A DNA stretch of 64,000 nucleotides from Oscillospiraceae bacterium (GTDB taxonomy: Bacteria > Bacillota > Clostridia > Oscillospirales > Oscillospiraceae), in assembly GCA_022799035.1 (NCBI GenBank), contig JAAWNQ010000003.1, positions 1-64,000 on the forward strand, in the 5' to 3' direction. Under the pieces are notes generated by a model, which was not told where the DNA came from, ran no database searches, and saw only the letters and a program-made list of their open reading frames with translations. The position numbers and the translations under genes were made by a program. Position 1 is the first letter of the stretch. Each line of letters opens with the position of its first letter. Below, one piece after another: positions 1-64,000 of the stretch.

Positions 1-30
1 AAAAAAGAAAGCCCGTAGATACGGACTTTC
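1..30 (-). terminator. Rho-independent terminator of the small membrane-protein gene
   Basis: On the minus strand an imperfect hairpin (GAAAG and CCGTA arms pairing across 7-30, one mismatch, very small loop) is followed by six T residues at the window edge. It lies 26 nt after the stop of the minus-strand gene at 56-310. Confidence 0.7.
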
Positions 31-55
31 CTCGTAAAACCGAACAATTAGGGGA

Positions 56-310
56 CTATACGCCAAAGCGAGTAAGTAAACCGACCATAATCGAAAGTAC
101 ACCAGCAATACGACAACCGAGCCTTAACTTATCATGGTCTTTCCAATCCCATGCATCAGGCCACACTGGATGGATAATGCAAAATAATCCACAAATTATC
201 CAACCAACATTACTAAAAAGGCCCTGCTTAGTACAAGTAGCAAGAATGAAGGAGCAAATGAGTATTCCAAGGCTTATATACATTTGCATCTTAAAGGTTA
301 GTTTACGCAC
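56..310 (-). CDS. Small membrane protein, DUF6199-like
   Basis: An 84-residue protein with two or three hydrophobic segments (around residues 8-25, 30-45 and 65-82) and a short polar loop WPDAWDWKDHDK followed by R-x-x-G-V-L-x-I-x-V-G. That arrangement resembles the small DUF6199-type membrane proteins of Firmicutes; the family assignment is tentative and no function is known. I chose GTG at 310 because an AGGGGG ribosome site lies about 9 nt upstream; the ATG at 367 has no such site. The gene is transcribed away from the intron and ends before the terminator at 1-30. It shows no relation to the interrupted helicase on the other side of the intron. Confidence 0.55.
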   Translation of the reverse strand: MRKLTFKMQMYISLGILICSFILATCTKQGLFSNVGWIICGLFCIIHPVWPDAWDWKDHDKLRLGCRIAGVLSIMVGLLTRFGV

Positions 311-906
311 GCTAATGCACCCCCTAAAATTGACAAACCAATACAGGCTAATATCATTATACCACAAGGAAGTTAAGTTGTCATCACCCGATTTATCCGC
401 AAGGGAAACTGCGCGGGGAGTGTAGCATATCGGGAAAGCGATAAGTCGGCAGAGCTATCCACGCCGCGACTGAATTGCAAGATGAAAGGTCAGTTATGAG
501 GATAAAAGCTAAACTGCTTAAAGGACAGCCCGAGGGGTCATACTCGAGTCCCTGCCACACGATAGCTGAAGTGTCAGGCGGTGCAAGGAATTTCACAAAG
601 TCCGGGTGAAATTTTCCATGATACTTTTGTGCCGACCAACCGCAATAAGCGGAAAAGGGCGAACGTCATATCCGACAAACTGGCAAGCCATTTCTAACAG
701 TCTAAACGGAGATTACCTAAACCGGAGAGCCCGTCAGGGCTATGCGTAATGCCGCAAGGCGATAAATTCCAAGGATTAACACCCCAAGGAAGATGACGCT
801 GAAAATCCGGCATGGTAACGGAACCCCCATAGTAGTCCGAGGGCGGGAAAGCCGTCCACATGGCGAAGGGGGGTAGTTTGTCTATCAGTATTGAGAAAGG
901 AACGGT

Positions 907-2745
907 GTGAGAGACACCATGAGAAATCCAATCGACGTATTGAACAGTCTGAAATCCAAAGCCAAAATCCCAACCTATCATTACGAGCGCCTGTACCGTA
1001 ACCTCTATAATTCGGAGTTCTTTTTGCAGGCGTATTACAACATCTATGCCAAGCCCGGAAACATGACCCCCGGAGCGGACGGGCAGACCATTGATGGAAT
1101 GGGTATGGAACGCATTGAAAAGCTGATTGCAAGTCTAAAAGACCACAGTTACCAGCCGCACCCCGCGCGACGCACCTATATCAAGAAAAAGAATGGGAAA
1201 TTGCGCCCGCTGGGCATCCCGTCCTTTGATGATAAGTTGGTACAGGAAATAGTGCGGATGTTGTTGGAAGCTATCTATGAGCCGACATTCTCCAATTACT
1301 CCCACGGCTTTCGTCCCCACCGAAGTTGTCACACAGCGCTCACGCAGTTGCAACGGAATTTCAGCGGGGCCAGATGGTTCATTGAAGGCGATATTAAGTC
1401 GTTCTTTGATAACATCGACCATGCCGTACTTATCGGAATCCTTCGCAGACGAATCCATGATGAATATTTTACCGCCCTGATATGGAAATTCCTAAAAGCC
1501 GGATATCTGGAGGACTGGACTTTTCACAGGACTTATTCCGGCACGCCGCAGGGTTCTATTATCAGCCCCATCCTGTCAAACATCTATCTAAACGAATTGG
1601 ACAGGTATATGGAGCAGTACATGGTATCGTTTAAGAACAGCGTAAAACGGGATAAGTATGACCCCTACTGGAAACTGCATGAGCAAATTCGATGGCTCAA
1701 AAAGGGAAAATATAAGCCGGAAATGTGGGAAAACATGGATGAATCGGAGCGAAAAGCGGTTTTGCAAGAAATCAGCGAAAAAACGGCCCAAAAGCGTAAA
1801 ATGCCAGCATATGACCCCATGGACACAGATTATAAGCGCCTGCAATATGTCAGATATGCGGATGATTGGATATGTGGGGTAATCGGCAGTAAAGAGGACG
1901 CTGAAAACATCAAGTCAGACATTAAGCAATTTCTATCTGATAAACTGCATTTGGAGTTATCTGATGAAAAGACGCTGATTACACAGGCCAAGGACAAAGC
2001 CCGGTTTTTGGGCTTTGAGGTGTTCGTCAGCAATAGTAATCATGTCATGACGGACAAAAACGGCCACAAAAAGCGGTCTATGGGTGGACATATCCTGTTG
2101 TACGTCCCAAGGGAAAAGTGGCAAAAGAAATTGCTTGATTATTCAGCGTTGAAAATCACCTATAAAGAGGGCCGGGAAATCTTTATCCCAACCGAGTGTA
2201 CCTACCTAATCAACAGTGATGACCTTGAAATCCTGAACCAGTATAACGCGGAAATCAGGGGCATTTACAACTATTACCGAATAGCGGATAACGTCAGTGT
2301 TTTGGGCGACTTCTACTATGTTATGAAATACAGCCTGTTCAAAACCTTCGCCGCCAAATACAAGACACGCATCAGCCGAATCCGAAGGAAGTACGGGTAT
2401 AAGCGCTTTGGCGTGGAATATCCGACCAAAAAGGGGACAGCAACGGCGTATCTGTATGACGATGGCTTCAAAAAGGACAAAGGGGCAATCGTAACCCCCG
2501 ACATTGACGTAATCCCGCAGGTTCATCGAAATCTCAACCATACAGGTCTGATAAGCCGACTGAAAGCCAACAGGTGCGAATGGTGCGGGGCCGAAAATGT
2601 CCCCATTGAAATGCACCATGTTCGGAAAATCAAAGACTTAAAAGGCAAGGCTGGTTGGGAAATCGTGATGATAGGGCGAAAACGCAAAACCATGGCATTG
2701 TGCCGGACGTGCCACGTGAAATTGCACGCTGGCAAATTAGACTGA
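907..2745 (+). CDS. ltrA: Group II intron reverse transcriptase/maturase with HNH endonuclease
   Basis: A 612-residue intron-encoded protein that splices its host RNA (maturase) and copies it into DNA during retrohoming. The N-terminal reverse transcriptase domain carries the catalytic YADD motif (in VRYADDWICGV, around residue 318) and the conserved G-T-P-Q-G-S-I-I-S-P block near residue 214. A maturase (domain X) region follows. The C-terminus has an HNH nuclease: two zinc-like pairs (CEWC and CRTC) flank the MHHVRKI motif. GTG at 907 is preceded by AAAGGA with 6-nt spacing; the internal ATG at 919 is possible but too distant from that site. Length and domain order match full-length active members, and no frameshift is visible, so the protein itself appears intact. 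Confidence 0.95.
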   Translation: MRDTMRNPIDVLNSLKSKAKIPTYHYERLYRNLYNSEFFLQAYYNIYAKPGNMTPGADGQTIDGMGMERIEKLIASLKDHSYQPHPARRTYIKKKNGKLRPLGIPSFDDKLVQEIVRMLLEAIYEPTFSNYSHGFRPHRSCHTALTQLQRNFSGARWFIEGDIKSFFDNIDHAVLIGILRRRIHDEYFTALIWKFLKAGYLEDWTFHRTYSGTPQGSIISPILSNIYLNELDRYMEQYMVSFKNSVKRDKYDPYWKLHEQIRWLKKGKYKPEMWENMDESERKAVLQEISEKTAQKRKMPAYDPMDTDYKRLQYVRYADDWICGVIGSKEDAENIKSDIKQFLSDKLHLELSDEKTLITQAKDKARFLGFEVFVSNSNHVMTDKNGHKKRSMGGHILLYVPREKWQKKLLDYSALKITYKEGREIFIPTECTYLINSDDLEILNQYNAEIRGIYNYYRIADNVSVLGDFYYVMKYSLFKTFAAKYKTRISRIRRKYGYKRFGVEYPTKKGTATAYLYDDGFKKDKGAIVTPDIDVIPQVHRNLNHTGLISRLKANRCEWCGAENVPIEMHHVRKIKDLKGKAGWEIVMIGRKRKTMALCRTCHVKLHAGKLD

Positions 2746-2757
2746 CAGACAAAGGGA

Positions 2758-2791
2758 GAGCCGGATACGCCGAGAGGTGTAAGTCCGGTTC
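2758..2791 (+). ncRNA. Group II intron domain V
   Basis: A 34-nt hairpin starting GAGCCGGATACGC and closing GTCCGGTTC, with an AGC-like catalytic triad position and a GAGA-type loop, lies 13 nt after the reverse transcriptase stop. A domain VI stem ending CCCTAC follows at about 2795-2853. This is the most conserved part of a group II ribozyme. Confidence 0.85.
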
Positions 2792-2853
2792 GCGTGGGGG
2801 GTGCTCGGAAACCTACCGCAGTAATGCGGCAAGGCGCCGGGTGCCTACCCTAC

Positions 2854-3401
2854 TGGATCTCAATGCCTTTACCACTCTCATCTTCTACTCTATGGGCTAT
2901 AACCTGTTCACGTTACGTCAGGCATCCCGCCGCTCTTGGCGGATCAACCAGACGGCCCCACGGGTGGAAGTCTATATGCTCTACTACGCCGATACCATGC
3001 AAGCCAAGGCCATGAAGCTGATGGCTTCCAAGCTGGCGGTGGCCGGTATCATTGAGGGTACCCTCTCCGATGAAGGACTTGCCGCCATGAGCGATGTGCA
3101 GGATATGACATCCCAAATGGCCAAGGAATTGGCTCAGGGGATTAAGGACAATGTGGAAGATATTGCCGCCGCGTTTAAGCGGATGGCCATTATCAATCCC
3201 AATCGGAAGGCTGCCCCTGTCGTCCAGAATGAGAGACAACCGGCGGTAGTCCTGCCCAGCGTAAACGTACAACCCCCATCCGTCAAGCAGGTTGCCGTCT
3301 ATGACGGGCTCCTGCAACGCACCTTGGAAGAACAACAGAAAAAAAGGCGGCCTAAGACGGAGATCAACGAGAACCAGATCACCCTCTTTGATGTCGCTTA
3401 A
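2854..3401 (+). pseudogene. C-terminal exon of a superfamily 2 (SNF2-like) helicase, 5' part missing
   Basis: About 182 codons continue from the intron 3' splice site with no start of their own. The sequence begins G-L-D-L-N-A-F (helicase motif V region once joined) and contains QASRRSWRINQ, a classical motif VI of SNF2-type helicases, then an alpha-helical tail and a Q/K-rich end. The last residues include QITLF (3375-3389), which fits the QxxLF clamp-binding consensus, and the next gene is a sliding clamp. Motifs I to IV would be in a 5' exon, but the DNA upstream of the intron encodes an unrelated minus-strand gene. As read here the helicase is broken; it could be whole only if the true 5' exon lies elsewhere or the assembly joined two intron copies. 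Confidence 0.8.
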
Positions 3402-3416
3402 AGGAGGAAATTAACC

Positions 3417-4559
3417 TTGAATGTTACAGCCAACCGGGTCGAGCTTTTGGCGGCAGCCAAACGCGCGGCCAGTATTGCCTCCCCCTCAGCACCGTTGGAT
3501 GAACTCCGGGGGACTCTGATGATGGCGGACAGTTCAGCCGGAAAGCTTACCCTTTCTGCCACAAATCTTGAGGTCAGCCTGGAGCAAAAGGTCGCCTGTA
3601 CCTGTGGAGACGATGACGCTTTTGTTATCAACGCCGGGCTTTTGGAAGATATGCTGGCCCAGTTGGGCGGCGAGACTGTGGAGTTTCAACGTAAGGCCGG
3701 AAGTTCCCAGGTCTCTGTCCGAAGCGGTCAGGCCGGTTATTTGGTCTCCGTTATGGAGCGGGCTACGTTCCCAAGGGTCGAGATCCCGTTCCCTGAAGAT
3801 TTGGTTGTTGTCTCCGGCATCCCATCCATGGTCAAGCGGAGCGCGTTTGCCACCGGGAAGTCCTCTGAGCCATCGCTGCTTAAGTGCGTCAATCTAAGGT
3901 TCACCAAAGAAGGTCTGCGCGCTGTGGGCGGCGATGGGTTTTGTCTGGTCTATGCAAAAGGAGACAATTCGTGTTCGGGTAATATTGATTTGATGGTACC
4001 CGCCACATCTCTGCTTAAGCTGGCCCGCTTATGCGAGGACAAGCAGGAGTATCGTGTTGGCACCGATGGAAAGTCGATCATTTTTTTGCGGGAGGACTTT
4101 GCCTATAGCGCCCGGCTCGTGGATGGAACGTACATCAACACGGATCAGGTGCTGGGCAGTGTTGTAAACTGCTTCACGGTTTTGACGGATATTCCAGAGC
4201 TGAAAGCGGCCCTGAACGCCGCTATTGCCATCGACCAAGCCGAGACCATCAAACTCACCTTTACGGGCAATCAAATCAAGTTCCAGTGTCAGAGTGCCGA
4301 ATGGAATGCCAGCACGACACTTATGGTCGTGCCGCTGACAGGTACGCCCCAGGGCGAATATTGTTTTGGCATCCGGCAACTCTCCTCCTGCCTGCATTCT
4401 CTCTCCGGCACGGTAACGTTGGGGATCGCCCAAGGTGGGATGCTGACTCTCGCAACAAACGACGCCTTCTACATGCAGACAGGACTGCGCCCCCAGGCCG
4501 CTCAAGCCGAAAAGCCCAAGAAGGGTAAGCCCAAAGCGTCTGCGGAAAAGGCCGCATAG
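3417..4559 (+). CDS. dnaN: DNA polymerase III beta subunit (sliding clamp), first copy
   Basis: A 380-residue clamp-family protein. Beta clamps encircle DNA and tether polymerases and repair proteins. The three-domain layout is recognisable, with the first domain beginning MNVTANRVELLAAAKRAA and a middle-domain block LKCVNLRFTKEGLRAVGGDG followed by a LMVPATSLLKLARL segment. The length matches DnaN, but the tail beyond residue 365 (KPKKGKPKASAEKAA) is a basic extension not usual for the family. Start TTG at 3417 follows AAGGAGGAAA. It sits 15 nt after the helicase exon and is probably cotranscribed with it and with the zinc protein downstream. A second, divergent DnaN occurs at 15932. Neither is beside dnaA, so both belong to the element rather than to the host replication origin. 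Confidence 0.85.
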   Translation: MNVTANRVELLAAAKRAASIASPSAPLDELRGTLMMADSSAGKLTLSATNLEVSLEQKVACTCGDDDAFVINAGLLEDMLAQLGGETVEFQRKAGSSQVSVRSGQAGYLVSVMERATFPRVEIPFPEDLVVVSGIPSMVKRSAFATGKSSEPSLLKCVNLRFTKEGLRAVGGDGFCLVYAKGDNSCSGNIDLMVPATSLLKLARLCEDKQEYRVGTDGKSIIFLREDFAYSARLVDGTYINTDQVLGSVVNCFTVLTDIPELKAALNAAIAIDQAETIKLTFTGNQIKFQCQSAEWNASTTLMVVPLTGTPQGEYCFGIRQLSSCLHSLSGTVTLGIAQGGMLTLATNDAFYMQTGLRPQAAQAEKPKKGKPKASAEKAA

Positions 4560-4570
4560 GAGGTGTGCCT

Positions 4571-4966
4571 TTGCAAATGGATATCTGCCGTTATTGCGGC
4601 GGTGTGATCCGCCTGGTTCCCGCCGAATCCATTTATGGCATTGCGGCGGCAAAACGGTTGGGACTGCTGGGTGAGAAGATTTACCAGTGCCAAAACTGTA
4701 ATGCCCGGGTGGGTTGCCACAAGGGGACAGCCCGTCCTTTAGGCAATGTCGCAAACGAAACCCTGCGGATGAAGCGGATGGAGACTCACCAGATCTTTGA
4801 CGCCTATTGGCGTGAGAAAGGCATGAGTCGAACCGCAGCCTATCGGTGGTTGGCGAATCGACTCCATCGCCCCGTCCAGAAGACCCATATCGGGTCCTTT
4901 GAGATGGATGAGTGCCAGAGGGTCATTAACTTGTGCTGTAGAAATGAAAAAAAGGAGGCTTCGTAA
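4571..4966 (+). CDS. DUF3268-type zinc-finger protein
   Basis: A roughly 131-residue protein with CRYCGG near the N-terminus and CQNC about 40 residues later, an apparent zinc ribbon. It continues with a G-C-H-K-G-T-x-R-P-L-G block and an A-Y-R-W-L-A / H-I-G-S-F pattern typical of DUF3268 proteins on mobile elements. The molecular role is unknown. TTG at 4571 is chosen because AGGAGG (4558-4563) lies 7 nt upstream; GTG at 4565 would touch the ribosome site. The stop overlaps the next start (TAATG at 4964-4968), so it is coupled to the following gene. Confidence 0.7.
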   Translation: MQMDICRYCGGVIRLVPAESIYGIAAAKRLGLLGEKIYQCQNCNARVGCHKGTARPLGNVANETLRMKRMETHQIFDAYWREKGMSRTAAYRWLANRLHRPVQKTHIGSFEMDECQRVINLCCRNEKKEAS

Positions 4967-5250
4967 TGCCGAACACTACGATATATACCGTTCTGCTCAC
5001 CGGCGTGGATGTGGATCGGGAGTTTTTCCCAAATCCCGAAGTGTTAGGAAGCTATCTCTCCCTCGAAAGGGCGAGAAAGGAAATGTGGCGAATGGCTAAA
5101 GAAGAAGACGAGATAGCGGACAGCCGCTATAACGGCAGGGATGATGGCGACGACTTTTGGATGGCTTTTCGGGAAGGGGAAGCTTCCTCCCTGTTTACCC
5201 GTGTAGAGGTTCTGACATCTCAGCTTATAGACGATAATGTGAGCCCTTAA
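4966..5250 (+). CDS. Hypothetical protein (94 aa)
   Basis: No family recognised. The protein is acidic, with a cluster of Asp/Glu around residues 46-65 (EEDEIADSRY...DDGDDFW). It starts at an ATG that overlaps the preceding stop codon and follows a strong AAAAAGGAGG site. Its own stop (TAA at 5248-5250) coincides with the point where the next gene, a PP-loop ATPase, should begin. Translational coupling across all three genes is therefore likely. Confidence 0.6.
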   Translation: MPNTTIYTVLLTGVDVDREFFPNPEVLGSYLSLERARKEMWRMAKEEDEIADSRYNGRDDGDDFWMAFREGEASSLFTRVEVLTSQLIDDNVSP

Positions 5251-5255
5251 AGTAC

Positions 5256-6005
5256 ATTGCCTCCTGCTCCTTTGGAAAGGACAGTTTGGCTACTATTTTG
5301 CTGGCCCTGGAACACAATGAGCCTCTGGATGAGGCGGTCTATTGCGAGGTCATGTTTGACTGGAATATCTCTGGCGAGATCCCGGAACACCGGGATTTCA
5401 TCTACGAGAAGGGCATTCCCTTTCTGGAGCGGAGCGGCATCAAGGTAACTGTCCTCCGCTCCAGCATGACCTATATAGACTCTTTCTATCGTGTGCTCAA
5501 AAAGGGATCTCACATCGGATGTATCAATGGTTGGCCACTGTGCGGACGATGCTGTATCCAGCGGGATTGTAAGCTGCCGCCCATTGAGGCTTACCGCAAA
5601 GGGCTGGATGAGGCTGTGGTGCAGTATATCGGTATTGCCTATGATGAGCAGGAACGTCTTCTCCGACTGGATGGGGCCAAGGTCTCGCTGTTGGAGAAAT
5701 ACCAAAAGACAGAGGCTGACGCTGTGGAACTATGCAAGCGGGCAGGGCTATACTCGCCCATGTATTCCTTTACCAATCGGGGCGGTTGCTTCTTTTGCCC
5801 TAACGCCAAACGCCGGGAGCTGCGCCATCTGTATGACCATCATCCCGACCTTTGGGCGAGGCTACTGGCCTGTCAGCAAGCGGAGAATAAGGTCACTGAG
5901 CGTTTCAACCGCAGTGAGCGGTTTGATGAGATCGATGCGGAATTCCGTTGGCAGGATCAGCAGTACAGCCTTTTTACTGATCCTGTGCGTGAGAAAGCGG
6001 CTTAG
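5256..6005 (+). CDS. PP-loop ATPase, PAPS-reductase-like; start codon unclear
   Basis: The reading frame encodes IASCSFGKDSLATILL, a PP-loop nucleotide-binding motif (S-x-G-K-D-S) typical of PAPS reductase-like adenylating enzymes. Downstream are a CxxC-like cluster (LCGRCCIQRDC, about residue 95) and CFFC (about residue 175), which may bind zinc or an Fe-S cluster. The C-terminal QYSLF (5961-5975) resembles a clamp-binding motif. The first canonical start codon with a ribosome site is TTG at 5286, but that would remove the PP-loop. Upstream in frame there is only TTA at 5247, aligned with where Met would be expected, and ATT at 5256. I placed the start at ATT provisionally. Either a non-standard start, coupling from the previous gene, or loss of the start codon explains this. 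Confidence 0.65.
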   Translation: MASCSFGKDSLATILLALEHNEPLDEAVYCEVMFDWNISGEIPEHRDFIYEKGIPFLERSGIKVTVLRSSMTYIDSFYRVLKKGSHIGCINGWPLCGRCCIQRDCKLPPIEAYRKGLDEAVVQYIGIAYDEQERLLRLDGAKVSLLEKYQKTEADAVELCKRAGLYSPMYSFTNRGGCFFCPNAKRRELRHLYDHHPDLWARLLACQQAENKVTERFNRSERFDEIDAEFRWQDQQYSLFTDPVREKAA

Positions 6006-6074
6006 CGTACCGTTCGATTTATAGGGCGATAGCTATTTTCGGCTTTTTGCCCCCAAAATACTGGAGGAAAGACC

Positions 6075-6554
6075 ATGGAACATCTTTGTAAACCCTGTAA
6101 TCGCTGTCTGAAGCGTGTACCCATGGACTTCAAATGGACAGGGGTCTGGCCCGGCTTCGTGTGCGATGTCAAACGGCTGAAGGCCATCCCTGAGCTTTTA
6201 GCGCACGCCCCCTATCTCTCGGCAGTTGACCCCAATGCCGGGGAGGACAGCATTTGCGACCTGTGCAAAGCCTACAGCGAGGGCAAATGTTCAGAAGCCG
6301 CTGACTACTGCGTCTACAATGAGCAGAATCAAGCACTCTGGCATCAAGAGCCTCCGGCGGGTGAGGGCTATCAGCTTTGGGAGACGACTTCAGAAGGGTC
6401 GCCGCTCTCTCCTGTTTTCTCATCCTTGGATGAACTGTGTGCCTGGGCTTCCGACAACACCACATTTTTTGGAAATCAAAAGGTATCTAAGGATATATGG
6501 GACAAGATCCTAAATCCAAAAAAGAACACAAAAAAGGAGAAGAAAAATGACTAA
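6075..6554 (+). CDS. Cysteine-rich hypothetical protein (159 aa)
   Basis: No named family recognised. The N-terminus has paired cysteines (C5, C8, C11, later CDLC and C-S-E-A-A-D-Y-C), suggesting a metal-binding region. The C-terminus is very basic (KKNTKKEKKND) and contains LCAWASDNTTFFGNQKVSKDIWDKIL, a pattern I associate with small phage and element proteins. It starts at ATG after CTGGAGGAAAG and overlaps the next gene by 8 nt. Confidence 0.6.
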   Translation: MEHLCKPCNRCLKRVPMDFKWTGVWPGFVCDVKRLKAIPELLAHAPYLSAVDPNAGEDSICDLCKAYSEGKCSEAADYCVYNEQNQALWHQEPPAGEGYQLWETTSEGSPLSPVFSSLDELCAWASDNTTFFGNQKVSKDIWDKILNPKKNTKKEKKND

Positions 6555-6903
6555 TATCAATATTCAGAAGCGCAATCGCATCGTGGAGGATCATCTTTGG
6601 TGTATTGACGCTGTTATGAAAGAAAATGCCGCATTGATCAAAGCGGCCCATTTGGATCGGGATGATGTGTACCAGCAGCTTTCTCTGCGTCTCATCCGGG
6701 CCGTGGAGGGCTTTGACCCACGGAAGGGAATCCTGGCACAGCACATCTTTGCCCAGCTTAAATATGAGTTGCTGAACTGCAAAAGTGCGTATCGGACAAC
6801 CGGCATCACCGGCGCCCCGGCCCATTTCCGTGGCAGCAATGTCATATCCTTCGAGGCCGCCAAGGAACAGTATGAGATGCGTCAGGCACTCACGGCGGCG
6901 TAA
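6547..6903 (+). CDS. Sigma-70 region 2-like small protein
   Basis: 118 residues. The segment from about residue 34 (LDRDDVYQQLSLRLIRAVEGFDPRKG-I-L-A) follows the sigma-70 region 2 pattern: a D-D-x-x-Q helix, then x-F-D-P-x-x-G and a second helix ending L-x-Y-E-L-L. There is no room for regions 3 or 4, so it is not a complete sigma factor. It may be a truncated sigma or a regulator that borrows the core-binding helix. ATG at 6547 lies after AAAAAGGAG. It is the last gene before a new promoter at 6927. Confidence 0.5.
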   Translation: MTNINIQKRNRIVEDHLWCIDAVMKENAALIKAAHLDRDDVYQQLSLRLIRAVEGFDPRKGILAQHIFAQLKYELLNCKSAYRTTGITGAPAHFRGSNVISFEAAKEQYEMRQALTAA

Positions 6904-6914
6904 ATGCTCTGACA

Positions 6915-6955
6915 GCAAGTAATTACTTGCACACGCGGGAAAACTGTGGTATGCT
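6915..6955 (+). promoter_or_regulatory. Sigma-A promoter with overlapping 16-bp palindrome
   Basis: TTGCAC (6927-6932), a 17-bp spacer and TATGCT (6950-6955) form a good sigma-A promoter. A perfect palindrome GCAAGTAATTACTTGC (6915-6930) overlaps the -35 box and is a likely repressor site. A related half-site pair sits at the promoter at 12204-12233. Confidence 0.7.
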
Positions 6956-6979
6956 ATTTTTGTATTGGAGGTGACCACG

Positions 6980-7249
6980 ATGATGTACCCGTTTTTGCAG
7001 TTGGAAGATGGAACTGAAATCGTACACTCGGAGATGCAGTCTGATGGTCAAGTTAAGGTGTATATCGAAAAACCCGTAGAAGGTGGCTTCCATTCAGCCG
7101 TGTGCTATCTTCCGGGGTACAACTGGGAAGATGTCGATGGTTTTTCTGAGACAGAGATCAACTCATATCAGCAGCTCATAGCGACTGTGGCGCATCTTAT
7201 CATTCGTTTCTCGCAGAACGGAGGCTTTGAGTATGCCGCAAATCTTTAA
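6980..7249 (+). CDS. Hypothetical protein paired with DUF4160
   Basis: An 89-residue protein without a family name I recognise: an acidic beta-rich start (FLQLEDGTEIVHSEM) followed by an alpha-helical C-terminal half. ATG at 6980 is 7 nt from GGAGGTG; the earlier in-frame TTG lies inside the ribosome site. It overlaps the DUF4160 gene by 17 nt and has its own promoter at 6927, so the two make a small self-contained operon, the layout of a toxin-antitoxin or regulator pair. Confidence 0.6.
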   Translation: MMYPFLQLEDGTEIVHSEMQSDGQVKVYIEKPVEGGFHSAVCYLPGYNWEDVDGFSETEINSYQQLIATVAHLIIRFSQNGGFEYAANL

Positions 7250-7511
7250 GATCGGGCAATACTTGGTCTACTTTTGGGCAAATGAGAACAACCCCTTGGA
7301 ACCGATTCATGTGCATATTGCAATGGGAACACCTGTTGCCAATGCGACCAAGGTGTGGATCACTCAGGCTGGGGGCTGTGTTTTGTGTAACAACAACTCA
7401 CAGATTCCGTCTCACATCCTGAGAAACCTTATGGAAATTATCGCAGCGCGAAGCACTGAAGTAATCGACAAGTGGGAACAGTTCTTTGGTGAAGCAACAT
7501 TTTACTGTTAA
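7233..7511 (+). CDS. DUF4160 domain protein
   Basis: A 92-residue protein whose N-terminus, MPQIFKIGQYLVYFWANENN followed by PIHVHIAMG, matches the DUF4160 pattern (P-x-I...I-x-x-Y...D/N-H/N-N-P-x-H-x-H). DUF4160 proteins are often found beside small partner proteins and are suspected toxin-antitoxin components; no activity is established. ATG at 7233 is preceded by CGGAGG in the upstream gene. A terminator follows at 7526. Confidence 0.7.
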   Translation: MPQIFKIGQYLVYFWANENNPLEPIHVHIAMGTPVANATKVWITQAGGCVLCNNNSQIPSHILRNLMEIIAARSTEVIDKWEQFFGEATFYC

Positions 7512-7525
7512 ACTATGGTAGCTTT

Positions 7526-7562
7526 AGCGGCATCCGATTTTCGGATGCCGCTTTCTTTTTTC
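7526..7562 (+). terminator. Rho-independent terminator
   Basis: AGCGGCATCCG pairs perfectly with CGGATGCCGCT over a 4-nt loop and is followed by TTCTTTTTTC. It closes the DUF4160 operon. Confidence 0.9.
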
Positions 7563-7580
7563 TTGGAGTTGATGAAACTC

Positions 7581-7814
7581 CACCTGTTCAGCCCAAACTG
7601 TGAAAAGTAAAATGGAACTGTATTTCAGGGCGGAGTAAATTAGGGTGGAGCAAATTAGGGCGGAGTATTGAAGGGAGGACGGAAAACGGGAGCTTAGTAG
7701 GCTCCATACCGCCAGATACGACCTGGAAGATGAAAACGGACATTAGAGAGGCTGTGAGAACCCCAAGGGGGTCTTACGGTCTTTTTTGTCCCCAAACACG
7801 AAAGGATGATGCTT
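7581..7814 (+). promoter_or_regulatory. Conserved attenuator leader, copy 1 (upstream of the RavA/ViaA operon)
   Basis: This untranslated 234 nt is closely similar to 13570-13791. Shared blocks are AAAATGGAACTGTATTTCAGG, GAAGGGAGGACGGAAAA, a GGAGC/GCTCC hairpin with TTAGTAG loop, ATACCGCC-GATACGACCTGG, and a terminator hairpin 30 nt before the gene. Copy 1 carries two full 15-bp units AAATTAGGG(T/C)GGAG (7637-7666) plus a partial one. An out-of-frame leader ORF (7730-7852, 40 aa) contains the core TPRGSYGLF, also encoded by copy 2. The design suggests transcription attenuation controlled by a structured RNA or by leader translation; the signal is unknown. Confidence 0.7.
7749..7788 (+). terminator. 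Intrinsic terminator (attenuator) in leader copy 1
   Basis: Left arm 7749-7764 pairs with 7767-7782 over an AA loop (CCCC/GGGG at the tip), then a T run. Compared with copy 2 the left arm differs (AGGCTGTGAG against AGACTGTAAG) while pairing to the same right arm is kept through G-T pairs, which supports a functional hairpin. It stands directly upstream of the first gene of the operon. Confidence 0.75.
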
Positions 7815-8324
7815 ATGGTCTTAGAAAAAGCAGGGCAATCCGTGTCCCTTAACGGAAAGCTCTACACAGTTGGCGAAATGGTTTGGGCCGCCAACAAACT
7901 CAGAGATGGGAAATTTGGTGTTATCCATAAGATCCGCATAAACAGCCATGGTAGGCTCATCGCACTCTGTGAGTTTGCGGAAACGGATATTACTGAGATT
8001 CATCTGGCAGCATTGGAGCCCATCAGTCAGGCGGTCCCTACAAAAATAGGGCAGCAGTACACCCTCTCCTATTACTACGATGGCAGTGGAGGTATGCTTA
8101 AAAATGTGCTGGGGATCTCCCCGGACAAAAGCGTCTTGCTCCGGTTAATGCTGGAGGACATGAAGGAGACCCCGGATGTTCCTTTAACCGCCTCTTTTTA
8201 TTGTGTTAAAGAGGATGTCCTTCGTTTCGTTTTTGAAAATGATGAACCCAATGACCCCACCTATGTGGAATACACCATTATGCCTACCCCGGTCTATCCT
8301 AAAAGCAAGGAGGCTACAGTATGA
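7815..8324 (+). CDS. Hypothetical protein, first gene of the RavA/ViaA operon
   Basis: A 169-residue beta-rich protein with no recognised family. It starts VLEKAGQSVSLNGKLYTVGE and ends with a V-E-Y-T-I-M-P-T-P segment. ATG at 7815 is chosen because the AAAGGA site stands at the same distance as in the paralogous leader at 13792; the ATGs at 7806 and 7809 are too close to the site. The stop overlaps the start of the RavA-like gene by 4 nt (ATGA), so their translation is coupled. Confidence 0.6.
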   Translation: MVLEKAGQSVSLNGKLYTVGEMVWAANKLRDGKFGVIHKIRINSHGRLIALCEFAETDITEIHLAALEPISQAVPTKIGQQYTLSYYYDGSGGMLKNVLGISPDKSVLLRLMLEDMKETPDVPLTASFYCVKEDVLRFVFENDEPNDPTYVEYTIMPTPVYPKSKEATV

Positions 8325-9664
8325 ATCTACGGGACAAGATGCTGGCTGTCATAGCTGACGTGAACACCCAAGTAGCTGAGCGGGATGAGCTGGTGGAAGC
8401 GATTGCCATCGCTCTGCTCACCCGGAAAAACCTTTTTATTCTGGGTGCTCCCGGGCAGGCCAAGAGTTACGCCATCAATCAGGTTCGGGCCAGGATCACC
8501 GGCGCCCGGCAGTTTGAGCGGCTGCTTTCCAAGCAGACAGACGAGGATCAGCTCTTTGGCCGTATTGACCTCAATAGCCTGATCCCCGGCAGTGTACCGC
8601 TATCTGTGCTGGAGAAAAATCCCCAATATCAGGAGATGTGCAGCCGTCTGAGAACCCGCCTCGCCGCTGGTGGAGATCCCGGAGATTTCCCCGAAAAGAT
8701 AGAGCGCCATCGAAGAGCACTGGCTGAACTCTACGGGGGTGAGCCTACTGTAAACACTGCCGGGAAGATCCCGGAGGCGGATATCTGCTTTCTGGATGAG
8801 ATCTTCAAGTGCAATGATGGAGTGCTGAACTCCCTGCTTACCGCCCTCAACGAGCGTAAGTACACCAACGAGGGCCGTACTTATCCCATCCCCACCGTTT
8901 CCTTCTTTGCCGCGTCCAATGAGATCCCCAATTTCAGTGACCCCCAAGAGAAGATCCTGGAGGCCCTATATGACCGGCTGGAGCTGAAGGTGGTCACCGA
9001 GAACATTGTTGAGCGCGAGAACCGCATGGCGGTACTGCAAAGCAAGCAACAGGGCCAGAGCGGTCAGATCGCCGCAACCATTACGCTGGATGAGCTGGAG
9101 CGGATGCAGCAAGAGGTGGCCGCTATCCCTGTTCCCGACGCCATCAATGACCTGGCAGACGATGTACTATGCCAGCTTCGGCAGGATGGCATAAGGGTAT
9201 CTGACCGTAAATACCTCAATTACTATCCCATTGTCCAGGCTAAGGCGTGGCTTTCCGGGCATACCACTGTAGAGGCTCAGGATATGCTGGCTCTGAAAAA
9301 CTACCTCTGGGACAAGCCTACTGACCGGGCTGCCGTAGCCGGCACTTTGGAGCGGATGTGCATCAATCCCATGCAGGACAAGGTAAACAGCATTCGCGGT
9401 ATGGCTATGGAGGTTCAGGAGGAATTTACCGACTCCAATGACCCCGATAAACCCAATGCGGGCAGCAAGGCCCTTATCAAGTTGCGGGGTGAGCTGCTTC
9501 GGCTCTACCAGATGCAGAAAGAGTTGGCCGCTTCCGCTCAGTCCGATGCCGAGACCCAGTTGACCACTGATCTTTTGGCTGACCTGGAGGATATCAGCAA
9601 AAGAGCCCACGAAGCTGTGGGCTTCACCTACACGCCGTTGGAACAAATGGCGGCGCTTATCTAA
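8321..9664 (+). CDS. RavA-type MoxR AAA+ ATPase
   Basis: 447 residues, close in length to E. coli RavA. Walker A is GAPGQAKSY (about residues 42-50) and Walker B is ICFLDEIFK (about 150-158), followed by LNSLLTALNERKY and AASNEIPN, sequences typical of the RavA branch of MoxR ATPases. RavA works with the VWA protein ViaA as a chaperone-like pair. A ViaA-like gene follows at 10615, separated by SSB and two small genes, so the pair is conserved here. The stretch after residue 300 matches the all-helical and LARA-like part only in length. The start ATG overlaps the preceding stop and follows AAGGAGG. Confidence 0.85.
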   Translation: MNLRDKMLAVIADVNTQVAERDELVEAIAIALLTRKNLFILGAPGQAKSYAINQVRARITGARQFERLLSKQTDEDQLFGRIDLNSLIPGSVPLSVLEKNPQYQEMCSRLRTRLAAGGDPGDFPEKIERHRRALAELYGGEPTVNTAGKIPEADICFLDEIFKCNDGVLNSLLTALNERKYTNEGRTYPIPTVSFFAASNEIPNFSDPQEKILEALYDRLELKVVTENIVERENRMAVLQSKQQGQSGQIAATITLDELERMQQEVAAIPVPDAINDLADDVLCQLRQDGIRVSDRKYLNYYPIVQAKAWLSGHTTVEAQDMLALKNYLWDKPTDRAAVAGTLERMCINPMQDKVNSIRGMAMEVQEEFTDSNDPDKPNAGSKALIKLRGELLRLYQMQKELAASAQSDAETQLTTDLLADLEDISKRAHEAVGFTYTPLEQMAALI

Positions 9665-9693
9665 ACATTACATCATTTTGGAGGTAATCAACT

Positions 9694-10125
9694 ATGCTAA
9701 ATCGCATTATCCTTATGGGCCGTCTGGTCGCTGATCCCGACTTGAAAACCTTGGACAGCGGCACACCCGTGTGCAGCTTCCGCATTGCCTGTGACCGGGA
9801 TTTCAAAAATAAGGACACGGGCGAAAGAGACACTGATTTTGTCAACTGTGTGGCCTGGCGGAGTACGGCGGAGTTTGTCTCCAGATATTTTACAAAAGGC
9901 CGCATGATCGTGGTGGATGGCCGGCTTCAGGTACGGCCCTATACGGATCGGGATGGCAATAAACGTCAGGCGGTAGAGATCGTTGCCGGAAGCGTTTACT
10001 TTGGCGATTCCAAATCCAGGGGTGATGAGGACGATGAACCCCCTGCCTACCAGGCAGATGGGACGGACATCCCCGACAACTTTGATCCCAATTTGGATGA
10101 GGACGATGGTAATCTGCCGTTCTGA
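9694..10125 (+). CDS. ssb: Single-stranded DNA-binding protein
   Basis: A 143-residue SSB: OB-fold beginning MLNRIILMGRLVADPDLKTL, with the family block TDFVNCVAWRSTAEFVSRYFTKG and Y-x-D-R-D-G-N-K-R. It ends in an acidic tail finishing DDGNLPF, the partner-recruiting tip (usually D-D-x-I-P-F). It binds exposed single strands during replication or repair and fits the primase, Rad52 and clamp genes in the neighbouring operons. ATG at 9694 follows TTTGGAGGTAATC. It is unusual that SSB sits between the RavA-like and ViaA-like genes. Confidence 0.95.
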   Translation: MLNRIILMGRLVADPDLKTLDSGTPVCSFRIACDRDFKNKDTGERDTDFVNCVAWRSTAEFVSRYFTKGRMIVVDGRLQVRPYTDRDGNKRQAVEIVAGSVYFGDSKSRGDEDDEPPAYQADGTDIPDNFDPNLDEDDGNLPF

Positions 10126-10145
10126 TTGTCCCACTTAAACCGCAG

Positions 10146-10172
10146 GGCGGGAGGGCCGAGGCTCTCCCGCCT
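10146..10172 (+). other. Intercistronic GC hairpin after ssb
   Basis: GGCGGGAG pairs with CTCTCCCGCC in the gap between ssb and the next gene. No T run follows, so it is more likely an RNA-stability or processing element than a terminator. Confidence 0.5.
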
Positions 10173-10195
10173 TGTCATAGGAGGTAGTCAAATAA

Positions 10196-10441
10196 GTGAC
10201 GTCAAATTCCAAACCCATCTTTCCTGGTATCCGAGTGGTTTCGGAAGATCTCTATACCTTCATTGATCGGCTGGCTGGTGATATCGTCCTGGAGCCAGAC
10301 ATTTCATCTTGCGCCATGTGCGCCATGAGGCCGGGCTGCAAGCAGCGGGTCAACGCCCGGGTCTGCCAAAACGCCGTCAAAGCATGGCTCCTATCCAAAG
10401 CCGGTGAATATCTGACCCATAATTTTAGGAGGGCAAGTTAA
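10196..10441 (+). CDS. Small cysteine-containing protein (81 aa)
   Basis: No recognised family. A CAMCAMRPGC cluster and one further Cys (VCQNAV) suggest metal binding. GTG at 10196 is about 9 nt after AGGAGGTAG. It is immediately followed by, and touches, the next short gene (TAA-ATG with no gap), which indicates coupling within the RavA/ViaA operon. Confidence 0.6.
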   Translation: MTSNSKPIFPGIRVVSEDLYTFIDRLAGDIVLEPDISSCAMCAMRPGCKQRVNARVCQNAVKAWLLSKAGEYLTHNFRRAS

Positions 10442-10618
10442 ATGGAGAAATATTTTGCATACTTAGAGGAACTGCGGGAGTCCGGCGAGACAAATATGTA
10501 TGGAGCTGTCCCTTTCCTTCAGCGCCGCTTTGTTGAGCTCCAATTTGATCGGAAACGTGCCGCTGAGATTTTAGACGCCTGGATCAGAAGTTTTTCGGAG
10601 CGGGGTGAGGATGAGTGA
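10442..10618 (+). CDS. Very small protein (58 aa)
   Basis: The frame reads MEKYFAYLEELRESGETNMY, continues with GAVPFLQRRF, and ends SERGEDE. A single helix-rich domain is likely. ATG at 10442 directly abuts the previous stop, and TTTTAGGAGGGCAAGTTAA supplies the ribosome site. Its stop overlaps the GTG of the ViaA-like gene by 4 nt (GTGA). The tight packing on both sides is the main support that it is real; the function is unknown. Confidence 0.65.
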   Translation: MEKYFAYLEELRESGETNMYGAVPFLQRRFVELQFDRKRAAEILDAWIRSFSERGEDE

Positions 10619-12198
10619 GCAAACCCTTCCGCACCATTGAGGATGTTCTGCGCTCCCCATGGGCAGGCACACATTCCTCTGAAAAATCTGCCGGCATAGA
10701 CCGTGTGCTGCGCTCCACTAAGCTGGAGGACAGTATATATGCGGATGTGCGTGCCGAAGATGACTTCCTTACTCAAACGGAGCAGGAGGCAAAAGAAAAA
10801 CTCTCCTCCTTTCCCGCGCTGTCACAAGACATCTTTCAGTCCTTCTACTCCCTCTTCCCCCGCAAGCAGGACGAAGAGAAGCTGAGCGTTGCAGCCCGGA
10901 AGTTTAACGCCCCCATTCTGAATCACATCCAGCAGAGTGAGGACTTTCCCACCCTCAAATCCATTTGTGAAGGCCGAGAGTTGCCCGCCTACGAAGCGGC
11001 CTCCGAGTTTATCTCCCGAACCGCCCACGAGCTGGATACCCTGTTGACCGATCTGGGCGGGGAAAAGGGTGCGCTGAATACCCTGGAGAAGCTGGAGGAA
11101 GCTCAAGCCCAAGCACAGGCGGAGTTGGAAGGACTGTTGGAGCGGCTTCATAAGAGCAAAGAGGCAAATCCTCTGTTGGAGAAGAAAATCATAGATACCG
11201 CCAACCGTGCGGAAAGTAAGCAGCGTCAGGTGATGGCTGTAAGCAAGCTCGTTGACGCCAGCGCCAGCAAGAACGCCGAAAAGATCTCTGCCTTGGTTGG
11301 CCGGGCCGTCACCTCCGCTGCGGAAAAGGCGGAGGAAGTTCAGTCCATCATTGGCGCGTGGGGCGATGATCCCGGAGATTTCTCCCAGTGTGAGACCAAC
11401 GCGGAACTACTGACGTTGATCCGAAAAAGTGATACCCTAAAGGCCATTTCCAGGTATCTGGGCCGGTTTCGTGAGATCTTCGCAGAGGGTAAACGCAACG
11501 GCTATGCCTATGGCCGGGGTGAGACCTATTCTCTGGAGTCGGGGAATAATCTCTCCCGGGCTATCACTTCGGAGCTTGCTATGCTGGCCTCCAAACAGAC
11601 CCTTCCTCTTTTCCTGCGGAAATACCAGGCCAAGCAGCTCAAGCAATATCGCCGCCGGGAGCCGGTCTACAAGGGTATGGGGGATATCATCTGCTGTCTG
11701 GATGAGTCTACCTCTACCATAGGCGATCCTATCGCTTGGGGTAAAGCTGTGGCGCTGACCCTGCTGGAGATCGCCGCCGATAGTGGCCGAAAATTTGCCC
11801 TGATCCACTTTTCCGGCCCCGGCAGTTTTAAGACCGATCTGTTTCTCCCGGGAAAATACGGTTTGGAAGATAAGCTCCATGCCGCTGAGACCGTTCTAAA
11901 CGGCGGCACGGACTTTGCCACTCCTATGACTGAGGCTTTGCGGCTCATGGAGCAGGAAGAGTTTGAAAACGCCGATATCGTATTCCTCACCGATGGAGAG
12001 TGCGAGCTGTCCGCTGAGTATGTGAAGGCTCTGCAAACCCACCAGGAAGAGCGGAAATTCACCGTTACCGGCGTCCTGCTGGATGGCGGCAAGCCGGGAA
12101 TGCCCTTTAGCTTGGAGTCGTTTTGCCAGAATATCTACCGCACCTCTGAGTTGGTGGGAGATGAGCTGCTGCAAAAGATAGTGGGCCAGCGTATTTGA
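10615..12198 (+). CDS. ViaA-like VWA domain protein, partner of the RavA-type ATPase
   Basis: 527 residues. A long helical N-terminal region (with a coiled-coil stretch LEKLEEAQAQAQAELEGLLE at about 155-175) precedes a C-terminal von Willebrand A domain. Its metal-ion-dependent adhesion site is visible as D-E-S-T-S-T (about residue 363), then a Thr in GGTDFATP and the D of FLTDGECE. This arrangement matches ViaA, which binds RavA through its helical part. GTG at 10615 overlaps the preceding stop. It is the last gene of the operon begun by the leader at 7581. Confidence 0.8.
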   Translation: MSKPFRTIEDVLRSPWAGTHSSEKSAGIDRVLRSTKLEDSIYADVRAEDDFLTQTEQEAKEKLSSFPALSQDIFQSFYSLFPRKQDEEKLSVAARKFNAPILNHIQQSEDFPTLKSICEGRELPAYEAASEFISRTAHELDTLLTDLGGEKGALNTLEKLEEAQAQAQAELEGLLERLHKSKEANPLLEKKIIDTANRAESKQRQVMAVSKLVDASASKNAEKISALVGRAVTSAAEKAEEVQSIIGAWGDDPGDFSQCETNAELLTLIRKSDTLKAISRYLGRFREIFAEGKRNGYAYGRGETYSLESGNNLSRAITSELAMLASKQTLPLFLRKYQAKQLKQYRRREPVYKGMGDIICCLDESTSTIGDPIAWGKAVALTLLEIAADSGRKFALIHFSGPGSFKTDLFLPGKYGLEDKLHAAETVLNGGTDFATPMTEALRLMEQEEFENADIVFLTDGECELSAEYVKALQTHQEERKFTVTGVLLDGGKPGMPFSLESFCQNIYRTSELVGDELLQKIVGQRI

Positions 12199-12203
12199 AA
12201 CCG

Positions 12204-12233
12204 CTTGCACGCAAGTGGGAAACAGATTATAAT
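12204..12233 (+). promoter_or_regulatory. Sigma-A promoter with CTTGC/GCAAG dyad
   Basis: TTGCAC (12205-12210), 17-bp spacer, TATAAT (12228-12233). CTTGC-AC-GCAAG (12204-12215) overlaps the -35 and shares the half-site of the palindrome at 6915. It drives the DUF3990 stub and the DUF3791-like gene. Confidence 0.75.
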
Positions 12234-12265
12234 ATTATAAACTATTTTACTCTATGGAGGTGCTT

Positions 12266-12349
12266 ATGCAGACTTTATTCCATGGAAGCCGGGTCATTGT
12301 TGAGCACCCAGAGATCCGCACTCAAAGGAGCTATGAGGCCCATGTGTAA
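12266..12349 (+). pseudogene. DUF3990 N-terminal stub (27 codons)
   Basis: After CTATGGAGGTGCTT comes a start that reads MQTLFHGSRVIVEHPEIRTQ and stops shortly after. F-H-G-S-x-x-x-V-x-x-P-E-I is the opening of DUF3990 proteins (predicted ADP-ribosyltransferase fold; compare LLFHGSK in the gene at 36401). All of the catalytic domain is missing, so it is probably a deletion remnant. It could alternatively be kept as a leader peptide, since it overlaps the start of the next gene. Confidence 0.5.
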
Positions 12350-12785
12350 AAAGAACAATAGTGCGCTCTTTTTCACCTGCTCTCTTATAGAACAGCTTGG
12401 CCGCCTGCTGCACTGTAAGCGTGGAGACATTGTTTCCGCATTGGGAGAGAACGCCTTGACCGCCATCTATGACCATGCTGACGTACTTCATTGCGAGCCG
12501 CTTCCCAAAGTGGCCGAGGATGTGGTCGAAGAGTTCTCTCTACGCTCCGGCAGCTATGATAATGTGGCGCTGGCTAAATACCCTGTTCCTGACGTCTGGA
12601 CGATGGGCAAGGTTTACGCCCGGCTCATTGAGGATATCTCCACTGAGGACAATGTGGTAGAAACCCTGTGGAATGTTTACACCTCATGGATTGACGAAAA
12701 GCTTTCTGACTACAATTCCTCTCTCTATTATGAGCCGAGGGACTATGTGGCGGAGTGCTATCGTCAGGGGACAATTTTAGATTAA
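12342..12785 (+). CDS. DUF3791-like protein with C-terminal extension
   Basis: 147 residues. The first 60 (ALFFTCSLIEQLGRLL...LTAIYDHADVLHCEPL) follow the DUF3791 pattern of F-x-x-x-C-x-E, a long helix and x-x-Y-D-x-L-H. DUF3791 genes usually accompany DUF3990 genes, and a DUF3990 stub lies just upstream. The remaining 80 residues contain repeated acidic Tyr/Trp-rich helices and may be a second domain. ATG at 12342 lies inside the stub's stop region with AAAGGAG 11 nt upstream. The promoter is at 12204. Confidence 0.5.
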   Translation: MCKKNNSALFFTCSLIEQLGRLLHCKRGDIVSALGENALTAIYDHADVLHCEPLPKVAEDVVEEFSLRSGSYDNVALAKYPVPDVWTMGKVYARLIEDISTEDNVVETLWNVYTSWIDEKLSDYNSSLYYEPRDYVAECYRQGTILD

Positions 12786-12851
12786 ACTAAAGGGCAACCG
12801 GCGGAACATGGCGTGAAGTTGACTATATAGATCGAACGGAGGTGTACTGTT

Positions 12852-13157
12852 ATGGATAAAAGTGATAATATCCAGCTTTTTGAGGATAAACGAATCCGTA
12901 CTGCGTGGGACGAAGAAAAAGAGGAATGGTACTTCTCCATTGTTGATGTGGTTGCGGTACTGACAGATAGCGAAAATCCCCGCCGCTATTGGAGTGACCT
13001 AAAGCGAAAGCTTAAAACAGAGGGTGCGGCGCAGTTGTACGAAAAAATCGTACAACTGAAAATGCCCTCGTCAGATGGCAAACACTACAGCACCGATGTA
13101 GCTGACACGCAGCAGATTCTCCGTATAAGAGGATTTGACTTGAGGTCGCCAGCGTGA
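12852..13157 (+). pseudogene. BRO-N domain protein, truncated
   Basis: The start resembles BRO/antirepressor proteins: NIQLFEDKRIRTAWDEEKEE then W-Y-F-S-I-V-D-V-V-A-V-L-T and a Y-W-S-D-L-K-R-K-L block. The frame then drifts into unrelated residues (IRGFDLRSPA) and stops at about 100 aa, before the rest of the BRO-N fold. ATG at 12852 follows ACGGAGGTG. It is likely a decayed gene. Confidence 0.65.
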
Positions 13158-13217
13158 TATTTTCCACCCGCACGTAGCTGTGCTGATTTGAGCTAACTAA
13201 ATATGTTCAACCTCAGA

Positions 13218-13253
13218 AGAGCAGAAGCCTTTAGGCTTCTGCTCTTTCGTTTT
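13218..13253 (+). terminator. Rho-independent terminator
   Basis: AGAGCAGAAGCC pairs with GGCTTCTGCTCT over a short TTTA loop and is followed by TTCGTTTT. It closes the BRO remnant. Confidence 0.85.
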
Positions 13254-13280
13254 AATTGATGTAGCAGGGTGCTTGTTTAA

Positions 13281-13514
13281 AAAGGCAAAAAAGTCTTTCG
13301 ATATGGGTCAAAGGTAATTGAAGTTTACGGGGACGAAAAAAATGATAAAAAGATTTATGCCGGAAATGTTTGGTTTACCGAAAACGGTTTGGCCTTATTG
13401 GGGATAGTTCCCAATTCCTACAAGAAGTATCGGGCAGAAATATTAGATTTTACCATCACTAAATTTCAAAGAAGAAACTGCCGAGTTATAATTAACAATC
13501 GGTTGGTTACTTAG
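13281..13514 (+). pseudogene. Unidentified 3' gene fragment (77 codons, no start)
   Basis: An open frame directly after a TAA codon reads KGKKVFRYGSKVIEVYGDEK and later GNVWFTENGLALLGI, sensible protein-like sequence without an internal start or a ribosome site. It looks like the tail of a gene whose beginning was lost. Family not recognised. Confidence 0.35.
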
Positions 13515-13569
13515 AGTTATTCTATAACTGAACATAAAACCCTTGATCCTGTATGACTTGAAAGATTTT

Positions 13570-13791
13570 CACCTATTCAACCCGGATATTCAACTGTAAA
13601 ATGGAACTGTATTTCAGGGCGGTGTAAATTAGGGCGGAGCATTGAAGGGAGGACGGAAAATGGGAGCTTAGTAGGCTCCATACCGCCGGATACGACCTGG
13701 AAAAATGAAAAAGGACACAAGAAAGACTGTAAGTACCCCAAGGGGGTCTTACGGTCTTTTTTTGTCCCCAAACACGAAAGGAGCAAATACC
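13570..13791 (+). promoter_or_regulatory. Conserved attenuator leader, copy 2 (upstream of the JAMM/E1/clamp operon)
   Basis: Second copy of the leader at 7581, with the same blocks in the same order but one fewer full AAATTAGGGCGGAG unit. Here the leader ORF starting at 13705 (also encoding TPRGSYGLF) is in frame with the JAMM gene. An AAAGGAG site 8 nt before ATG 13792 shows that the gene itself starts there. Confidence 0.7.
13724..13763 (+). terminator. Intrinsic terminator (attenuator) in leader copy 2
   Basis: 13724-13739 pairs with 13742-13757 (AGACTGTAAG / CTTACGGTCT and CCCC/GGGG over an AA loop), then seven T. It stands about 30 nt before the start codon, so transcription of the whole operon depends on reading through it. 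Confidence 0.8.
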
Positions 13792-15174
13792 ATGAGTGAA
13801 CAGTTCCCTTTTCAGAATTTTGCAGGTGAGAAGCTGGACATTGAAGCTATCTTTGGCGGTGCGGCACCAGACGGCGGGGGTAATCCCTTTCCTGCGGCGC
13901 CCCAGACAGAGGTAGCACCCCAGGTGGAGGTGACTGACCAACCTCCCACGGTGCCCCAGCCTACTCAGCCAACGGAGGCCATCCCGGCCCAAGAGCAGAC
14001 TCCGCCATCTATGCCACCTGCGGAGTCTGCACCTCCTGTCACCCAGCCTGTCACAGCGGAGCAGCCTATCCCAACGGCCTCCATGCCCACGGCAGAAAGT
14101 CCTCTCCAGATGGCCTTTGAAAACCAAATCATGGAGAACACCAAAAAGGGACTTTTTGAAAAGCCCCCTGTGTTCTCCTTCAAGGGAAATAAGGAGGACA
14201 TCGAGGACGCCTCTTTGACCTTTGAGGAGCTGCGTATCCAGAAGGCGGATACCTACCTTGACCTGGATGAAGGTAAGTGTGTTTCTTGGTCTGTGGATTA
14301 CTGTGGTATTCGTAAGGATATCAAAGATCCCAAGGGAACAACCATTGCCTCCATGAAGGAGATGATCGAGCAGTCCCCCGAGTTTTTGGCTGCGCTTAAA
14401 AATGCAAAAGGCAAAAATCCAGACTGTTTGGTGAAACCCAAAGTTTCCGAAAAACGGAAGGGCGTTCTTCCCCCGCTCAAGGGGCACTTTGCTACAGTGG
14501 ATGCGGCCCGAAACTCGGATAAGCGGATCTGCCTGATCCCTTCTTCCGATGGGCGTCTGTACGAGCTGCGGAAAACAGAAATCGGAGAGTTTGTCGCCCC
14601 CAAAAACAAGGTGACCGACTTTCAAGCGGTCAGAGCTGGGTTTGTCCCGGCTCTGCCGCTGATCCCCATGACCTTGATACGCCAGATTATTTCCTTTTTC
14701 CGCTCCGTTATGGGTGAAAAGGACTATGAAGCCTTTGCCATGATTTACTGGGACAAGCTGGAACAGCGGTTTTTTGCCTATGTACCTAAACAGATTGTGG
14801 CAAAGGAGGATGTGGTGGCAGATCTGTCTGATTGTCCCTACGATGATGAGACGCGATACATCCAATATGCGGATATCCATAGCCACAACAGTATGCGTGC
14901 GTTTTTTTCCGCAGAAGATGACCGGGACGAAAGAGGTACTGGGCTCTATTTTGTTGTCGGGAGACTGAATCATTTTCTCCCGGACATCAAGGCCCGGATC
15001 TCCTGCAACGGTTCTTTTGTGGTCATTGACCCACACCAGGTTATTGAGGGGTTGGAAGACAATTACCCCGCCGAATGGAATGCTTGTGTCACCATCAAGA
15101 AGGACAAAAAGGATAAGGTCCCTCCTGCTGAGGTTTCTTTGGAACACCCCGGGGAAACGGTGATAGCGGCATGA
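13792..15174 (+). CDS. JAMM/JAB isopeptidase-like protein, PRTRC-A relative
   Basis: 460 residues. Residues about 25-105 are a Pro/Gln-rich linker (repeated PP and PAEQP-type stretches). The C-terminal domain carries HSHN-SMRAFF-SAEDD (about residues 362-377), a match to the JAMM zinc motif H-[ST]-H-x-x6-S-x2-D with Asn in place of the usual Pro. The R-A-F-F-S-x-x-D-D-R-D context is that of PRTRC system protein A. JAMM enzymes remove ubiquitin-like tags. ATG at 13792 follows AAAGGAG. The stop overlaps the next gene (an E1) by 4 nt. The substrate is unknown; the long Pro-rich N-terminus is an elaboration compared with short PRTRC-A proteins. Confidence 0.8.
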   Translation: MSEQFPFQNFAGEKLDIEAIFGGAAPDGGGNPFPAAPQTEVAPQVEVTDQPPTVPQPTQPTEAIPAQEQTPPSMPPAESAPPVTQPVTAEQPIPTASMPTAESPLQMAFENQIMENTKKGLFEKPPVFSFKGNKEDIEDASLTFEELRIQKADTYLDLDEGKCVSWSVDYCGIRKDIKDPKGTTIASMKEMIEQSPEFLAALKNAKGKNPDCLVKPKVSEKRKGVLPPLKGHFATVDAARNSDKRICLIPSSDGRLYELRKTEIGEFVAPKNKVTDFQAVRAGFVPALPLIPMTLIRQIISFFRSVMGEKDYEAFAMIYWDKLEQRFFAYVPKQIVAKEDVVADLSDCPYDDETRYIQYADIHSHNSMRAFFSAEDDRDERGTGLYFVVGRLNHFLPDIKARISCNGSFVVIDPHQVIEGLEDNYPAEWNACVTIKKDKKDKVPPAEVSLEHPGETVIAA

Positions 15175-15935
15175 AATTTCCGTTGGATGTGCCGGTCAAA
15201 ATTGTGCAGCTCGGTGCCGGGGGCACTGGCGCCCACGCCGCCCCCCATCTATACCGGCTGCTATACTCGCTGGATCGGCCTGTACGCTATGTGCTCTGCG
15301 ATGGTGACAAGGTCGAACCCAAAAATTTGATCCGCCAGAACTTTGCTCCCATGGACTTGGAGGAAAACAAGGCAAAAGTGATCTCTGAAAGGTATTCCAC
15401 GGTTTTCGGGATGGAGACAGAGTATGTCTCCTCCTTTGTCGAGGATCTGGATACCTTGATGGAACTTATTACCCCAAACACTTGGGCAGAAAAACATTAT
15501 AGGTGGAATCACGTTTCTGAAATGGTGATCCTGCTTGGATGCGTTGATAACAACAAATCCCGGCAGCTCTGCCATCAGGCGTTTATGAAATCAAAGGATC
15601 TCATTTATATTGACAGCGGCAACGAAGAGATCACCGGGCAGATCGTTTGTGGTGTACGCAGAAATCATCACACCATGAGCAAACCTGTCGGCAGCGCATA
15701 TCCGGGTGTACTCAAAACAGAGGACAAATTTCCATCGGAGATGTCCTGTGCGGAAGCTGCGCAGGCCGATCCTCAGAGTATGGCGGCTAACATCACGGCC
15801 GCCACCGCCATGGTGGATATGGTTTATAACATCCTGGCCCACGGGGAATGTGTTACCCGCCAAACGATTTTCTCTACCAGAACGGTTCAAATGCAGACCG
15901 TAGTATCTAAGAGTCAAAGGAGGAAAGCCGCGTGA
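15171..15935 (+). CDS. E1/ThiF-like adenylating protein, PRTRC ThiF relative
   Basis: 254 residues with a Rossmann nucleotide-binding loop LGAGGTGAHAAP (about residues 13-24), the E1 signature CDGDKVEPKNLIRQNF (about 43-58) and GCVDNNKSR (about 123-131). E1/ThiF enzymes adenylate the C-terminus of a ubiquitin-like protein. No separate catalytic-cysteine domain is obvious, as in other PRTRC ThiF proteins. The start overlaps the JAMM stop (ATGA) and the stop overlaps the clamp start (GTGA), so JAMM, E1 and clamp are made in a coupled way. Distinguishing it from MoeB/ThiF of cofactor synthesis rests on this context. Confidence 0.85.
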   Translation: MKFPLDVPVKIVQLGAGGTGAHAAPHLYRLLYSLDRPVRYVLCDGDKVEPKNLIRQNFAPMDLEENKAKVISERYSTVFGMETEYVSSFVEDLDTLMELITPNTWAEKHYRWNHVSEMVILLGCVDNNKSRQLCHQAFMKSKDLIYIDSGNEEITGQIVCGVRRNHHTMSKPVGSAYPGVLKTEDKFPSEMSCAEAAQADPQSMAANITAATAMVDMVYNILAHGECVTRQTIFSTRTVQMQTVVSKSQRRKAA

Positions 15936-17041
15936 AAGCAACCGTGGACGCCAAAACCTTTTCCGCCGCTTTGAATAGCACTATGAACGCCATGAAACAC
16001 TCCAAAATTCCGATCCTGGAGTCTGTTCTGCTTCAGTTCGGTGGTGGAAAATGTGCTATGACAGCTACCGACATGGATTCCTGGCTCACAGTGGAGATCC
16101 CCGCGCAGGGTGACACCTTCGTTTGCTCCTTTTATCAAACTCGGGCAGCGGCCAAAACCTGCCGCCACTATGAAGGTTCTCTTACCATTGAAACTGTGGA
16201 TTCTGGTGAGGGCAGGAAGCAAAAACGCCAGATCCATCTATCATGCGGTTCCCGGAGTGCAACTCTCCCAGGGTTTTTGTCTGCGGAAAGCGAGGACTTT
16301 CCCCGTGCTCCCATAATGGAGGACGGCGAGACCTTCATGATAGACAGTGCTGCCTCTCTGTTGGAGCGAGTAAATCGGATCAAGTACGCCGTTCGGATGG
16401 ATCGGGATCATATGAACGCCACCCATACCTGCGTCCAGTTTGACCGGGATAAGGTGTTTTGTGTGGACGGATGCCGAGCCGCCTGTGATGCAGATCCTGG
16501 GTTTGTTGTCCCCAGGCCCTTCTTGATCTATCCTGAAGTTCTGGCCCATCTGAAGCTGTTTGGGCTGGAGCCTGTAACCGTTTGTGTGGGAGAAAGGTAC
16601 GTCCAATTTGCAGGAAAGGGGATCTCCCTTCTCTGTCATAGACAAGGGGTAGTGCCGTTTCCACTGGATCAGGCCCTCCCGAAAGAGTGCAAAGAGGAGT
16701 TCCGTGTCTCCCCGAAGGAATTTCTGCGGGAACTGGCCTATTTGAAGGAATTACTTGGTGATAAGCGCAGGCCCTTTCTGCGGCTTTGCGGAGAGGTGCT
16801 TTCTTTGGAGTCTGGTTCCTGGAGCGGCTGCACAACCATCCACACCGAGGGCGTAAGCACCATTGAGGTGGGCCTCAACCTTCACTACATGGCTGACGCT
16901 CTCAAACAGTTTGAGAAGGAGCCGTATGTTAAGTTGAAGATCTCTGGTACCTCCATGCCTATCATGATAGAAGCGGAGGGCCGAAGCGACTATGCTCTGG
17001 TTCAGCCTGTTCGGATGAGAGAAACCCGGGCTGCGGCATAG
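15932..17041 (+). CDS. dnaN: DNA polymerase III beta subunit (sliding clamp), second copy
   Basis: 369 residues. The N-terminus MKATVDAKTFSAALNSTMNA, then IPILESVLLQF, matches the opening of the clamp fold, and ATHTCVQFDRDKVFCVDGCR corresponds to the middle domain. It is clearly diverged from the first copy at 3417 (different lengths and few shared blocks), so the two are not a recent duplication. GTG at 15932 overlaps the E1 stop, and AAAGGAGGAAAGC supplies the ribosome site. No polymerase alpha or clamp loader is visible, so it would need host enzymes or act as a regulatory clamp. Confidence 0.75.
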   Translation: MKATVDAKTFSAALNSTMNAMKHSKIPILESVLLQFGGGKCAMTATDMDSWLTVEIPAQGDTFVCSFYQTRAAAKTCRHYEGSLTIETVDSGEGRKQKRQIHLSCGSRSATLPGFLSAESEDFPRAPIMEDGETFMIDSAASLLERVNRIKYAVRMDRDHMNATHTCVQFDRDKVFCVDGCRAACDADPGFVVPRPFLIYPEVLAHLKLFGLEPVTVCVGERYVQFAGKGISLLCHRQGVVPFPLDQALPKECKEEFRVSPKEFLRELAYLKELLGDKRRPFLRLCGEVLSLESGSWSGCTTIHTEGVSTIEVGLNLHYMADALKQFEKEPYVKLKISGTSMPIMIEAEGRSDYALVQPVRMRETRAAA

Positions 17042-17068
17042 AAAGAATTTGGATAAGGAGAAATCACG

Positions 17069-17794
17069 ATGAAAACTATCTATATCCCCAAAGGGGAAAC
17101 CGTTTGCTACGACCATCTCTATGCGGAGCGTATCGTTGTGAATGGATGCCTGCGTGTGGATCACAGCCTGGATGCCAAGGTTATCGGCGGTAAGGGGGTG
17201 ATCCACGCCGGAAAGGTGTCTGCCGACACGATCCATACCGACTATCTGGATGCCTGTTCGGTCATGTGTAAGCGTCTCTTTGCCAAGCGTGTGGACGCCC
17301 CGGAAGTTTTTGCCTCCGAGAGCATCACCGTGTCCGGCGTTCTTTCTGCTTGTTTCGCGAAAACACCCAAGCTGACGGTGGCTCTTTGCGAGGTAGAGGA
17401 GCTGGAAGCGCAGGAGACGGTCACGGTGCCTGCCAGACGCCAGAGTGTCTTGGGCGTCCTGCTGATCTCAACCATTCAGTCTGCTATGACCGCCATCTTT
17501 GCCCGATTCCGTAAGAACAGAGCGATGGATGCAGACTATGAGGTCGTCCTTCAGGATGAAAAGGAGTTGTTTGCTTCGGATGATTCGTCCGCTCCAGATA
17601 CCTCCTCTGCCGCAGATGCCGGTCCCACCCCCAGAACGGAGCCCCCGGTGGATGAAGAGCTGAATCGCTTTGTCAACCTCTTCAGGCTCTTGCGGGAAAG
17701 TGGTTATACTCTGCGGATCATTCCCGGCACGCCGGAGGCCAACGCTCCCGTATTCGATGTTGAGCAGGGTCGAATCATCCGTCCTGCCGCATAA
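17069..17794 (+). CDS. Bactofilin-like protein
   Basis: 241 residues. Residues about 15-115 form a regular short-turn beta-repeat (IVVNGCLRVD..., AKVIGGKGVIHAGKVSADTI...), as in bactofilins and other polymer-forming cytoskeletal proteins. A hydrophobic stretch VLGVLLISTIQSAMTAIF (about 131-148), an acidic Ser/Asp linker and a small C-terminal domain follow. Bactofilins polymerise into filaments at membranes. Here the gene sits inside a DNA-metabolism operon, 27 nt after the clamp, so a scaffolding or partition role is possible but unproven. ATG follows ATAAGGAGAAA. Confidence 0.6.
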   Translation: MKTIYIPKGETVCYDHLYAERIVVNGCLRVDHSLDAKVIGGKGVIHAGKVSADTIHTDYLDACSVMCKRLFAKRVDAPEVFASESITVSGVLSACFAKTPKLTVALCEVEELEAQETVTVPARRQSVLGVLLISTIQSAMTAIFARFRKNRAMDADYEVVLQDEKELFASDDSSAPDTSSAADAGPTPRTEPPVDEELNRFVNLFRLLRESGYTLRIIPGTPEANAPVFDVEQGRIIRPAA

Positions 17795-17798
17795 GGCT

Positions 17799-17999
17799 GT
17801 GCGGGAGATCGTCTATGTAGAGCGCGTGACAAATACAGCGGATGGCAAAACCATCCTCTCTGAGTATAAGTATCACGGGCTTTTCGAGTCAGACGGCAGC
17901 TTTCGGCTGTTGGGCTGCTGCGGAAAACGCTTCTCCTTCACGGGAGAGCCACCCGCAGGAACAGTGTCTACAAAAAAGGCAAGCAATAGAGCGGCATAA
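17799..17999 (+). CDS. Small beta-rich protein (66 aa)
   Basis: Starts at GTG 17799, 4 nt after the bactofilin stop with only AAGG as ribosome site, so it is probably coupled. The sequence alternates in a beta-strand-like way (REIVYVERVTNTADGKTILS, then EYKYHGLFES). It is the only very small protein near the E1 and JAMM genes, so it is worth testing as a ubiquitin-like partner, but it lacks a C-terminal Gly and no beta-grasp signature can be seen by eye. A hairpin follows at 18013. Confidence 0.45.
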   Translation: MREIVYVERVTNTADGKTILSEYKYHGLFESDGSFRLLGCCGKRFSFTGEPPAGTVSTKKASNRAA

Positions 18000-18012
18000 G
18001 CCGTCAAGCAGA

Positions 18013-18042
18013 AAGGACAGGGAATGGACATTCCCTGTCCTT
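18013..18042 (+). terminator. Hairpin, possible weak terminator
   Basis: AAGGACAGGGAAT pairs with ATTCCCTGTCCTT perfectly over a short loop. The following sequence TCTATATC is not a real T run, so partial termination or mRNA processing is more likely. Confidence 0.5.
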
Positions 18043-18070
18043 CTATATCTGAATTTAGGAGGCATTTTAT

Positions 18071-18523
18071 ATGTCTGTGAAATCGCAAGAAGCCAATATG
18101 CGTAAATTGGCCGACCTGTTGAGTCACGACCTCGGTTATATCTGGGGGAAACGTGAAGCCGGCCCTAATGGAGCCAAACGAACCTTTTTGAACGTGGGAC
18201 GCACCTTTCTGCGGGCTCTGGCCAAAGACCTGTGCCTGCGTGATTATAAGGTCACCTCCAACGCCGGTGGCATCGCCGTATCGGGAGACTGCACCTTGAT
18301 GGGCGTCTGGGATGGGGGCGGTATCTTCCTCAACCTTTCCCAGCCTGCTTGCGGAGGAGATCATGTAATTTGCTACCGCAGTATCCGACATTTGAAAGAC
18401 TATTCCGGCAGCGGCTATAACCACTGGCTGACCCGGAATTGCCTGGAAACCTTCTCCTATGAAAAACTTCTTTTTGCGTTATCCGCTTTGAGAAAGGAGC
18501 AAGGTTATGACCGGGCAGCATGA
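18071..18523 (+). CDS. Hypothetical protein (150 aa)
   Basis: No recognised family. Features seen: an N-terminal amphipathic region, V-G-R-T-F-L-R-A-L-A-K-D-L at about 42, and a beta-rich centre. ATG at 18071 follows TTTAGGAGGCATTTT. Its 3' end overlaps the methyltransferase start by 17 nt, so the two are probably cotranslated. Confidence 0.6.
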   Translation: MSVKSQEANMRKLADLLSHDLGYIWGKREAGPNGAKRTFLNVGRTFLRALAKDLCLRDYKVTSNAGGIAVSGDCTLMGVWDGGGIFLNLSQPACGGDHVICYRSIRHLKDYSGSGYNHWLTRNCLETFSYEKLLFALSALRKEQGYDRAA

Positions 18524-19919
18524 AATACCCTCAGAACGCTACTACGCTGTAGAGCGGCTGGGCGAGCTTCAACGGGATCTGAACCTGGGTATTGCGGCCA
18601 TGGTGATCCTGCGTGCCAAGGTGGAGAAATACCGCCATGAAGATCTATCCGCGGCAAGGGCGACTTATGATGAGCTTATGAACACCCGCCGCCACATGTT
18701 AAAGACCCTGGGTGATACCCGGCTGTGTTTATTGGAGGTCGAAGAATATCAAGCCGCCTATACAGCCGGACAGCTCTATGATGGGCTTTCCAGATTCGAT
18801 CTGATGAGTACAAACTACAAGCCGGTCTACGATGTCGTGTGTAGCTTTGCCGAAAGTCTGCCCATCAGCGGTACTACAACCAACGCCCGGGTCATCGGAC
18901 GGCTGATGAACAACGTAAAGATGGGCTACTATCCCACCGATCCCGGCAATATAGACCTGATCCTGCGTGGAATCCAGTTCCCGGAGGGAGTCACCACCAA
19001 TCTGTTAGACCCCTGCTGTGGCTGTGGGAAAGCCCTGCGTCAGATCGCCCAGGGAAATAATTGCTACGCCTACGGTGTGGAACTGGACGAATACCGGGCA
19101 GAGGAGGCCCAGTCCCGGCTCCACCGGGTAGGCTTCGGCAGTTTCTTTTTCAGCCGGGTGAGCCACGAGGCATTTCATCTTCTGTTTCTCAACCCACCCT
19201 ACCTGTCCGTTTTGAACCAGGGCGGCAGCAGAGCCAGGCACGAGAAGCGGTTTCTGATCGAAAGCCTGCCGGCCCTGACCTATGGGGGCCTGCTGGTCTA
19301 CGTGATCCCGTACTACCGCCTGACCCCGGACATTTGCCGCATCCTGGTGGATAACTTTGACGACCTCTCCGTCTGGCGCTTTACCGATGGGGAGTTTGGA
19401 AAGTTTAAGCAGGTCGCGGTTATGGGCAGACGGAAGCGCCGAGCGGATGAGCCCCAGGATACTCTGTGGCTGGAATGGTATGCCGTCCACCCGGAAAAGA
19501 TCCAACCTCTTACTGAGTTGACGGAGGATAGATATGCCCTCCCGGATACCCCATTGGAGGTCAAGATCTTCCAGGGTGAGCGGTTCAATCAAAAGGAGTT
19601 GGAGCGGGAGCTTCGTCATTCGGACAGTTTTGCTCAGCTTATGTCCCACAGTGAATTGGACAGCGGGGCCAAGCGTCCGCCTCTGCCTCTCTCCATCAGT
19701 CAGATCGGGCTGGTAGGAGGTTCTGGTATGATCAACGGCCTTATCCAGTGCGATCACCCCCATATCATCAAGGGGCGGATCGTCAAGGTAGTGCGGACCG
19801 AGGAGGAAGAACGCTACAACGCCAAAGGGTCATATATAGGCTCCGAAGTCAAAGAGACCATCACCAACAAGATGATTTTTAATATCCTTACCCCACAAGG
19901 GTTTAGGGCATTGACGTAA
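18507..19919 (+). CDS. DUF6094-type DNA methyltransferase-like protein
   Basis: 470 residues. A helical N-terminus is followed by a class I SAM-methyltransferase core: GYYPTDP, motif I LLDPCCGCGKAL (about 165-176), an acidic G-V-E-L-D after strand 2, and motif IV FLNPPY (about 227-232), the catalytic N-P-P-Y of amino-methylating DNA enzymes. It fits DUF6094 proteins of mobile elements. No restriction gene is adjacent, so a role in protecting or marking the element's own DNA is more likely than restriction-modification. ATG at 18507 follows GAAAGGAGCAAGG. Confidence 0.7.
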   Translation: MTGQHEIPSERYYAVERLGELQRDLNLGIAAMVILRAKVEKYRHEDLSAARATYDELMNTRRHMLKTLGDTRLCLLEVEEYQAAYTAGQLYDGLSRFDLMSTNYKPVYDVVCSFAESLPISGTTTNARVIGRLMNNVKMGYYPTDPGNIDLILRGIQFPEGVTTNLLDPCCGCGKALRQIAQGNNCYAYGVELDEYRAEEAQSRLHRVGFGSFFFSRVSHEAFHLLFLNPPYLSVLNQGGSRARHEKRFLIESLPALTYGGLLVYVIPYYRLTPDICRILVDNFDDLSVWRFTDGEFGKFKQVAVMGRRKRRADEPQDTLWLEWYAVHPEKIQPLTELTEDRYALPDTPLEVKIFQGERFNQKELERELRHSDSFAQLMSHSELDSGAKRPPLPLSISQIGLVGGSGMINGLIQCDHPHIIKGRIVKVVRTEEEERYNAKGSYIGSEVKETITNKMIFNILTPQGFRALT

Positions 19920-19931
19920 GGGAGGGTAAAC

Positions 19932-20231
19932 ATGTTTGAGTTTCAAGGGGAACGCTTTATCCAGCTACTCCATATGATATCCGAAAATGAACCTGTAGGG
20001 CAGTCATCCGTACACAGTTCATATTTGGAAAAGCATGTGTTTCAGCCTCTCCGAAAAACAGGGGGCGTAAAGCTCAGCGACCTTGACTGGTCTGCTTTTG
20101 GGATAGATGAGACTACTCCAGCCGGCTATTGGGCGCAATATGCCAAAGTCCGTATGGGCTGGTGCCAAGGTTTGGCTTATTCCCTTCAGAAGATAGCCTC
20201 CCTCCCCTGTGACACGAAAACATTTTTTTAG
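19932..20231 (+). CDS. Hypothetical protein (99 aa)
   Basis: No recognised family. A mixed alpha protein with a Trp/Tyr-rich middle (DLDWSAFGID...AGYWAQYAK). ATG at 19932 follows AAGGGAGGG and the gene is 12 nt from both neighbours, so it is part of the operon. Confidence 0.6.
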   Translation: MFEFQGERFIQLLHMISENEPVGQSSVHSSYLEKHVFQPLRKTGGVKLSDLDWSAFGIDETTPAGYWAQYAKVRMGWCQGLAYSLQKIASLPCDTKTFF

Positions 20232-20243
20232 GAGGAGGTCAAT

Positions 20244-20813
20244 GTGTACGATTATGAATACGAGGAGAGCATTCTGCTTGCGCTTCGCTTGCTCTCCTTT
20301 CTTCGAGAAGACCACCCAGAAACATTTACCACGTTGATCCAAGAAATAGAGGAACTTAATCTGGACAGTGCCTACGAATTGGCAGACTTATTTTTGATGG
20401 GCGCAGGTGGATTTTTGGATCTGGGCACGGCTGATGAGGAAGATAGCGAATTAAGTGTCCTTTACATTTCCCATCCCTCTATCAACCGTTTTCTGACGCT
20501 AAATGAAGCGTGCAAGACCATTGGAATGGTTACCCATGTAGAACAGGTACGCAAAAAGTTCCATGACATTGTGGAGTTTTATGCCACAGGTCTGACGTCC
20601 TCCGTTTATGGTATTGACATTTCTTTTGGCGCACACACCGCCCACATCCGACTCATTCTTTCTCCTGATTACTATAGTCCACTGGAATTTGCCAACTCAT
20701 TGATTGACATGCTGCTGTATATCAGGCAGGAAAATCAGAGATTGGAAGGCTTGCTGGAGGAGTCCAAGGCAACGGAGCCCGTTTTTGAACTTGCAGAACA
20801 GGAGGCGGCATAA
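20244..20813 (+). CDS. Hypothetical protein (189 aa)
   Basis: No recognised family. The protein is acidic with a helical N-terminal half, then a beta-rich segment (YGIDISFGAHTAHIRLIL) and a helical Glu-rich C-terminus. GTG at 20244 follows GGAGGAGG. Its stop touches the start of the E2-like gene (TAATG at 20811-20815), so it is coupled to it and is a candidate partner. Confidence 0.6.
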   Translation: MYDYEYEESILLALRLLSFLREDHPETFTTLIQEIEELNLDSAYELADLFLMGAGGFLDLGTADEEDSELSVLYISHPSINRFLTLNEACKTIGMVTHVEQVRKKFHDIVEFYATGLTSSVYGIDISFGAHTAHIRLILSPDYYSPLEFANSLIDMLLYIRQENQRLEGLLEESKATEPVFELAEQEAA

Positions 20814-21502
20814 TGACCGAGTTGATCGAAATGGAGAAGGAAAAATATGATACCGTCCTGCGGATCTCACCCTCTGGAAAGACCATAATTGTTGAGACCC
20901 ATAGACCGGGCGGGATCATCAGCTACAAGGAGATATCTCCCATAGATTTGTACTATGTGATAAATGGAAGCTATTCATCCAATATGCTATTAAGCAGTGG
21001 CTTCTTGCCGGAAAACTGTTTGCATGTCTCTGTCAGCACAGCGGAAAAGCATTTTGTCCTTTGGAACCCAGAACTGAGAGCTGATGTGACCTACCGGGAT
21101 ACGGAATATCAAAACTTCCCAATCCCGCGCATGGTCTTTGGGGTCAGGATGCTGGACAACGGCAAAATCGTAGAGTGTTCTATCGGCGTAGTAGCGGATG
21201 AAAAGCCAACGCCGGAAACCCAGATGTTTTGTTATCCTTTTTCCAATGTCCATAGCGATGGGCTGGTTTGTACCGGCAACAACAGTTTGCCCAGGTGCCG
21301 TAAGATATCGGCCTTGGCAAGCTTTCCACGTTATCTGTTGGGGCTGCCGGACAATGACGATATGTATAGCTGTCAAAATAACCGGCTTGATTTAGATCAC
21401 AGGGCGTTGATGGAACATCTGAAAGACAAAGAACCAGCCTATTACTACTCAGACATTTTGATCCCTTCCGGGAAGACACTAGACGATTTTATCAATAGAT
21501 AG
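20813..21502 (+). CDS. E2-like protein, PRTRC-B / Prok-E2 family D relative
   Basis: 229 residues. The block FPIPRMVFGVR...PTPETQMFCYPFSNV, then HSDGLVCTGNNSLP (about residues 145-160) and a terminal LIPSGKTLDD-F-I, follows PRTRC system protein B, which contains the prokaryotic E2 family D fold. The Cys in HSDGLVC is placed where a conjugating enzyme would hold its catalytic cysteine. With the E1 at 15171 and JAMM at 13792, this gives three enzymes of a ubiquitin-like pathway in one operon. ATG at 20813 overlaps the preceding stop. It could instead be a structural PRTRC component without conjugating activity. Confidence 0.7.
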   Translation: MTELIEMEKEKYDTVLRISPSGKTIIVETHRPGGIISYKEISPIDLYYVINGSYSSNMLLSSGFLPENCLHVSVSTAEKHFVLWNPELRADVTYRDTEYQNFPIPRMVFGVRMLDNGKIVECSIGVVADEKPTPETQMFCYPFSNVHSDGLVCTGNNSLPRCRKISALASFPRYLLGLPDNDDMYSCQNNRLDLDHRALMEHLKDKEPAYYYSDILIPSGKTLDDFINR

Positions 21503-21513
21503 AGGGTGAGTGC

Positions 21514-22440
21514 ATGAAATCAAAAACAGCCCAAGAGATATTTGCTGCATTGAAGCAGCCCTTTGCGCCGGAAGATCTGGAGTGGCGTCTGCAACACGTC
21601 AAAAAGGAAACGCCTTATGGAATTGCTGTCCCCTATGTGACCAATAGGGCCATCCAAAACCGCTTAGATGATGTGGTGGGTCCGGACAACTGGTACAACG
21701 AGTACAAACCCTGGCACCAGTCCGGGGAGAAGGCGTCCCAACTCTGCGGTATCTCCATCTACTTTGAGGAAACACAGCGGTGGGTCACCAAATGGGATGG
21801 CGCCGAGGACTCGGACATTGAACCTGTTAAGGGTGGCCTGTCCGACTCCATGAAGCGTGCCGCCGTCCAGTGGGGCATTGGCCGTATTCTCTACGAGATG
21901 GAGGCCATCTTTGTGGATGTGGAGCAGCGAGGCAAGACCTGGGTTATTCCCAAGAAGGAGCAATCCAAAATGGACAAAGCCTATTTGGAAATGCTCAAAA
22001 GAAAGGGCCTGACCCCAGCCGGTTCAGCAAGCCCTCAGCCGCAATCAAAACCGAGGCAGACGGCGGAAAGTCCCAAATCCAAACCGCAGTCCACGCCGCA
22101 AGATAAGGGGAAAACTTTACCCCCGGAGTCAAGGACTCCCGCCCCGAAGGCGACAGCGGACGCTCGCTCTCCCTCCCCCGCAAAGAACAAGCAGGAAGAG
22201 CCCATATATACTGTGGTCACTTCCCAGGTGCAGCCCGGGATCGAAACCCCTAAAACCCGCTTGATACTGGAAGCGCCGGATGGCAAACGCCTTTCTCCTG
22301 TCTATGTCCGGGGCGCCCATCCCGAATTGGCCGATGGCGTAGCTCTCACCAATGTGCGTCTTGTCTTGAAGAAAGAAGGCACTGTGGCGTTTTATATTTT
22401 AGCGGACTACCAAGTGGCACCCATCCAGGAGGCCGCCTGA
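21514..22440 (+). CDS. Rad52/Rad22-like single-strand annealing protein
   Basis: 308 residues. The N-terminal 165 (LKQPFAPEDLEWRLQHVKK, V-T-N-R-A-I-Q-N-R-L-D-D-V-V-G-x-x-N-W, and GLSDSMKRAAVQWGIGR) match the bacterial/phage Rad52-type annealing domain, with the VKGG-L-S-D-S-x-K-R-A core. A Pro/Lys-rich linker (about 170-240) and a small C-terminal beta domain follow. Such proteins anneal complementary single strands coated with SSB and promote recombination of phages and elements. ATG at 21514 follows ATAGAGGGTG. Confidence 0.85.
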   Translation: MKSKTAQEIFAALKQPFAPEDLEWRLQHVKKETPYGIAVPYVTNRAIQNRLDDVVGPDNWYNEYKPWHQSGEKASQLCGISIYFEETQRWVTKWDGAEDSDIEPVKGGLSDSMKRAAVQWGIGRILYEMEAIFVDVEQRGKTWVIPKKEQSKMDKAYLEMLKRKGLTPAGSASPQPQSKPRQTAESPKSKPQSTPQDKGKTLPPESRTPAPKATADARSPSPAKNKQEEPIYTVVTSQVQPGIETPKTRLILEAPDGKRLSPVYVRGAHPELADGVALTNVRLVLKKEGTVAFYILADYQVAPIQEAA

Positions 22441-22466
22441 CAGAAACGCAGAAAGGAGTTACATAG

Positions 22467-24290
22467 ATGAAGAAACTTGAACAATTTCAAATCACAGAGA
22501 TGACCATTTCCGGCTTTAAGTGTTTTAGAGAGCCTACCACCTTTCGTTTTGGCCCGTTGACCATCATTACCGGGGGCAACGGCAGAGGAAAGTCCAGTAT
22601 TGCAGACGCTATCGCCTTTGCTATTACGGGCCTGCCTGTTTTTGGAGAGCGGGGGATCGACAAGCTCTATAATGAGTCCTCCCGCGACATTATGATCTCC
22701 ATGCGTCTTGTGGATGGAGACGGTAACGCTCATGAGTTGATCCGCACCCGCCGCAAGGATGAAATGACCATCACTTATGATGGCTGCAACATCAAGCAAC
22801 TGATCCTGTCGGATATGTTTGGCGAGCGGGATGTGTTTCTCTCTATCCTTAACCCCCTCTATTTCATTGAAGAACTGGGGGCCAAGGGAAAGAACCTACT
22901 GGAACGGTATTTGCCCGTCATCTCTCACGAGGAGATCCTGGCCCAACTCTCCGAGGCTACCCGTGCTGCTCTGGCGGAGGAAGAACTTGCTTCGCCGGAT
23001 CTCGCTTTGAAGAAACTCCGGGAAAATATACGCAACCTGGACGAAACCGTCATTTACCTTACCGGGCAAAAAGACCTGGCCAGCACCCACAGCAAGGATC
23101 AGGAAAATGCTGTGGGAGAGCTCACCCAGCGTCTGGCTGCCCTTCGTGGGGAATTGGACGCATTGGAAGAAAAGCGTTTTGCGGGAATGGATACCTCCAG
23201 TATGTCGGACAAGCTGGTGTCCTTGAGCCAGCGCTACGATGAGATGGCAAGAGATATGCACACGGAGGCCAGCTCCCGTGCCCGTTCCATTGCCGTTCTA
23301 AAGGAAAAGATCGCCCATCGGCAAGGTGAGGTGTATCAATCCAAATTCATCCCGGCATTGGCGGAAGCTGAGGCCAGGGTAAAGGAGCTTGCCATACAGT
23401 ACCAGCGAGAGGCAAACATCTATGCGGGTATGGTTCCCGGCTCTTCCTGCCCCACCTGCCACCGCCCCATCAGCGAGGAAAATCTCTCCGAAGTACAAAC
23501 GGCGGTCAAAGAAGTGATTGATGCCATTGTAACTGCCGGCCATGAGCAGCGCGCTCTTCTCCAGGAGCTTCAGGCAACTGAGCAGAAGGCCCAGACTACC
23601 TTTGAGCAATTCAGGGCTGACGACCTCCAGAAGTGGGGCAAGGAGCTTTCCACCTTGGAAAGCCAGGCCATGGCGGATGAAAATGACCCGCTGACCGCCC
23701 TTCGTTTTGAGATCCAGGAGTTGACCACTGATCTGGAGTATGGCCGTCTCTCCCAAACAGAGTATGACCGAATGAAGGAATGTCAGGAGGAGATCCGCCA
23801 GTGTGAGGCTGAGCAGGCCGCCCATCAGGCGGTCACAGATAAATCCGTGGCCGACTATGAGAGGGAGATCACCCAGATCCAGGAGCGTATTGCCGCGCTG
23901 AAATGTAAGATCGGTGATATCGCCCTCTATGTCAGCAAGCGGGCAGAACTGACCTTCGCCAATCTTAGGATGAATCGGGTGGCTATGTCTCTCTACGATG
24001 TGGTCAAGACCAGCGGCGAGGTCAAGGACACCTTCAAGTTCACCTATGATGGCCGGAGCTATGACCGCCTTTCGCTCTCGGAGAAAATTCGGGCAGGTAT
24101 GGAGGTGGCCGAGCTGATGAAACGGCTCACTGGCCGCAATTATCCTATCATTGTGGACAATATGGAGTCGGTGGACGATCTGGACAATGTCCATCCTACC
24201 GGGCAGGTCATTATGGCCCGGTGTGTCCGGGGAACGGAGTTGTCTGTTCAAGATGTAACTCCTTCTCAGCAGATACCTCAAGCAGCGTGA
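22467..24290 (+). CDS. SMC/Rad50-like ATPase with zinc hook
   Basis: 607 residues. The N-terminal ABC-type head has Walker A GGNGRGKSS (about 37-45) after ISGFKCFREPT. Coiled-coil arms surround SCPTCHRPIS (about 327-335), a Rad50-style zinc hook (CxxC). The C-terminal head has LSEKIRAGMEVAELM and a Walker-B-like region YPIIVDNMESVDD. It is shorter than SbcC/Rad50, and no Mre11/SbcD nuclease is next to it. It most likely tethers or processes DNA with the adjacent Rad52-like protein. ATG at 22467 follows AGAAAGGAG, and the primase gene follows after a 29-nt gap. Confidence 0.85.
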   Translation: MKKLEQFQITEMTISGFKCFREPTTFRFGPLTIITGGNGRGKSSIADAIAFAITGLPVFGERGIDKLYNESSRDIMISMRLVDGDGNAHELIRTRRKDEMTITYDGCNIKQLILSDMFGERDVFLSILNPLYFIEELGAKGKNLLERYLPVISHEEILAQLSEATRAALAEEELASPDLALKKLRENIRNLDETVIYLTGQKDLASTHSKDQENAVGELTQRLAALRGELDALEEKRFAGMDTSSMSDKLVSLSQRYDEMARDMHTEASSRARSIAVLKEKIAHRQGEVYQSKFIPALAEAEARVKELAIQYQREANIYAGMVPGSSCPTCHRPISEENLSEVQTAVKEVIDAIVTAGHEQRALLQELQATEQKAQTTFEQFRADDLQKWGKELSTLESQAMADENDPLTALRFEIQELTTDLEYGRLSQTEYDRMKECQEEIRQCEAEQAAHQAVTDKSVADYEREITQIQERIAALKCKIGDIALYVSKRAELTFANLRMNRVAMSLYDVVKTSGEVKDTFKFTYDGRSYDRLSLSEKIRAGMEVAELMKRLTGRNYPIIVDNMESVDDLDNVHPTGQVIMARCVRGTELSVQDVTPSQQIPQAA

Positions 24291-24319
24291 CTTCCTGCCC
24301 CTAAAAGGAGGGACATCCG

Positions 24320-25381
24320 TTGGCAGCCAGGGTCTACGATAAGATCCCTATTGTGGATACCGCCAGACGGTGTGGGCTTGTCCTCGACTCCCGAACGCTC
24401 CGGCGTGAGGAAGTGGAGGCAAGCTGTCCCTTCTGCGGTGACCACGGGGTAGGAAAGTACCATTTAAGTCTCAACACGGTTACTGACCTATACCGCTGTA
24501 ATCTCTGCGGAGCCGGCGGTAACAGCGTGACCATGTACGCCCGGTTGATGGGCGTCAGCACCAAAGAGGCGTATCGGGCGTTAAAGGAGGAGGGCAAGGT
24601 CTATCCTATGCCCCACCAGCCAACGCCCCAAAAAACAGAACAGGAACCCATCCCCCTGGAGCAGAGACACCTCATGTACTCGGATATGCTGGAGCATTTG
24701 ACCCTCCTGCCTGCTCATGAGGACAATCTGCTGGAGCGGGGGCTATCCCGGGAACGAATCCAGCGCAACCAATACTGTAGTATGCCGGAAACGGAGCGGG
24801 GGCGGCGGCTTCTTGCCGCCCTCCTGCGTTCCTGCGGCCATGATCTGCTGGGCCTGCCGGGGTTTCGGACTTATTATGGAGAGTGGACGCTCAGTGGCCC
24901 CAACGGTTTTTTGATCCCCGTCCGCAATAAGGATGGGCTGATCCAGGGCCTGAAGATACGCTTGGATGACGGTGACTCAGACCGCAAATACCGCTGGCTC
25001 TCCAGTCGTGGACGACCTGGCGGGGCCCGGAGCTATTCCTGGATTCATGTTACAGGCGATACCACCAAAAAGCGGGCTTTCCTCACAGAAGGGCCGCTCA
25101 AAGGGGACGTGGCCAGCTTTCTGGCCCATGACGCTCTCTTTGTCTGCATCGGCGGCGTCAACGCTATCCACGGGTTAAAAGACACTCTTGTGGATCTCGG
25201 CGTCACAGAAGCAGTGGAGGCTATGGACATGGATCAGATGACCAACGAGCGAGTCCGCAAAGCCATCCGTGCCATTCGGCAGGAAGTCCAGTCGATCCGC
25301 GGTATCAAGTATTCTAAGTACACATGGAACCCGACCTACAAGGGGGTAGATGACTACTTTCTCAGTCGGGCAGCAATATAA
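24320..25381 (+). CDS. DNA primase, CHC2 zinc finger and Toprim-like
   Basis: 353 residues. The N-terminal zinc-binding domain reads CPFCGDHGVGKYHL...YRCNLCGAGGN (about residues 35-65), a CHC2-type primase finger. Further on, FLTEGPLKGDVASF (about 254) provides the Toprim glutamate, and the segment VEAMDMDQMTNE (about 298) the Toprim acidic pair. It would make RNA primers for lagging-strand or element replication. It is shorter than DnaG and lacks the helicase-binding C-terminal domain. TTG at 24320 follows AAAAGGAGGG. Confidence 0.85.
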   Translation: MAARVYDKIPIVDTARRCGLVLDSRTLRREEVEASCPFCGDHGVGKYHLSLNTVTDLYRCNLCGAGGNSVTMYARLMGVSTKEAYRALKEEGKVYPMPHQPTPQKTEQEPIPLEQRHLMYSDMLEHLTLLPAHEDNLLERGLSRERIQRNQYCSMPETERGRRLLAALLRSCGHDLLGLPGFRTYYGEWTLSGPNGFLIPVRNKDGLIQGLKIRLDDGDSDRKYRWLSSRGRPGGARSYSWIHVTGDTTKKRAFLTEGPLKGDVASFLAHDALFVCIGGVNAIHGLKDTLVDLGVTEAVEAMDMDQMTNERVRKAIRAIRQEVQSIRGIKYSKYTWNPTYKGVDDYFLSRAAI

Positions 25382-25397
25382 ACGAGGTGTAATCTAA

Positions 25398-26006
25398 ATG
25401 AATAAAACACTTGTAAAAGTCAGGAAAATGGATAAGTACCTCTACTTCTGTACCATTACCAAAGAACGGAAATCTCCGCACAGCTTTATGATCTCCACAG
25501 GCGTCTTAGATGATCTCTACGACTTGACCACTGCTATCCTGTGTGAGTATGACTGCGGCTCCTTTGCCCGGATATGGCGAGACCCGCTGCGTAAGACGGT
25601 ACATATCCGTTTTTACTGGCTTCACAGCGATGGTGTCCGTTTTGAAGGCTGGGAGCAGACCATCATCATTCCCTTTCAGGAGTTGATGGCCTTCAACAAG
25701 GGCTATATGGGAGATACCTGGTCGTTTTTATCCCTGGAGAATTACCATGGCCCCAAATTGGTGTTTTGTAAAACGGACAACCTGCATTCGGCGGTCAATA
25801 ACCCCGTTGTGCGGAAAAAGTTGAGCCGTTTCCTGCGAGATAACTTCCGCTGGCCTGATTGGGATGAGATCCGTTTTTACAACGATCTGATTCCATACAG
25901 CTTTTTCTTCCAGACAGTACGAGATGGCCGTATCGGTATTTCCGGCGGCGTAATTCTACATGAGCAGGACAACATGAAAAAGGCCCAATACGCTCTTCAT
26001 ACTTAA
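25398..26006 (+). CDS. Hypothetical protein (202 aa)
   Basis: No recognised family. Rich in aromatic residues (Tyr, Phe, Trp) with repeated beta-like stretches. ATG at 25398 follows ACGAGGTG. It lies between the primase and the next hypothetical gene with short gaps, so it belongs to the same operon. Confidence 0.55.
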   Translation: MNKTLVKVRKMDKYLYFCTITKERKSPHSFMISTGVLDDLYDLTTAILCEYDCGSFARIWRDPLRKTVHIRFYWLHSDGVRFEGWEQTIIIPFQELMAFNKGYMGDTWSFLSLENYHGPKLVFCKTDNLHSAVNNPVVRKKLSRFLRDNFRWPDWDEIRFYNDLIPYSFFFQTVRDGRIGISGGVILHEQDNMKKAQYALHT

Positions 26007-26024
26007 AGAAAAGGAGATTTCAAG

Positions 26025-27002
26025 ATGAGTAATCCTATTAACATGAACTCTTTCATCTGCGCCGCCGAGGGCGATGAGACTCACATGCTGGGTAAATTCC
26101 TTTATTTCTCCCTGTCCAATCTGCTGGTGGAAAAAGATGCTCTTTCCAAACTCTGTGAAGAGATGAAAATTCCCCATGCTGGAGGATCCCGTCTCTCTGT
26201 CGGTGATGCTTTCCGCTCTGCCACCGGCGATATTAAAGAGCAGATCCCCGTAACCTATATGGGGGAAACACATATCTATCGAATTTACTGCCGGGACAAT
26301 AAGCGTTCCACCACCAGCGTCATATCCCGGGAACTGGTTAAGGAGACCATGCACCAGGAAACCAACCAATATGAGAAGCTGGCCAATATCAGCTATGATA
26401 AGGAAGATGGGGCCTTTCGCTGTGATAACATGGTTTCGGATGAGGTGGTCGATGTCCCTGGCTTCTGCCGTAGAGCGGAGGAGCTGTTTGAGCTTTATCA
26501 GCGGTGCGCCAACCGCAAGCAGATCGAAACCATCTGCACCAACTACCTCCGCAGCCTGGAGGCCACTAAGCTGAGTGTTACGGGACATATGTACTTTGTC
26601 CCCAATATTCACATGGACAAGGTGTCCGTCTTTGAGGACTTCATTTCTCTGCTGGGAGGTTTGAATAAGAGCGGCACTCCCTTAACGGTCAACAGCTTCT
26701 ATCTCATTGACGATGAGAAACAGCGGGGCAAGATGACCGAGGAGTTCTACGCCGCGGTGAAGAAAGAGATCGCCGAGTACCAGGAGCGGTGCGACTATTT
26801 TATCCGATCCGGCAGTCAAAGCCCGGCTATTATGGATCGCTGGGTATTGAAAGTTCGGGCGTTGGAGCAGAAAAAGCTCCACTATGAGCAGGTGCTTCGC
26901 CGTGAGTTGAACGGATTGGACGATGAGTTTGCTACTCTGAAATTCCTTTCTCAAGAGCTTCAGGCGAGGGCGCATAACATCCGATTTCAAAAAGCAGCTT
27001 AA
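26025..27002 (+). CDS. Hypothetical protein (325 aa), last gene of the long operon
   Basis: No family assigned with confidence; the length and the N-terminal 'MSNPINMNSFICAAEGDETH' are reminiscent of conserved proteins in element operons that also carry DUF6094 genes. An N-terminal helical region, a central beta region (VTGHMYFVPNIHMDKV) and a C-terminal Lys/Glu-rich helix are seen. ATG at 26025 follows GAAAAGGAG. A strong terminator follows. Confidence 0.55.
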   Translation: MSNPINMNSFICAAEGDETHMLGKFLYFSLSNLLVEKDALSKLCEEMKIPHAGGSRLSVGDAFRSATGDIKEQIPVTYMGETHIYRIYCRDNKRSTTSVISRELVKETMHQETNQYEKLANISYDKEDGAFRCDNMVSDEVVDVPGFCRRAEELFELYQRCANRKQIETICTNYLRSLEATKLSVTGHMYFVPNIHMDKVSVFEDFISLLGGLNKSGTPLTVNSFYLIDDEKQRGKMTEEFYAAVKKEIAEYQERCDYFIRSGSQSPAIMDRWVLKVRALEQKKLHYEQVLRRELNGLDDEFATLKFLSQELQARAHNIRFQKAA

Positions 27003-27009
27003 ATGAAAG

Positions 27010-27050
27010 ACAGGGACACCACAATTACCGTGGTGTCCCTGTTCTATTTT
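27010..27050 (+). terminator. Rho-independent terminator ending the long operon
   Basis: CAGGGACACCAC pairs with GTGGTGTCCCTG, loop AATTACC, then TTCTATTTTTT. Confidence 0.9.
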
Positions 27051-27079
27051 TTAGATTTTATTCGACATTTTCCTTCAAG

Positions 27080-27115
27080 CCTCCTATCATAAAACCATCA
27101 CTTTATGATAGGAGG
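27080..27115 (+). promoter_or_regulatory. 14-bp perfect hairpin sequestering the recombinase ribosome site
   Basis: CCTCCTATCATAAA (27080-27093) is the exact reverse complement of TTTATGATAGGAGG (27102-27115), with an 8-nt loop. The AGGAGG in the right arm is the ribosome site of the recombinase (ATG at 27123). In RNA the site would be paired, so expression would require opening of the hairpin; as DNA it could be an operator. No T run follows, so it is not a terminator. Confidence 0.8.
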
Positions 27116-27122
27116 TTCTTTT

Positions 27123-28034
27123 ATGTCCGTACTTACAGATCAGATCAGTGGCTACCTCCATGCCTGTAAATCGGAGAAGAGGCTATCCCCGGATACCCTC
27201 AAAGCATACCGAATTGATCTCGCCCAATTTGCCGCTTTCGCTCAGGAGGGTGTTGTAGACAAAGCCTTGTTAGGCCGCTATGCCGCCCATCTGAATCAGA
27301 ACTTCTCCCCCCGATCCGTCAAACGAAAGCTGGCAAGTGTCCGGGCTTTTTACAGTGCCCTGGAGGAACTGGACGCGGTAGAGGAAAACCCTTTTCGCCG
27401 CTTTCAACTTCACATCTCCTACCCCAAGGAGTTGCCCCGAGTCATCCCCACCAGTAAAGTGGAGGCGTTGCTCCGAAACGCATACGGGCAGTACAAAAGC
27501 AGCTCAGATCGCTGGGCACTACGTGACATTCTTGTTCTGGAGCTTTTGTTTGATACAGGAATGCGGGTATCTGAACTTTGCAAGCTGACGCCAGAAACAT
27601 TCCAGCTCACCCCGAGCGGACTCTGGCTGCTCATCCACGGCAAGGGACGTAAAGAACGGGTGCTCCAAATTGCCACGGCTGAAGTGGTGTCGCTTGCAAG
27701 AGAGTATTGGAGCGTGTTTGAAGCTGACATCCATGCTGCCGGCTTTATTTTACTCAACCGAAGGAACCGGCCTTTAACCCCGCAAGGAGTTCGGCAACTC
27801 ATCTCACGGCATATCCAAGCAGCGGCGGTACAGGGTCATTTTACTCCCCACATGTTCCGGCACACATTTGCGACTGCGTTGCTGGACGGCGGCGCGGATA
27901 TACGCTACATCCAGACTTTGCTGGGCCATAGTTCCATCTCCACCACAGAGATCTACACCCATGTGGCAACAGGCCGGCAATCGGCTATTCTGGCACAACG
28001 TCACCCGCGAAATACGATGACTTTTTCCGCCTAA
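27123..28034 (+). CDS. Tyrosine recombinase (XerC/XerD-like)
   Basis: 303 residues from ATG 27123 (8 nt after AGGAGG). The N-terminal SAM-like core-binding domain is followed by the catalytic domain with Arg in TGMRVSEL, Lys in GKGRKERV, H-x-x-R in HMFRHTFAT, His in LLGHSS and the nucleophile Tyr in TTEIYTHV, the complete set. It would catalyse site-specific strand exchange, as in integration/excision or dimer resolution of an element. No clear attachment site or excisionase is recognisable around it. The terminator after it and the AT-rich island beyond mark a possible insertion boundary. Confidence 0.9.
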   Translation: MSVLTDQISGYLHACKSEKRLSPDTLKAYRIDLAQFAAFAQEGVVDKALLGRYAAHLNQNFSPRSVKRKLASVRAFYSALEELDAVEENPFRRFQLHISYPKELPRVIPTSKVEALLRNAYGQYKSSSDRWALRDILVLELLFDTGMRVSELCKLTPETFQLTPSGLWLLIHGKGRKERVLQIATAEVVSLAREYWSVFEADIHAAGFILLNRRNRPLTPQGVRQLISRHIQAAAVQGHFTPHMFRHTFATALLDGGADIRYIQTLLGHSSISTTEIYTHVATGRQSAILAQRHPRNTMTFSA

Positions 28035-28078
28035 TTTCAAAGAGCCGCCGGAGAACCCGGCGGCTCTTATCTTTGAAA
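28035..28078 (+). terminator. Rho-independent terminator after the recombinase
   Basis: Very stable stem: AGAGCCGCCGG / CCCGGCGGCTCT with an outer TTTCAAAG / CTTTGAAA pair; a short T-rich stretch lies within. Confidence 0.8.
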
Positions 28079-28079
28079 G

Positions 28080-28099
28080 GATAATATTAAATTATCATT
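28080..28099 (+). repeat. 20-bp dyad, copy A
   Basis: GATAATATTAAATTATCATT, containing a GATAAT/ATTATC inverted repeat. It is identical, in inverted orientation, to 31670-31689, and lies 28 bp upstream of the ATP-grasp start. It could be a shared operator or the ends of a cassette. Confidence 0.75.
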
Positions 28100-28126
28100 C
28101 TAACTTACATGTGGGGAGCGATGGAC

Positions 28127-29185
28127 ATGAGTTGCGCGGATATTAGATACAACTTAGAGCAGCTGATCGACTGTGCCAAAAAGAACTGTGATTCCATATA
28201 CATAGTCATGATTGCGAGTGTGATGGAAGCGTCGGATGCGTGGGCGGACTATAGGACACATTCAGTAAAAACCAGCTATCTTGCTCGTCGCAGCTTAGAT
28301 GAAATCATAGCGTCTTTCCGTAAATACAGTAGATATGTAGAAATTTACACGGATGTCGAAGATTTCCTAAAGGCATATTATACTGGGTCATTGAGTTTTG
28401 AGCCGACAATGATTTTTGAAACCAGTTCAAAGGGAATTGGAAAGGGGCGTGATGCGCTGATACCAACACTTTGCGATTTGCTGAAGTATCCTCATATCGG
28501 TTCTGATGCGCCGGCCTGTATTATATGCTCATCCAAATACCAGTGGACAAGTATCCTGCGTGCCAATGGAATCTCAGTTCCAGATAGCTACTATTTCTCT
28601 CACGGTCATTGGTTGAATGAGCCTGTATGTGGACAGAAATATATTTTGAAATTAAATAATGAATGTGCAAGCATTGGACTATCGGCAGATTCAGTTATGG
28701 TGTATGATGGGATAAATTTGACTAAAAAAGCAGAACAACTTTATAAAGACTATGGCCAAACAGTGATTGCACAATCTTTTATAGCAGGATATGAAGTAGA
28801 GGTACCAATTTTAATAAATCAAAAATTCCAGGCTGTTTTGCCTCCTATTGGTCTTTCTGCTAAAGGCTTAAAATGTCTTAAAGATAATTTCTTTGATTAC
28901 GATACAATATATGATGACGATTATACCCTATATGATTTTTCGTCTGTTAGCCATGAAATGGCATCCATGCTACAAAATGCAGTTCCGAAAATTATTAAAT
29001 CCTTGGATTTGACCGGCTATATGAGAGTTGATTTTCGTGTTACCGAAGATGGACGCTATTATGTTATTGATGTGAACAATGACCCTTGCATCACTTCATG
29101 TGGATCATTCCTAAAAAGTATAGAACTTCTGGGCATTTCCCCAGAAGACATTGCAGGCATACTTATAGGGAACAGATTAATTTAA
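28127..29185 (+). CDS. ATP-grasp family ligase
   Basis: About 352 residues. The region SSKYQWTSILRANGISVPDS (about 140-160), then YILKLNNECASIGLSAD and the C-terminal YMRVDFRVTEDGRYYVIDVNNDP (about 310-330), shows the D-alanine-D-alanine ligase-like ATP-grasp fold, with ATP- and Mg-binding residues in the V-I-D-V-N-N-D-P block. Such enzymes form amide bonds between amino acids or peptides. No precursor peptide is seen nearby. ATG at 28127 is chosen for its 8-nt spacing from GGGGAG; ATG at 28121 is also possible. The gene is AT-rich and ends convergently on the NTPase gene, overlapping by 4 nt. Confidence 0.7.
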   Translation: MSCADIRYNLEQLIDCAKKNCDSIYIVMIASVMEASDAWADYRTHSVKTSYLARRSLDEIIASFRKYSRYVEIYTDVEDFLKAYYTGSLSFEPTMIFETSSKGIGKGRDALIPTLCDLLKYPHIGSDAPACIICSSKYQWTSILRANGISVPDSYYFSHGHWLNEPVCGQKYILKLNNECASIGLSADSVMVYDGINLTKKAEQLYKDYGQTVIAQSFIAGYEVEVPILINQKFQAVLPPIGLSAKGLKCLKDNFFDYDTIYDDDYTLYDFSSVSHEMASMLQNAVPKIIKSLDLTGYMRVDFRVTEDGRYYVIDVNNDPCITSCGSFLKSIELLGISPEDIAGILIGNRLI

Positions 29186-31593
29186 TTACTCCAGATTTGC
29201 AAGTCGCTAAACAAAAGCCATTTTCCCCAAAAGTTCCATGCCGGGCCAACAAACGGGCCAGGGAGATCATTCCAATTTGGGGCCAATAAATCGAAATGAA
29301 CGCTATTGCTGATTTGCTCCAATATGATACGTTGTCGGGTGGCGAAATAGTCATGATCGTGATCCAATGGACGCAAACAAAAAACTTTTTCTAAGTCTGC
29401 CTGGTCTAATGGCTCGATTTCCGCAAGGTGCCTTATAATGTAATAATTATTTCCAACGATATAGGGATAGTAGTCATCAACCCCTTCAATATAACAAATC
29501 TCATTATATAAGATTTCAATTTGATTTGCAGCGGACACAAAGTCTCCTTGATAGCATAACATTATAATCTGATTGTTTCTCAAAAGGATGCTCGAAATTA
29601 TATCATCAGATTTCGCTTGTATTAGGTCATTCATTTGATCTACAGCAAGCTGAATTTCCTCTTTCCCATTCATTTGGCCACCCAACAGTTCAGCAATCAA
29701 CAAATTGTTAACGAGTGAACTGGTTATGCCGTGTGAAAAGGGTTCTTGCTCTAAAAGGACTATGGCTTCTGTCAATAATTCCATTGCTTCTTGGAATTTT
29801 CCCATAACTGTGGAATTTGCACCACAGTTAATTAGGGCAATATAATATGGAAATCTACTTGGGGAATGATCTAAATTATCACGGAAAAACTTTAAGGCTT
29901 CTTTAGTATAAAGGTAAGCGGTGTCAATAGAATAGCAATAATTGCATTTAGACAGAAAATCATAATCAAGCAACTCAATACCTCGGTCAGTGGATGCAAA
30001 CTTTCTTTTAGTTCTGTCTATTTTTTTCAGCAGATCAAACATATCTTGATCATGCAATTCATATTGGGCACCTACTGCTAATAAGGCAGCTCGCATCCAT
30101 TGATAAGGAGATTGCCGATAAAAACCATCATCTTCTACCCAACTCTGTAAGGTTGTCAGTGCCTCTGAATATGTTGACTGCATAATAGAGCCGTTGATTT
30201 TTCCAACCGCTCTAATATAGTCAGCTTCAAAAAGAAGACGCGGTTCACTAAAGTGATACATTGCGTTTTGTGCCCCGCAATAATCTCCGTTGATGACACT
30301 TTCATAAAGACTTATTAGGTTTTGATAGGCCGTGATAAGGTTGCATTTATGAAGGAGTTCACGTTGTGATTCTGGAAGAATAGGGAGCGAACGATATGTA
30401 TGGTATTCCTTTATTGCAGATAAAATGTAGAAAATAGCGGCTTCTCGGTTCTCTCCCGCTTTAAGCATTTCATCTGCAATGTATGTATAGTTTGATGGCA
30501 TTAGTTCACATATGCACTTAGCTAATTCAAGATGGAAACGCTTATTTTTTTTGTTGTTTTCCTTGAATGACTGCCAAATTGCATGGTAAGAAAAAGCCAA
30601 AAAGTCGATTTCATCCATCATAATGTTATAACTTACAACATCATCAATACTTTCAATAAAGGTTGCAGAATCAAATTGAACAAAGTGAGCAAGCAATTTC
30701 CTATACACCCGTTCTCCAATTAGAGAAGCGCGATTGAGCAGTTCAACCGCATTGTCATATCGTAGTTCTCCTAACGCTTCTTGTAAGCGATATAAAATTA
30801 TTTCTTGATATTGATCGCCGTGGCTTAAAGTGTCTCCGTTTTCTTCCATTAAGTTAATTAGTTGTATAACGATACCAATGTTGCCTCCAGACAATTTCTG
30901 AATCTGTTGAAGAACATCGGGAGGGAAATTACTTCTTGGAAATAGTTTCTGCACCACTGTTTGTATCTGTTTATCTGGAATAGGCTGTAAATCAAAAAGT
31001 TGATCAAGTTGTTCCATACTAATGGAAATTTCTGATTTTGAGCTGGATGCAGTACAGATAAAAATACATGCTTTTGTAGGAAAGGCTTTAGACATTAGTT
31101 TTTGGAGAAAGCAAATAGATGCTCTGTCCCAGGTGTCAATTTCCTCGCAGAAAAAAACCGGATTTTTGTGTCCAACTAAACGTTCCATCCTTGCCAAGAG
31201 CTCAGATTCCGTGCTATTAAATATAGTGGGATAGACTTTCTTTAATGAAAGTAGTTGTGAAATACATTTCCCCACATATGGAACAACTTCAACGAATGTT
31301 TTTCCCAAATTTTGAGCGTTTGCCTGGCTTACTTTCTCTTCATTTGAAAGCATCGTAATAAATGGAGCAAAATCAAATCTGGAATCCAGCCCTGATATCT
31401 TTATATGACAATGAATTATTTGAAGGTTAGGCTTTGTCAAAAAAAATCCCTTCAGCTGATTTACTAAGTAATGCTTACCTCCCCCGGATGGAGCTGTAAT
31501 CAGATACCTTGCTGAAACACTATAATCGTGTGTAATTTTTCTGATCACTTCAGATTGTCCTATCAAATCTTCGATCACACGATAATCATTCAT
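29182..31593 (-). CDS. STAND-like NTPase with helical-repeat C-terminus
   Basis: 803 residues. The P-loop is TAPSGGGKHYL (about residues 32-42), and Walker B is VFFCEEID (about 145-152), followed by IFICTASSS, a sensor-1-like position. From about 350 to the end there are helical TPR-like repeats (ALGELRYDNAVELLNRAS, AKCICELMPSNY, AMELLTEAIVLLEQE). This is the layout of STAND signal-transduction ATPases, which act as sensors in regulation or phage defence, but no N-terminal effector or C-terminal HTH is visible. ATG at 31593 follows AGAAGGAG. The promoter region carries dyad copy B at 31670. The very AT-rich base composition differs from the flanking genes and points to recent transfer. Confidence 0.65.
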   Translation of the reverse strand: MNDYRVIEDLIGQSEVIRKITHDYSVSARYLITAPSGGGKHYLVNQLKGFFLTKPNLQIIHCHIKISGLDSRFDFAPFITMLSNEEKVSQANAQNLGKTFVEVVPYVGKCISQLLSLKKVYPTIFNSTESELLARMERLVGHKNPVFFCEEIDTWDRASICFLQKLMSKAFPTKACIFICTASSSKSEISISMEQLDQLFDLQPIPDKQIQTVVQKLFPRSNFPPDVLQQIQKLSGGNIGIVIQLINLMEENGDTLSHGDQYQEIILYRLQEALGELRYDNAVELLNRASLIGERVYRKLLAHFVQFDSATFIESIDDVVSYNIMMDEIDFLAFSYHAIWQSFKENNKKNKRFHLELAKCICELMPSNYTYIADEMLKAGENREAAIFYILSAIKEYHTYRSLPILPESQRELLHKCNLITAYQNLISLYESVINGDYCGAQNAMYHFSEPRLLFEADYIRAVGKINGSIMQSTYSEALTTLQSWVEDDGFYRQSPYQWMRAALLAVGAQYELHDQDMFDLLKKIDRTKRKFASTDRGIELLDYDFLSKCNYCYSIDTAYLYTKEALKFFRDNLDHSPSRFPYYIALINCGANSTVMGKFQEAMELLTEAIVLLEQEPFSHGITSSLVNNLLIAELLGGQMNGKEEIQLAVDQMNDLIQAKSDDIISSILLRNNQIIMLCYQGDFVSAANQIEILYNEICYIEGVDDYYPYIVGNNYYIIRHLAEIEPLDQADLEKVFCLRPLDHDHDYFATRQRIILEQISNSVHFDLLAPNWNDLPGPFVGPAWNFWGKWLLFSDLQIWSN

Positions 31594-31669
31594 AATTATT
31601 TCTCCTTCTACCTGCTCAACGATAACGCTAATTGTTCATTGATATAGCGTTTTTAGCGGTTATGAAGCA

Positions 31670-31689
31670 AATGATAATTTAATATTATC
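31670..31689 (-). repeat. 20-bp dyad, copy B
   Basis: Exact inverted copy of 28080-28099, placed 77 bp upstream of the NTPase start on the minus strand. A TATACT box lies just upstream of it on the same strand, so the dyad would be in the leader or operator position. Confidence 0.75.
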
Positions 31690-31797
31690 TGGTTTTTAGT
31701 ATATCACACCATTCAGCCCAATGCACTATATTCTTACAATTTTAGTAGAAATTCCCCTTAGGGCAAATTCTATACCCTTGCTTGCATAAGCGACATT

Positions 31798-32211
31798 TTA
31801 TAACATAACGCTAAAGATAGGACTCTGAATGGCAGAGATCTCATCAATAGGCACCTCGCTGCCATCCTGCATAATGATGGCGCGCTTTAGCTCATCCGCC
31901 TTCTTAACGTGGCCTGTAGAAGAGACGTAGCTGCCGCCACTCTTCCGAGTGTCTGGCCGAAACCAAGTCACCGTTACCTCGGCATCCAGCTCAATAGCCA
32001 GACGGAGCCGGGCATCCAGCTCTGCCACCTCGTCCTCAGTCAGCGCGGGCCGCTCATCGGTGAGCCGTGCAGCCTCCTTGACCACTGCTTCATATCCCGT
32101 AAGTGCGGCGAAAGGGGCAAATTGCGCTGCCCGGTCATGCCGGGACATCCGGGGCCGAGTCTTTGACGTGTGATGGGGTAAAGACAGTAAATCATCGTAG
32201 TTTCCGCTCAT
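31798..32211 (-). CDS. YolD-like protein
   Basis: 137 residues with the YolD pattern: RMSRHDRAAQFAPFAALTGYE near the N-terminus, then an acidic helix (TEDEVAELDARLRLAIEL) and a beta-rich C-terminus. YolD-like proteins are encoded with UvrX/UmuC-type Y-family polymerases and are assumed to help them. The start overlaps the stop of the polymerase gene at 32208 (ATGA). Transcribed from the LexA-like promoter upstream of the polymerase. Confidence 0.85.
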   Translation of the reverse strand: MSGNYDDLLSLPHHTSKTRPRMSRHDRAAQFAPFAALTGYEAVVKEAARLTDERPALTEDEVAELDARLRLAIELDAEVTVTWFRPDTRKSGGSYVSSTGHVKKADELKRAIIMQDGSEVPIDEISAIQSPIFSVML

Positions 32212-33713
32212 GCTTTGTGCCCTCCGATTTGACCGTTGCGATCCTTGGCTGTGGCGCCGTCCACCAGATTGGCGCCCTTGAGGATGGCATTTTTGCCGTA
32301 TCGTTTCTTGATGGACAACACAGCCTCTTGGCGTTTCCTCTCCCGCTCCAACTCGGCGGCTTCCTCCTCACGCCGCCTGTCCTCGGCTACTTGGTCGGTG
32401 AAAAGGTCAAGCTGTTCCACGATTTCTTCTTGCTCAAGGGAAGACTCCGGCACAACACGAGCAGCCACTAAATTAACACGCCGGGCCAGGAGGCCAGGAT
32501 CTACAATTCGGTCAAACAGGTTCATAGTTGCTTGGGTGATAAGCTTGGTGGAGGAGGTATATCTATCAAGATTTTGGGTTCCATGAGCGTGTTTAGGAGC
32601 GGGCCTGCCATATCGGTCTGCGGTCACCTCGCCGTGGTAGGCTTTCCGCTTCTGCGGATCCTTGAGATTTTCCATGTCGTAGCCCACAGTGAGGACAAGC
32701 TGATTGGTGACCAGCCCTTTGTCTACCAAGTCCAGGGAGAGTTGATCCGCCATCTCCCACACTACCAGCCTCGTCTGATCGTAGGGATATGGGCAGTGGA
32801 GGACTTGGCCGGAGCCAATGGAGTTGGACTGAGGTTTATACGCCTTGATGTCTGCGATGGTGGTTGGTTCCCACCCCCAGGCATGGTCAATAAGCAACTC
32901 GGCGTTGACGCCGAAGAGCTTGTATAGGAGATCCTCATCCTCCAGTGAGCACCGGGCGATATCCCCCATAGTACAAAGCCCGTGTTCCATTAACCGCTTG
33001 GCATACCCATTTCCCACCCGCCAGAAGTCGGTAAGCGGCTGATGATTCCACAGGAAGATGCGATAGGCCATCTCATCCAGCTCCGCGACACGAACGCCAT
33101 TGGGGTCTGGGCTGATGTGTTTTGCCATGATGTCCATAGCCACTTTACAGAGATACAGGTTTGGGCCGATCCCCGCCGTGGCTGTAACACCAGTGGTAGC
33201 CAGCACGTCCAGGATCATAGTCATAGCAAATTCCCGTGCAGTCTGCCCCCTGGCAGGAAGATAATCGGTCACATCCATCATGACCTCATCAATGGAATAA
33301 ACGTGGATATCCTCCGGGGCAACGTACTTGAGATATGTCTGATAGATCCGGGCGCTCCACTCCATATACTTCGCCATCTGGGGCGGAGCAACGATATAAT
33401 CCAGAGCCATTGAGGGCGTGGCCTTTACCACCGTATCATCCGAGGAAGCATCGGTGAGCTTGCGGTTCGGAGCTTTCCGCTGCCGTTGGGCATTAATCTC
33501 CTTGACCTTTTGTATGACCTCAAAGAGCCGGGGCCGTCCGGGGATACCGTAGGATTTGAGGGATGGTGATACCGCAAGACAGATGGTTTTCTCCGTTCGG
33601 CTCTTGTCCGCCACTACCAGATTGGTGGTCATGGGGTCAAGGTTCCGCTCCAGGCACTCTACGGAGGCGTAAAACGATTTAAGATCAATGGCAATATAGG
33701 TGCGCTCCTTCAT
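32208..33713 (-). CDS. Y-family DNA polymerase (UmuC/UvrX type)
   Basis: 501 residues. The catalytic motifs IDLKSFYASVEC (about residues 8-19) and YSIDEVMMDVTD (about 142-153) carry the metal-binding acidic residues of translesion polymerases. The C-terminal region contains EQLDLF (32400-32414), a match to the sliding-clamp-binding consensus QLDLF. The enzyme copies damaged DNA with low fidelity, typically under SOS control. ATG at 33713 follows AAAGGAGGCG. The companion YolD gene is downstream. Confidence 0.9.
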   Translation of the reverse strand: MKERTYIAIDLKSFYASVECLERNLDPMTTNLVVADKSRTEKTICLAVSPSLKSYGIPGRPRLFEVIQKVKEINAQRQRKAPNRKLTDASSDDTVVKATPSMALDYIVAPPQMAKYMEWSARIYQTYLKYVAPEDIHVYSIDEVMMDVTDYLPARGQTAREFAMTMILDVLATTGVTATAGIGPNLYLCKVAMDIMAKHISPDPNGVRVAELDEMAYRIFLWNHQPLTDFWRVGNGYAKRLMEHGLCTMGDIARCSLEDEDLLYKLFGVNAELLIDHAWGWEPTTIADIKAYKPQSNSIGSGQVLHCPYPYDQTRLVVWEMADQLSLDLVDKGLVTNQLVLTVGYDMENLKDPQKRKAYHGEVTADRYGRPAPKHAHGTQNLDRYTSSTKLITQATMNLFDRIVDPGLLARRVNLVAARVVPESSLEQEEIVEQLDLFTDQVAEDRRREEEAAELERERKRQEAVLSIKKRYGKNAILKGANLVDGATAKDRNGQIGGHKA

Positions 33714-33752
33714 TCTCTACGCCTCCTTTTTTCTTTGAGATTGGATGCCCCT

Positions 33753-33791
33753 ATTGTAGCAGATTGAAAAACGATATGCAACACTTGTTCG
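33753..33791 (-). promoter_or_regulatory. Sigma-A promoter with LexA-like box
   Basis: On the minus strand: CGAACAAGTGTTGC (33791-33778) matches the Gram-positive LexA consensus CGAAC-N4-GTTCG in 8 of 10 arm positions. TTGCAT (33781-33776), 17-bp spacer and TACAAT (33758-33753) make the promoter, so the box overlaps the -35. It fits SOS induction of the polymerase. Confidence 0.6.
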
Positions 33792-33882
33792 ATGGTATTT
33801 TTAGGCGAATGAGGACTGCCTTATCAATCTTTATGGGTAGCGTGGATAAAAAGACATCGCATACTCCGAGCGTCACTCAAAC

Positions 33883-33911
33883 TTGATAGTAACAGCCCGG
33901 TATGCTATAAT
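33883..33911 (+). promoter_or_regulatory. Sigma-A promoter
   Basis: TTGATA (33883-33888), 17-bp spacer, TATAAT (33906-33911). It fixes the start of the following gene downstream of 33915. Confidence 0.8.
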
Positions 33912-33942
33912 TTCCTCAAATAGAAAGAAACGAGGGATATCC

Positions 33943-34863
33943 TTGGCTAAAATAGCAAGTGCCTTTTTTGAACCGCCCGGAATGGCGGTGATAAGAGAAT
34001 ATCAACGTAGGATGGATGAAATATTCCAATCTCCATGGATGAAGCAGCAGGCACAAATGGGTTCTGTCCTTCGGCAGTTCGCAGGCCCCATGAGTGCCTT
34101 TCAAACATTATCGCCATCAGCCCTAAAAAACATGTCTACTATACTTCAAGGGGTTCAGTCTTCCTTATCAACGTTATCAACACCGACTTATACCTCCGCA
34201 TTGGATCTGGATCCTCTGCGGAAAGCGCAGCATGCACTGAAGGCAGCGCCATCTTTCGCAGGGGCCCAATCTGCAATAGCAGCCTACCTTTCAAGCTTGT
34301 CCGCTTTCGGTAATACACCCTCCGGCTACTCTTTGGCCGCACAAAAAGAATACGCCGTTGCTCATGTATGCACCCTCGTGGAAGACATTTCAAGTGTTGT
34401 GGCAGATGAGGATGAAGAAGCCCCTCTTGATCTTCCTGCCGAGCTTTCCGCTGAGGACGAGCAGATCATCGCCAATGAAGTATCCTCGATCCTCTCTGCT
34501 GAAAAGAACTGGGAGCAGCGGCTTATGGATAGCATGGTAAGGCTTAAAGAAACCCATCCTATTCTTGCCGCAGTTTTGTATCATCTTGTTTTCACCATTC
34601 TGGTGGGCCTCCTTGTTAACCTTATTTCTACCTCCATTGGAGAAGCCCGTACTCCGGCCAAGGTATATGAACAGCCCAGACCAACGGCACCTATCGTTTA
34701 CCACCTGGAGCCCCTTCAGCAAGTAAAGATCATTGGAGCGGAACCCTATTATTTCCAGATTGAGCTTATAGACAATGAGACGAAGGAGATCCTGACTGGT
34801 TTTGTCAGCAAACGCTCCCTCAAAGAGATCGAGGATTCGGAAGATTCGTCTGCCTCAAACTAA
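33943..34863 (+). CDS. Membrane protein with C-terminal SH3-like domain
   Basis: About 306 residues from TTG 33943 (6 nt after CGAGGG and 32 bp beyond the -10). An Ala/Ser/Gln-rich helical N-terminal part (FQTLSPSALKNMSTILQGVQSS) is followed by an acidic linker, one transmembrane segment LAAVLYHLVFTILVGLLVN (about 209-228), and a C-terminal beta domain (QQVKIIGAEPYYFQIELID...TGFVSKRSL) resembling a bacterial SH3 domain. No function recognised. A start at 33883 is excluded because that is the -35 box. Confidence 0.6.
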   Translation: MAKIASAFFEPPGMAVIREYQRRMDEIFQSPWMKQQAQMGSVLRQFAGPMSAFQTLSPSALKNMSTILQGVQSSLSTLSTPTYTSALDLDPLRKAQHALKAAPSFAGAQSAIAAYLSSLSAFGNTPSGYSLAAQKEYAVAHVCTLVEDISSVVADEDEEAPLDLPAELSAEDEQIIANEVSSILSAEKNWEQRLMDSMVRLKETHPILAAVLYHLVFTILVGLLVNLISTSIGEARTPAKVYEQPRPTAPIVYHLEPLQQVKIIGAEPYYFQIELIDNETKEILTGFVSKRSLKEIEDSEDSSASN

Positions 34864-34932
34864 CATAGCCAGTTTGCTTTGCTTCTTTTCCAGAAAACAA
34901 GATGGAAGGGAAAGGTATCATAGCCTGTACGT

Positions 34933-34974
34933 AAAAGGGAGAGGCGGCAAGTAAATGCCGCCCCTCCCTTTTGA
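34933..34974. terminator. Bidirectional terminator
   Basis: AAAAGGGAGAGGCGGCA pairs with TGCCGCC-CCTCCCTTTT. The A run on one side and T run on the other can serve the converging genes 33943 (plus) and 35005 (minus). Confidence 0.8.
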
Positions 34975-35004
34975 AATATTTTGAAGCCATCCCAAGCGTG
35001 GTTG

Positions 35005-35427
35005 TTAGATGTAGTCGGGGGGTGGCATATAAACGGGTTTATCATCAGGATGAAGCTTATTCCATCTATGTAGAATATCAGCTATTGATACCGTTAGCCC
35101 CTTAATAGGAGAAATCTCTGGATTATAGTCAAGTGGATATTTATAGAGAAGATCGCACAGTGTTTGAATCTCCTCTCTTGAATAGCATTTGAGCCAAAGA
35201 TCAACAAGCGCTTTTTTAATCTCCATATCCATCTGTTTGGCCAAGGTGGCAGCAAACCCTTCGGGAGAGAGATCTTCCCATGGAAACATCGGCTCGAATG
35301 TTTCTCTTCGATCATATGTATCCTGAAACCGGGACACCATCTCTTTGTATACGTCAGGCTCCATACATAAAAGGGTATTGGCCATGAAATTTCCGTAGGT
35401 TTTCTTCATGAGCTCTTCTATGTCCAT
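35005..35427 (-). CDS. Hypothetical protein (140 aa)
   Basis: No recognised family; helical, ending H-P-D-D-K-P-V-Y-M-P-P-P-D-Y-I. ATG at 35427 is preceded by AAGAAGG at 8 nt, better than the upstream in-frame starts. It lies 14 nt after the gene at 35442 and is probably cotranscribed with it. Confidence 0.5.
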   Translation of the reverse strand: MDIEELMKKTYGNFMANTLLCMEPDVYKEMVSRFQDTYDRRETFEPMFPWEDLSPEGFAATLAKQMDMEIKKALVDLWLKCYSREEIQTLCDLLYKYPLDYNPEISPIKGLTVSIADILHRWNKLHPDDKPVYMPPPDYI

Positions 35428-35441
35428 ACACTTCATCCTTC

Positions 35442-35753
35442 TTATTGCATTAAGATTTTTCTTTGCCCTTGCGTTATCGGTGAGTAAAACCTGTAGCGTG
35501 AAATTACACATTCAAGGTCATGCTCATTATCCCCATTGAAACGAATATCCTTAAAAATATCTATAATATCCCCCGCATGGATATTTTCATCTTTGAGCAG
35601 TTCAATTCGTGCTGTGAGAAGTTGCTTGACTTTCTCGTAGGCTTCAGGATTGGGCGCTAAGTCCTCAAGAATCGGTATGGCTTCTGTGTATGTCTTAATA
35701 ACATTATCTCGAATCTCTGTGGCCCACTTGATTTGCTTTTCGCTTCCCCTCAT
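35442..35753 (-). CDS. Hypothetical protein (103 aa)
   Basis: MRGSEKQIKWATEIRDNVIK is an opening seen in a family of small Firmicutes proteins of unknown function (M-x-G-[ST]-E-K-Q-x-K-W-A). Mostly helical. ATG at 35753 follows GGAGGGAG. A minus-strand TTGACG-N17-CATACT promoter-like sequence lies upstream. Confidence 0.55.
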   Translation of the reverse strand: MRGSEKQIKWATEIRDNVIKTYTEAIPILEDLAPNPEAYEKVKQLLTARIELLKDENIHAGDIIDIFKDIRFNGDNEHDLECVISRYRFYSPITQGQRKILMQ

Positions 35754-35919
35754 GGTCTTCTCCCTCCCCAAAAAGCAGAGCCCTCTTCACGATTACGATT
35801 ATAATATCAGTATGCACTACATTATTGCATGCGTCAAGATATTTTTTTACAATTTCTTACAATAAATTTCTTTACCGTATTTTTCTCTTGTCTTTTTTCA
35901 TGAGAAGGTCAAAATAGAT

Positions 35920-35948
35920 TTGCATTTTAGACCCAGTTACGATATACT
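35920..35948 (+). promoter_or_regulatory. Sigma-A promoter
   Basis: TTGCAT (35920-35925), 17-bp spacer, TATACT (35943-35948), upstream of the small gene at 35996. Confidence 0.7.
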
Positions 35949-35995
35949 CTCTTTTAGCCCACTAAGGGGGATCTTAAAGATAGGAGTCGATTGTA

Positions 35996-36205
35996 TTGAA
36001 CCAGCAGAAAACCCGCTTAACTGTTAAGCGGACGTCAGAAACTCAGGCAGCGTCACCTATGGCCCACTCAATTTGTAAGGGGCCTGTGGAGGGCGTGTTG
36101 ATCGTGGATGGTCGGCCGCAAGTGGAGCGGGCTGATATGCCGTGTTTCAGCTTCGAGTCGATCCTGGCAATACAGCGGTTCAATCTAACGCAGGCAAAGG
36201 ATTAA
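35996..36205 (+). CDS. Small protein (69 aa)
   Basis: Start TTG 35996 follows TAGGAG. Basic N-terminus (TRLTVKRTSET), no recognised family. It is a one-gene unit with its own promoter and terminator, which supports that it is real. Confidence 0.5.
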   Translation: MNQQKTRLTVKRTSETQAASPMAHSICKGPVEGVLIVDGRPQVERADMPCFSFESILAIQRFNLTQAKD

Positions 36206-36231
36206 AAGAGCGTACACTGTATTGAGAAAGA

Positions 36232-36268
36232 ACGGAGTGGTATGAGTGACATATCACTCCGTCTTTTT
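36232..36268 (+). terminator. Rho-independent terminator
   Basis: ACGGAGTG-G-TATG pairs with CATA-T-CACTCCGT, followed by CTTTTT. Confidence 0.85.
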
Positions 36269-36333
36269 ACTATTTAGCTTGTGGACACTCCGAAAAAAGA
36301 TTATATTGCTCTGTAGAAAGTAGGATGATGGTA

Positions 36334-36386
36334 TTGACATCATGATATAACATTCATTATAATAAAAACAGAAAAGATGTTATATC
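36334..36386 (+). promoter_or_regulatory. Promoter and autoregulatory operator of the HTH-DUF3990 operon
   Basis: TTGACA (36334-36339), 18-bp spacer, TATAAT (36358-36363). A perfect inverted repeat GATATAACAT (36344-36353) / ATGTTATATC (36377-36386) brackets the -10 and ends next to the ribosome site, as expected for repression by the HTH protein it precedes. Confidence 0.75.
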
Positions 36387-36400
36387 AAGGAGGTGCGGGT

Positions 36401-37276
36401 ATGGATTCTCTTATCAAAAAAATCCGTATGGCCTGTAATATGACCCAGCCAGAATTTGCGGAAGCTCTACAAACAACTTTCGCATCAATAAATCGTTGGG
36501 AGAACGGGCACAATCAGCCGGGCAAAGCGGCACAAAAACAGATATTGGAGTATTGTGCAGCCAACCAGGTTTCCGTGGCGGATATTGTGTTAAGTCACAT
36601 CGGAAGCAAGACCGCGAATATATCTGTATGTGCAGACAGGAAACTTCTCTTCCATGGCTCAAAGGCCGGCATCACGGGAGAGATCAAACCTATCAGCCGG
36701 GAGCATTGTGACTTTGGCCCAGGGTTTTATGCGGGGACGGAGTTGTTACAGCCGCTGACCTTAGTTTGCGGCTTCAAAGAAGCAAAATTTTATGTGGTAT
36801 CAGTTGACTTGGGAGCGGTCAACACCCTGGCGATAGAGCCGAACCTGGAATGGGCCATGCTGGTAGCATATCACCGGGGGAAAATGGAGAGAATTAAGGG
36901 CAGCAGGCTCTACCAGAGATACGCAGATTACTTGCGGGGGAAAGACGTAATCATTGGAAACATCGCAAACGATAGGATGTTTTATGTCTTGGACAATTTC
37001 TTTTTGGGGAATATTACAGATGTTGCTCTGGTGCAAAGCCTATCGGCCCTTGAGTTGGGGCAGCAGTATGTTGCTATCACCCAAAAGGGCTGTGACCAAA
37101 TCAGGATCGAGAAGGAGATCCCGCTGACCGAGCTGGAAAAAGAATGCTTGAAAAGCGTAAGTGAAGAAAACCGGGTGCGGGGGATCTCCCTTGCGAACAC
37201 GATTTGCAAAAAGCACCGTAGAGATGGGAAATTCTTTGATGAAATACTGGATGAGGCTACCGGCGAGGTGATTTGA
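36401..37276 (+). CDS. XRE helix-turn-helix fused to DUF3990 (toxin-like)
   Basis: 291 residues from ATG 36401 (8 nt after AAGGAGG). N-terminus: an XRE DNA-binding domain (MTQPEFAEALQTTFASINRWE, about 13-33). From about residue 80, LLFHGSKAGI...CDFGPGFYAGT is the DUF3990 signature, an ADP-ribosyltransferase-type fold with the H-G-S and G-x-G-F-Y blocks. DUF3990 with DUF3791-like partners is considered toxin-antitoxin-like; here the DNA-binding part is fused to the toxin-like domain, and the next gene is the likely partner. The operator at 36344-36386 fits self-regulation. Start at 36377 is rejected because it overlaps the operator. Confidence 0.75.
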   Translation: MDSLIKKIRMACNMTQPEFAEALQTTFASINRWENGHNQPGKAAQKQILEYCAANQVSVADIVLSHIGSKTANISVCADRKLLFHGSKAGITGEIKPISREHCDFGPGFYAGTELLQPLTLVCGFKEAKFYVVSVDLGAVNTLAIEPNLEWAMLVAYHRGKMERIKGSRLYQRYADYLRGKDVIIGNIANDRMFYVLDNFFLGNITDVALVQSLSALELGQQYVAITQKGCDQIRIEKEIPLTELEKECLKSVSEENRVRGISLANTICKKHRRDGKFFDEILDEATGEVI

Positions 37277-37716
37277 TGGATACTCTGGAACTCAAATTGT
37301 GCGATATTCAAGGGCGCCTGTTTGAATTGTCCGTTGCCCAAAAACTAAGCAGCGCCACGTTTGCAGAGGCTTTTATGAGATCCCGTGTCGCCGTAAACCT
37401 GGATGATACCTACAACCGAATGCAGTGGGCCGGAGAAGAGTATCTGATGGAAGAGATACAGGCGGAATGTTCAGACAAGCTCACAAAAACCGGCAAGGTA
37501 TATTCAACAGAAGAAATGTATTGGATGGGGTATCTATATCGGTATTGGCACTTTATGACGGGGGAAAGCAGTCTGCAAATATTCCGGCAGGCAAGTGCCA
37601 TAACCATGCGGCAGAACTACCTCATGTTCCATACTCTTGACCCAGAGCTGGCGGTTGAAAACCTCCAGGAGATCCACCGGCAGAAAATCGCTGCCAGGAA
37701 GAATGCCAAAAGGTAA
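37276..37716 (+). CDS. Partner of HTH-DUF3990 (putative antitoxin)
   Basis: 146 residues, all-helical, with ...STEEMYWMGYLYRYWHFMTGE in the middle, the kind of protein found after DUF3990 genes. ATG overlaps the stop of the preceding gene (TGATG). Likely antitoxin by position only. A terminator follows at 37741. Confidence 0.6.
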   Translation: MDTLELKLCDIQGRLFELSVAQKLSSATFAEAFMRSRVAVNLDDTYNRMQWAGEEYLMEEIQAECSDKLTKTGKVYSTEEMYWMGYLYRYWHFMTGESSLQIFRQASAITMRQNYLMFHTLDPELAVENLQEIHRQKIAARKNAKR

Positions 37717-37740
37717 GGCGGGATTTCCGCCAAAAGATCA

Positions 37741-37782
37741 AAGAAGGGTGGCAACTCAATGTTGCCACCCTTCTCTTTTTTT
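37741..37782 (+). terminator. Rho-independent terminator
   Basis: AAGAAGGGTGGCAAC pairs with GTTGCCACCCTTCT, then TTTTTTT. Confidence 0.9.
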
Positions 37783-37888
37783 ACCCTTTTATGCTCAATG
37801 GAGATGGGTAAGTATGATACCCCCCACTGACTGAGCAGCATGAGATACTCACCCCACGCAGTTATGTGCAGCTCCCGGTTGGGACGCC

Positions 37889-38317
37889 TTATTTACACAC
37901 CACACCAGAGCTGTCGTAGGTACTGCTGCCACTGCCTGCCCCTCTTTCCGCATAGGCATAGATCACCGCGCGGTACTCTACACCCGCTGTCCCGTAAAAG
38001 GACACGGAGGCACTGTGACTCACATCATCCGATGTGGATGAGCCGGCCAGAGAGGTGTAATTCACCCAAGCCCCTTTTGTGGTGTCATATTTCTGAATCT
38101 GTACTTTGGTGGCTCCGATCTCCGTCATTTCTCTTGTCCCGTAGATCGTATATTCCACGGTGATCTTACGATTCCCCGCCGGAACGATGGTAATGGCACA
38201 ACCACTCAGATAGTCACTGGCATAGGGTGTCATTTGGACTTCATTAGCAGAAGCCACAGGCATAACGCTCACGACCAGGAGGAGCACCAGGAGTAAAGAT
38301 GTAATTCTCTTTTTCAT
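37889..38317 (-). CDS. Secreted small protein
   Basis: 142 residues. Signal peptide MKKRITSLLLVLLLVVSVMP ending ASA. The mature part is beta-rich (GCAITIVPAGNRKITVEYTI) and resembles the small exported proteins of clostridia grouped in DUF6147-type families; the assignment is tentative. ATG at 38317 is 11 nt after the stop of the DUF4367 gene and follows GAAAGGTAG. It is the last gene of the sigma/anti-sigma operon. Confidence 0.65.
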   Translation of the reverse strand: MKKRITSLLLVLLLVVSVMPVASANEVQMTPYASDYLSGCAITIVPAGNRKITVEYTIYGTREMTEIGATKVQIQKYDTTKGAWVNYTSLAGSSTSDDVSHSASVSFYGTAGVEYRAVIYAYAERGAGSGSSTYDSSGVVCK

Positions 38318-38327
38318 ATTAGCGACA

Positions 38328-39179
38328 CTACCTTTCATTTGCAAATATAGAGTCAATCATTTGCTTGATCTCGCGCTCGGTAAGGTCACCATTTATACTG
38401 CATACACATTTGCCCACAATCCAGGATGCCTGACGTTGGTCGTTATTATTAGCAATAACGAATTCAGTTCCATTGGATACATACGGAAGCCCCTTGGAGT
38501 CCGAATGCTCCGCGTGAACATCTGAGCTGTCGTTATTCTTATTAAAATAAACCTTCACGACAACTGCCTCATCGCTATCCTTTGCCTTGTAAACAGCAGT
38601 AAGGCTGACAGAGTAAAGCTGTTCCTTTGCTTTTACATATTGGATCTCAAATCTTGCCGGAATCCAGGAGGGTACTATGGAGCCGGAGACTCCATAGGCA
38701 TACAGCGCCTCGGGCATAGAGGAAAACTCTCCTTCCGGGGCATCCTCCAGCTCCATCCGGCCACTGGCTCCTCCTCCCCGCAGAACGAAGGTCTCCTCCC
38801 TCCATTCGAGGAAGTTTGCGATTAGGTTAATACCGCAAGCCTGGGCCACAGCAATGCTCATCACCACGCAAAGACACACAGCAACCGCCACACGCATAGC
38901 CCTGTGTACTGTAACATGGGGTTTCCGATCATCCAGATCCTCTTCAAGTATGGGCGCATACTGAGCACGAAATCTTTTCAAGCTATCCTCTGGGTTTTCT
39001 TGGGGAACAGGCACAGGAGCCCGTTCATCCAGTATCATCATAATTGCCGCGATCAAATCAGTGTCCTCTATCTCCTCCTTCTCCATCTCAGCTTCTAAGC
39101 GATCCAAAAGCGCCTGTGTATTTTCGCCCTTTAGGTCATCGTACCAACGATGTGTCGAATCCGGCGTTCTGTTTCGCAT
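38328..39179 (-). CDS. DUF4367 membrane protein, probable anti-sigma factor
   Basis: 283 residues. A cytoplasmic N-terminus, a transmembrane segment AVAVCLCVVMSIAVAQACGI (about 101-120) and an extracellular DUF4367-like domain (ASWIVGKCVCSINGDLTERE near the C-terminus). Its place directly after an ECF sigma gene suggests it sequesters that sigma until an outside signal arrives. ATG at 39179 lies 8 nt after AGGGGG; two other ATGs are too close to the site. Confidence 0.65.
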   Translation of the reverse strand: MRNRTPDSTHRWYDDLKGENTQALLDRLEAEMEKEEIEDTDLIAAIMMILDERAPVPVPQENPEDSLKRFRAQYAPILEEDLDDRKPHVTVHRAMRVAVAVCLCVVMSIAVAQACGINLIANFLEWREETFVLRGGGASGRMELEDAPEGEFSSMPEALYAYGVSGSIVPSWIPARFEIQYVKAKEQLYSVSLTAVYKAKDSDEAVVVKVYFNKNNDSSDVHAEHSDSKGLPYVSNGTEFVIANNNDQRQASWIVGKCVCSINGDLTEREIKQMIDSIFANER

Positions 39180-39250
39180 TTGCTTCATCCCCCTTTCACT
39201 GTTACTACTCCAACAGACGCAAAAACTGTTTCGGTCATTTTCTACAAATT

Positions 39251-39796
39251 TCAGCAAATTTCCTGTTTATTCTTGTCGTACCCATGTTCCTGCATTTTCT
39301 TATGTAATCGGGCCATCCGGCTTCTGACCGCTCCATGCGTAAACCCCAACCTGTTGCCTATATCCCGCAAGGTAAATCCGTAGAAGTAAGCGAGCACCAG
39401 CAGCTCCCTTTCTCCATCGTTCAGCCAAACGGGAAGACAATCCAGAAATTCCGATAGCTCGTCCCTCGTTGAAAGCGGTCCCGGTATTTCCTCTATGGAC
39501 TCTACATACACTTCATGCTCGGCTCTGTACGCCTGCTCCCGCCAGTAATGCTTGACGAAAAGCTGAACCGTTTTGATGAACCATCCCGTTTGGTTCGGAT
39601 GATCCACCACCTTCTTCAACTTCCTGTGGAGTGTTAAAAAGGTTTTCTGCCTAATGTCTTCCGCGGCTTCCTCATCCCCCACAAGCCGCATCGCCAAGCA
39701 GAAAACCTCTTTATGGTGCTCAAGGTATAACCTGTCGAACTCCTTTTCCCATTCCTTCGCTGTTCTATGCCGTCGTATCAATCCCAACACATCCAC
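39251..39796 (-). CDS. ECF sigma factor
   Basis: 181 residues. Region 2 (FDRLYLEHHKEVFCLAMRLV...AAEDIRQKTFL) and region 4 (LVLAYFYGFTLRDIGNRLGF, then HGAVRSRMARLHKKM) with a helix-turn-helix identify a sigma-70 ECF subgroup protein. It is followed by a DUF4367 gene and a secreted protein that may be its regulon. The start codon is uncertain (GTG 39796, with alternatives a few codons later), since the ribosome site AGAGGTGG overlaps it. Confidence 0.8.
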   Translation of the reverse strand: MDVLGLIRRHRTAKEWEKEFDRLYLEHHKEVFCLAMRLVGDEEAAEDIRQKTFLTLHRKLKKVVDHPNQTGWFIKTVQLFVKHYWREQAYRAEHEVYVESIEEIPGPLSTRDELSEFLDCLPVWLNDGERELLVLAYFYGFTLRDIGNRLGFTHGAVRSRMARLHKKMQEHGYDKNKQEIC

Positions 39797-39816
39797 CTCT
39801 TTTGAATTCCGTTTTG

Positions 39817-40068
39817 TTAGTCATCGACTAAGTCATGAATGGAAATATCTAAGGCCGCTACGACCTTATATACAAATTCAAAGGTAGGTACCACATTGTC
39901 ATTGATGCCGCTGGCTTCAATCCTACTCAAATAGGAGAGGCTGTAATCTACCTTTTCCGCCAATTCCTCCTGCGTTAAGCCACGACGCTTTCGGTGAAAT
40001 GCGATCTTTAAGCCCAGATCCTTCATCTTTCGCTTAAACTCCGCATCCATAACTCTCGCTTTCTTCAA
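39817..40068 (-). CDS. XRE-family transcriptional regulator
   Basis: 83 residues; the HTH core is LTQEELAEKVDYSLSYLSRIE, a standard XRE/Cro-type reader head, with little else. TTG at 40068 lies 8 nt after AAGGGGGG. The target is not known; it may control the ECF operon or the divergent gene at 40758. Confidence 0.75.
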   Translation of the reverse strand: MKKARVMDAEFKRKMKDLGLKIAFHRKRRGLTQEELAEKVDYSLSYLSRIEASGINDNVVPTFEFVYKVVAALDISIHDLVDD

Positions 40069-40757
40069 GATATCAGCCCCCCCTTCCCGTTCCTCTTTTT
40101 ATGAAATAAAACCTTCATAGCAAAGTATACTATTTATATCATACGGCAAAAGCTCACTCCTTTGAATATCTTAACAAAGTGTTATTATTTCATGCCATGA
40201 AAGGTTTTACTCTTTTATTAAAAGACCCACCTCCAGAAGGGGTGGGTAAGAGGATTTTCGAGCCTTAACTGGAGGCTCACAAAAGGGCTGTTTCAGTCAG
40301 AAAAAGATATTTTCGAAAAATTTCGATAAATTTTTGTCAAAAACCGTAACATTTTCCTTCCCCCAAGGAGTAGTAGGGACAGGGAGGGCAATCCGATAAT
40401 ACCCTCAGTCCCTCCCAAACTCAATAGCCACAAGGCTTTGAGTGCCATGGGGGAAGTTTTTATGACGAGACGGTACTCCCCGTGCGGTGGAGAGAATGCT
40501 GTCGCACGGAGACTCCACAACCTCAACCCTATCCCGAGCCAGCTCCTATCGGGATTTTCTACCCAACCTGCCAGATCTATAGTTCGGACAGGAGGGTACT
40601 CTTATGCGTTTAGGATGATTGTAGCTTCCTTTCCGGGTGGCTGCAATCATCCTTTATTGCTTTTTGTACAGCTTTTATTGTTTGCAGTGCGTCCCATGTG
40701 CCGTGGTCCGCCGCCGCTTGGATTTCCTCAAAAAAATCCAAGAAAGCGGTGTAGACA
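40069..40757 (+). promoter_or_regulatory. Long leader/intergenic region upstream of the sigma-like gene
   Basis: About 690 nt with no convincing gene. It contains an A/T-rich part with direct repeats (40300-40350), GGGAC/GTCCC pairing around 40375-40415, a 7-bp hairpin CCGTGCG/CGCACGG (about 40480-40508) and a terminator at 40612. A four-codon ORF (MRLG) with AGGAGG at 40590 lies just before the terminator. Together this resembles an attenuated leader. Confidence 0.45.
40612..40665 (+). terminator. Terminator-like hairpin upstream of the sigma-like gene
   Basis: AGGATGATTGTAGC pairs with GCTGCAATCATCCT (one G-T pair) and is followed by TTATTGCTTTTT. It lies about 90 nt before the start codon. 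Confidence 0.7.
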
Positions 40758-41276
40758 TTGAAAGAGTATTGGAAAAGCGATTATTCCCTGAACAAGAGAA
40801 GTTCGGGGATCGTGTACCAGTTTGCGGACGGTCTTGTGGAAATCACCTTGGAGGACTACATACGGGAGAACCCCGGCAAGACCGCGGAAGATTTTCTGGC
40901 CCTGAAGGCCATCTCGGATGAGATCTATCAACAGCAGTTCTCCCGCATCAAGGCTCAGGTCCGAAAGGAGCTGCCGCTGTTCGATTGCCTCTATGTCTCC
41001 ACTCCCTCCGCCGAACAGGTTCTGGAGCGGAGGATCACTCTTCGGGAGCTGGAACTCACCCGCGCCCGACTGGAGGAATTTATCCGCAGCAGTCTTTTGA
41101 CTGAGATCCAGCAGAGGCGGTTTCGCCTCTATTGTATCCGAGGTCTCTCGACTCGTCAAATCGCTCGGGTAGAAGGAGTGAGACAGTTTGCGGTTTGGAA
41201 AAGCCTTACCCTCTGCCAAAAAAAATTTCAAAAATTTTTGTCTGCCAGGGTGGTCACCCCCCCTGATAAAAGGTAA
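40758..41276 (+). CDS. Sigma-70 family protein with region 4 (mobile-element type)
   Basis: 172 residues. N-terminus MKEYWKSDYSLNKRSSGIVY...GLVEITLEDYIRENPG is typical of the small sigma-like proteins in Firmicutes conjugative elements. The C-terminal part (EIQQRRFRLYCIRGLSTRQIARVEG) is a region 4 helix-turn-helix. TTG at 40758 has only a weak ribosome site. The protein lacks region 2, so it may recognise promoters together with a partner. Confidence 0.7.
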   Translation: MKEYWKSDYSLNKRSSGIVYQFADGLVEITLEDYIRENPGKTAEDFLALKAISDEIYQQQFSRIKAQVRKELPLFDCLYVSTPSAEQVLERRITLRELELTRARLEEFIRSSLLTEIQQRRFRLYCIRGLSTRQIARVEGVRQFAVWKSLTLCQKKFQKFLSARVVTPPDKR

Positions 41277-41331
41277 TTAGTAGAGGCAACTCGTTTTGAC
41301 CTCTCCTTTGCACCTTGAAAATTGAATAGCG

Positions 41332-41479
41332 CACCACCGGGAGGCATACAGGAAGCCGATGTGCGGGATGGTCAATTCCTTGAAGGGACAAGCCATCAAG
41401 CGCAGGCCGAAGCGGGCACAGCCCAATCCTGAAAATACGCGGTCTGATACAGCAGGGCGCAGGAAGTGGCCCGGTGGTG
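41332..41479 (+). ncRNA. Candidate structured RNA (about 148 nt)
   Basis: CACCACCGGG (41332-41341) is the exact reverse complement of CCCGGTGGTG (41470-41479), so the 150-nt interior would be closed by a 10-bp helix. Inside, GATGG pairs with CCATC (about 41369-41397). There is no open reading frame. No known RNA family is recognised. Confidence 0.4.
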
Positions 41480-41534
41480 TTGCCCCCTTATTCTCTTATC
41501 ATAAAATACTGACGTTAAGAATTCAAACTTTTTC

Positions 41535-41563
41535 TTGACTTATGAGGAGGTTAGCGGTATGTT
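41535..41563 (+). promoter_or_regulatory. Sigma-A promoter of the SLH protein gene
   Basis: TTGACT (41535-41540), 17-bp spacer, TATGTT (41558-41563). The spacer contains GAGGAGG, so the same site could be a start for the two-codon ORF ATG-TTG-TAG at 41559. Confidence 0.55.
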
Positions 41564-41619
41564 GTAGGTAGGAACGAAAAACCCTGTACTACTTACTACT
41601 CTAAGGAAGGAAGATGTGT

Positions 41620-43119
41620 ATGATGATGAAGAAAGTGGTGTCCCTGCTCCTTGTCTTGACCCTGGTGCTGGGACTCACCGTGCCCACCATGGCGGCTGGT
41701 CAGACCTTCGATGACGTTCCCGAATCCTATTGGGGGTACAAGGACATCGAGGCCGTATCCGAAGCTGGATACATGAACGGAATTGGCGGCGGGCAATTTG
41801 CCCCGGAGATGAAGGTCTCTGTCGCCCAGTTCCTGACTCTGCTGGGACGTTTAGTGTTCCCTGAGATCGAGGTCAAAGAGGGAGAGACTTGGTATGGCCC
41901 CTATGTGACCAAAGCGCAGGAGAGTGGGCTTCTCACCGGGTCTCAGGTGAACACAACTGACGTGTTTGATGAGATCCCCCGGTATGATATGGCGGTAGTC
42001 CTGAGAGCCGCAGCCAAGAAGCTGGGGATCAGCGAAACCCAGGCGCAAGCCAGTGAAGTCACTGATTACCCGGATATTCCGACCCGGTATGCCGAGGCCG
42101 TGCTGACCGTCTATGGCATGGGTCTCATCAAGGGTGATAACGCTGGGCGGTTCAATGGAGCCAGCACCATGTCCCGGGCCGAGATTGCCACCGTCATCAT
42201 GCGGCTGGATCGGGCTACCTCTGGTGGCGGAACCACCCCCCCTGTGCCCACTGAGACGGCTCCTACGGAGATTGTTGAGCCTACCTTCCCCCCTGATGAG
42301 GAGCTGGTGCCTTACACTGTCCATGGGTTCATCCGTAAAACCGATCATGTGATTGGCCGTCCTGGAGATGATAAACACACCTATCTCGCTGACGTACCAT
42401 TTAAGGTCTACTATACCGCAGATGGCGGTGCTACCTCTATGTTGGTGTATGAAGGTGTAACTGGAAACAAAGAGTGGTCAAATAGTAATCCTCACGGGGT
42501 AGGCAAGGGCGAATGTGCGTTTACCCTTGAATTGCCCAAGGATGCTTTTCGCGGCGATGGGCGAGGTATCTATTTTAGCGCCGAGACCACACTGGACGGA
42601 CAAAGTCTGGTTACCAGCGATCTGCGGACGGATGGTCAGGCCTATAAGGAAATACTCTACCTTAGGGCCGATTCTGAATTCAAAAAATGGAACAGTATGG
42701 ATATAGAACTTACCCCTCCCAATGGGGAAAAGGCCAAGTTCACGTTCCAGGGGTATGTGGAGGGGATAAACTTTGCTAAGGATGAACCGGATTATCGGCT
42801 GGCAAACTTCTCGGTCAAGTTGCACCTTGAGGATGGTCGGGTTGTCGGAGAGGCTGTAAGTGGCTCAGACGGCACCTTCTCCATGGAATGCGAGGTAGAT
42901 GCCCTGGATGACGGCTTTAGCAAGGAGAAAGCGCAGTATTACATTTCTTTCTCTGGTTATTACAGAGGCGTTAAATATGAATGGGATTCGATCAATATCA
43001 GCGGAAAGCGAGTGCTTCTGACACTATGTCAGTTACATGTACTTGAGTTTGATGGAAAGCCGAGTAAGAATCCGAATTACTGTATCACCGTCATCGACAG
43101 TTTCGCTCAAACGGACTAA
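41620..43119 (+). CDS. S-layer homology protein
   Basis: About 499 residues. Signal peptide (KKVVSLLLVLTLVLGLTVPT...MAA) then three SLH modules in the first 200 residues (FDDVPESYWGYKDIEAVSEA, YGPYVTKAQESGL, YAEAVLTVYGMGLIKGD...STMSRAE), which bind cell-wall polymers and anchor it outside the cell. A Pro/Thr linker is followed by beta-sandwich-like domains (YTVHGFIRKTDHVIG...). ATG at 41620 has better spacing from AAGGAAGG than ATG at 41614. A terminator follows. Confidence 0.85.
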   Translation: MMMKKVVSLLLVLTLVLGLTVPTMAAGQTFDDVPESYWGYKDIEAVSEAGYMNGIGGGQFAPEMKVSVAQFLTLLGRLVFPEIEVKEGETWYGPYVTKAQESGLLTGSQVNTTDVFDEIPRYDMAVVLRAAAKKLGISETQAQASEVTDYPDIPTRYAEAVLTVYGMGLIKGDNAGRFNGASTMSRAEIATVIMRLDRATSGGGTTPPVPTETAPTEIVEPTFPPDEELVPYTVHGFIRKTDHVIGRPGDDKHTYLADVPFKVYYTADGGATSMLVYEGVTGNKEWSNSNPHGVGKGECAFTLELPKDAFRGDGRGIYFSAETTLDGQSLVTSDLRTDGQAYKEILYLRADSEFKKWNSMDIELTPPNGEKAKFTFQGYVEGINFAKDEPDYRLANFSVKLHLEDGRVVGEAVSGSDGTFSMECEVDALDDGFSKEKAQYYISFSGYYRGVKYEWDSINISGKRVLLTLCQLHVLEFDGKPSKNPNYCITVIDSFAQTD

Positions 43120-43168
43120 CCCCATCATAGACCACAAAGCTAAATAGAACCATTTTGAATAAGTCTTT

Positions 43169-43200
43169 AGGGCGGCATCACATTTGATGCCGCCCTTTTT
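43169..43200 (+). terminator. Rho-independent terminator
   Basis: AGGGCGGCATC pairs with GATGCCGCCCT over a 6-nt loop, then TTTTT. Confidence 0.9.
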
Positions 43201-43514
43201 ATGACCATTTCTTTATATTTAGAAGGAATGGGTAGCATGACTGGCTGTGGACACAGCTATCCCCAGAGGATGGTGAGGCAGAGAGTGGAGAATTTCTCCC
43301 CGCTCAAGTCCGCTCCTATTTCAAGGACAGCGTTTAAGATCTGTTTCACAGTGATCCTTCTCTTTCTGCAAATTGCAGATAAGACAAATGAAGAAAATTT
43401 TTTTACAAGGAGTGAATGCAATAAAATCTGTCCTCAAATGTACGTTTCAACTTCTCCCGTATCCCCTGGAGAGGGGTTTACAAATACTACATTTTTAGCA
43501 TGTGAGGTATTAAA
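43201..43514 (+). promoter_or_regulatory. Leader region of the giant surface protein gene
   Basis: 314 nt without a convincing gene. A perfect dyad TCTGCAA-A-TTGCAGA (43365-43379) is a possible operator. GAGGTATTAAAATG gives the ribosome site of the gene at 43515. No strong promoter could be chosen by eye. Confidence 0.4.
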
Positions 43515-46500
43515 ATGAAGCAAAAAGAGCTCAACAGGCTCCTATCCCTGCTCATGGTTTTCTGCCTGCTTGTTGGTCTTTTTCCCGGTATTGGACTCAC
43601 GGCAAGCGCCGCGGAGCCAGACTTGTGGGATGCTGACACGCCAGTGACAGCAAACGCCAGAGCCAGAATTGCAGATGAGCAAGAGCTGATAAAAGCAATC
43701 AACACCTGCCCCAACGAGTCGATCCTCTATCTGGAGGGCACAAGCATAATAATCAGCAAACCAATCGTTATTCCTGAAGACAAATCCATTCAACTTAGCG
43801 GTTTAGGTGCTGATAAAACTATCATTGTCCCTTCTCCGACTGGCGAGTTCCCATCCGGCAGCAGCAGCCTTTTTGTTATTTCAGAACGGTCTAAGCTCAT
43901 GCTGAATGATTTGACTTTGAATGGCAAGGAAAAGACCCGTGGAATTGTGGCAAACAAAGATGGAGCCGAAATCTATCTTGTAGATGTCAAAGTTATGGAT
44001 GGCTCCAGCGGTGCCGAAAGCGGCGGCGGCATCCACCTCCACGGGGATGTTGAACTGACGGTACGAGGTGACTGTTCCTTCAGCAACAATAAGGCAAACC
44101 CCGTGGCCCCAACCGCAGGTGGCGCCATTTATGTGGGCCCGGGCAGCAAACTGCATCTTTGGGGTACAGCAGATAAGCCCATCAAATTCTATGGCAATGA
44201 GTCACACAGCGGCGCATGTATCTACGCCTATAAATCCCATGTTCTGGCCAATTACTGCGAGTTCGGTATTCTTGGTCAGGGAAACCACGCAGGCCAGCGG
44301 GGTGGCGCCATCCACTGCCATGCCACAATGGTGCTCCAGGACTGTACGGTACAAGAAAACACCAGTGACCAATACGGCGGCGGTATTTATCTCTCCGCAA
44401 ACGCAGATGATGTGGACGGCATGGCCGTGCTGGAAAACACGGCCGTTATCAACAACAAGGCCACCAACAGCGGCGGCGGTATCTTTGTGGCCAGCAACAG
44501 CAGCCTATTCCTTAAAGGAGCTACCACAGTTACCGGGAACCATCTGGAAACCGTTGAAGACTCGTGGGATAGTAACATCCACTACACCAGCGAATCGGGC
44601 AAAATCGTCATTTGTGACAATGAAGTAGGTGCGGTCGGTATCAGCACCATCAGCCCTACGTTCCGCAAGCTGGCAGTTTACAGCTATGGGACTATTGAAG
44701 CAAGTCTCCGTGAGGAGTTAAAAAATAGACTTGCCGGCTGTGATTACATACTTAACGCCCAAGAAGATTTCCTCCTGACCCTCTCCAAAAAGTTCTCCTA
44801 TGACGGTGACGCTTGGGCCTTGATGGACAAAAAGTCGGATACGGCAACTGGCTATAAGGAGCTTGACCCCGCAAAGTTCCGGGAGGGCAACCTGTGGCTC
44901 CACCTTGATCCTGAATATATCCACATCCATACCGGCGGCTCCACCATCGTCAAGGATCAGCCCCGTGTGGTCTTTGACTACAACCTCCCCGGCATGACCG
45001 CTATCATCTCCACCCACCCCAAGGGCACCCAGCTCAAGCGGGCAGATGGAACCTGGCCTGCTGATCCCGGCCCCACCTTTTACATGGATGGCGTGTCCTT
45101 CACCTTCAAGGGCTGGTACACCGATCCCCGGGCCGGGTCTAAGGTAGACCCGGATACTCAGACTATCACAGTCAACAGCGATGTGGTCTATTACGCCCAC
45201 TGGGACATCAAGCCGGACAACCCCACCGGCGGCACCCCGGCGGCAGGAAAGATGTATCTGGTCTACTTTGACCAGAACTACCCCGGCGGCGGATTTACTT
45301 CCGCTTATAAGGTGGCCGGCAGCTTCTCCTTTGACGTGGAGTACACCTTCACCAACCCCGAGACCGGGGATGAGGAAAGCGGCACTAAAACCATCACGGT
45401 CAGCATCCCTTGGGGCTGGCCCGGAAACCCGAACCGATATGGATATCAGTTCAAGGGGTGGTTCACCAGCGCAACGGGAGGCACGGAAGTGAACAAGGGC
45501 TCCTGGAGCCCGTCTCAGCCCACCACCACCCTGTATGCCCAGTGGCTGGCCAACAGCTACCCCCTCACTTGGGACGCCAACGGCGGCACAGGTGGCGGCA
45601 ATACCACACAGTCCCACGATGAGACGGTGAAGCCCCCCACTACCATTCCCACCTGGATCGGCTACAACTTCACGGGCTGGTATCTGGACAGAAGCTGCAC
45701 CATTCCTCTGACGAGCGGCACTCTGGTAACGGGGCCCGCTACTTTTTATGCCGGATGGGCCCCCAAGGAGTACACCATCACATGGGACGCCGGGTACACC
45801 GGCGGGGCTATTACCACCGTAAAACAGTACCATGATGAGAAGCTGAACATTCTCCCCGCTCCCACCCGGGAGGGGTACAAGTTCGGCGGGTGGTACAAGG
45901 GCAGTACCCGGGCCGAAAGCTATGGCACGGTCAAGGAAGATGTTACCTTCACCGCCCGGTGGACAAATAACTCCCAGGAGTACACGGTGAAGGTGGATTG
46001 GAATGACCATTCCAACAATGACCTTGTGCGGCCTGAGAGCATTACCGTCAGCCTCATGTCCAACGATATCCCCACCGGGCTTTCTTACACTCTGGACGCC
46101 TCGAATGCGGACAGCAGTGGCAATCTGTGGCTCTACACCTTTGAGGGTCTGGATGTGACCGACGCCGTGAGCAATCCCATCACCTACTCGGTAGCCATTA
46201 CCTCCTCTGTGCCGGATGAGTACGTCTATGGTATTCAGAACAATTCCGCCAAAGAGGGCTACATCCTGATGACCCACAGCCTTATCACCAGGGATGTGGA
46301 CGCCTATGTGGTCTGGGATGACGCCGGCAATCAGGACGGTCTGCGGCCCTCCACGGTCACGCTCCGGCTCTACGCCAACGGCGAGCCTGTGGATGATGGA
46401 GAGGCTAAGGTGGCCCTCAGTGGCAGCGGGAACACCTGGTTCTACCGCTTCCATGACGTGCAGAAATATTACACCGATGCGGCGGGCAACAAGGGTCTGG

Positions 46501-49500
46501 AGATCATCTACACCATCAAGGCCACAGCCACCAATCCCGGTGAACTGGACGGCTACACGGACGATTACCACGACTACACCGCCATCCTAACCCACAGCCC
46601 CGCCACGGTGAGCCGCACCGTCCATGTGGAGTGGCAGGACAACAACGATCAGGACGGCAAGCGGCCTGCTTCCGCTATGGTTCAGCTCTACGCGGACAAT
46701 GTGCCTCTGGAGGGCAAGGTAGTCCTCCTTTCTCCCGCCAACAACTGGACTTATACCTGGAACGACCTTCCCAAATATACGAGCAGCGGCAGGGAAGTTG
46801 TCTACTCCGCCCGTGTGTCCTCCACTCTGGTGGACTACACCGCCAAGAGTACGGGCATGACCATTGAGATGACCTATGTGCCCAGTTCCACCAGCATTTC
46901 CGCCTTTGTGACCTGGACGGATGAGCTGGATGCGGACGGTCTGAGGCCGGATTACATCACGGCCCAGCTTGTGGCGGACGGCAAGCCCACCGGGGACAGT
47001 CAGGTGCTCTCGGCTACCAGCGGATGGACGGTGAGCTGGACAGGATACCCCATCTATAAGGACGGGGATCGGATCGAATACACCTTTGAAGTGGATGTCC
47101 CGGATGGTTACAGCGCCGATTACCACGGTGTCTATGACACCTCCGGCCTCTCCGCCGTGCTGACACATGAGCGGCTGAAGCAGTCCCTCACGGGCAACAT
47201 CGCGTGGGAGGATCGGGATAACCAATCCGGGGGCCGGATGAGCCGGGTAGCGGTGTATCTCTGCGCCAACGGGTCGGTCATTGATGAGGACGATAAGGTG
47301 TGGATCTCCGCCGATGAGGACTGGGAACACACCTTCTCCAACCTCCCCATTTATCAGGACGGCGGCAAGGAGATCAAATACAGCATCCAGCTTGCCAGCG
47401 ATCCCGGTAAGTATGTTCCCACCACGAGTAAAATGACCATCACTATGCGGCTTGACCCTGAGTATATTGATGTGCCGTTCCAAGTCATTTGGGACGACAA
47501 CAACGACAGTGACAGGGCCCGGCCCAACTATGTGAGCGTTTCTCTCTTTGTGGATGGCAAACCCAGCGATACATCTTTAAGTGCCACCGCCCAGAATGAC
47601 TGGGCGGTTCTTTTTACCCATCTTGACCGCTACGGGGCCAATGGTCTCTACCGTTACACCCCCAAGCTCACCACGGTGCCTGATGGCTACGTTGCCGAGT
47701 ACCCCACCCAGAGTATGGTGGTGCTGAAGCGGGTCGCCCAGACCAAGGATGTGACCGCCTTTGTCACCTGGCTGGACAATGACGACCAGTACCGGGAGCG
47801 GCCCGAGCGTGTTACCCTGTCTCTCTACGCTGACCACCTGGACGGTAACGGCCCCCAGCACACCGGGCTGGTGGAGCGGTGCGAAGCGGCCCGGGATTGG
47901 AGCGTCACCTTTGAGGATGTGCCCGCCTTCCACGGCGGCAAGAACATCCTCTACTCGGTAGTTGCCAGCGGCAACCTACCCAACTACACCATCTCCTACG
48001 ATGGTTTGGAGGTTTTCATGCGTCATGCCAGCTATCAGCCCGAGGTGACTACCGACTATACCGCCAAGGTGGTGTGGCATGATGGTCACAACGCCAAGAC
48101 CAGCAGGCCCTACAACATCCTGGTCACCTTGTACGCCAACGGGGAGGTCTACAAGACCCAAACCTTGACCGAGGCCAATCTGGATGAAACGGGCTACACC
48201 TGGAGCTATGATTTCAAAAAACTGCCCACCAAGCTGGACGGCGAGGAGGTAGCCTACACCATCGGCGTCACCGAGCCTGCCCACTACACGGCCCAGACCG
48301 ATGGCAACACCATCACCCTCACCCATGTGCAGGATATTCCTCTCCTGCTCCGTTGGGCCGATCAGAAGAACAATGACGGCTTCCGTCCCGCCAATCTTAC
48401 GCTGGAGTTGTATGGAGACAGTGTTAAGACGGATACCGCCGTCACCCTCTCCGGCGGCAGCACCTCCGATTCCTGGCGTGGTTCCTTCTCCCAGATTCCC
48501 GTGTGGAGCGAAGCTCAGATGGATCGGGAGATCGTCTACACCTGGGCCTTCGCCGGAAATGACTTGGCCGGAAGCGGTTATACCGTGAACTACAACGGCT
48601 TTGCTGAGACGATGGTGGGCAACGAAAGCCTCTATCCCATCGACATCGCCCGTCCCGGCGATGTGGCGGATGTTCCTGTCAGCGTTGTCTGGGACGATGA
48701 TTTTGACCGGGACGGCCTGCGGCCCAATTACCTCAGCGTAGAGCTTTATGCGGATGATTCCGCCACGGGTAAGACGCGGATACTCACCGGCAGCGATGAG
48801 GCGGTAAGCTGGACGGACGCCTTTGCGGCTCTGCCTGTGTGGCAGGACGGACATCGTATCCAATATTCCATCCGTGTGAACAATATGGGCGAGTACACCG
48901 CAAACCCCGTTCCCGGCGATCCTCTCTCTGTGAGCATGGCGCATATTCCGGCCACCGAGGAGATCACCGCCTCCGTGGTCTGGGACGACGCCAGCAACCA
49001 AGGCGGTCTGGAGCGGTTCGACGTTTCCGCTGAGCTTTTGGTGGACGGCCAGGGAAGTGGAATCATCGGGGTGCTCGACGCCGACAATAATTACCGCGAA
49101 AGTTGGGGCGAGAAGTACCGTTTCCACGACCATGGCAAGCCCTACGCCTACTCTGTACGTGTCACCGGCCAGACCCAGATCCCCGATGACTACGATATCA
49201 CGGTGGATGGGCTTACCATTACGGTGAAGCGGGCGCGGTTCCTGCTCCACGGCACAGTCCGCGATAACGGAAACAAGATTGTACCGACTGCTACGGTTAC
49301 TTTGTATGGCCCCGGTGAAGTAGTGCTGGGGCAGGTTATCACCGATAGTAACGGGCAGTACAGCTTTACCGTCACTCCGAACAAATTCATTCTGCTGGCC
49401 TCTGTGTATAGCGATGGCAACAACAGCGGCACCGCCAGAGCGACCGTGACCAACAGTGACGTACAGGCGGATATCAAACTGACAAGAAGCATCGTGCGCT

Positions 49501-52472
49501 ACACCATCAGTGGTCAGGTCAAGGACAACAAGGGCCGGCCGGCTTCCGGCGCCCAGGTCTCGGTTGTGCGGATCGGTCATGGCGTAGTTGCCACGATCAC
49601 TGCGGACGGGCAAGGCCATTACAGGCTGGAGAACATGCCCAAGGGCATTTATGAGCTCTACGCCACCTATACCTACGGGGGAGAGAGTTTCCGCTCCCAG
49701 ACGGTTTATTGCTCGTTGTCGGCTGACGCTGTTCGGAATATTACCGTTGTTGTTCGTGAGCCCGGTGTTCAGACGAACACTGTGTTTGGCCGGGTTGTGG
49801 ACAAGGATGGCAAGCCGGCGCAGGGTATCCTGGTACACTGCTACAATTACGCGGAATATCCCAACACCATGCTGGTGGAGACGATCACCGATGCCAACGG
49901 CATGTACTCTTTCAAGGATTTGCCTGCGGATAACTATTACCTAAAATTCCTCAACCAGAGTGGCCAGGAACTTCTGGTGGAAGCTAAAGTAACATTCTCT
50001 GTTCCGAATACCTCCTTGGATATTGAGCTGCCTGACGCAGAGCTTACCGGCGAAATAGTGACCGACCCCAACAAATCGGGTACTGGCCTCCTTTCCGGCG
50101 TGGTTCTGGATAAGGATGGGCGTCCAGTCCAGGGTGCGGAGATCATCGTGGTGGACAAGTCTACCAATGACCACTCCGAGGCCATCACTACCGAGCCCAA
50201 TGGTTCTTTTGAGGCTGACCTTCCCGCCGGTGATTACACCGTTGAGGTCTGGAAGCCCTTTGACAACAATACTGACCTTCCCATCCGCGTGGATGATGAC
50301 GCCTCCGCCAAGGGGGATGGTGTTGTCACCGCCGATGGCTTTACCATCTCCGGCGATGTGCTGGATGATGATGGCAACCCCATGGAGGGCGTCACTGTCT
50401 ACCTCTACGGCGAGGATGGCCGGGTCATTCAGATCGGCGGCTCCCAGGCAGAGGAGCCTGAGACCAACGAGGCCCAGCCTATCCCTCCTGCCCCTGAAGC
50501 TCTTCTCCCCGAGGTTGAAACTGCCCCCGTTGATGAACCCACTGCGGAAGCGGAATCTTCCGAGGAGCAGGAAACTATGCTTGCGGCTGTCCTTGATCCC
50601 GCTATCCTTGAAGCGGTAGAGAAAACCCTCAATGAAGCCACGGATGAAGCCGATGTGGAGGCCGATGAGGAAGCTGGTGAGGATGTTGTCCTCTCTGATG
50701 AGCAGGAAAATGCCGTGGAACTTCATCCTGACGTCCTTCATTCGGAGGAAGCCTCTCAGATCCGCGGCAATGATGACAGCGGTTATGTCCGCATGGACGA
50801 GATGCAGACTGCTGCGGACGGCAAGTACATCTTTACGGGGTTGCCTGCCGGACGGTACATCGTCAAGATCGCCCGCGGCATTGGCGGCAATGGCGGCAGC
50901 ACGGATATCCCCGTCACCGTACAGCCCTTGCCGGAGATCCCCGATGGCGTGGATCTTACTGTGACCACAGACTCTTATACCGTTTCTGGCGTGGTGACGG
51001 ATAAGGATGGCGTACCTGTAGACGGCGCCCAGGTCTCCCTGCTGGATGAGGATGGCGATGAGGTAGCCTCTCTGACCACCGAGGCAGACGGTGCCTACCA
51101 GTTCGGCGCTTTGCCCGAGGGTAACTATACCGTGAACATCTTCTATCCCGACAGCGAGCATTTGGTCACTGGCGATGTGACCATCTCGGACGGCGGATTC
51201 ACTGCCTTCCCCGGCTGCGCCGTTACCGGCTCGGTCAAGGACAACAAGGGTAACGCTCTTGCCTATGTCACCGTTACATTCCAGGGTGAACACGCCTCCT
51301 ATACCGCCACTACCGACAAGGACGGTCTCTACCGTGTGGCGTTGGCGGATGGCAAGTACACCATGGCTGCCAGCTACCAGGGCAAAACGGCGGAAAAAAC
51401 CGTCACAGTAAGGGGCCAGACCCTCAAGGCTGACCTGACCATCATCCTCTCCGATGGCGGTTCCACCACCCCCGGCGATGGCTCGGGCAGCGGTGGAAAC
51501 GGCTCTGGCGGCACTGGTTCTGATGGCACTGGTTCTGGTGGCAGCGGCTCCGGCGGTGGCGGCGGTTCTATTCCCGCACCCGGGCCCGGCGAGACCATCC
51601 CCGGCGAGGATAAGACCTTTGTCCTCTCGGGCACGGTCACAAACAAGGACGGCGATCCTGTGGAGGGCGCAAACGTGACCGCCACAAATACCAAGACCGG
51701 CAAGACCTACGCTGACACCACTGGCGCGGACGGCAAATATGCCATTGCTGTGCCGATGGGCAGCTACACGATCTCTATCACCTACGGCGATACGCAATCC
51801 AGCTCCAAAGAAGATGTAACTGTTTCCAAGGATCTCATCCTGGACGCTATCTCCATGGACGGGCTGGACAAGCTGGTGCTTGCTTACGTCAAGGGCTATC
51901 CTGACGGCACTTTCAGCGGCGATATGCGTATCACCCGCAGCGAGGTGGCAGCTCTCATCTCCCGTGTGTCTGAGACCTTTGATGAGGACAAGAGCTATGC
52001 CGTTGACTTCCGGGATGTACCCGGTGACGCCTGGTATCTCAATAACCTTGGCTACTGCGTAGAGACTGGTCTCATCCAGGGCCGGGGCAACGGATACTTT
52101 GACCCCACAGCCAACATTACCCGTGCGGAGTTTGCCGCCATCGTAGCCCGCTTCTTGGATCTCCCCAATGAGGTGATCGGCCAGGTCTCCTACACCGATA
52201 CCGCTGGCAACTGGGCTGAAGGCTATATCGCCCAGCTCACCGCCAAGGGCATCGTGGAGGGCAAGGGGGACGGCAAGTTTGACCCCGACGCCGCCATCAC
52301 CCGCTATGAGGCGGTGACTATGCTCAACCGCATGTTGGAGCGTACTCCTGACAAGGCAGCTCTGGATGCGCTCATCGCCAATAGCACCATCCGGCCTTTT
52401 CCCGACCTTCAGTCCGAGCACTGGGCTTACTATCAGGTCTTGGAGGCTGCGTTCGACCACTACCACAAATAA
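43515..52472 (+). CDS. Giant SLH-anchored repeat protein (2985 aa)
   Basis: Signal peptide (LLSLLMVFCLLVGLFPG...ASA). Order of parts: a right-handed beta-helix with GGGI / NNKA repeats (about 60-395), InlB-type repeats (Y-x-F-x-G-W-Y...x-A-x-W, about 530-815), eleven Cna-B-like repeats with W-x-D-x-x-[ND]-x-x-x-x-R-P (about 818-1900), eight carboxypeptidase-regulatory-like repeats (x-I-S-G-x-V-x-D-x-x-G-x-P, about 1905-2650), an acidic insertion of about 110 residues within the fifth of these, a Gly/Ser linker (2648-2695) and three C-terminal SLH modules (about 2788-2975). It is a wall-attached fibrillar adhesin by architecture. Its partners are unknown. ATG 43515 follows a GAGGT site. Near-exact repeats could hide assembly errors. 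Confidence 0.9.
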   Translation: MKQKELNRLLSLLMVFCLLVGLFPGIGLTASAAEPDLWDADTPVTANARARIADEQELIKAINTCPNESILYLEGTSIIISKPIVIPEDKSIQLSGLGADKTIIVPSPTGEFPSGSSSLFVISERSKLMLNDLTLNGKEKTRGIVANKDGAEIYLVDVKVMDGSSGAESGGGIHLHGDVELTVRGDCSFSNNKANPVAPTAGGAIYVGPGSKLHLWGTADKPIKFYGNESHSGACIYAYKSHVLANYCEFGILGQGNHAGQRGGAIHCHATMVLQDCTVQENTSDQYGGGIYLSANADDVDGMAVLENTAVINNKATNSGGGIFVASNSSLFLKGATTVTGNHLETVEDSWDSNIHYTSESGKIVICDNEVGAVGISTISPTFRKLAVYSYGTIEASLREELKNRLAGCDYILNAQEDFLLTLSKKFSYDGDAWALMDKKSDTATGYKELDPAKFREGNLWLHLDPEYIHIHTGGSTIVKDQPRVVFDYNLPGMTAIISTHPKGTQLKRADGTWPADPGPTFYMDGVSFTFKGWYTDPRAGSKVDPDTQTITVNSDVVYYAHWDIKPDNPTGGTPAAGKMYLVYFDQNYPGGGFTSAYKVAGSFSFDVEYTFTNPETGDEESGTKTITVSIPWGWPGNPNRYGYQFKGWFTSATGGTEVNKGSWSPSQPTTTLYAQWLANSYPLTWDANGGTGGGNTTQSHDETVKPPTTIPTWIGYNFTGWYLDRSCTIPLTSGTLVTGPATFYAGWAPKEYTITWDAGYTGGAITTVKQYHDEKLNILPAPTREGYKFGGWYKGSTRAESYGTVKEDVTFTARWTNNSQEYTVKVDWNDHSNNDLVRPESITVSLMSNDIPTGLSYTLDASNADSSGNLWLYTFEGLDVTDAVSNPITYSVAITSSVPDEYVYGIQNNSAKEGYILMTHSLITRDVDAYVVWDDAGNQDGLRPSTVTLRLYANGEPVDDGEAKVALSGSGNTWFYRFHDVQKYYTDAAGNKGLEIIYTIKATATNPGELDGYTDDYHDYTAILTHSPATVSRTVHVEWQDNNDQDGKRPASAMVQLYADNVPLEGKVVLLSPANNWTYTWNDLPKYTSSGREVVYSARVSSTLVDYTAKSTGMTIEMTYVPSSTSISAFVTWTDELDADGLRPDYITAQLVADGKPTGDSQVLSATSGWTVSWTGYPIYKDGDRIEYTFEVDVPDGYSADYHGVYDTSGLSAVLTHERLKQSLTGNIAWEDRDNQSGGRMSRVAVYLCANGSVIDEDDKVWISADEDWEHTFSNLPIYQDGGKEIKYSIQLASDPGKYVPTTSKMTITMRLDPEYIDVPFQVIWDDNNDSDRARPNYVSVSLFVDGKPSDTSLSATAQNDWAVLFTHLDRYGANGLYRYTPKLTTVPDGYVAEYPTQSMVVLKRVAQTKDVTAFVTWLDNDDQYRERPERVTLSLYADHLDGNGPQHTGLVERCEAARDWSVTFEDVPAFHGGKNILYSVVASGNLPNYTISYDGLEVFMRHASYQPEVTTDYTAKVVWHDGHNAKTSRPYNILVTLYANGEVYKTQTLTEANLDETGYTWSYDFKKLPTKLDGEEVAYTIGVTEPAHYTAQTDGNTITLTHVQDIPLLLRWADQKNNDGFRPANLTLELYGDSVKTDTAVTLSGGSTSDSWRGSFSQIPVWSEAQMDREIVYTWAFAGNDLAGSGYTVNYNGFAETMVGNESLYPIDIARPGDVADVPVSVVWDDDFDRDGLRPNYLSVELYADDSATGKTRILTGSDEAVSWTDAFAALPVWQDGHRIQYSIRVNNMGEYTANPVPGDPLSVSMAHIPATEEITASVVWDDASNQGGLERFDVSAELLVDGQGSGIIGVLDADNNYRESWGEKYRFHDHGKPYAYSVRVTGQTQIPDDYDITVDGLTITVKRARFLLHGTVRDNGNKIVPTATVTLYGPGEVVLGQVITDSNGQYSFTVTPNKFILLASVYSDGNNSGTARATVTNSDVQADIKLTRSIVRYTISGQVKDNKGRPASGAQVSVVRIGHGVVATITADGQGHYRLENMPKGIYELYATYTYGGESFRSQTVYCSLSADAVRNITVVVREPGVQTNTVFGRVVDKDGKPAQGILVHCYNYAEYPNTMLVETITDANGMYSFKDLPADNYYLKFLNQSGQELLVEAKVTFSVPNTSLDIELPDAELTGEIVTDPNKSGTGLLSGVVLDKDGRPVQGAEIIVVDKSTNDHSEAITTEPNGSFEADLPAGDYTVEVWKPFDNNTDLPIRVDDDASAKGDGVVTADGFTISGDVLDDDGNPMEGVTVYLYGEDGRVIQIGGSQAEEPETNEAQPIPPAPEALLPEVETAPVDEPTAEAESSEEQETMLAAVLDPAILEAVEKTLNEATDEADVEADEEAGEDVVLSDEQENAVELHPDVLHSEEASQIRGNDDSGYVRMDEMQTAADGKYIFTGLPAGRYIVKIARGIGGNGGSTDIPVTVQPLPEIPDGVDLTVTTDSYTVSGVVTDKDGVPVDGAQVSLLDEDGDEVASLTTEADGAYQFGALPEGNYTVNIFYPDSEHLVTGDVTISDGGFTAFPGCAVTGSVKDNKGNALAYVTVTFQGEHASYTATTDKDGLYRVALADGKYTMAASYQGKTAEKTVTVRGQTLKADLTIILSDGGSTTPGDGSGSGGNGSGGTGSDGTGSGGSGSGGGGGSIPAPGPGETIPGEDKTFVLSGTVTNKDGDPVEGANVTATNTKTGKTYADTTGADGKYAIAVPMGSYTISITYGDTQSSSKEDVTVSKDLILDAISMDGLDKLVLAYVKGYPDGTFSGDMRITRSEVAALISRVSETFDEDKSYAVDFRDVPGDAWYLNNLGYCVETGLIQGRGNGYFDPTANITRAEFAAIVARFLDLPNEVIGQVSYTDTAGNWAEGYIAQLTAKGIVEGKGDGKFDPDAAITRYEAVTMLNRMLERTPDKAALDALIANSTIRPFPDLQSEHWAYYQVLEAAFDHYHK

Positions 52473-52481
52473 TCGTGCCAA

Positions 52482-52515
52482 GGGGGCGGACAGCTTGTCC
52501 GCCCCCCCAGTTTTT
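52482..52515 (+). terminator. Rho-independent terminator after the giant gene
   Basis: GGGGGCGGACA pairs with TGTCCGCCCCC over a short loop, then CCAGTTTTT. Confidence 0.85.
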
Positions 52516-52534
52516 AAGAAGGAAGGTGTCCCTC

Positions 52535-52918
52535 GTGTATTTTTTAGATGCGTCGCACCAGGCGTTTTATGAGCAGGCCATTATAGCGGAACAGGCAGAG
52601 AACAACCCTTCCCGCAAGGCCCTTTTTTATTGCTTGGGGCTGATGGAGGAAACACGGTACCATATCAGCGACCTATACAACTTTACCCGCCATACCACAA
52701 AAGATAGCGGCCTGTGGGCCAAGTGGCAGACCAGAGATACCCGTAAGGTCTGCAATCTGGCGTTCAATCTCTACAACGGATATACCGGGCGAAACAGTCT
52801 GTATGTTATGGACTTTACCCCCTGGCGTATCTTTGACAGCCCGTTGCGGCCCTATCTGTTCCAGGCAATAGATATCCGCTTCGGTGAAGAACCTACAATA
52901 AAGGAGGAATCCAAATGA
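52535..52918 (+). CDS. Small protein of DUF6075 type
   Basis: 127 residues from GTG 52535 (AAGGAAGG upstream). The pattern VYFLDASHQAFYEQ, then RKALFYCLGLMEETR-Y-H-I-S, resembles the DUF6075 family of small cytoplasmic proteins in Firmicutes; the match is by eye and tentative. It is odd that it lies between two exported SLH genes. The stop overlaps the next start by 4 nt (ATGA), so it is coupled to the SLH gene at 52915. Confidence 0.55.
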   Translation: MYFLDASHQAFYEQAIIAEQAENNPSRKALFYCLGLMEETRYHISDLYNFTRHTTKDSGLWAKWQTRDTRKVCNLAFNLYNGYTGRNSLYVMDFTPWRIFDSPLRPYLFQAIDIRFGEEPTIKEESK

Positions 52919-55900
52919 AACGTAAATTATTATCTATGGCGCTGGCCTGTACCATGTGCCTGTCTATGTTGCCCGCGCCCACGACTCTGGCCGCATCCAC
53001 GACCCGGTATGTGTCCCAAGATGGCGGTGAGGCCGGGGATGGCAGTATTGATAATCCCTACGCCACCATTCAGGACGCTTACGCCGCCTCTTCGGAGGGC
53101 GACACGATCTGTATTCAGGGTGAGTTGTCCCTCACTGAGCCGGTCACTCTGGATGACGGCAAGACCGTCACTCTCACCGGGCAGGATGGCGGCGCCCTGA
53201 CCTACATCGCCTCCACCAACATTTCCACTGCCTCGGCCGGAGTGCTCACCGTCAACTCCGGCCAAGTTACCATCCGTGACCTCACCGTGCAAATGCCCAC
53301 AGACAAAGCCGCCAACGGCAGATCTCTCTATGTGGGCCCGGGCGCTGAGGTCATTCTGGGGCGGGGCAGCGTTATCGCCAACGGCTACCTGGCTTACAGC
53401 GGCGGTAACATCTGTGTGGATGGCGGCAGCCTGACCATGGAGAACGGCTCCGCCGTCCAGGACGCCTACATTGCCAACAACACCGACTGCTATGGCGGCG
53501 GTGTGTGGGTAACAAACGGCGGCTCCTTTACCATGATTGGCGGTTCAATTTATGGAAATGTTCTTCATACCACCCAGGGCTATGGATGCTACGGTGGCGG
53601 TGTGGCTGTAGACGCCGATTCCACATTCGTTATGCAGGGCGGCGCCATTGAGGGCAACAGCGTAGACACTGCCGGTGGCGGTGTGTATGTGATCCCCGGC
53701 GGTGTAATGCAGTTGGGCGGCGATGTATCCATCTCCGGCAATACCGCTGGGGACACAGACAGCAACCTCTATATTGCCGAGGACGTCACCATCCACCTCA
53801 TCAACCCAGTCAGCGGTCAGATCGGCGTAAGCAGTGAGACCGCCGATTACCACGTCCCCATCGGCACAGGGGACGGCTACATCATGCTGCCCTCGGATGA
53901 GGACGCCTTTGCCTACGACAGCGGCGAATACGATATTCGTCTCAAGGACGATGCGCTGGTGCTCTATTGGTACACCGTTCAGGTTATTTCTTCTCTGGAC
54001 GGCGTGACCAGCGAGAATGAAGATACCGAGAACCCCATCGGACAGGACTATGATACCGTCCTTATCCCCGATGAGGGCTACCAGCTCCCGGAGAGTATCA
54101 CTGTCACTGTAGGCGGCAAGACCTTGGCAGAGGACAAATATTCCTACGACCCAGACACTGGGGCCTTACACATCCCCGCTGACCAGGTGGCAGGCAATAT
54201 CCGCCTCACTGTCGAGGCCGACGCCATCCGCTCCATCAGCGTGGAGACGGAGAACGTCTTTTCAGACGTGGATACTACCACCGCTATCTATCAGGATACG
54301 GTAGTCATCCGGCTTACCGCCGCGGATCGCTACGCTCTGCCCAACGAGGAGGACATCTCTATCTCGGGCACCTGCGGCCACAGCTATGACCGGGGCGTAG
54401 GCGTTCTCCTGCTCAATCGCATTTCCTCCGACATCACCGTGACCATCAAGGGCGCCGAGGTCTACCACACTCTGACCTTTGACCCCGGTGAGGGAAGCTG
54501 TGATACGACTGAGGTGGAGATCACCGAGAGCCAGCCCACTTTGGGCACGCTGCCCACCCCCTTCCGGGAGGGCTATACCTTCTCCGGCTGGTACGCCGGG
54601 GCGGAATTGGTTACCGCGGAGACGGTCAACCTGCTCACCGATGACCTCCACCTGACTGCCCGGTGGACACAGAAAACCAACATCACCTATGTGGTCGAGC
54701 ATTGGATGGAGTATGTGGCCAGCGGCGTCAATCCCGGATACAGCGGTCAGACCCTCCAAACCATGACTCACAATGGGGTCAGTCACCAGTATTACCGTTA
54801 TGCGGCCCCGGTCTTTGAGGACGGCATCGCCAATGGTCGGCTGGAGCTGGCTTCTTTTACCTTGGACGCCCTCACGGATGGTCTCGTCATGGACGGCTGC
54901 ACTCCCTCCGGGGCCAATATCTACAGCGTGGTCGTTGCCCCGGATGGTTCCTCGGTCTTCCCCCTGTTTTATGACCGTAACCACTACACTGTCCGCTATG
55001 ACGCCAACGGCGGCAACTTGGGCGGCAATGGAGTAAACACCACTGTCACCTACGGCAGCCAGTACGCTGTCATGCCCAGCCCCACCCGCGCGGGATATAC
55101 TTTTGCCGGGTGGTTCACCGAGGCCCATGGCGGTATGCAGGTTCAGGCCGGTGACGTCTACTTCGCCACCGCCGACCAGACCCTTTACGCCCATTGGACG
55201 CCTGTGGGTACGACCCCCTACACCGTGTACCATCTGGCTCAAAACCTCAAAGACAACACCGTGTCCCCGGACAAGATCCCGGACAACTATACTGTGGTTC
55301 ACACCGATCACCTCACCGGCACCTCTGATACCACCGTGGATCTGTACGCCATGGCTATGGAGGGCTTTATCCCCAGTGACGCCAACAACTACGCCATTAC
55401 CATCCTGGCGGACGGCAACTCCACCGCTTATCTCTACTATGACCGCAAGATCACGGATGTGGCCTTCGACTCCATGGGCGGCTCTGATGTGGAGTTTGAC
55501 ATGCGGCTCTACTACGGCGGCACCTTTGCCTTCCTCCCCGCCGCCCCTGTTAAGGTGGGCTATACCTTCGCTGGCTGGTACACGGGAACCGCCAGTATCG
55601 CCCGGCGGGTGGAGGCTGGCACTCCGATCAACGCCATCAACCCGGATGGCCTCACAGAGCTTACCCTCTATGCGAGATGGACGCCCAATACCTACGACCT
55701 GATTTTTGAGCCCCACGGCGGCGTCCTCTCTGCCCCCAAGCGCGTGACTTATGGTGAGGCCGTGGGCGAGCTGCCCACCGCCGCCCTGACGGGCTACACC
55801 TTTGCCGGCTGGTACGATAAGGACGGCAAGCTGGGTGTTCCCGAGGGCAATCTCATCACCGCGGAGACCATGGTCAACACCGATACCATCATTCAGGCGA

Positions 55901-57525
55901 AGGATGGAGTGGAGACCCCCAAGACCCTCTACGCCTGGTATGAGCCCGTAGAGATCACTCTGACCTTTGACGCCGGGGAAGGCCGTCTGGAGGGAGACCA
56001 CGACCTTACCGCCATCTATGACAATCCTCTGGGAGAGCTGCCTGTGCCTACCCGTGAGGGTTACACCTTCAAGGCGTGGCATCTTGATTCGGTAGACGGT
56101 CAGGCCATGACTGCCGACACGGTCTGCAAGCTGGTGGAGGATTCCACTCTGTATGCCGAGTACGCCCCCAACCTCTATGTGGTCAAGCTGGACGTCAACG
56201 GCGGCGACGCTTTGGACAAGCCCACTCTGTTGGGCACCTTTGACGCTCCGTACAGTCAGTTGCCCACGCCCACTCGGATGGGCCACACCTTCCTGGGCTG
56301 GTTCAATGTTGGCGGAGAGCAAGTCCAAAATGATACCGTCCTGACTACCCCGGCCGGACACACACTTACCGCCCGCTGGCAGGCCAACACCTACACCGTG
56401 ACCTTCCATGCTGGCGATGGTGCGGAACTGGAGGGGGCAGCGACCCGGACGGTCAGCTACGGCCAGCCCTACGGTGAGCTGCCCAGCCCCAAGCGGAGCG
56501 GTTATATGTTCTCCGGCTGGTTTACAGCAGAGAAAGACGGTTTGCTCGTGACCAAGGATACCGTGCTGTCCAACGCGGCGGATCACACTCTCTATGCCCA
56601 CTGGCAGATCCGCAGCAGCGGTGGCGGCGGTGGCGGTGGTGGTTCCTATGTCCCGCCCACCAACACCCTGACATTTGATACGGACGGCGGCAGTGATATT
56701 CCTCCTGTGCAGGGATCGCCCAACACCACTGTGGATCTGGACAAGTATAAGCCCTCCCGCCCCGGCTACACCTTTGTGGGCTGGAGTGTGGACGGCAAGG
56801 ACATTGTTACCTCCGTCAAGCTCAAGGGCGATATCGCCGTGATAGCCCTGTGGGAAAAGGGCAGTAATCTGAGCGCCATCCTGGAGATCGAGAAACATCA
56901 GGCGTACCTTGCCGGGTTCCCGGATGGGACGATCCGGCCCAACGATACCATTTCCCGGGCTGAGATCGCCCAGATGCTCTACCGGCTCCTGACGGTGGAC
57001 ACTCACCTGAGTTATGACACAGCGAAAAACGACTTTGTGGATGTGCCCGCCAACGAGTGGTACGGCATCCCCGTGTCCACCCTGGCCAATATGGGTATCC
57101 TCAAAGGCCGGGACGGTGGCCGCTTTGATCCTTCCGCCCCCATCTCCCGTGCTGAGTTTGCCGTTATCATGTCCCGGTTCGAGGGCGGCAGCTATATCGG
57201 AGAGGATCGTTTTGACGATATAGCCGATTGCTGGGCCAAGGCTGAGATCAACTATGTGGCCGACCTCGGCTGGGTCAAGGGTGACGAGGAGGGACGGTTT
57301 CTCCCTGACCGTTTCTTGACCCGTGCCGAGGTGGTAACGGTTCTCAACCGTGCCCTGGGCCGCTGCCTGGAGACCGTTGAGGATCTTCTGTCCGGCACAA
57401 AGACCTTCCCGGACAACGCGGATGAAACCGCATGGTACTATCTGGACATCCAGGAGGCAGCCAACAGCCACAGCTATACCCGCAAGGCTGACGGCGTCCA
57501 CGAGACTTGGACGCTGGAAAAATAA
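52915..57525 (+). CDS. SLH-anchored InlB-repeat surface protein (1536 aa)
   Basis: Signal peptide (LLSMALACTMCLSMLP...LAA). A beta-helix (about 28-305) of GGGV / GGNI repeats comes first, then a linker, then about nine InlB-type (Listeria-Bacteroides) repeats with G-Y-T-F-x-G-W-Y and L-Y-A-x-W ends (about 518-1300), a Gly-rich linker (SSGGGGGGGGS), and three SLH modules (about 1320-1510). Its build parallels the giant protein at 43515 and probably serves the same cell-surface role. ATG overlaps the stop of the preceding gene. It ends before a hairpin at 57532. Confidence 0.9.
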   Translation: MKRKLLSMALACTMCLSMLPAPTTLAASTTRYVSQDGGEAGDGSIDNPYATIQDAYAASSEGDTICIQGELSLTEPVTLDDGKTVTLTGQDGGALTYIASTNISTASAGVLTVNSGQVTIRDLTVQMPTDKAANGRSLYVGPGAEVILGRGSVIANGYLAYSGGNICVDGGSLTMENGSAVQDAYIANNTDCYGGGVWVTNGGSFTMIGGSIYGNVLHTTQGYGCYGGGVAVDADSTFVMQGGAIEGNSVDTAGGGVYVIPGGVMQLGGDVSISGNTAGDTDSNLYIAEDVTIHLINPVSGQIGVSSETADYHVPIGTGDGYIMLPSDEDAFAYDSGEYDIRLKDDALVLYWYTVQVISSLDGVTSENEDTENPIGQDYDTVLIPDEGYQLPESITVTVGGKTLAEDKYSYDPDTGALHIPADQVAGNIRLTVEADAIRSISVETENVFSDVDTTTAIYQDTVVIRLTAADRYALPNEEDISISGTCGHSYDRGVGVLLLNRISSDITVTIKGAEVYHTLTFDPGEGSCDTTEVEITESQPTLGTLPTPFREGYTFSGWYAGAELVTAETVNLLTDDLHLTARWTQKTNITYVVEHWMEYVASGVNPGYSGQTLQTMTHNGVSHQYYRYAAPVFEDGIANGRLELASFTLDALTDGLVMDGCTPSGANIYSVVVAPDGSSVFPLFYDRNHYTVRYDANGGNLGGNGVNTTVTYGSQYAVMPSPTRAGYTFAGWFTEAHGGMQVQAGDVYFATADQTLYAHWTPVGTTPYTVYHLAQNLKDNTVSPDKIPDNYTVVHTDHLTGTSDTTVDLYAMAMEGFIPSDANNYAITILADGNSTAYLYYDRKITDVAFDSMGGSDVEFDMRLYYGGTFAFLPAAPVKVGYTFAGWYTGTASIARRVEAGTPINAINPDGLTELTLYARWTPNTYDLIFEPHGGVLSAPKRVTYGEAVGELPTAALTGYTFAGWYDKDGKLGVPEGNLITAETMVNTDTIIQAKDGVETPKTLYAWYEPVEITLTFDAGEGRLEGDHDLTAIYDNPLGELPVPTREGYTFKAWHLDSVDGQAMTADTVCKLVEDSTLYAEYAPNLYVVKLDVNGGDALDKPTLLGTFDAPYSQLPTPTRMGHTFLGWFNVGGEQVQNDTVLTTPAGHTLTARWQANTYTVTFHAGDGAELEGAATRTVSYGQPYGELPSPKRSGYMFSGWFTAEKDGLLVTKDTVLSNAADHTLYAHWQIRSSGGGGGGGGSYVPPTNTLTFDTDGGSDIPPVQGSPNTTVDLDKYKPSRPGYTFVGWSVDGKDIVTSVKLKGDIAVIALWEKGSNLSAILEIEKHQAYLAGFPDGTIRPNDTISRAEIAQMLYRLLTVDTHLSYDTAKNDFVDVPANEWYGIPVSTLANMGILKGRDGGRFDPSAPISRAEFAVIMSRFEGGSYIGEDRFDDIADCWAKAEINYVADLGWVKGDEEGRFLPDRFLTRAEVVTVLNRALGRCLETVEDLLSGTKTFPDNADETAWYYLDIQEAANSHSYTRKADGVHETWTLEK

Positions 57526-57531
57526 CAGACA

Positions 57532-57561
57532 AGCGGCGGGAAGCCCACGCTTCCCGCCGCT
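57532..57561. terminator. Perfect hairpin between converging genes
   Basis: AGCGGCGGGAAGC pairs with GCTTCCCGCCGCT (13 bp, 4-nt loop). No T run on either strand, so it is a terminator-like or transcript-insulating structure. Confidence 0.6.
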
Positions 57562-57573
57562 TGAAGAAAACCT

Positions 57574-57912
57574 TTACCGCATCTCAATAAAGCTACTGAT
57601 CAAATCTACCGCTTCTGCGATCAAATCTGCCGGGGCCTTTTCCACAAAGGTAGCATTCCGGCTGTTCAGATCCAGCATTCTGGCCTGATCGCAAAGTACG
57701 ACCCCATCTATCTTAGTTGTTCCGTTCAGACGAAGGTGGAAGGGCAACCCCCGATCCGTGTGCGTGATGGGACAGACCATAGTGAAGTGATTGATTCGAT
57801 TGAACAGATCGTTGCTGACCACCAGCCCCGGCCTGCGTCCTTTTTGCTCATGACCAGCCTGGGGATCAAAGTCCAGGTAGATAATATCGCCCTGTTCAAA
57901 AACTGTTACCAT
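57574..57912 (-). CDS. mazF: MazF/PemK family endoribonuclease toxin
   Basis: 112 residues with the family's N-terminal FEQGDIIYLDFDPQAGHEQKGRRP (G-D-I...D-P-x-x-G-x-E-Q-x-G-R-R-P) and VVSNDLFNRINHFTMVCPIT. MazF cleaves mRNA at short sequences. It is the second gene of an operon; its start overlaps the end of the antitoxin gene by 7 nt. Confidence 0.9.
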   Translation of the reverse strand: MVTVFEQGDIIYLDFDPQAGHEQKGRRPGLVVSNDLFNRINHFTMVCPITHTDRGLPFHLRLNGTTKIDGVVLCDQARMLDLNSRNATFVEKAPADLIAEAVDLISSFIEMR

Positions 57913-58169
57913 ATTTCATCCCCCTCGGGGCCACCCCAATCGACCTCTTGTTGCTCCACCCTGGGGATCTGGTCAATGGGTTTTCCATAGAAAGCCGTAA
58001 GGCGTTCCTCTAAAGTCCGATGTGGAACCTTAGCCTTCTTGATTTGGATTCCATCGGCTACCTGGATAAGTTCAACCTTGTCATTCTCCTGAATATCCAG
58101 GGCATCCAGCAGAACTTTTGGAATCCGAAGCCCTTGGCTGTTGCCCCAACGCTGGATCGTAGCTTGCAT
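57906..58169 (-). CDS. mazE: MazE/AbrB-type antitoxin
   Basis: 87 residues from ATG 58169 (GGGAGGTG 6 nt upstream). N-terminal SpoVT/AbrB-like swapped-hairpin DNA-binding domain: QRWGNSQGLRIPKVLLDALD. It neutralises the MazF toxin and represses the shared promoter. The partner starts within its last codons. Confidence 0.9.
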   Translation of the reverse strand: MQATIQRWGNSQGLRIPKVLLDALDIQENDKVELIQVADGIQIKKAKVPHRTLEERLTAFYGKPIDQIPRVEQQEVDWGGPEGDEIW

Positions 58170-58200
58170 CAGTAGCACCTCCCACAAACGTTATATCTAC

Positions 58201-58229
58201 AGTATATACAAAGTATAAACAAGTGTCAA
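58201..58229 (-). promoter_or_regulatory. Promoter of mazEF
   Basis: On the minus strand TTGACA (58229-58224), a 17-bp spacer and TATACT (58206-58201): a near-consensus sigma-A promoter. Confidence 0.8.
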
Positions 58230-58321
58230 GTAATTTATTAACCCAAAATCCTTCCAGTCCTCGTTACTCAAAAGCAGAACCCGCAAATTTCAACGAGGTC
58301 ATGAAAGAAAGGAGACATCAA

Positions 58322-61300
58322 ATGAATAACCTAAGACGTCTGACCGCTCTCATGCTGGCGGTTGTTATGGTCTTTACCGTTTTACCCGCATCCGCCTTTG
58401 CGGTAGACGGAGACTCTATGCCCGATACAGAGTTCATCACAGAACCAACACCCCCTCCTCCCATAACAGAGAAGGACGAACCTTCTAATTCGCCGGAGCC
58501 ATCTCCGTCACCTGAGCTGACGGAAACTCCCGCTCCTGTGGAGCCGCCCATCGTGGAAGAATCTCCGGCTGAACCAGAGACTACCCCGGACAGGCTCCCG
58601 GAAGAAACCCCGGAGGATATCCCGAGTGAAACTCCCTCCCTCCCCCCTGAAGCGGAACCCACGCCCACAGAGTTCCCGGACGATTTGCCCATCCTGGGAG
58701 ATGATGCGTTGAACGATCTGGAGGCTGGGATCATGTTGGCCGCTGAGGGCTATAACATCAACGATGGCCCGGTGGTTCTTACTGTTCCTGGCTCCTATGC
58801 CATTTCAGGTACGGGAGAGGAAACCACCAACACCATTTCAATTCAGTCTCCCGGCCAGTATGAGGTTTCCCTTTACAATGTAAACATTGACTGTGGAGAC
58901 CTGAAAGGCGTTGCGGCTATTGAGATTCTTCCAAATGCCCACGTACTCCTGACCATAGAGTCGAGCAATGTTCTGGTAAGCGGTGAAAACCGTGCCGGTA
59001 TTGAAGTCCCGGAGGACGCATCGCTTGAAATAAACGGCTATGGAAGCCTGTCTGTCACCGGCGGAGCTGGTCAGTATGACGCCTCCGCGGGCATCGGCGG
59101 TGGTGCCAATCAGTCCAACGGCCCCATCACGATTTCGGACGGAACCATCACTGCCAGTGGCGGTGCCAAAAGCTATAATGGCGCCGCAGGCATTGGCGGC
59201 GGCTGCGGCGGGGATGGCAAGGACATTACCATCACCGGCGGTTATGTTACTGCAATCGGCAGCGAAGAAAGCTACAATGGAGCTGCCGGTATTGGCGGTG
59301 GTTCAGGCGGTGACGGCCTGGATATTTCCATCCAAGGCGGCACTGTCTATGCCGACGCCAGTAAGGACAGCCATATGGGAGCCGCAGGCATTGGCGGTGG
59401 TTACAAAGGTTCTGCACAGAGGCTTTCCTTTTCTGGAGGTTTCACTTACGGCACAAGTTCCTCTGGTGCGAATCTCAACGGTGCTGGCATCGGCGGCGGG
59501 TATGGCGGCACAGCCAGCTATATCTCTATCTCTGGCGACGCCTATGTATATGGCAACCATAATAACCCCAATTCCCAGATGGATGGAAGCAACGGCGCTG
59601 GAATCGGCGGTGGCGGAACGTTGACCAATTCGGACAGCTCCAAGTCGGGCGGTCATGCTGACCACATTACTATTTCTGGCGGTAATGTAACGGCGTACGG
59701 AAATACGCAGGCTGCCGGGATCGGCGGCGGAGCCGGAGGCAATGCCACCAATATTGAAATTACTGGAGGCTCTATCAGTGTCTACGGTGGAAGCAGTCCT
59801 GTCAGCAACAACTATGTTGGTGGTGCTGGAATCGGCGGCGGCTCCTATGGATACGCTGAAAACATTGTGATCCATACCGGGAACAAAGATTCTCGAAGTG
59901 TATGGGCCTATAGCGGTTCTGGCAGTGCAGGCATCGGCGGAGGCTGTCATGGATACGCCAAAGACATTACAATTCAGGATTCCAACATCTATGCGAGCGG
60001 CACCAGTAATAACAGCTACGGCTATGGCGCAGGTATCGGCGGCGGCCTTTATGGTGCGGGAATCAACATTCTTATCGGAAACAGTATTGTAGAAGCCGGT
60101 TCCTATTATGGCGCTGGCGTCGGTAGTGGCTACGCTATGGGAAGTTACCAATCCTCTTCATCAAACTATTACTGGGATAACTTTATTTCCACGGAGGGAG
60201 CGACACTGCACGGTGACTTTCCAGCAGGTATCCCCGTAGCCACCAACATTGAGATCTATGGGAGCAATATTAACGCCTCAAGTTCCTATGGTGCGGCTAT
60301 TGGTACAGGAGATCAAAATTATGGTCATCAAACCGATGAAACGCTCAGTGAAAAATATGCCGTAGATATTTACTTACATGATAATACAAGTGTAACTTTA
60401 AGTTCAAGCAGCGGTGCAGGGATCGGAACAGGTAATTCCGCCAGTTACAGTCTTGCATCTGTTGTGGTAGATCAATGTGAAAACATCCAAAGTCATTGTA
60501 GCTCTGGAGCGGGTATTGGCACCGGCAGTCAAAATGCTTGGAGCGATATTGTTGTGTCTGTTACTAATTGCGGCACTTTGACATTTAACAAAAGCCGCTA
60601 CAACTATTGCGGTGCAGGCATCGGCACTGGAAGTAATAACTCAGGCGGTTATGCCAGTTTTGTAGTAAATAACTGCGACACAATCCAAGGCTCAGTGTAT
60701 TCCGGCGCCGGCCTCGGCACTGGGTACAACAATGGTTCCGACGGAAGAGAAACATCCTTTACGATGCAGGTAACCAACTGCGGTGAAATCAACTTTACCG
60801 ACCTTGGGGTCGGTTCAAGCTACGTTGGAATAGGAATCGGTTCTGGCCCAAGCAATCGGTACAACAATGTAGAGATCACGGTAGAAAACTGTGCAGGCAT
60901 TTCAATAGCCTCACAAAGCTACTATTGTACCGGGATTGGTGTTGGCTCCTCCAACAGCCAAAATACAGTTCATGTTTCTGTCCTAAACTCTGGGCCGATA
61001 GCTATGAGTGGCTCATGGACTTACGGGACAGCCATTGGTGTAGGACGTGCTTGCTATAACACAGATACGGATCATCCCACAGATTATCGGGTACTGGTCA
61101 AGGACTGTGAATCTATTTCTATGACCACACAAAGCAATTACTTCACCGGAATTGGTGTAGGATGCGAATCACGCTCCTGTACTGGTGACATCACGATAGA
61201 CAACTGTGGGCCGATCCTTATCAACCACACCAGCGGAGAGCAATCTGTAGGAATCGGATATGGCCGGGGAACATACTGGGCTACTGTATCTTCCAAAGAG

Positions 61301-64000
61301 AGTTATGATGCTCATGCTCCTGTCCAGGTCAAAAACTGTGAGGACATTACTATTGTCATGAACGGTTACTACAATGCCGGCATTGGTATGGGACATCAGA
61401 GCAATTATGCAACCGGTGAAATATCCCTTACCGATTGCGGCAACATTTCAGTGTTTCATGGCAAAAACCCAGCATACAATTCCAGTGCAAACAATAACTA
61501 TTATTCTGTTGGGATTGGCCTCGGCCCAGAGACCTACAACTGTAATCTCTCCATATCCATTGCCCGCTGTAATGATGTATCTACCCTGTTCTATCAAAAC
61601 AGTAACGGCATTCCAAACTACGCCAATTACTGCACCGGAATTGGAAGCGGCAACAACTGCTATTCCAACACCAGCTATTCCTATACTGCAGACGATGGCG
61701 AAACCTTATACTACCCCTGTACGCTGGATATTCAAATCCAGGACTCTGGCACAGTCGAAACCCTCTGTGGACAGGAAGGGGTGGCCATTGGGTTGGGTTA
61801 CAACAGCTACGACATTGTATCCCATATTACCATTCAGGATTGCGACTCTGTTGTTGCGGACGGTAGTTACTATGGCACGGGTATCGGAGCCGCACGTGAG
61901 TGTTACGGAGGTAACACTCACCTCTTTGAGACTGCCTCCACTGTTACCATCCTCCGCTGTAAAAACGGTGTGACCGCTATGGGCGGACGCTACGGAGCCG
62001 CCATCGGTAGCGGCGGCAATTTCCGCAGCATGGCTTCCGTCACTGTGGATATCCAAGACAGTGGAACAGTATCTGCAACCCAGTACAAACTGGTGGAGGA
62101 TAGCACCATTTCGGACGCCAACTCCTCCCAGCGTGGACATGGTGCCGCCATCGGTTCCGGCTGGGGCAACCGAACAAATGCGCAAGTGACTGTCCACCTC
62201 CAGAATTGTGAGGTAGACGCTTACGCGGAGGACTCCGCCGCCATTGGCTGCGGTGACCGTTCCAACACCATAGGCGTAGACATTACGCTGGATAACTGTA
62301 CTGTCACCGCCCGTGGCGGCTGCGGCGCAGGCATCGGCATTGGAGACAATACCACCAGTGCCGCGGTGAATATTGCGCTTAACAACTGTGAGACTACCGC
62401 TACCAGCCTTGCTTATGGAGCGGGTGTCGGCAACGGTTTAGAAAATAACCGCTGCACCACCAATGTGACTGTGGACGGTGGCTCTCTCACCGCTACGGGC
62501 GCAGGCGGCGGCTCCGGCATTGGTACGGGGCCTAAAAATGCCGTTTGCCAGGTCGATGTCACCATTGACGGCGATCCCACCGTCATAGCCACCGGCTCCG
62601 GCGCCACTGACCCGCGACTGGCCGAGGGTTATGATGAGACTGGCTCGGACGCGGGTGCAGGTATCGGCGGCACGGCTGGTCAGTATGTGGGCACCATTAT
62701 CATTCGCAGCGGCGATGTCACCGCCGTGGGTGGAGGCATTGAGGGCTTCTGTGCCGCTGGTATCGGCGGCGGTGCCAACGCCAAGGCTGGGCATATCACC
62801 ATTTCTGGCGGCACTGTCCACGCCACAGGCGGTCACTGTACCACTTGCGGTGCGGCAGGCATTGGCGCAGGCTCTAACGCCAACGCCGGATCGGTCACCA
62901 TCTCAGGCGGTGAAGTGACAGCTATTGGTTCCCATGGCGAAAAGATGGGCGGCGCTGGTATCGGCGGCGGCCCCCGTGGAGATGGCGGCACCATCATCAT
63001 TGAGGGCGGTACAGTCATCGCCAATGGCTCGGAGCGAGGCGCCGGTCTCGGCGGCGGCTTTAACGGCGATGGCGGGGATGTAACCATTTCCGGCGGCATC
63101 ATCACCATCACCGGCGGCCATTATGATTCCGCTGGCATTGGTGGCGGCGCCAACGGCGAGGGCGGTACCTTGACCCTCACCGGCGATCCTGTCCTCAAGG
63201 TCTACGGCAAGAGCGCCAACCTTGCTATCACCTCGGAGATCACCTCCAGCGTTCCGCTGTTTCAGGGCACAATGGCAGCGGTCAGACAAGAGGAGGCTAT
63301 GATTTCCCTCACTCAGATCGTAAATGATGGTGCAGGAGAAGGCCAGCGGGATCAGGTCACTCTTCCCGCCACCTACGTTGCCTTCTCCCTGACCCTGCCC
63401 GTAGAGGGAACTTACAACATACACCTTCTGGGCGAGAAAGAATACTTGCTTTCCACCCTTTTGGAACAGGTGGAGGAGTTTGATCTTACCGCTTCCACTC
63501 CCGCTGTTGGCAAACAGCTTTCTATCATCCGCTTTTTCGATGTGACCTTTGATACAGGAGACGGAACGCCCGTAGATGCTCAGTCTGTGCGGATCAATAA
63601 GACGGTCACAATTCCCGATGATCCCACCCTGGACGATCACCTGTTCGGCGGTTGGTTCATTGATGAAGAACGTACACAGCCCTATGACTTTTCATCCCCT
63701 GTATCCCAGGACATGACTCTCTACGCCAAATGGATCGAGATCCAAGGCCAGCCCTACATCATCTACCACTACAAGGCCAGCTTGGAAGGCGGCTGGGACA
63801 TCGGCAGCGTGGAGTACGGCGGGGAAATTCCGGGTAAGCTGGTCACCGCCAAACCCATTTCTTATGATGGCTTTTCTGAAGATAAGATGTGTGAGGAACG
63901 TGTCCCCTCCGGCTACACCCAAGAAGGTGAGTTCTTGATTTTGAAGCTCTACTATAAACGCAACCAGCTCACCGTCATGGTCGAAAATGCCGGAGATGAT
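58322..64000 (+). CDS. Giant glycine-rich beta-helix surface protein, incomplete at window end
   Basis: ATG 58322 follows AAAGGAGACATCAA; the frame is open for all 1893 codons to the window end. Signal peptide (LTALMLAVVMVFTVLP...AFA), a Pro/Glu/Ser/Thr-rich stretch (about 35-125), then nearly forty repeats ending A/G-x-G-I-G-x-G, each about 30-45 residues, extending to about residue 1625, forming a long beta-helix-like rod. In the middle (about 700-1400) most repeats carry a Cys in a [VIL]-x-N/D-C pattern. After it come InlB-like repeats (GGWFIDEERTQPYDFSSPV...). The anchor (SLH or other) would be beyond the window. Exported and surface-located by inference. Confidence 0.85.
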   Translation, partial: MNNLRRLTALMLAVVMVFTVLPASAFAVDGDSMPDTEFITEPTPPPPITEKDEPSNSPEPSPSPELTETPAPVEPPIVEESPAEPETTPDRLPEETPEDIPSETPSLPPEAEPTPTEFPDDLPILGDDALNDLEAGIMLAAEGYNINDGPVVLTVPGSYAISGTGEETTNTISIQSPGQYEVSLYNVNIDCGDLKGVAAIEILPNAHVLLTIESSNVLVSGENRAGIEVPEDASLEINGYGSLSVTGGAGQYDASAGIGGGANQSNGPITISDGTITASGGAKSYNGAAGIGGGCGGDGKDITITGGYVTAIGSEESYNGAAGIGGGSGGDGLDISIQGGTVYADASKDSHMGAAGIGGGYKGSAQRLSFSGGFTYGTSSSGANLNGAGIGGGYGGTASYISISGDAYVYGNHNNPNSQMDGSNGAGIGGGGTLTNSDSSKSGGHADHITISGGNVTAYGNTQAAGIGGGAGGNATNIEITGGSISVYGGSSPVSNNYVGGAGIGGGSYGYAENIVIHTGNKDSRSVWAYSGSGSAGIGGGCHGYAKDITIQDSNIYASGTSNNSYGYGAGIGGGLYGAGINILIGNSIVEAGSYYGAGVGSGYAMGSYQSSSSNYYWDNFISTEGATLHGDFPAGIPVATNIEIYGSNINASSSYGAAIGTGDQNYGHQTDETLSEKYAVDIYLHDNTSVTLSSSSGAGIGTGNSASYSLASVVVDQCENIQSHCSSGAGIGTGSQNAWSDIVVSVTNCGTLTFNKSRYNYCGAGIGTGSNNSGGYASFVVNNCDTIQGSVYSGAGLGTGYNNGSDGRETSFTMQVTNCGEINFTDLGVGSSYVGIGIGSGPSNRYNNVEITVENCAGISIASQSYYCTGIGVGSSNSQNTVHVSVLNSGPIAMSGSWTYGTAIGVGRACYNTDTDHPTDYRVLVKDCESISMTTQSNYFTGIGVGCESRSCTGDITIDNCGPILINHTSGEQSVGIGYGRGTYWATVSSKESYDAHAPVQVKNCEDITIVMNGYYNAGIGMGHQSNYATGEISLTDCGNISVFHGKNPAYNSSANNNYYSVGIGLGPETYNCNLSISIARCNDVSTLFYQNSNGIPNYANYCTGIGSGNNCYSNTSYSYTADDGETLYYPCTLDIQIQDSGTVETLCGQEGVAIGLGYNSYDIVSHITIQDCDSVVADGSYYGTGIGAARECYGGNTHLFETASTVTILRCKNGVTAMGGRYGAAIGSGGNFRSMASVTVDIQDSGTVSATQYKLVEDSTISDANSSQRGHGAAIGSGWGNRTNAQVTVHLQNCEVDAYAEDSAAIGCGDRSNTIGVDITLDNCTVTARGGCGAGIGIGDNTTSAAVNIALNNCETTATSLAYGAGVGNGLENNRCTTNVTVDGGSLTATGAGGGSGIGTGPKNAVCQVDVTIDGDPTVIATGSGATDPRLAEGYDETGSDAGAGIGGTAGQYVGTIIIRSGDVTAVGGGIEGFCAAGIGGGANAKAGHITISGGTVHATGGHCTTCGAAGIGAGSNANAGSVTISGGEVTAIGSHGEKMGGAGIGGGPRGDGGTIIIEGGTVIANGSERGAGLGGGFNGDGGDVTISGGIITITGGHYDSAGIGGGANGEGGTLTLTGDPVLKVYGKSANLAITSEITSSVPLFQGTMAAVRQEEAMISLTQIVNDGAGEGQRDQVTLPATYVAFSLTLPVEGTYNIHLLGEKEYLLSTLLEQVEEFDLTASTPAVGKQLSIIRFFDVTFDTGDGTPVDAQSVRINKTVTIPDDPTLDDHLFGGWFIDEERTQPYDFSSPVSQDMTLYAKWIEIQGQPYIIYHYKASLEGGWDIGSVEYGGEIPGKLVTAKPISYDGFSEDKMCEERVPSGYTQEGEFLILKLYYKRNQLTVMVENAGDD

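Follow-up and report, generated by a model that had tools for sequence, protein, structure and literature searches.

The window analysed here comprises the first 64,000 nucleotides of contig JAAWNQ010000003.1 from an Oscillospiraceae bacterium (assembly GCA_022799035.1). It carries, on a large mobile element and within a set of replication and recombination genes, a single operon encoding an E1, an E2-like protein, a ubiquitin-like (Ubl) domain and a JAMM peptidase, all with intact catalytic residues. The features are as follows:

3417..4559, + strand: DnaN1, second clamp gene of the element, upstream (PF02767, 1e-8; PF00712, 1.5e-8)
13713..13767, + strand: strong hairpin and trailing U-run, JAMM-gene leader (RNA fold)
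13792..15174, + strand: Ubl-JAMM fusion protein, 460 aa (PRTRC_A and Prok-JAB matches; AF2 model)
14167..14463, + strand: predicted Ubl beta-grasp domain, aa 126-219, and tail to an invariant Lys223-Gly224, the proposed cleavage point (AF2, Foldseek)
14479..15096, + strand: JAB-N and JAMM metallopeptidase domain (Foldseek against 8tyx)
15171..15935, + strand: E1/ThiF-like adenylyltransferase with a GxGGTG motif and invariant Cys193 (codon 15747-15749; ThiF, PRTRC_ThiF)
15932..17041, + strand: DnaN2, divergent sliding clamp (TIGR00663, 8e-11), overlapping the E1 gene by 4 nt
17069..17794, + strand: conserved operon protein, putatively bactofilin-like, of the polymer-forming kind (sequence pattern only)
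17799..17999, + strand: 66-aa product
18071..18523, + strand: g150, conserved 150-aa protein (45-60% identity in relatives; no family match)
18507..19919, + strand: DUF6094 DNA methyltransferase-like protein with an NPPY motif (PF19587, 1.4e-178)
19932..20231, + strand: g99, fast-evolving 99-aa protein upstream of E2 (aligns in 10 loci)
20244..20813, + strand: g189, fast-evolving 189-aa protein immediately 5′ of E2 (aligns in 9 loci)
20813..21502, + strand: E2-like protein (Prok-E2 family D/PRTRC_B-like) with invariant Asn145 and Cys153 (codon 21269-21271; PF14460)
21514..22440, + strand: Rad52/Rad22-type annealing protein (PF04098, 2.8e-16)
22467..24290, + strand: SMC/Rad50-like ATPase (AAA_23; PF13476, 1.4e-13)
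24320..25381, + strand: primase-like protein with a DnaG zinc ribbon and DUF3854 (PF12965, 4.5e-4; PF01807, 4e-3; both below cut-off)
26025..27002, + strand: DUF6744 protein, the conserved operon end (PF20529, 3.8e-110)

A preliminary description of this DNA had recognised a JAMM motif, an E1/ThiF protein and, in the same operon as methyltransferase, Rad52-like, SMC-like and primase proteins, an E2-like PRTRC-B protein. Profile searches confirm all of these, the primase match being weak. The E1 matches ThiF (7e-11) and, over nearly its full length, PRTRC_ThiF (TIGR03736; 2.8e-25, 89 bits, cut-off 144.75), and its Cys193 is invariant, Proteobacterial PRTRC_ThiF included. Encoded about 4 kb downstream of the JAMM-E1-DnaN set, the E2-like protein matches Prok-E2_D (PF14460; 5e-12, 46.3 bits) above the cut-off of 25 and PRTRC_B (TIGR03737; 8.5e-11, 41.6 bits) below the cut-off of 131; Cys153 is likewise invariant, also in Proteobacterial PRTRC_B. 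A scan of genome contigs with E1 peptides yielded no relative.

The JAMM protein includes a perfect H-S-H-x7-S-x2-D motif (H363-D376, at 14878-14919). Prok-JAB (E=9e-5, by itself below cut-off) is seen in 17/17 family members, as is PRTRC_A (TIGR03735; best E=2.5e-14), whose match to the window protein has E=1e-11 and 44.8 bits (cut-off 101.8). The best solved structure found by Foldseek is a bacterial Ubl-deubiquitinase (8tyx, E=1.4e-6); a Rpn11 homologue, AMSH and Cap3 (9ild) were also retrieved. The gene starts at the ATG at 13792, which is preceded by a Shine-Dalgarno sequence and gives the MSE... N-terminus common to relatives, and not at 13570 or 13705.

Upstream of the JAB-N and JAMM regions this protein consists of a proline-rich disordered N-terminus and a region (aa 126-219) modelled by AF2 as a beta-grasp, beta-beta-alpha-beta-beta-(alpha)-beta (pLDDT 82, pTM 0.69). 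Ubiquitin-fold proteins make up most of its Foldseek list, with a best E of 0.014 and none passing 0.001. The fusion is kept in relatives. At the junction with the peptidase the Lys-Gly pair (Lys223-Gly224) is invariant in 15/15 sequences amid variable flanking residues, and the Ubl tail ends in a single Gly rather than Gly-Gly. By profile comparison (hhalign) the domain is related to the free PRTRC_C protein, with a score of 25.1 (P about 0.001) for a local similarity of 36 columns; other operon families reached at most 14.5 and 200 column shuffles at most 16.8. The PRTRC_C search used a consensus of our own composition as query, and only the database sequences retrieved serve as evidence. 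For the Ubls of Bacilli plasmids the score is 27.7 (P=1e-4; 150 shuffles at most 19.0).

In these related plasmids the same Ubl occurs either fused to JAMM, with KG at the junction, or free, and the free forms terminate exactly at that Gly (...GAKKG, APKKG or KNKG). One of them is annotated MoaD/ThiS and matches the ThiS profile with E=4e-4. Among 21 systems with a separate Ubl, JAMM is present in all six whose Ubl continues beyond the Gly and in 4/15 of those whose Ubl does not, while none of the 11 JAMM-less systems has such extra residues (Fisher P=0.004 for n=21 systems, kinship not corrected for). We infer that JAMM matures the Ubl tag. From sequence and model together, the beta-grasp domain fused to JAMM looks like the tag of the Firmicutes form of the system.

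The tag had previously been sought, with reservation, in the 66-aa product. This is a real gene but a sporadic one, aligning in the window and three relatives (L022, L023 and L028), with similar small ORFs in two others (L029 and L040). It is a poor candidate because it lacks a beta-grasp sequence pattern and ends in Ala-Ala; it also has no family match. A tmRNA search of the draft genome, made for comparison of the tmRNA tag with such Ala-Ala tails, gave no convincing match. The products g99, g189 and g150 were rejected as tags, no PRTRC_C-like signal being present (hhalign).

Judged by its sequences, the system is a divergent and rewired relative, on a Firmicutes branch, of the PRTRC cassettes (TIGR03734-03738 and others), which correspond to operon class 6d, predicted from sequence in 2006 (Iyer et al. 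2006, PMC1779556). In the papers found, no function is described for them. Shared features are a Prok-E2_D/PRTRC_B E2, a PRTRC_ThiF-like E1, a PRTRC_A-like JAMM with JAB-N, a small Ubl with a terminal Gly and kinship to PRTRC_C, and location on large plasmids or elements, sometimes with dnaN and polymer-forming-protein genes adjacent. In contrast to PRTRC, the Ubl is fused to JAMM; ParB, E and F are missing, and so is C as a free protein; the order is JAMM-E1-(DnaN)-...-E2 rather than C-F-B-A-ThiF; the A, B and ThiF matches all fall below the NCBIfam equivalog cut-offs; and the set lies within a Rad52/SMC/primase/methyltransferase operon. No separate PRTRC_C (TIGR03738/PF14454) exceeded the PF14454 cut-off in 17 genomes, where only noise, also present in control genomes, was seen. 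ParB (TIGR03734) was considered as a hidden partner and set aside: only ordinary, general ParBs matched, below cut-off, and in the window's genome none lies on this contig. Among the operon proteins of 13705-21499 no NCBIfam match to PRTRC E or F was obtained; g99 and g189 occupy the place of F without detectable similarity to it. The earlier comparison with PRTRC stands as regards a PRTRC-like set of E1, E2 and JAMM that belongs to an operon for DNA replication and is coupled to the gene of a clamp, but the probable tag is the JAMM-fused domain and not the 66-aa product.

Also related are ThiF/E2 loci on Bacilli plasmids (Planococcus, Halobacillus, Cytobacillus, Lysinibacillus; B. licheniformis, B. 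halotolerans, B. velezensis, Paenibacillus). They have homologous E1 and E2 and two small genes before E2, one similar in size and place to g99 (11-32% identity across its 10 loci) and one in the place of g189. Four carry a Ubl-JAMM fusion, and in three, Planococcus, Halobacillus and Cytobacillus, Rad52 and dnaN are adjacent in the order Rad52-dnaN-x-x-E2-(Ubl-JAMM)-E1. They differ in that some have a free Ubl with no JAMM detected within the fetched flanks, and in that no DUF6094 methyltransferase was seen.

The best overall explanation, to which we give a probability of roughly 0.62, is a self-maturing Ubl-JAMM conjugation system acting on the element's own DNA machinery. The tag would be made as an inactive precursor. 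JAMM would cut after the invariant Lys-Gly, so that Gly becomes the C-terminus of the freed Ubl; it may also strip the tag from substrates. The E1 would then adenylate the Ubl and load it via Cys193, and the E2-like protein would accept it on Cys153 and pass it to proteins of the element's DNA machinery, with g99 and g189 as candidate adaptors. Where present, DnaN2 would be a co-regulated partner, either one substrate among others or a platform bringing E2 to the fork.

Alternatively, the Ubl could remain part of the JAMM protein for good and, without being conjugated, regulate the peptidase in cis or recruit its substrates, with E1 and E2 conjugating something else or performing sulfur transfer. 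Many eukaryotic deubiquitinases bear fixed Ubl domains, and the DUSP-UBL structures of USP15 and USP11 are among the top Foldseek matches of the domain; moreover, ThiF-like E1s often serve sulfur carriers. We nevertheless consider this doubtful, given the free Bacilli Ubls that end at the Gly beside the same E1 and E2, where the fetched flanks show no JAMM, the constancy of KG despite variable surroundings, and the failure to find another Ubl gene (PF14454 over cut-off in 0/17 genomes).

The link to the clamp raises another alternative, in which the operon is a clamp-modification module with DnaN2 or the host clamp as its specific substrate, as in eukaryotic PCNA ubiquitination by Rad6/Rad18, where ubiquitin-type enzymes are likewise tied to a sliding clamp. 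The overlaps between the JAMM and E1 genes and between the E1 and DnaN2 genes, noted previously, are exactly 4 nt each and are more than chance, since the same spacing (-4 nt) is kept in 16/21 bacterial relatives measured for JAMM-E1 and in 13/13 possessing the clamp gene for E1-DnaN2. In addition, Bacilli, Pseudomonas, Azospira and Pseudoalteromonas have dnaN beside related systems (within about 5 kb in Azospira, Pseudoalteromonas, P. putida and P. aeruginosa), and dnaX adjoins E1 in Lysinibacillus, in differing gene orders across several phyla. However, DnaN2 is present in 14/22 close loci and in 0/6 loci of other families that retain Ubl-JAMM and E1. Being absent from 8/22 and 6/6 respectively, the clamp is an associated and not an obligatory partner. 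No lysine is invariant in the DnaN2 alignment; the clamp is thus neither a constant partner nor one with a conserved acceptor lysine, and no E3 was found. A self-replicating element may also carry dnaN for its own sake; DnaN1, present too in L049 and L052, lies 12 kb upstream. A dedicated clamp-modification module is unlikely. Equally tentative is the broader idea that a self-maturing Ubl, cut from its JAMM precursor at Lys-Gly, modifies the sliding clamp or its loader in large mobile elements. By this means it would govern how the elements replicate or recombine, and bacteria would have their own equivalent of PCNA ubiquitination.

Anti-phage defence, as by type II CBASS Cap2/Cap3 or other bacterial Ubl defence operons, seems quite improbable. 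The E1/E2/JAMM logic is shared, the JAMM domain resembles 8tyx and 9ild, and PADLOC returned matches to E1-E2 and mad2 methyltransferase models. These matches are weak and cover shared superfamilies, with none to a specific model; no effector, sensor or other defence partner such as a CD-NTase was seen, E1 and E2 are separate, unfused genes, and the genes around them serve replication and recombination. Least credible is mere gene assortment on a large mobile element: such elements accumulate genes, and the E1 tree shows at least 3-4 changes in clamp presence, but synteny speaks against it, since about 10 loci, with identities as low as 40-60%, keep the order JAMM-E1-...-MTase-...-E2-Rad52-SMC-primase-DUF6744 and its overlaps.

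On a mobile genetic element of a gut-type bacterium, the window holds an apparently complete miniature ubiquitin system whose tag is joined to the very protease expected to free it. If the self-maturing reading is right, this names the missing tag of the Firmicutes form of PRTRC/class 6d systems, with a precise proposed cleavage site after Gly224, and offers tag maturation as a reason for the presence of JAMM, in a system that in several phyla is associated with the clamp, its loader and Rad52. The fusion, in a replication operon beside a clamp gene, makes the role of this 20-year-old predicted family testable. Modified lysines, once digested with trypsin, should retain a single-Gly remnant that would escape the standard enrichment for di-Gly.

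Two further features of the locus can be mentioned. The putative bactofilin-like protein has homologues in 19 relatives and no Pfam match; annotated polymer-forming proteins also occur near Cupriavidus and Hydrogenophaga PRTRC cassettes. The hairpin in the JAMM-gene leader, a terminator or attenuator, has a folding energy of -34.7 kcal/mol (z -6.55), a stability equalled in 0/200 shuffles.

The window (G000:C6:1-64000) is the beginning of a 118.5-kb contig in a draft genome of 2.27 Mb. The genes that the preliminary description had listed there are confirmed as real and have family matches, in profile searches, to Prok-JAB/PRTRC_A, ThiF/PRTRC_ThiF, DnaN, Prok-E2_D/PRTRC_B, DUF6094, Rad52 and AAA_23, each NCBIfam PRTRC match scoring under its curated equivalog cut-off. 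The core features are (forward-strand coordinates):

13713-13767, hairpin with U-run immediately upstream of the JAMM start codon, very stable on RNA folding (z -6.55)
13792-15174, JAMM gene; start ATG 13792, preceded by a Shine-Dalgarno sequence and the strong hairpin
15171-15935, E1/ThiF
15932-17041, sliding clamp DnaN2
20813-21502, E2

From its sequence, the hairpin may be a terminator or attenuator. The 4-nt overlaps reported for both JAMM/E1 and E1/DnaN2 are borne out, and the same spacing (-4 nt) recurs in 16/21 measured relatives for the first pair and in 13/13 for the second. Upstream, in the same direction (8321-12198), lie genes for a MoxR AAA+ ATPase, an SSB and a von Willebrand A protein, conserved with the element; the first and last are possibly a MoxR-VWA chaperone pair. 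A group II intron-type reverse transcriptase (907-2745) occupies the left end of the element.

The JAMM protein includes a conserved segment (aa 126-219) that precedes its JAB-N and JAMM domains and is modelled by AlphaFold2 with the topology beta1-beta2-alpha1-beta3-beta4-alpha2-beta5 both in the full protein and alone (mean pLDDT 82, pTM 0.69 for the latter). Its Foldseek matches are mostly ubiquitin-superfold proteins, among them USP Ubl domains, ubiquitin itself, PB1, RA, FERM, ISG15, FAT10 and Bacteroides fragilis ubiquitin; since E-values are modest (0.014 and up), the ranking carries weight rather than any single match. The best structural match of the JAMM domain is a bacterial Ubl-deubiquitinase. 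In profile comparisons, the segment scored 25.1 against PRTRC_C, the similarity lying in the beta1-alpha1 part (shuffles reached 16.8 at most, and no other operon family exceeded 14.5), and 27.7 against Bacilli Ubls (shuffled maximum 19.0). The Ubls compared have in common the motif F-x-Y ... D-P ... T-F-E-E-L-R ... D-F-P-E-L. The model and these comparisons suggest, with a probability of about 0.9, that the fused domain is a ubiquitin-like protein (Ubl).

Plasmids of Bacilli and Clostridioides with homologous E1 and E2 are of two sorts. Planococcus, Halobacillus, Cytobacillus and Lysinibacillus carry a Ubl-JAMM fusion (junctions ...KAKAKG, ...SKKKG, ...AKKKG and ...AGSKG, respectively); B. 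velezensis, B. licheniformis, B. halotolerans, Paenibacillus and Clostridioides carry a free Ubl (C-termini ...GAKKG in three, ...APKKG and ...FKNKG). A Lys-Gly pair is invariant (15/15) in the window family at the position equivalent to this junction or free C-terminus. No JAMM motif was present in the fetched flanks (about 9-15 kb) of the five free-Ubl loci. Among PRTRC_C proteins from Proteobacteria, cyanobacteria, Nitrospirota and Bacteroidota, all those with residues past the Lys-Gly are accompanied by JAMM (Cupriavidus, Paraburkholderia, Manganitrophus, Xanthomonas, Hydrogenophaga, Gloeothece). Those ending there comprise four with JAMM (Azospira, Polaromonas, Methylomonas, Sphingomonas) and six for which the fetched sequence shows none (P. 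putida, P. aeruginosa, P. fluorescens pQBR55, Alteromonas, Pseudoalteromonas, Phocaeicola). Counting the five free Firmicutes forms, the presence of JAMM with and without an extension is 6/0 versus 4/11 (Fisher P=0.004, only indicative because the systems are related). The simplest reading of these termini is that JAMM would mature the tag.

JAMM would probably cut after Gly224, freeing the Ubl. Conjugation of the released Ubl through E1 and then E2 would be slightly more probable still. In the Firmicutes set, E1 shows little or no variation at the GxGGTG motif, Asp44/Asp46, Arg55 and Cys193; Cys193 is likewise invariant in Proteobacterial PRTRC_ThiF. The E2s compared, from several phyla, all keep Asn145 and Cys153. 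There is an even chance that the substrates would be DNA proteins of the element.

Related systems are adjoined by dnaN or dnaX in several arrangements, which favours the clamp as a main substrate. Planococcus, Halobacillus and Cytobacillus share the order Rad52-dnaN-x-x-E2-(Ubl-JAMM)-E1, interrupted in Planococcus by a group II intron gene, ltrA, between E2 and Ubl-JAMM; dnaN precedes PRTRC_E-C in Azospira and ParB in Pseudoalteromonas, and P. putida and P. aeruginosa have it about 4 kb downstream of ThiF; in Lysinibacillus E1 is followed by the clamp-loader gene dnaX. In all, dnaN is nearby in 7/26 annotated plasmid loci inspected and dnaX in one (flanks 6 to 15 kb; a slightly biased sample, Planococcus having been chosen for its presence in both match lists), compared with any DnaN-like gene in about 0.6% of plasmid records (422/72,556). 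Rad52 and a DUF3854 primase also recur. The link with replication and recombination is therefore genuine and not confined to the window. It does not, however, show the clamp to be the substrate. DnaN2 is optional in the operon and its alignment contains no invariant lysine; we consider the role of main substrate unlikely. A defence role instead is less likely again.

The optional status of the clamp follows from the relatives. Of 400 genomes of the same family, 19 others gave an E1 match, 17 of them full-length (53-70% identity) and two short and weak. The searches also turned up loci elsewhere in the order, in five other families, as well as two IMG/VR contigs and a circular 168-kb Subdoligranulum plasmid. 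Complete loci keep the order Ubl/JAMM - E1 - (DnaN2) - bactofilin-like - (150 aa) - methyltransferase - (99 aa, 189 aa) - E2 - Rad52 - SMC - primase - DUF6744. DnaN2 occurs in 14/22 close loci, including the window, and in 0/6 assessable loci from other families, where the methyltransferase gene follows E1 directly or one small ORF later. Its presence requires four changes on the E1 tree, three forced by well-supported branches.

PRTRC (class 6d) is related to the present system, and the two would work alike. The present one lacks ParB, E, F and a free-standing C protein and has a different gene order; it is therefore a Firmicutes variant rather than PRTRC proper. Iyer et al. (PMC1779556) describe for class 6d a histidine after the E2 Cys; the E2s compared here do not conserve it. 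In open-access journal papers we found neither a function for PRTRC nor a description of the Ubl-JAMM fusion. Bacillus phage KLEB27-3 (9672-12720) encodes consecutively an E2-like protein with a YPFSN...CWG motif, a PRTRC_A-type JAMM lacking the fused Ubl, and E1.

Unrelated proteins of the element, including E1, DnaN1, DnaN2, the bactofilin-like, 150-aa and 189-aa proteins, Rad52, SMC and DUF6744, end in Ala-Ala. Such ends occur in 9/26 ORFs of at least 100 aa in the element (2600-28100) and in 47/172 in relatives' elements (loci L022, L027, L030, L033, L034, L036-L040, L049/L029), against 3/344 in the chromosome of genome G291 and 0/62 in the remainder of the contig (P about 2e-9). As the codons differ, selection acts at the protein level; by analogy, these ends resemble an SsrA/ClpXP-type C-degron.

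Two relatives are rearranged. In locus L035 (9500-14750) the bactofilin-like gene and the C-terminal half of SMC form a single reading frame, JAMM, E1 and DnaN2 are retained, and the methyltransferase, E2 and Rad52 were not found, so that it looks like a decayed copy. Locus L034 (10494-12733) has two E2 copies with ORFs like those of the 99- and 189-aa proteins in between, as if these genes and E2 formed a movable module.
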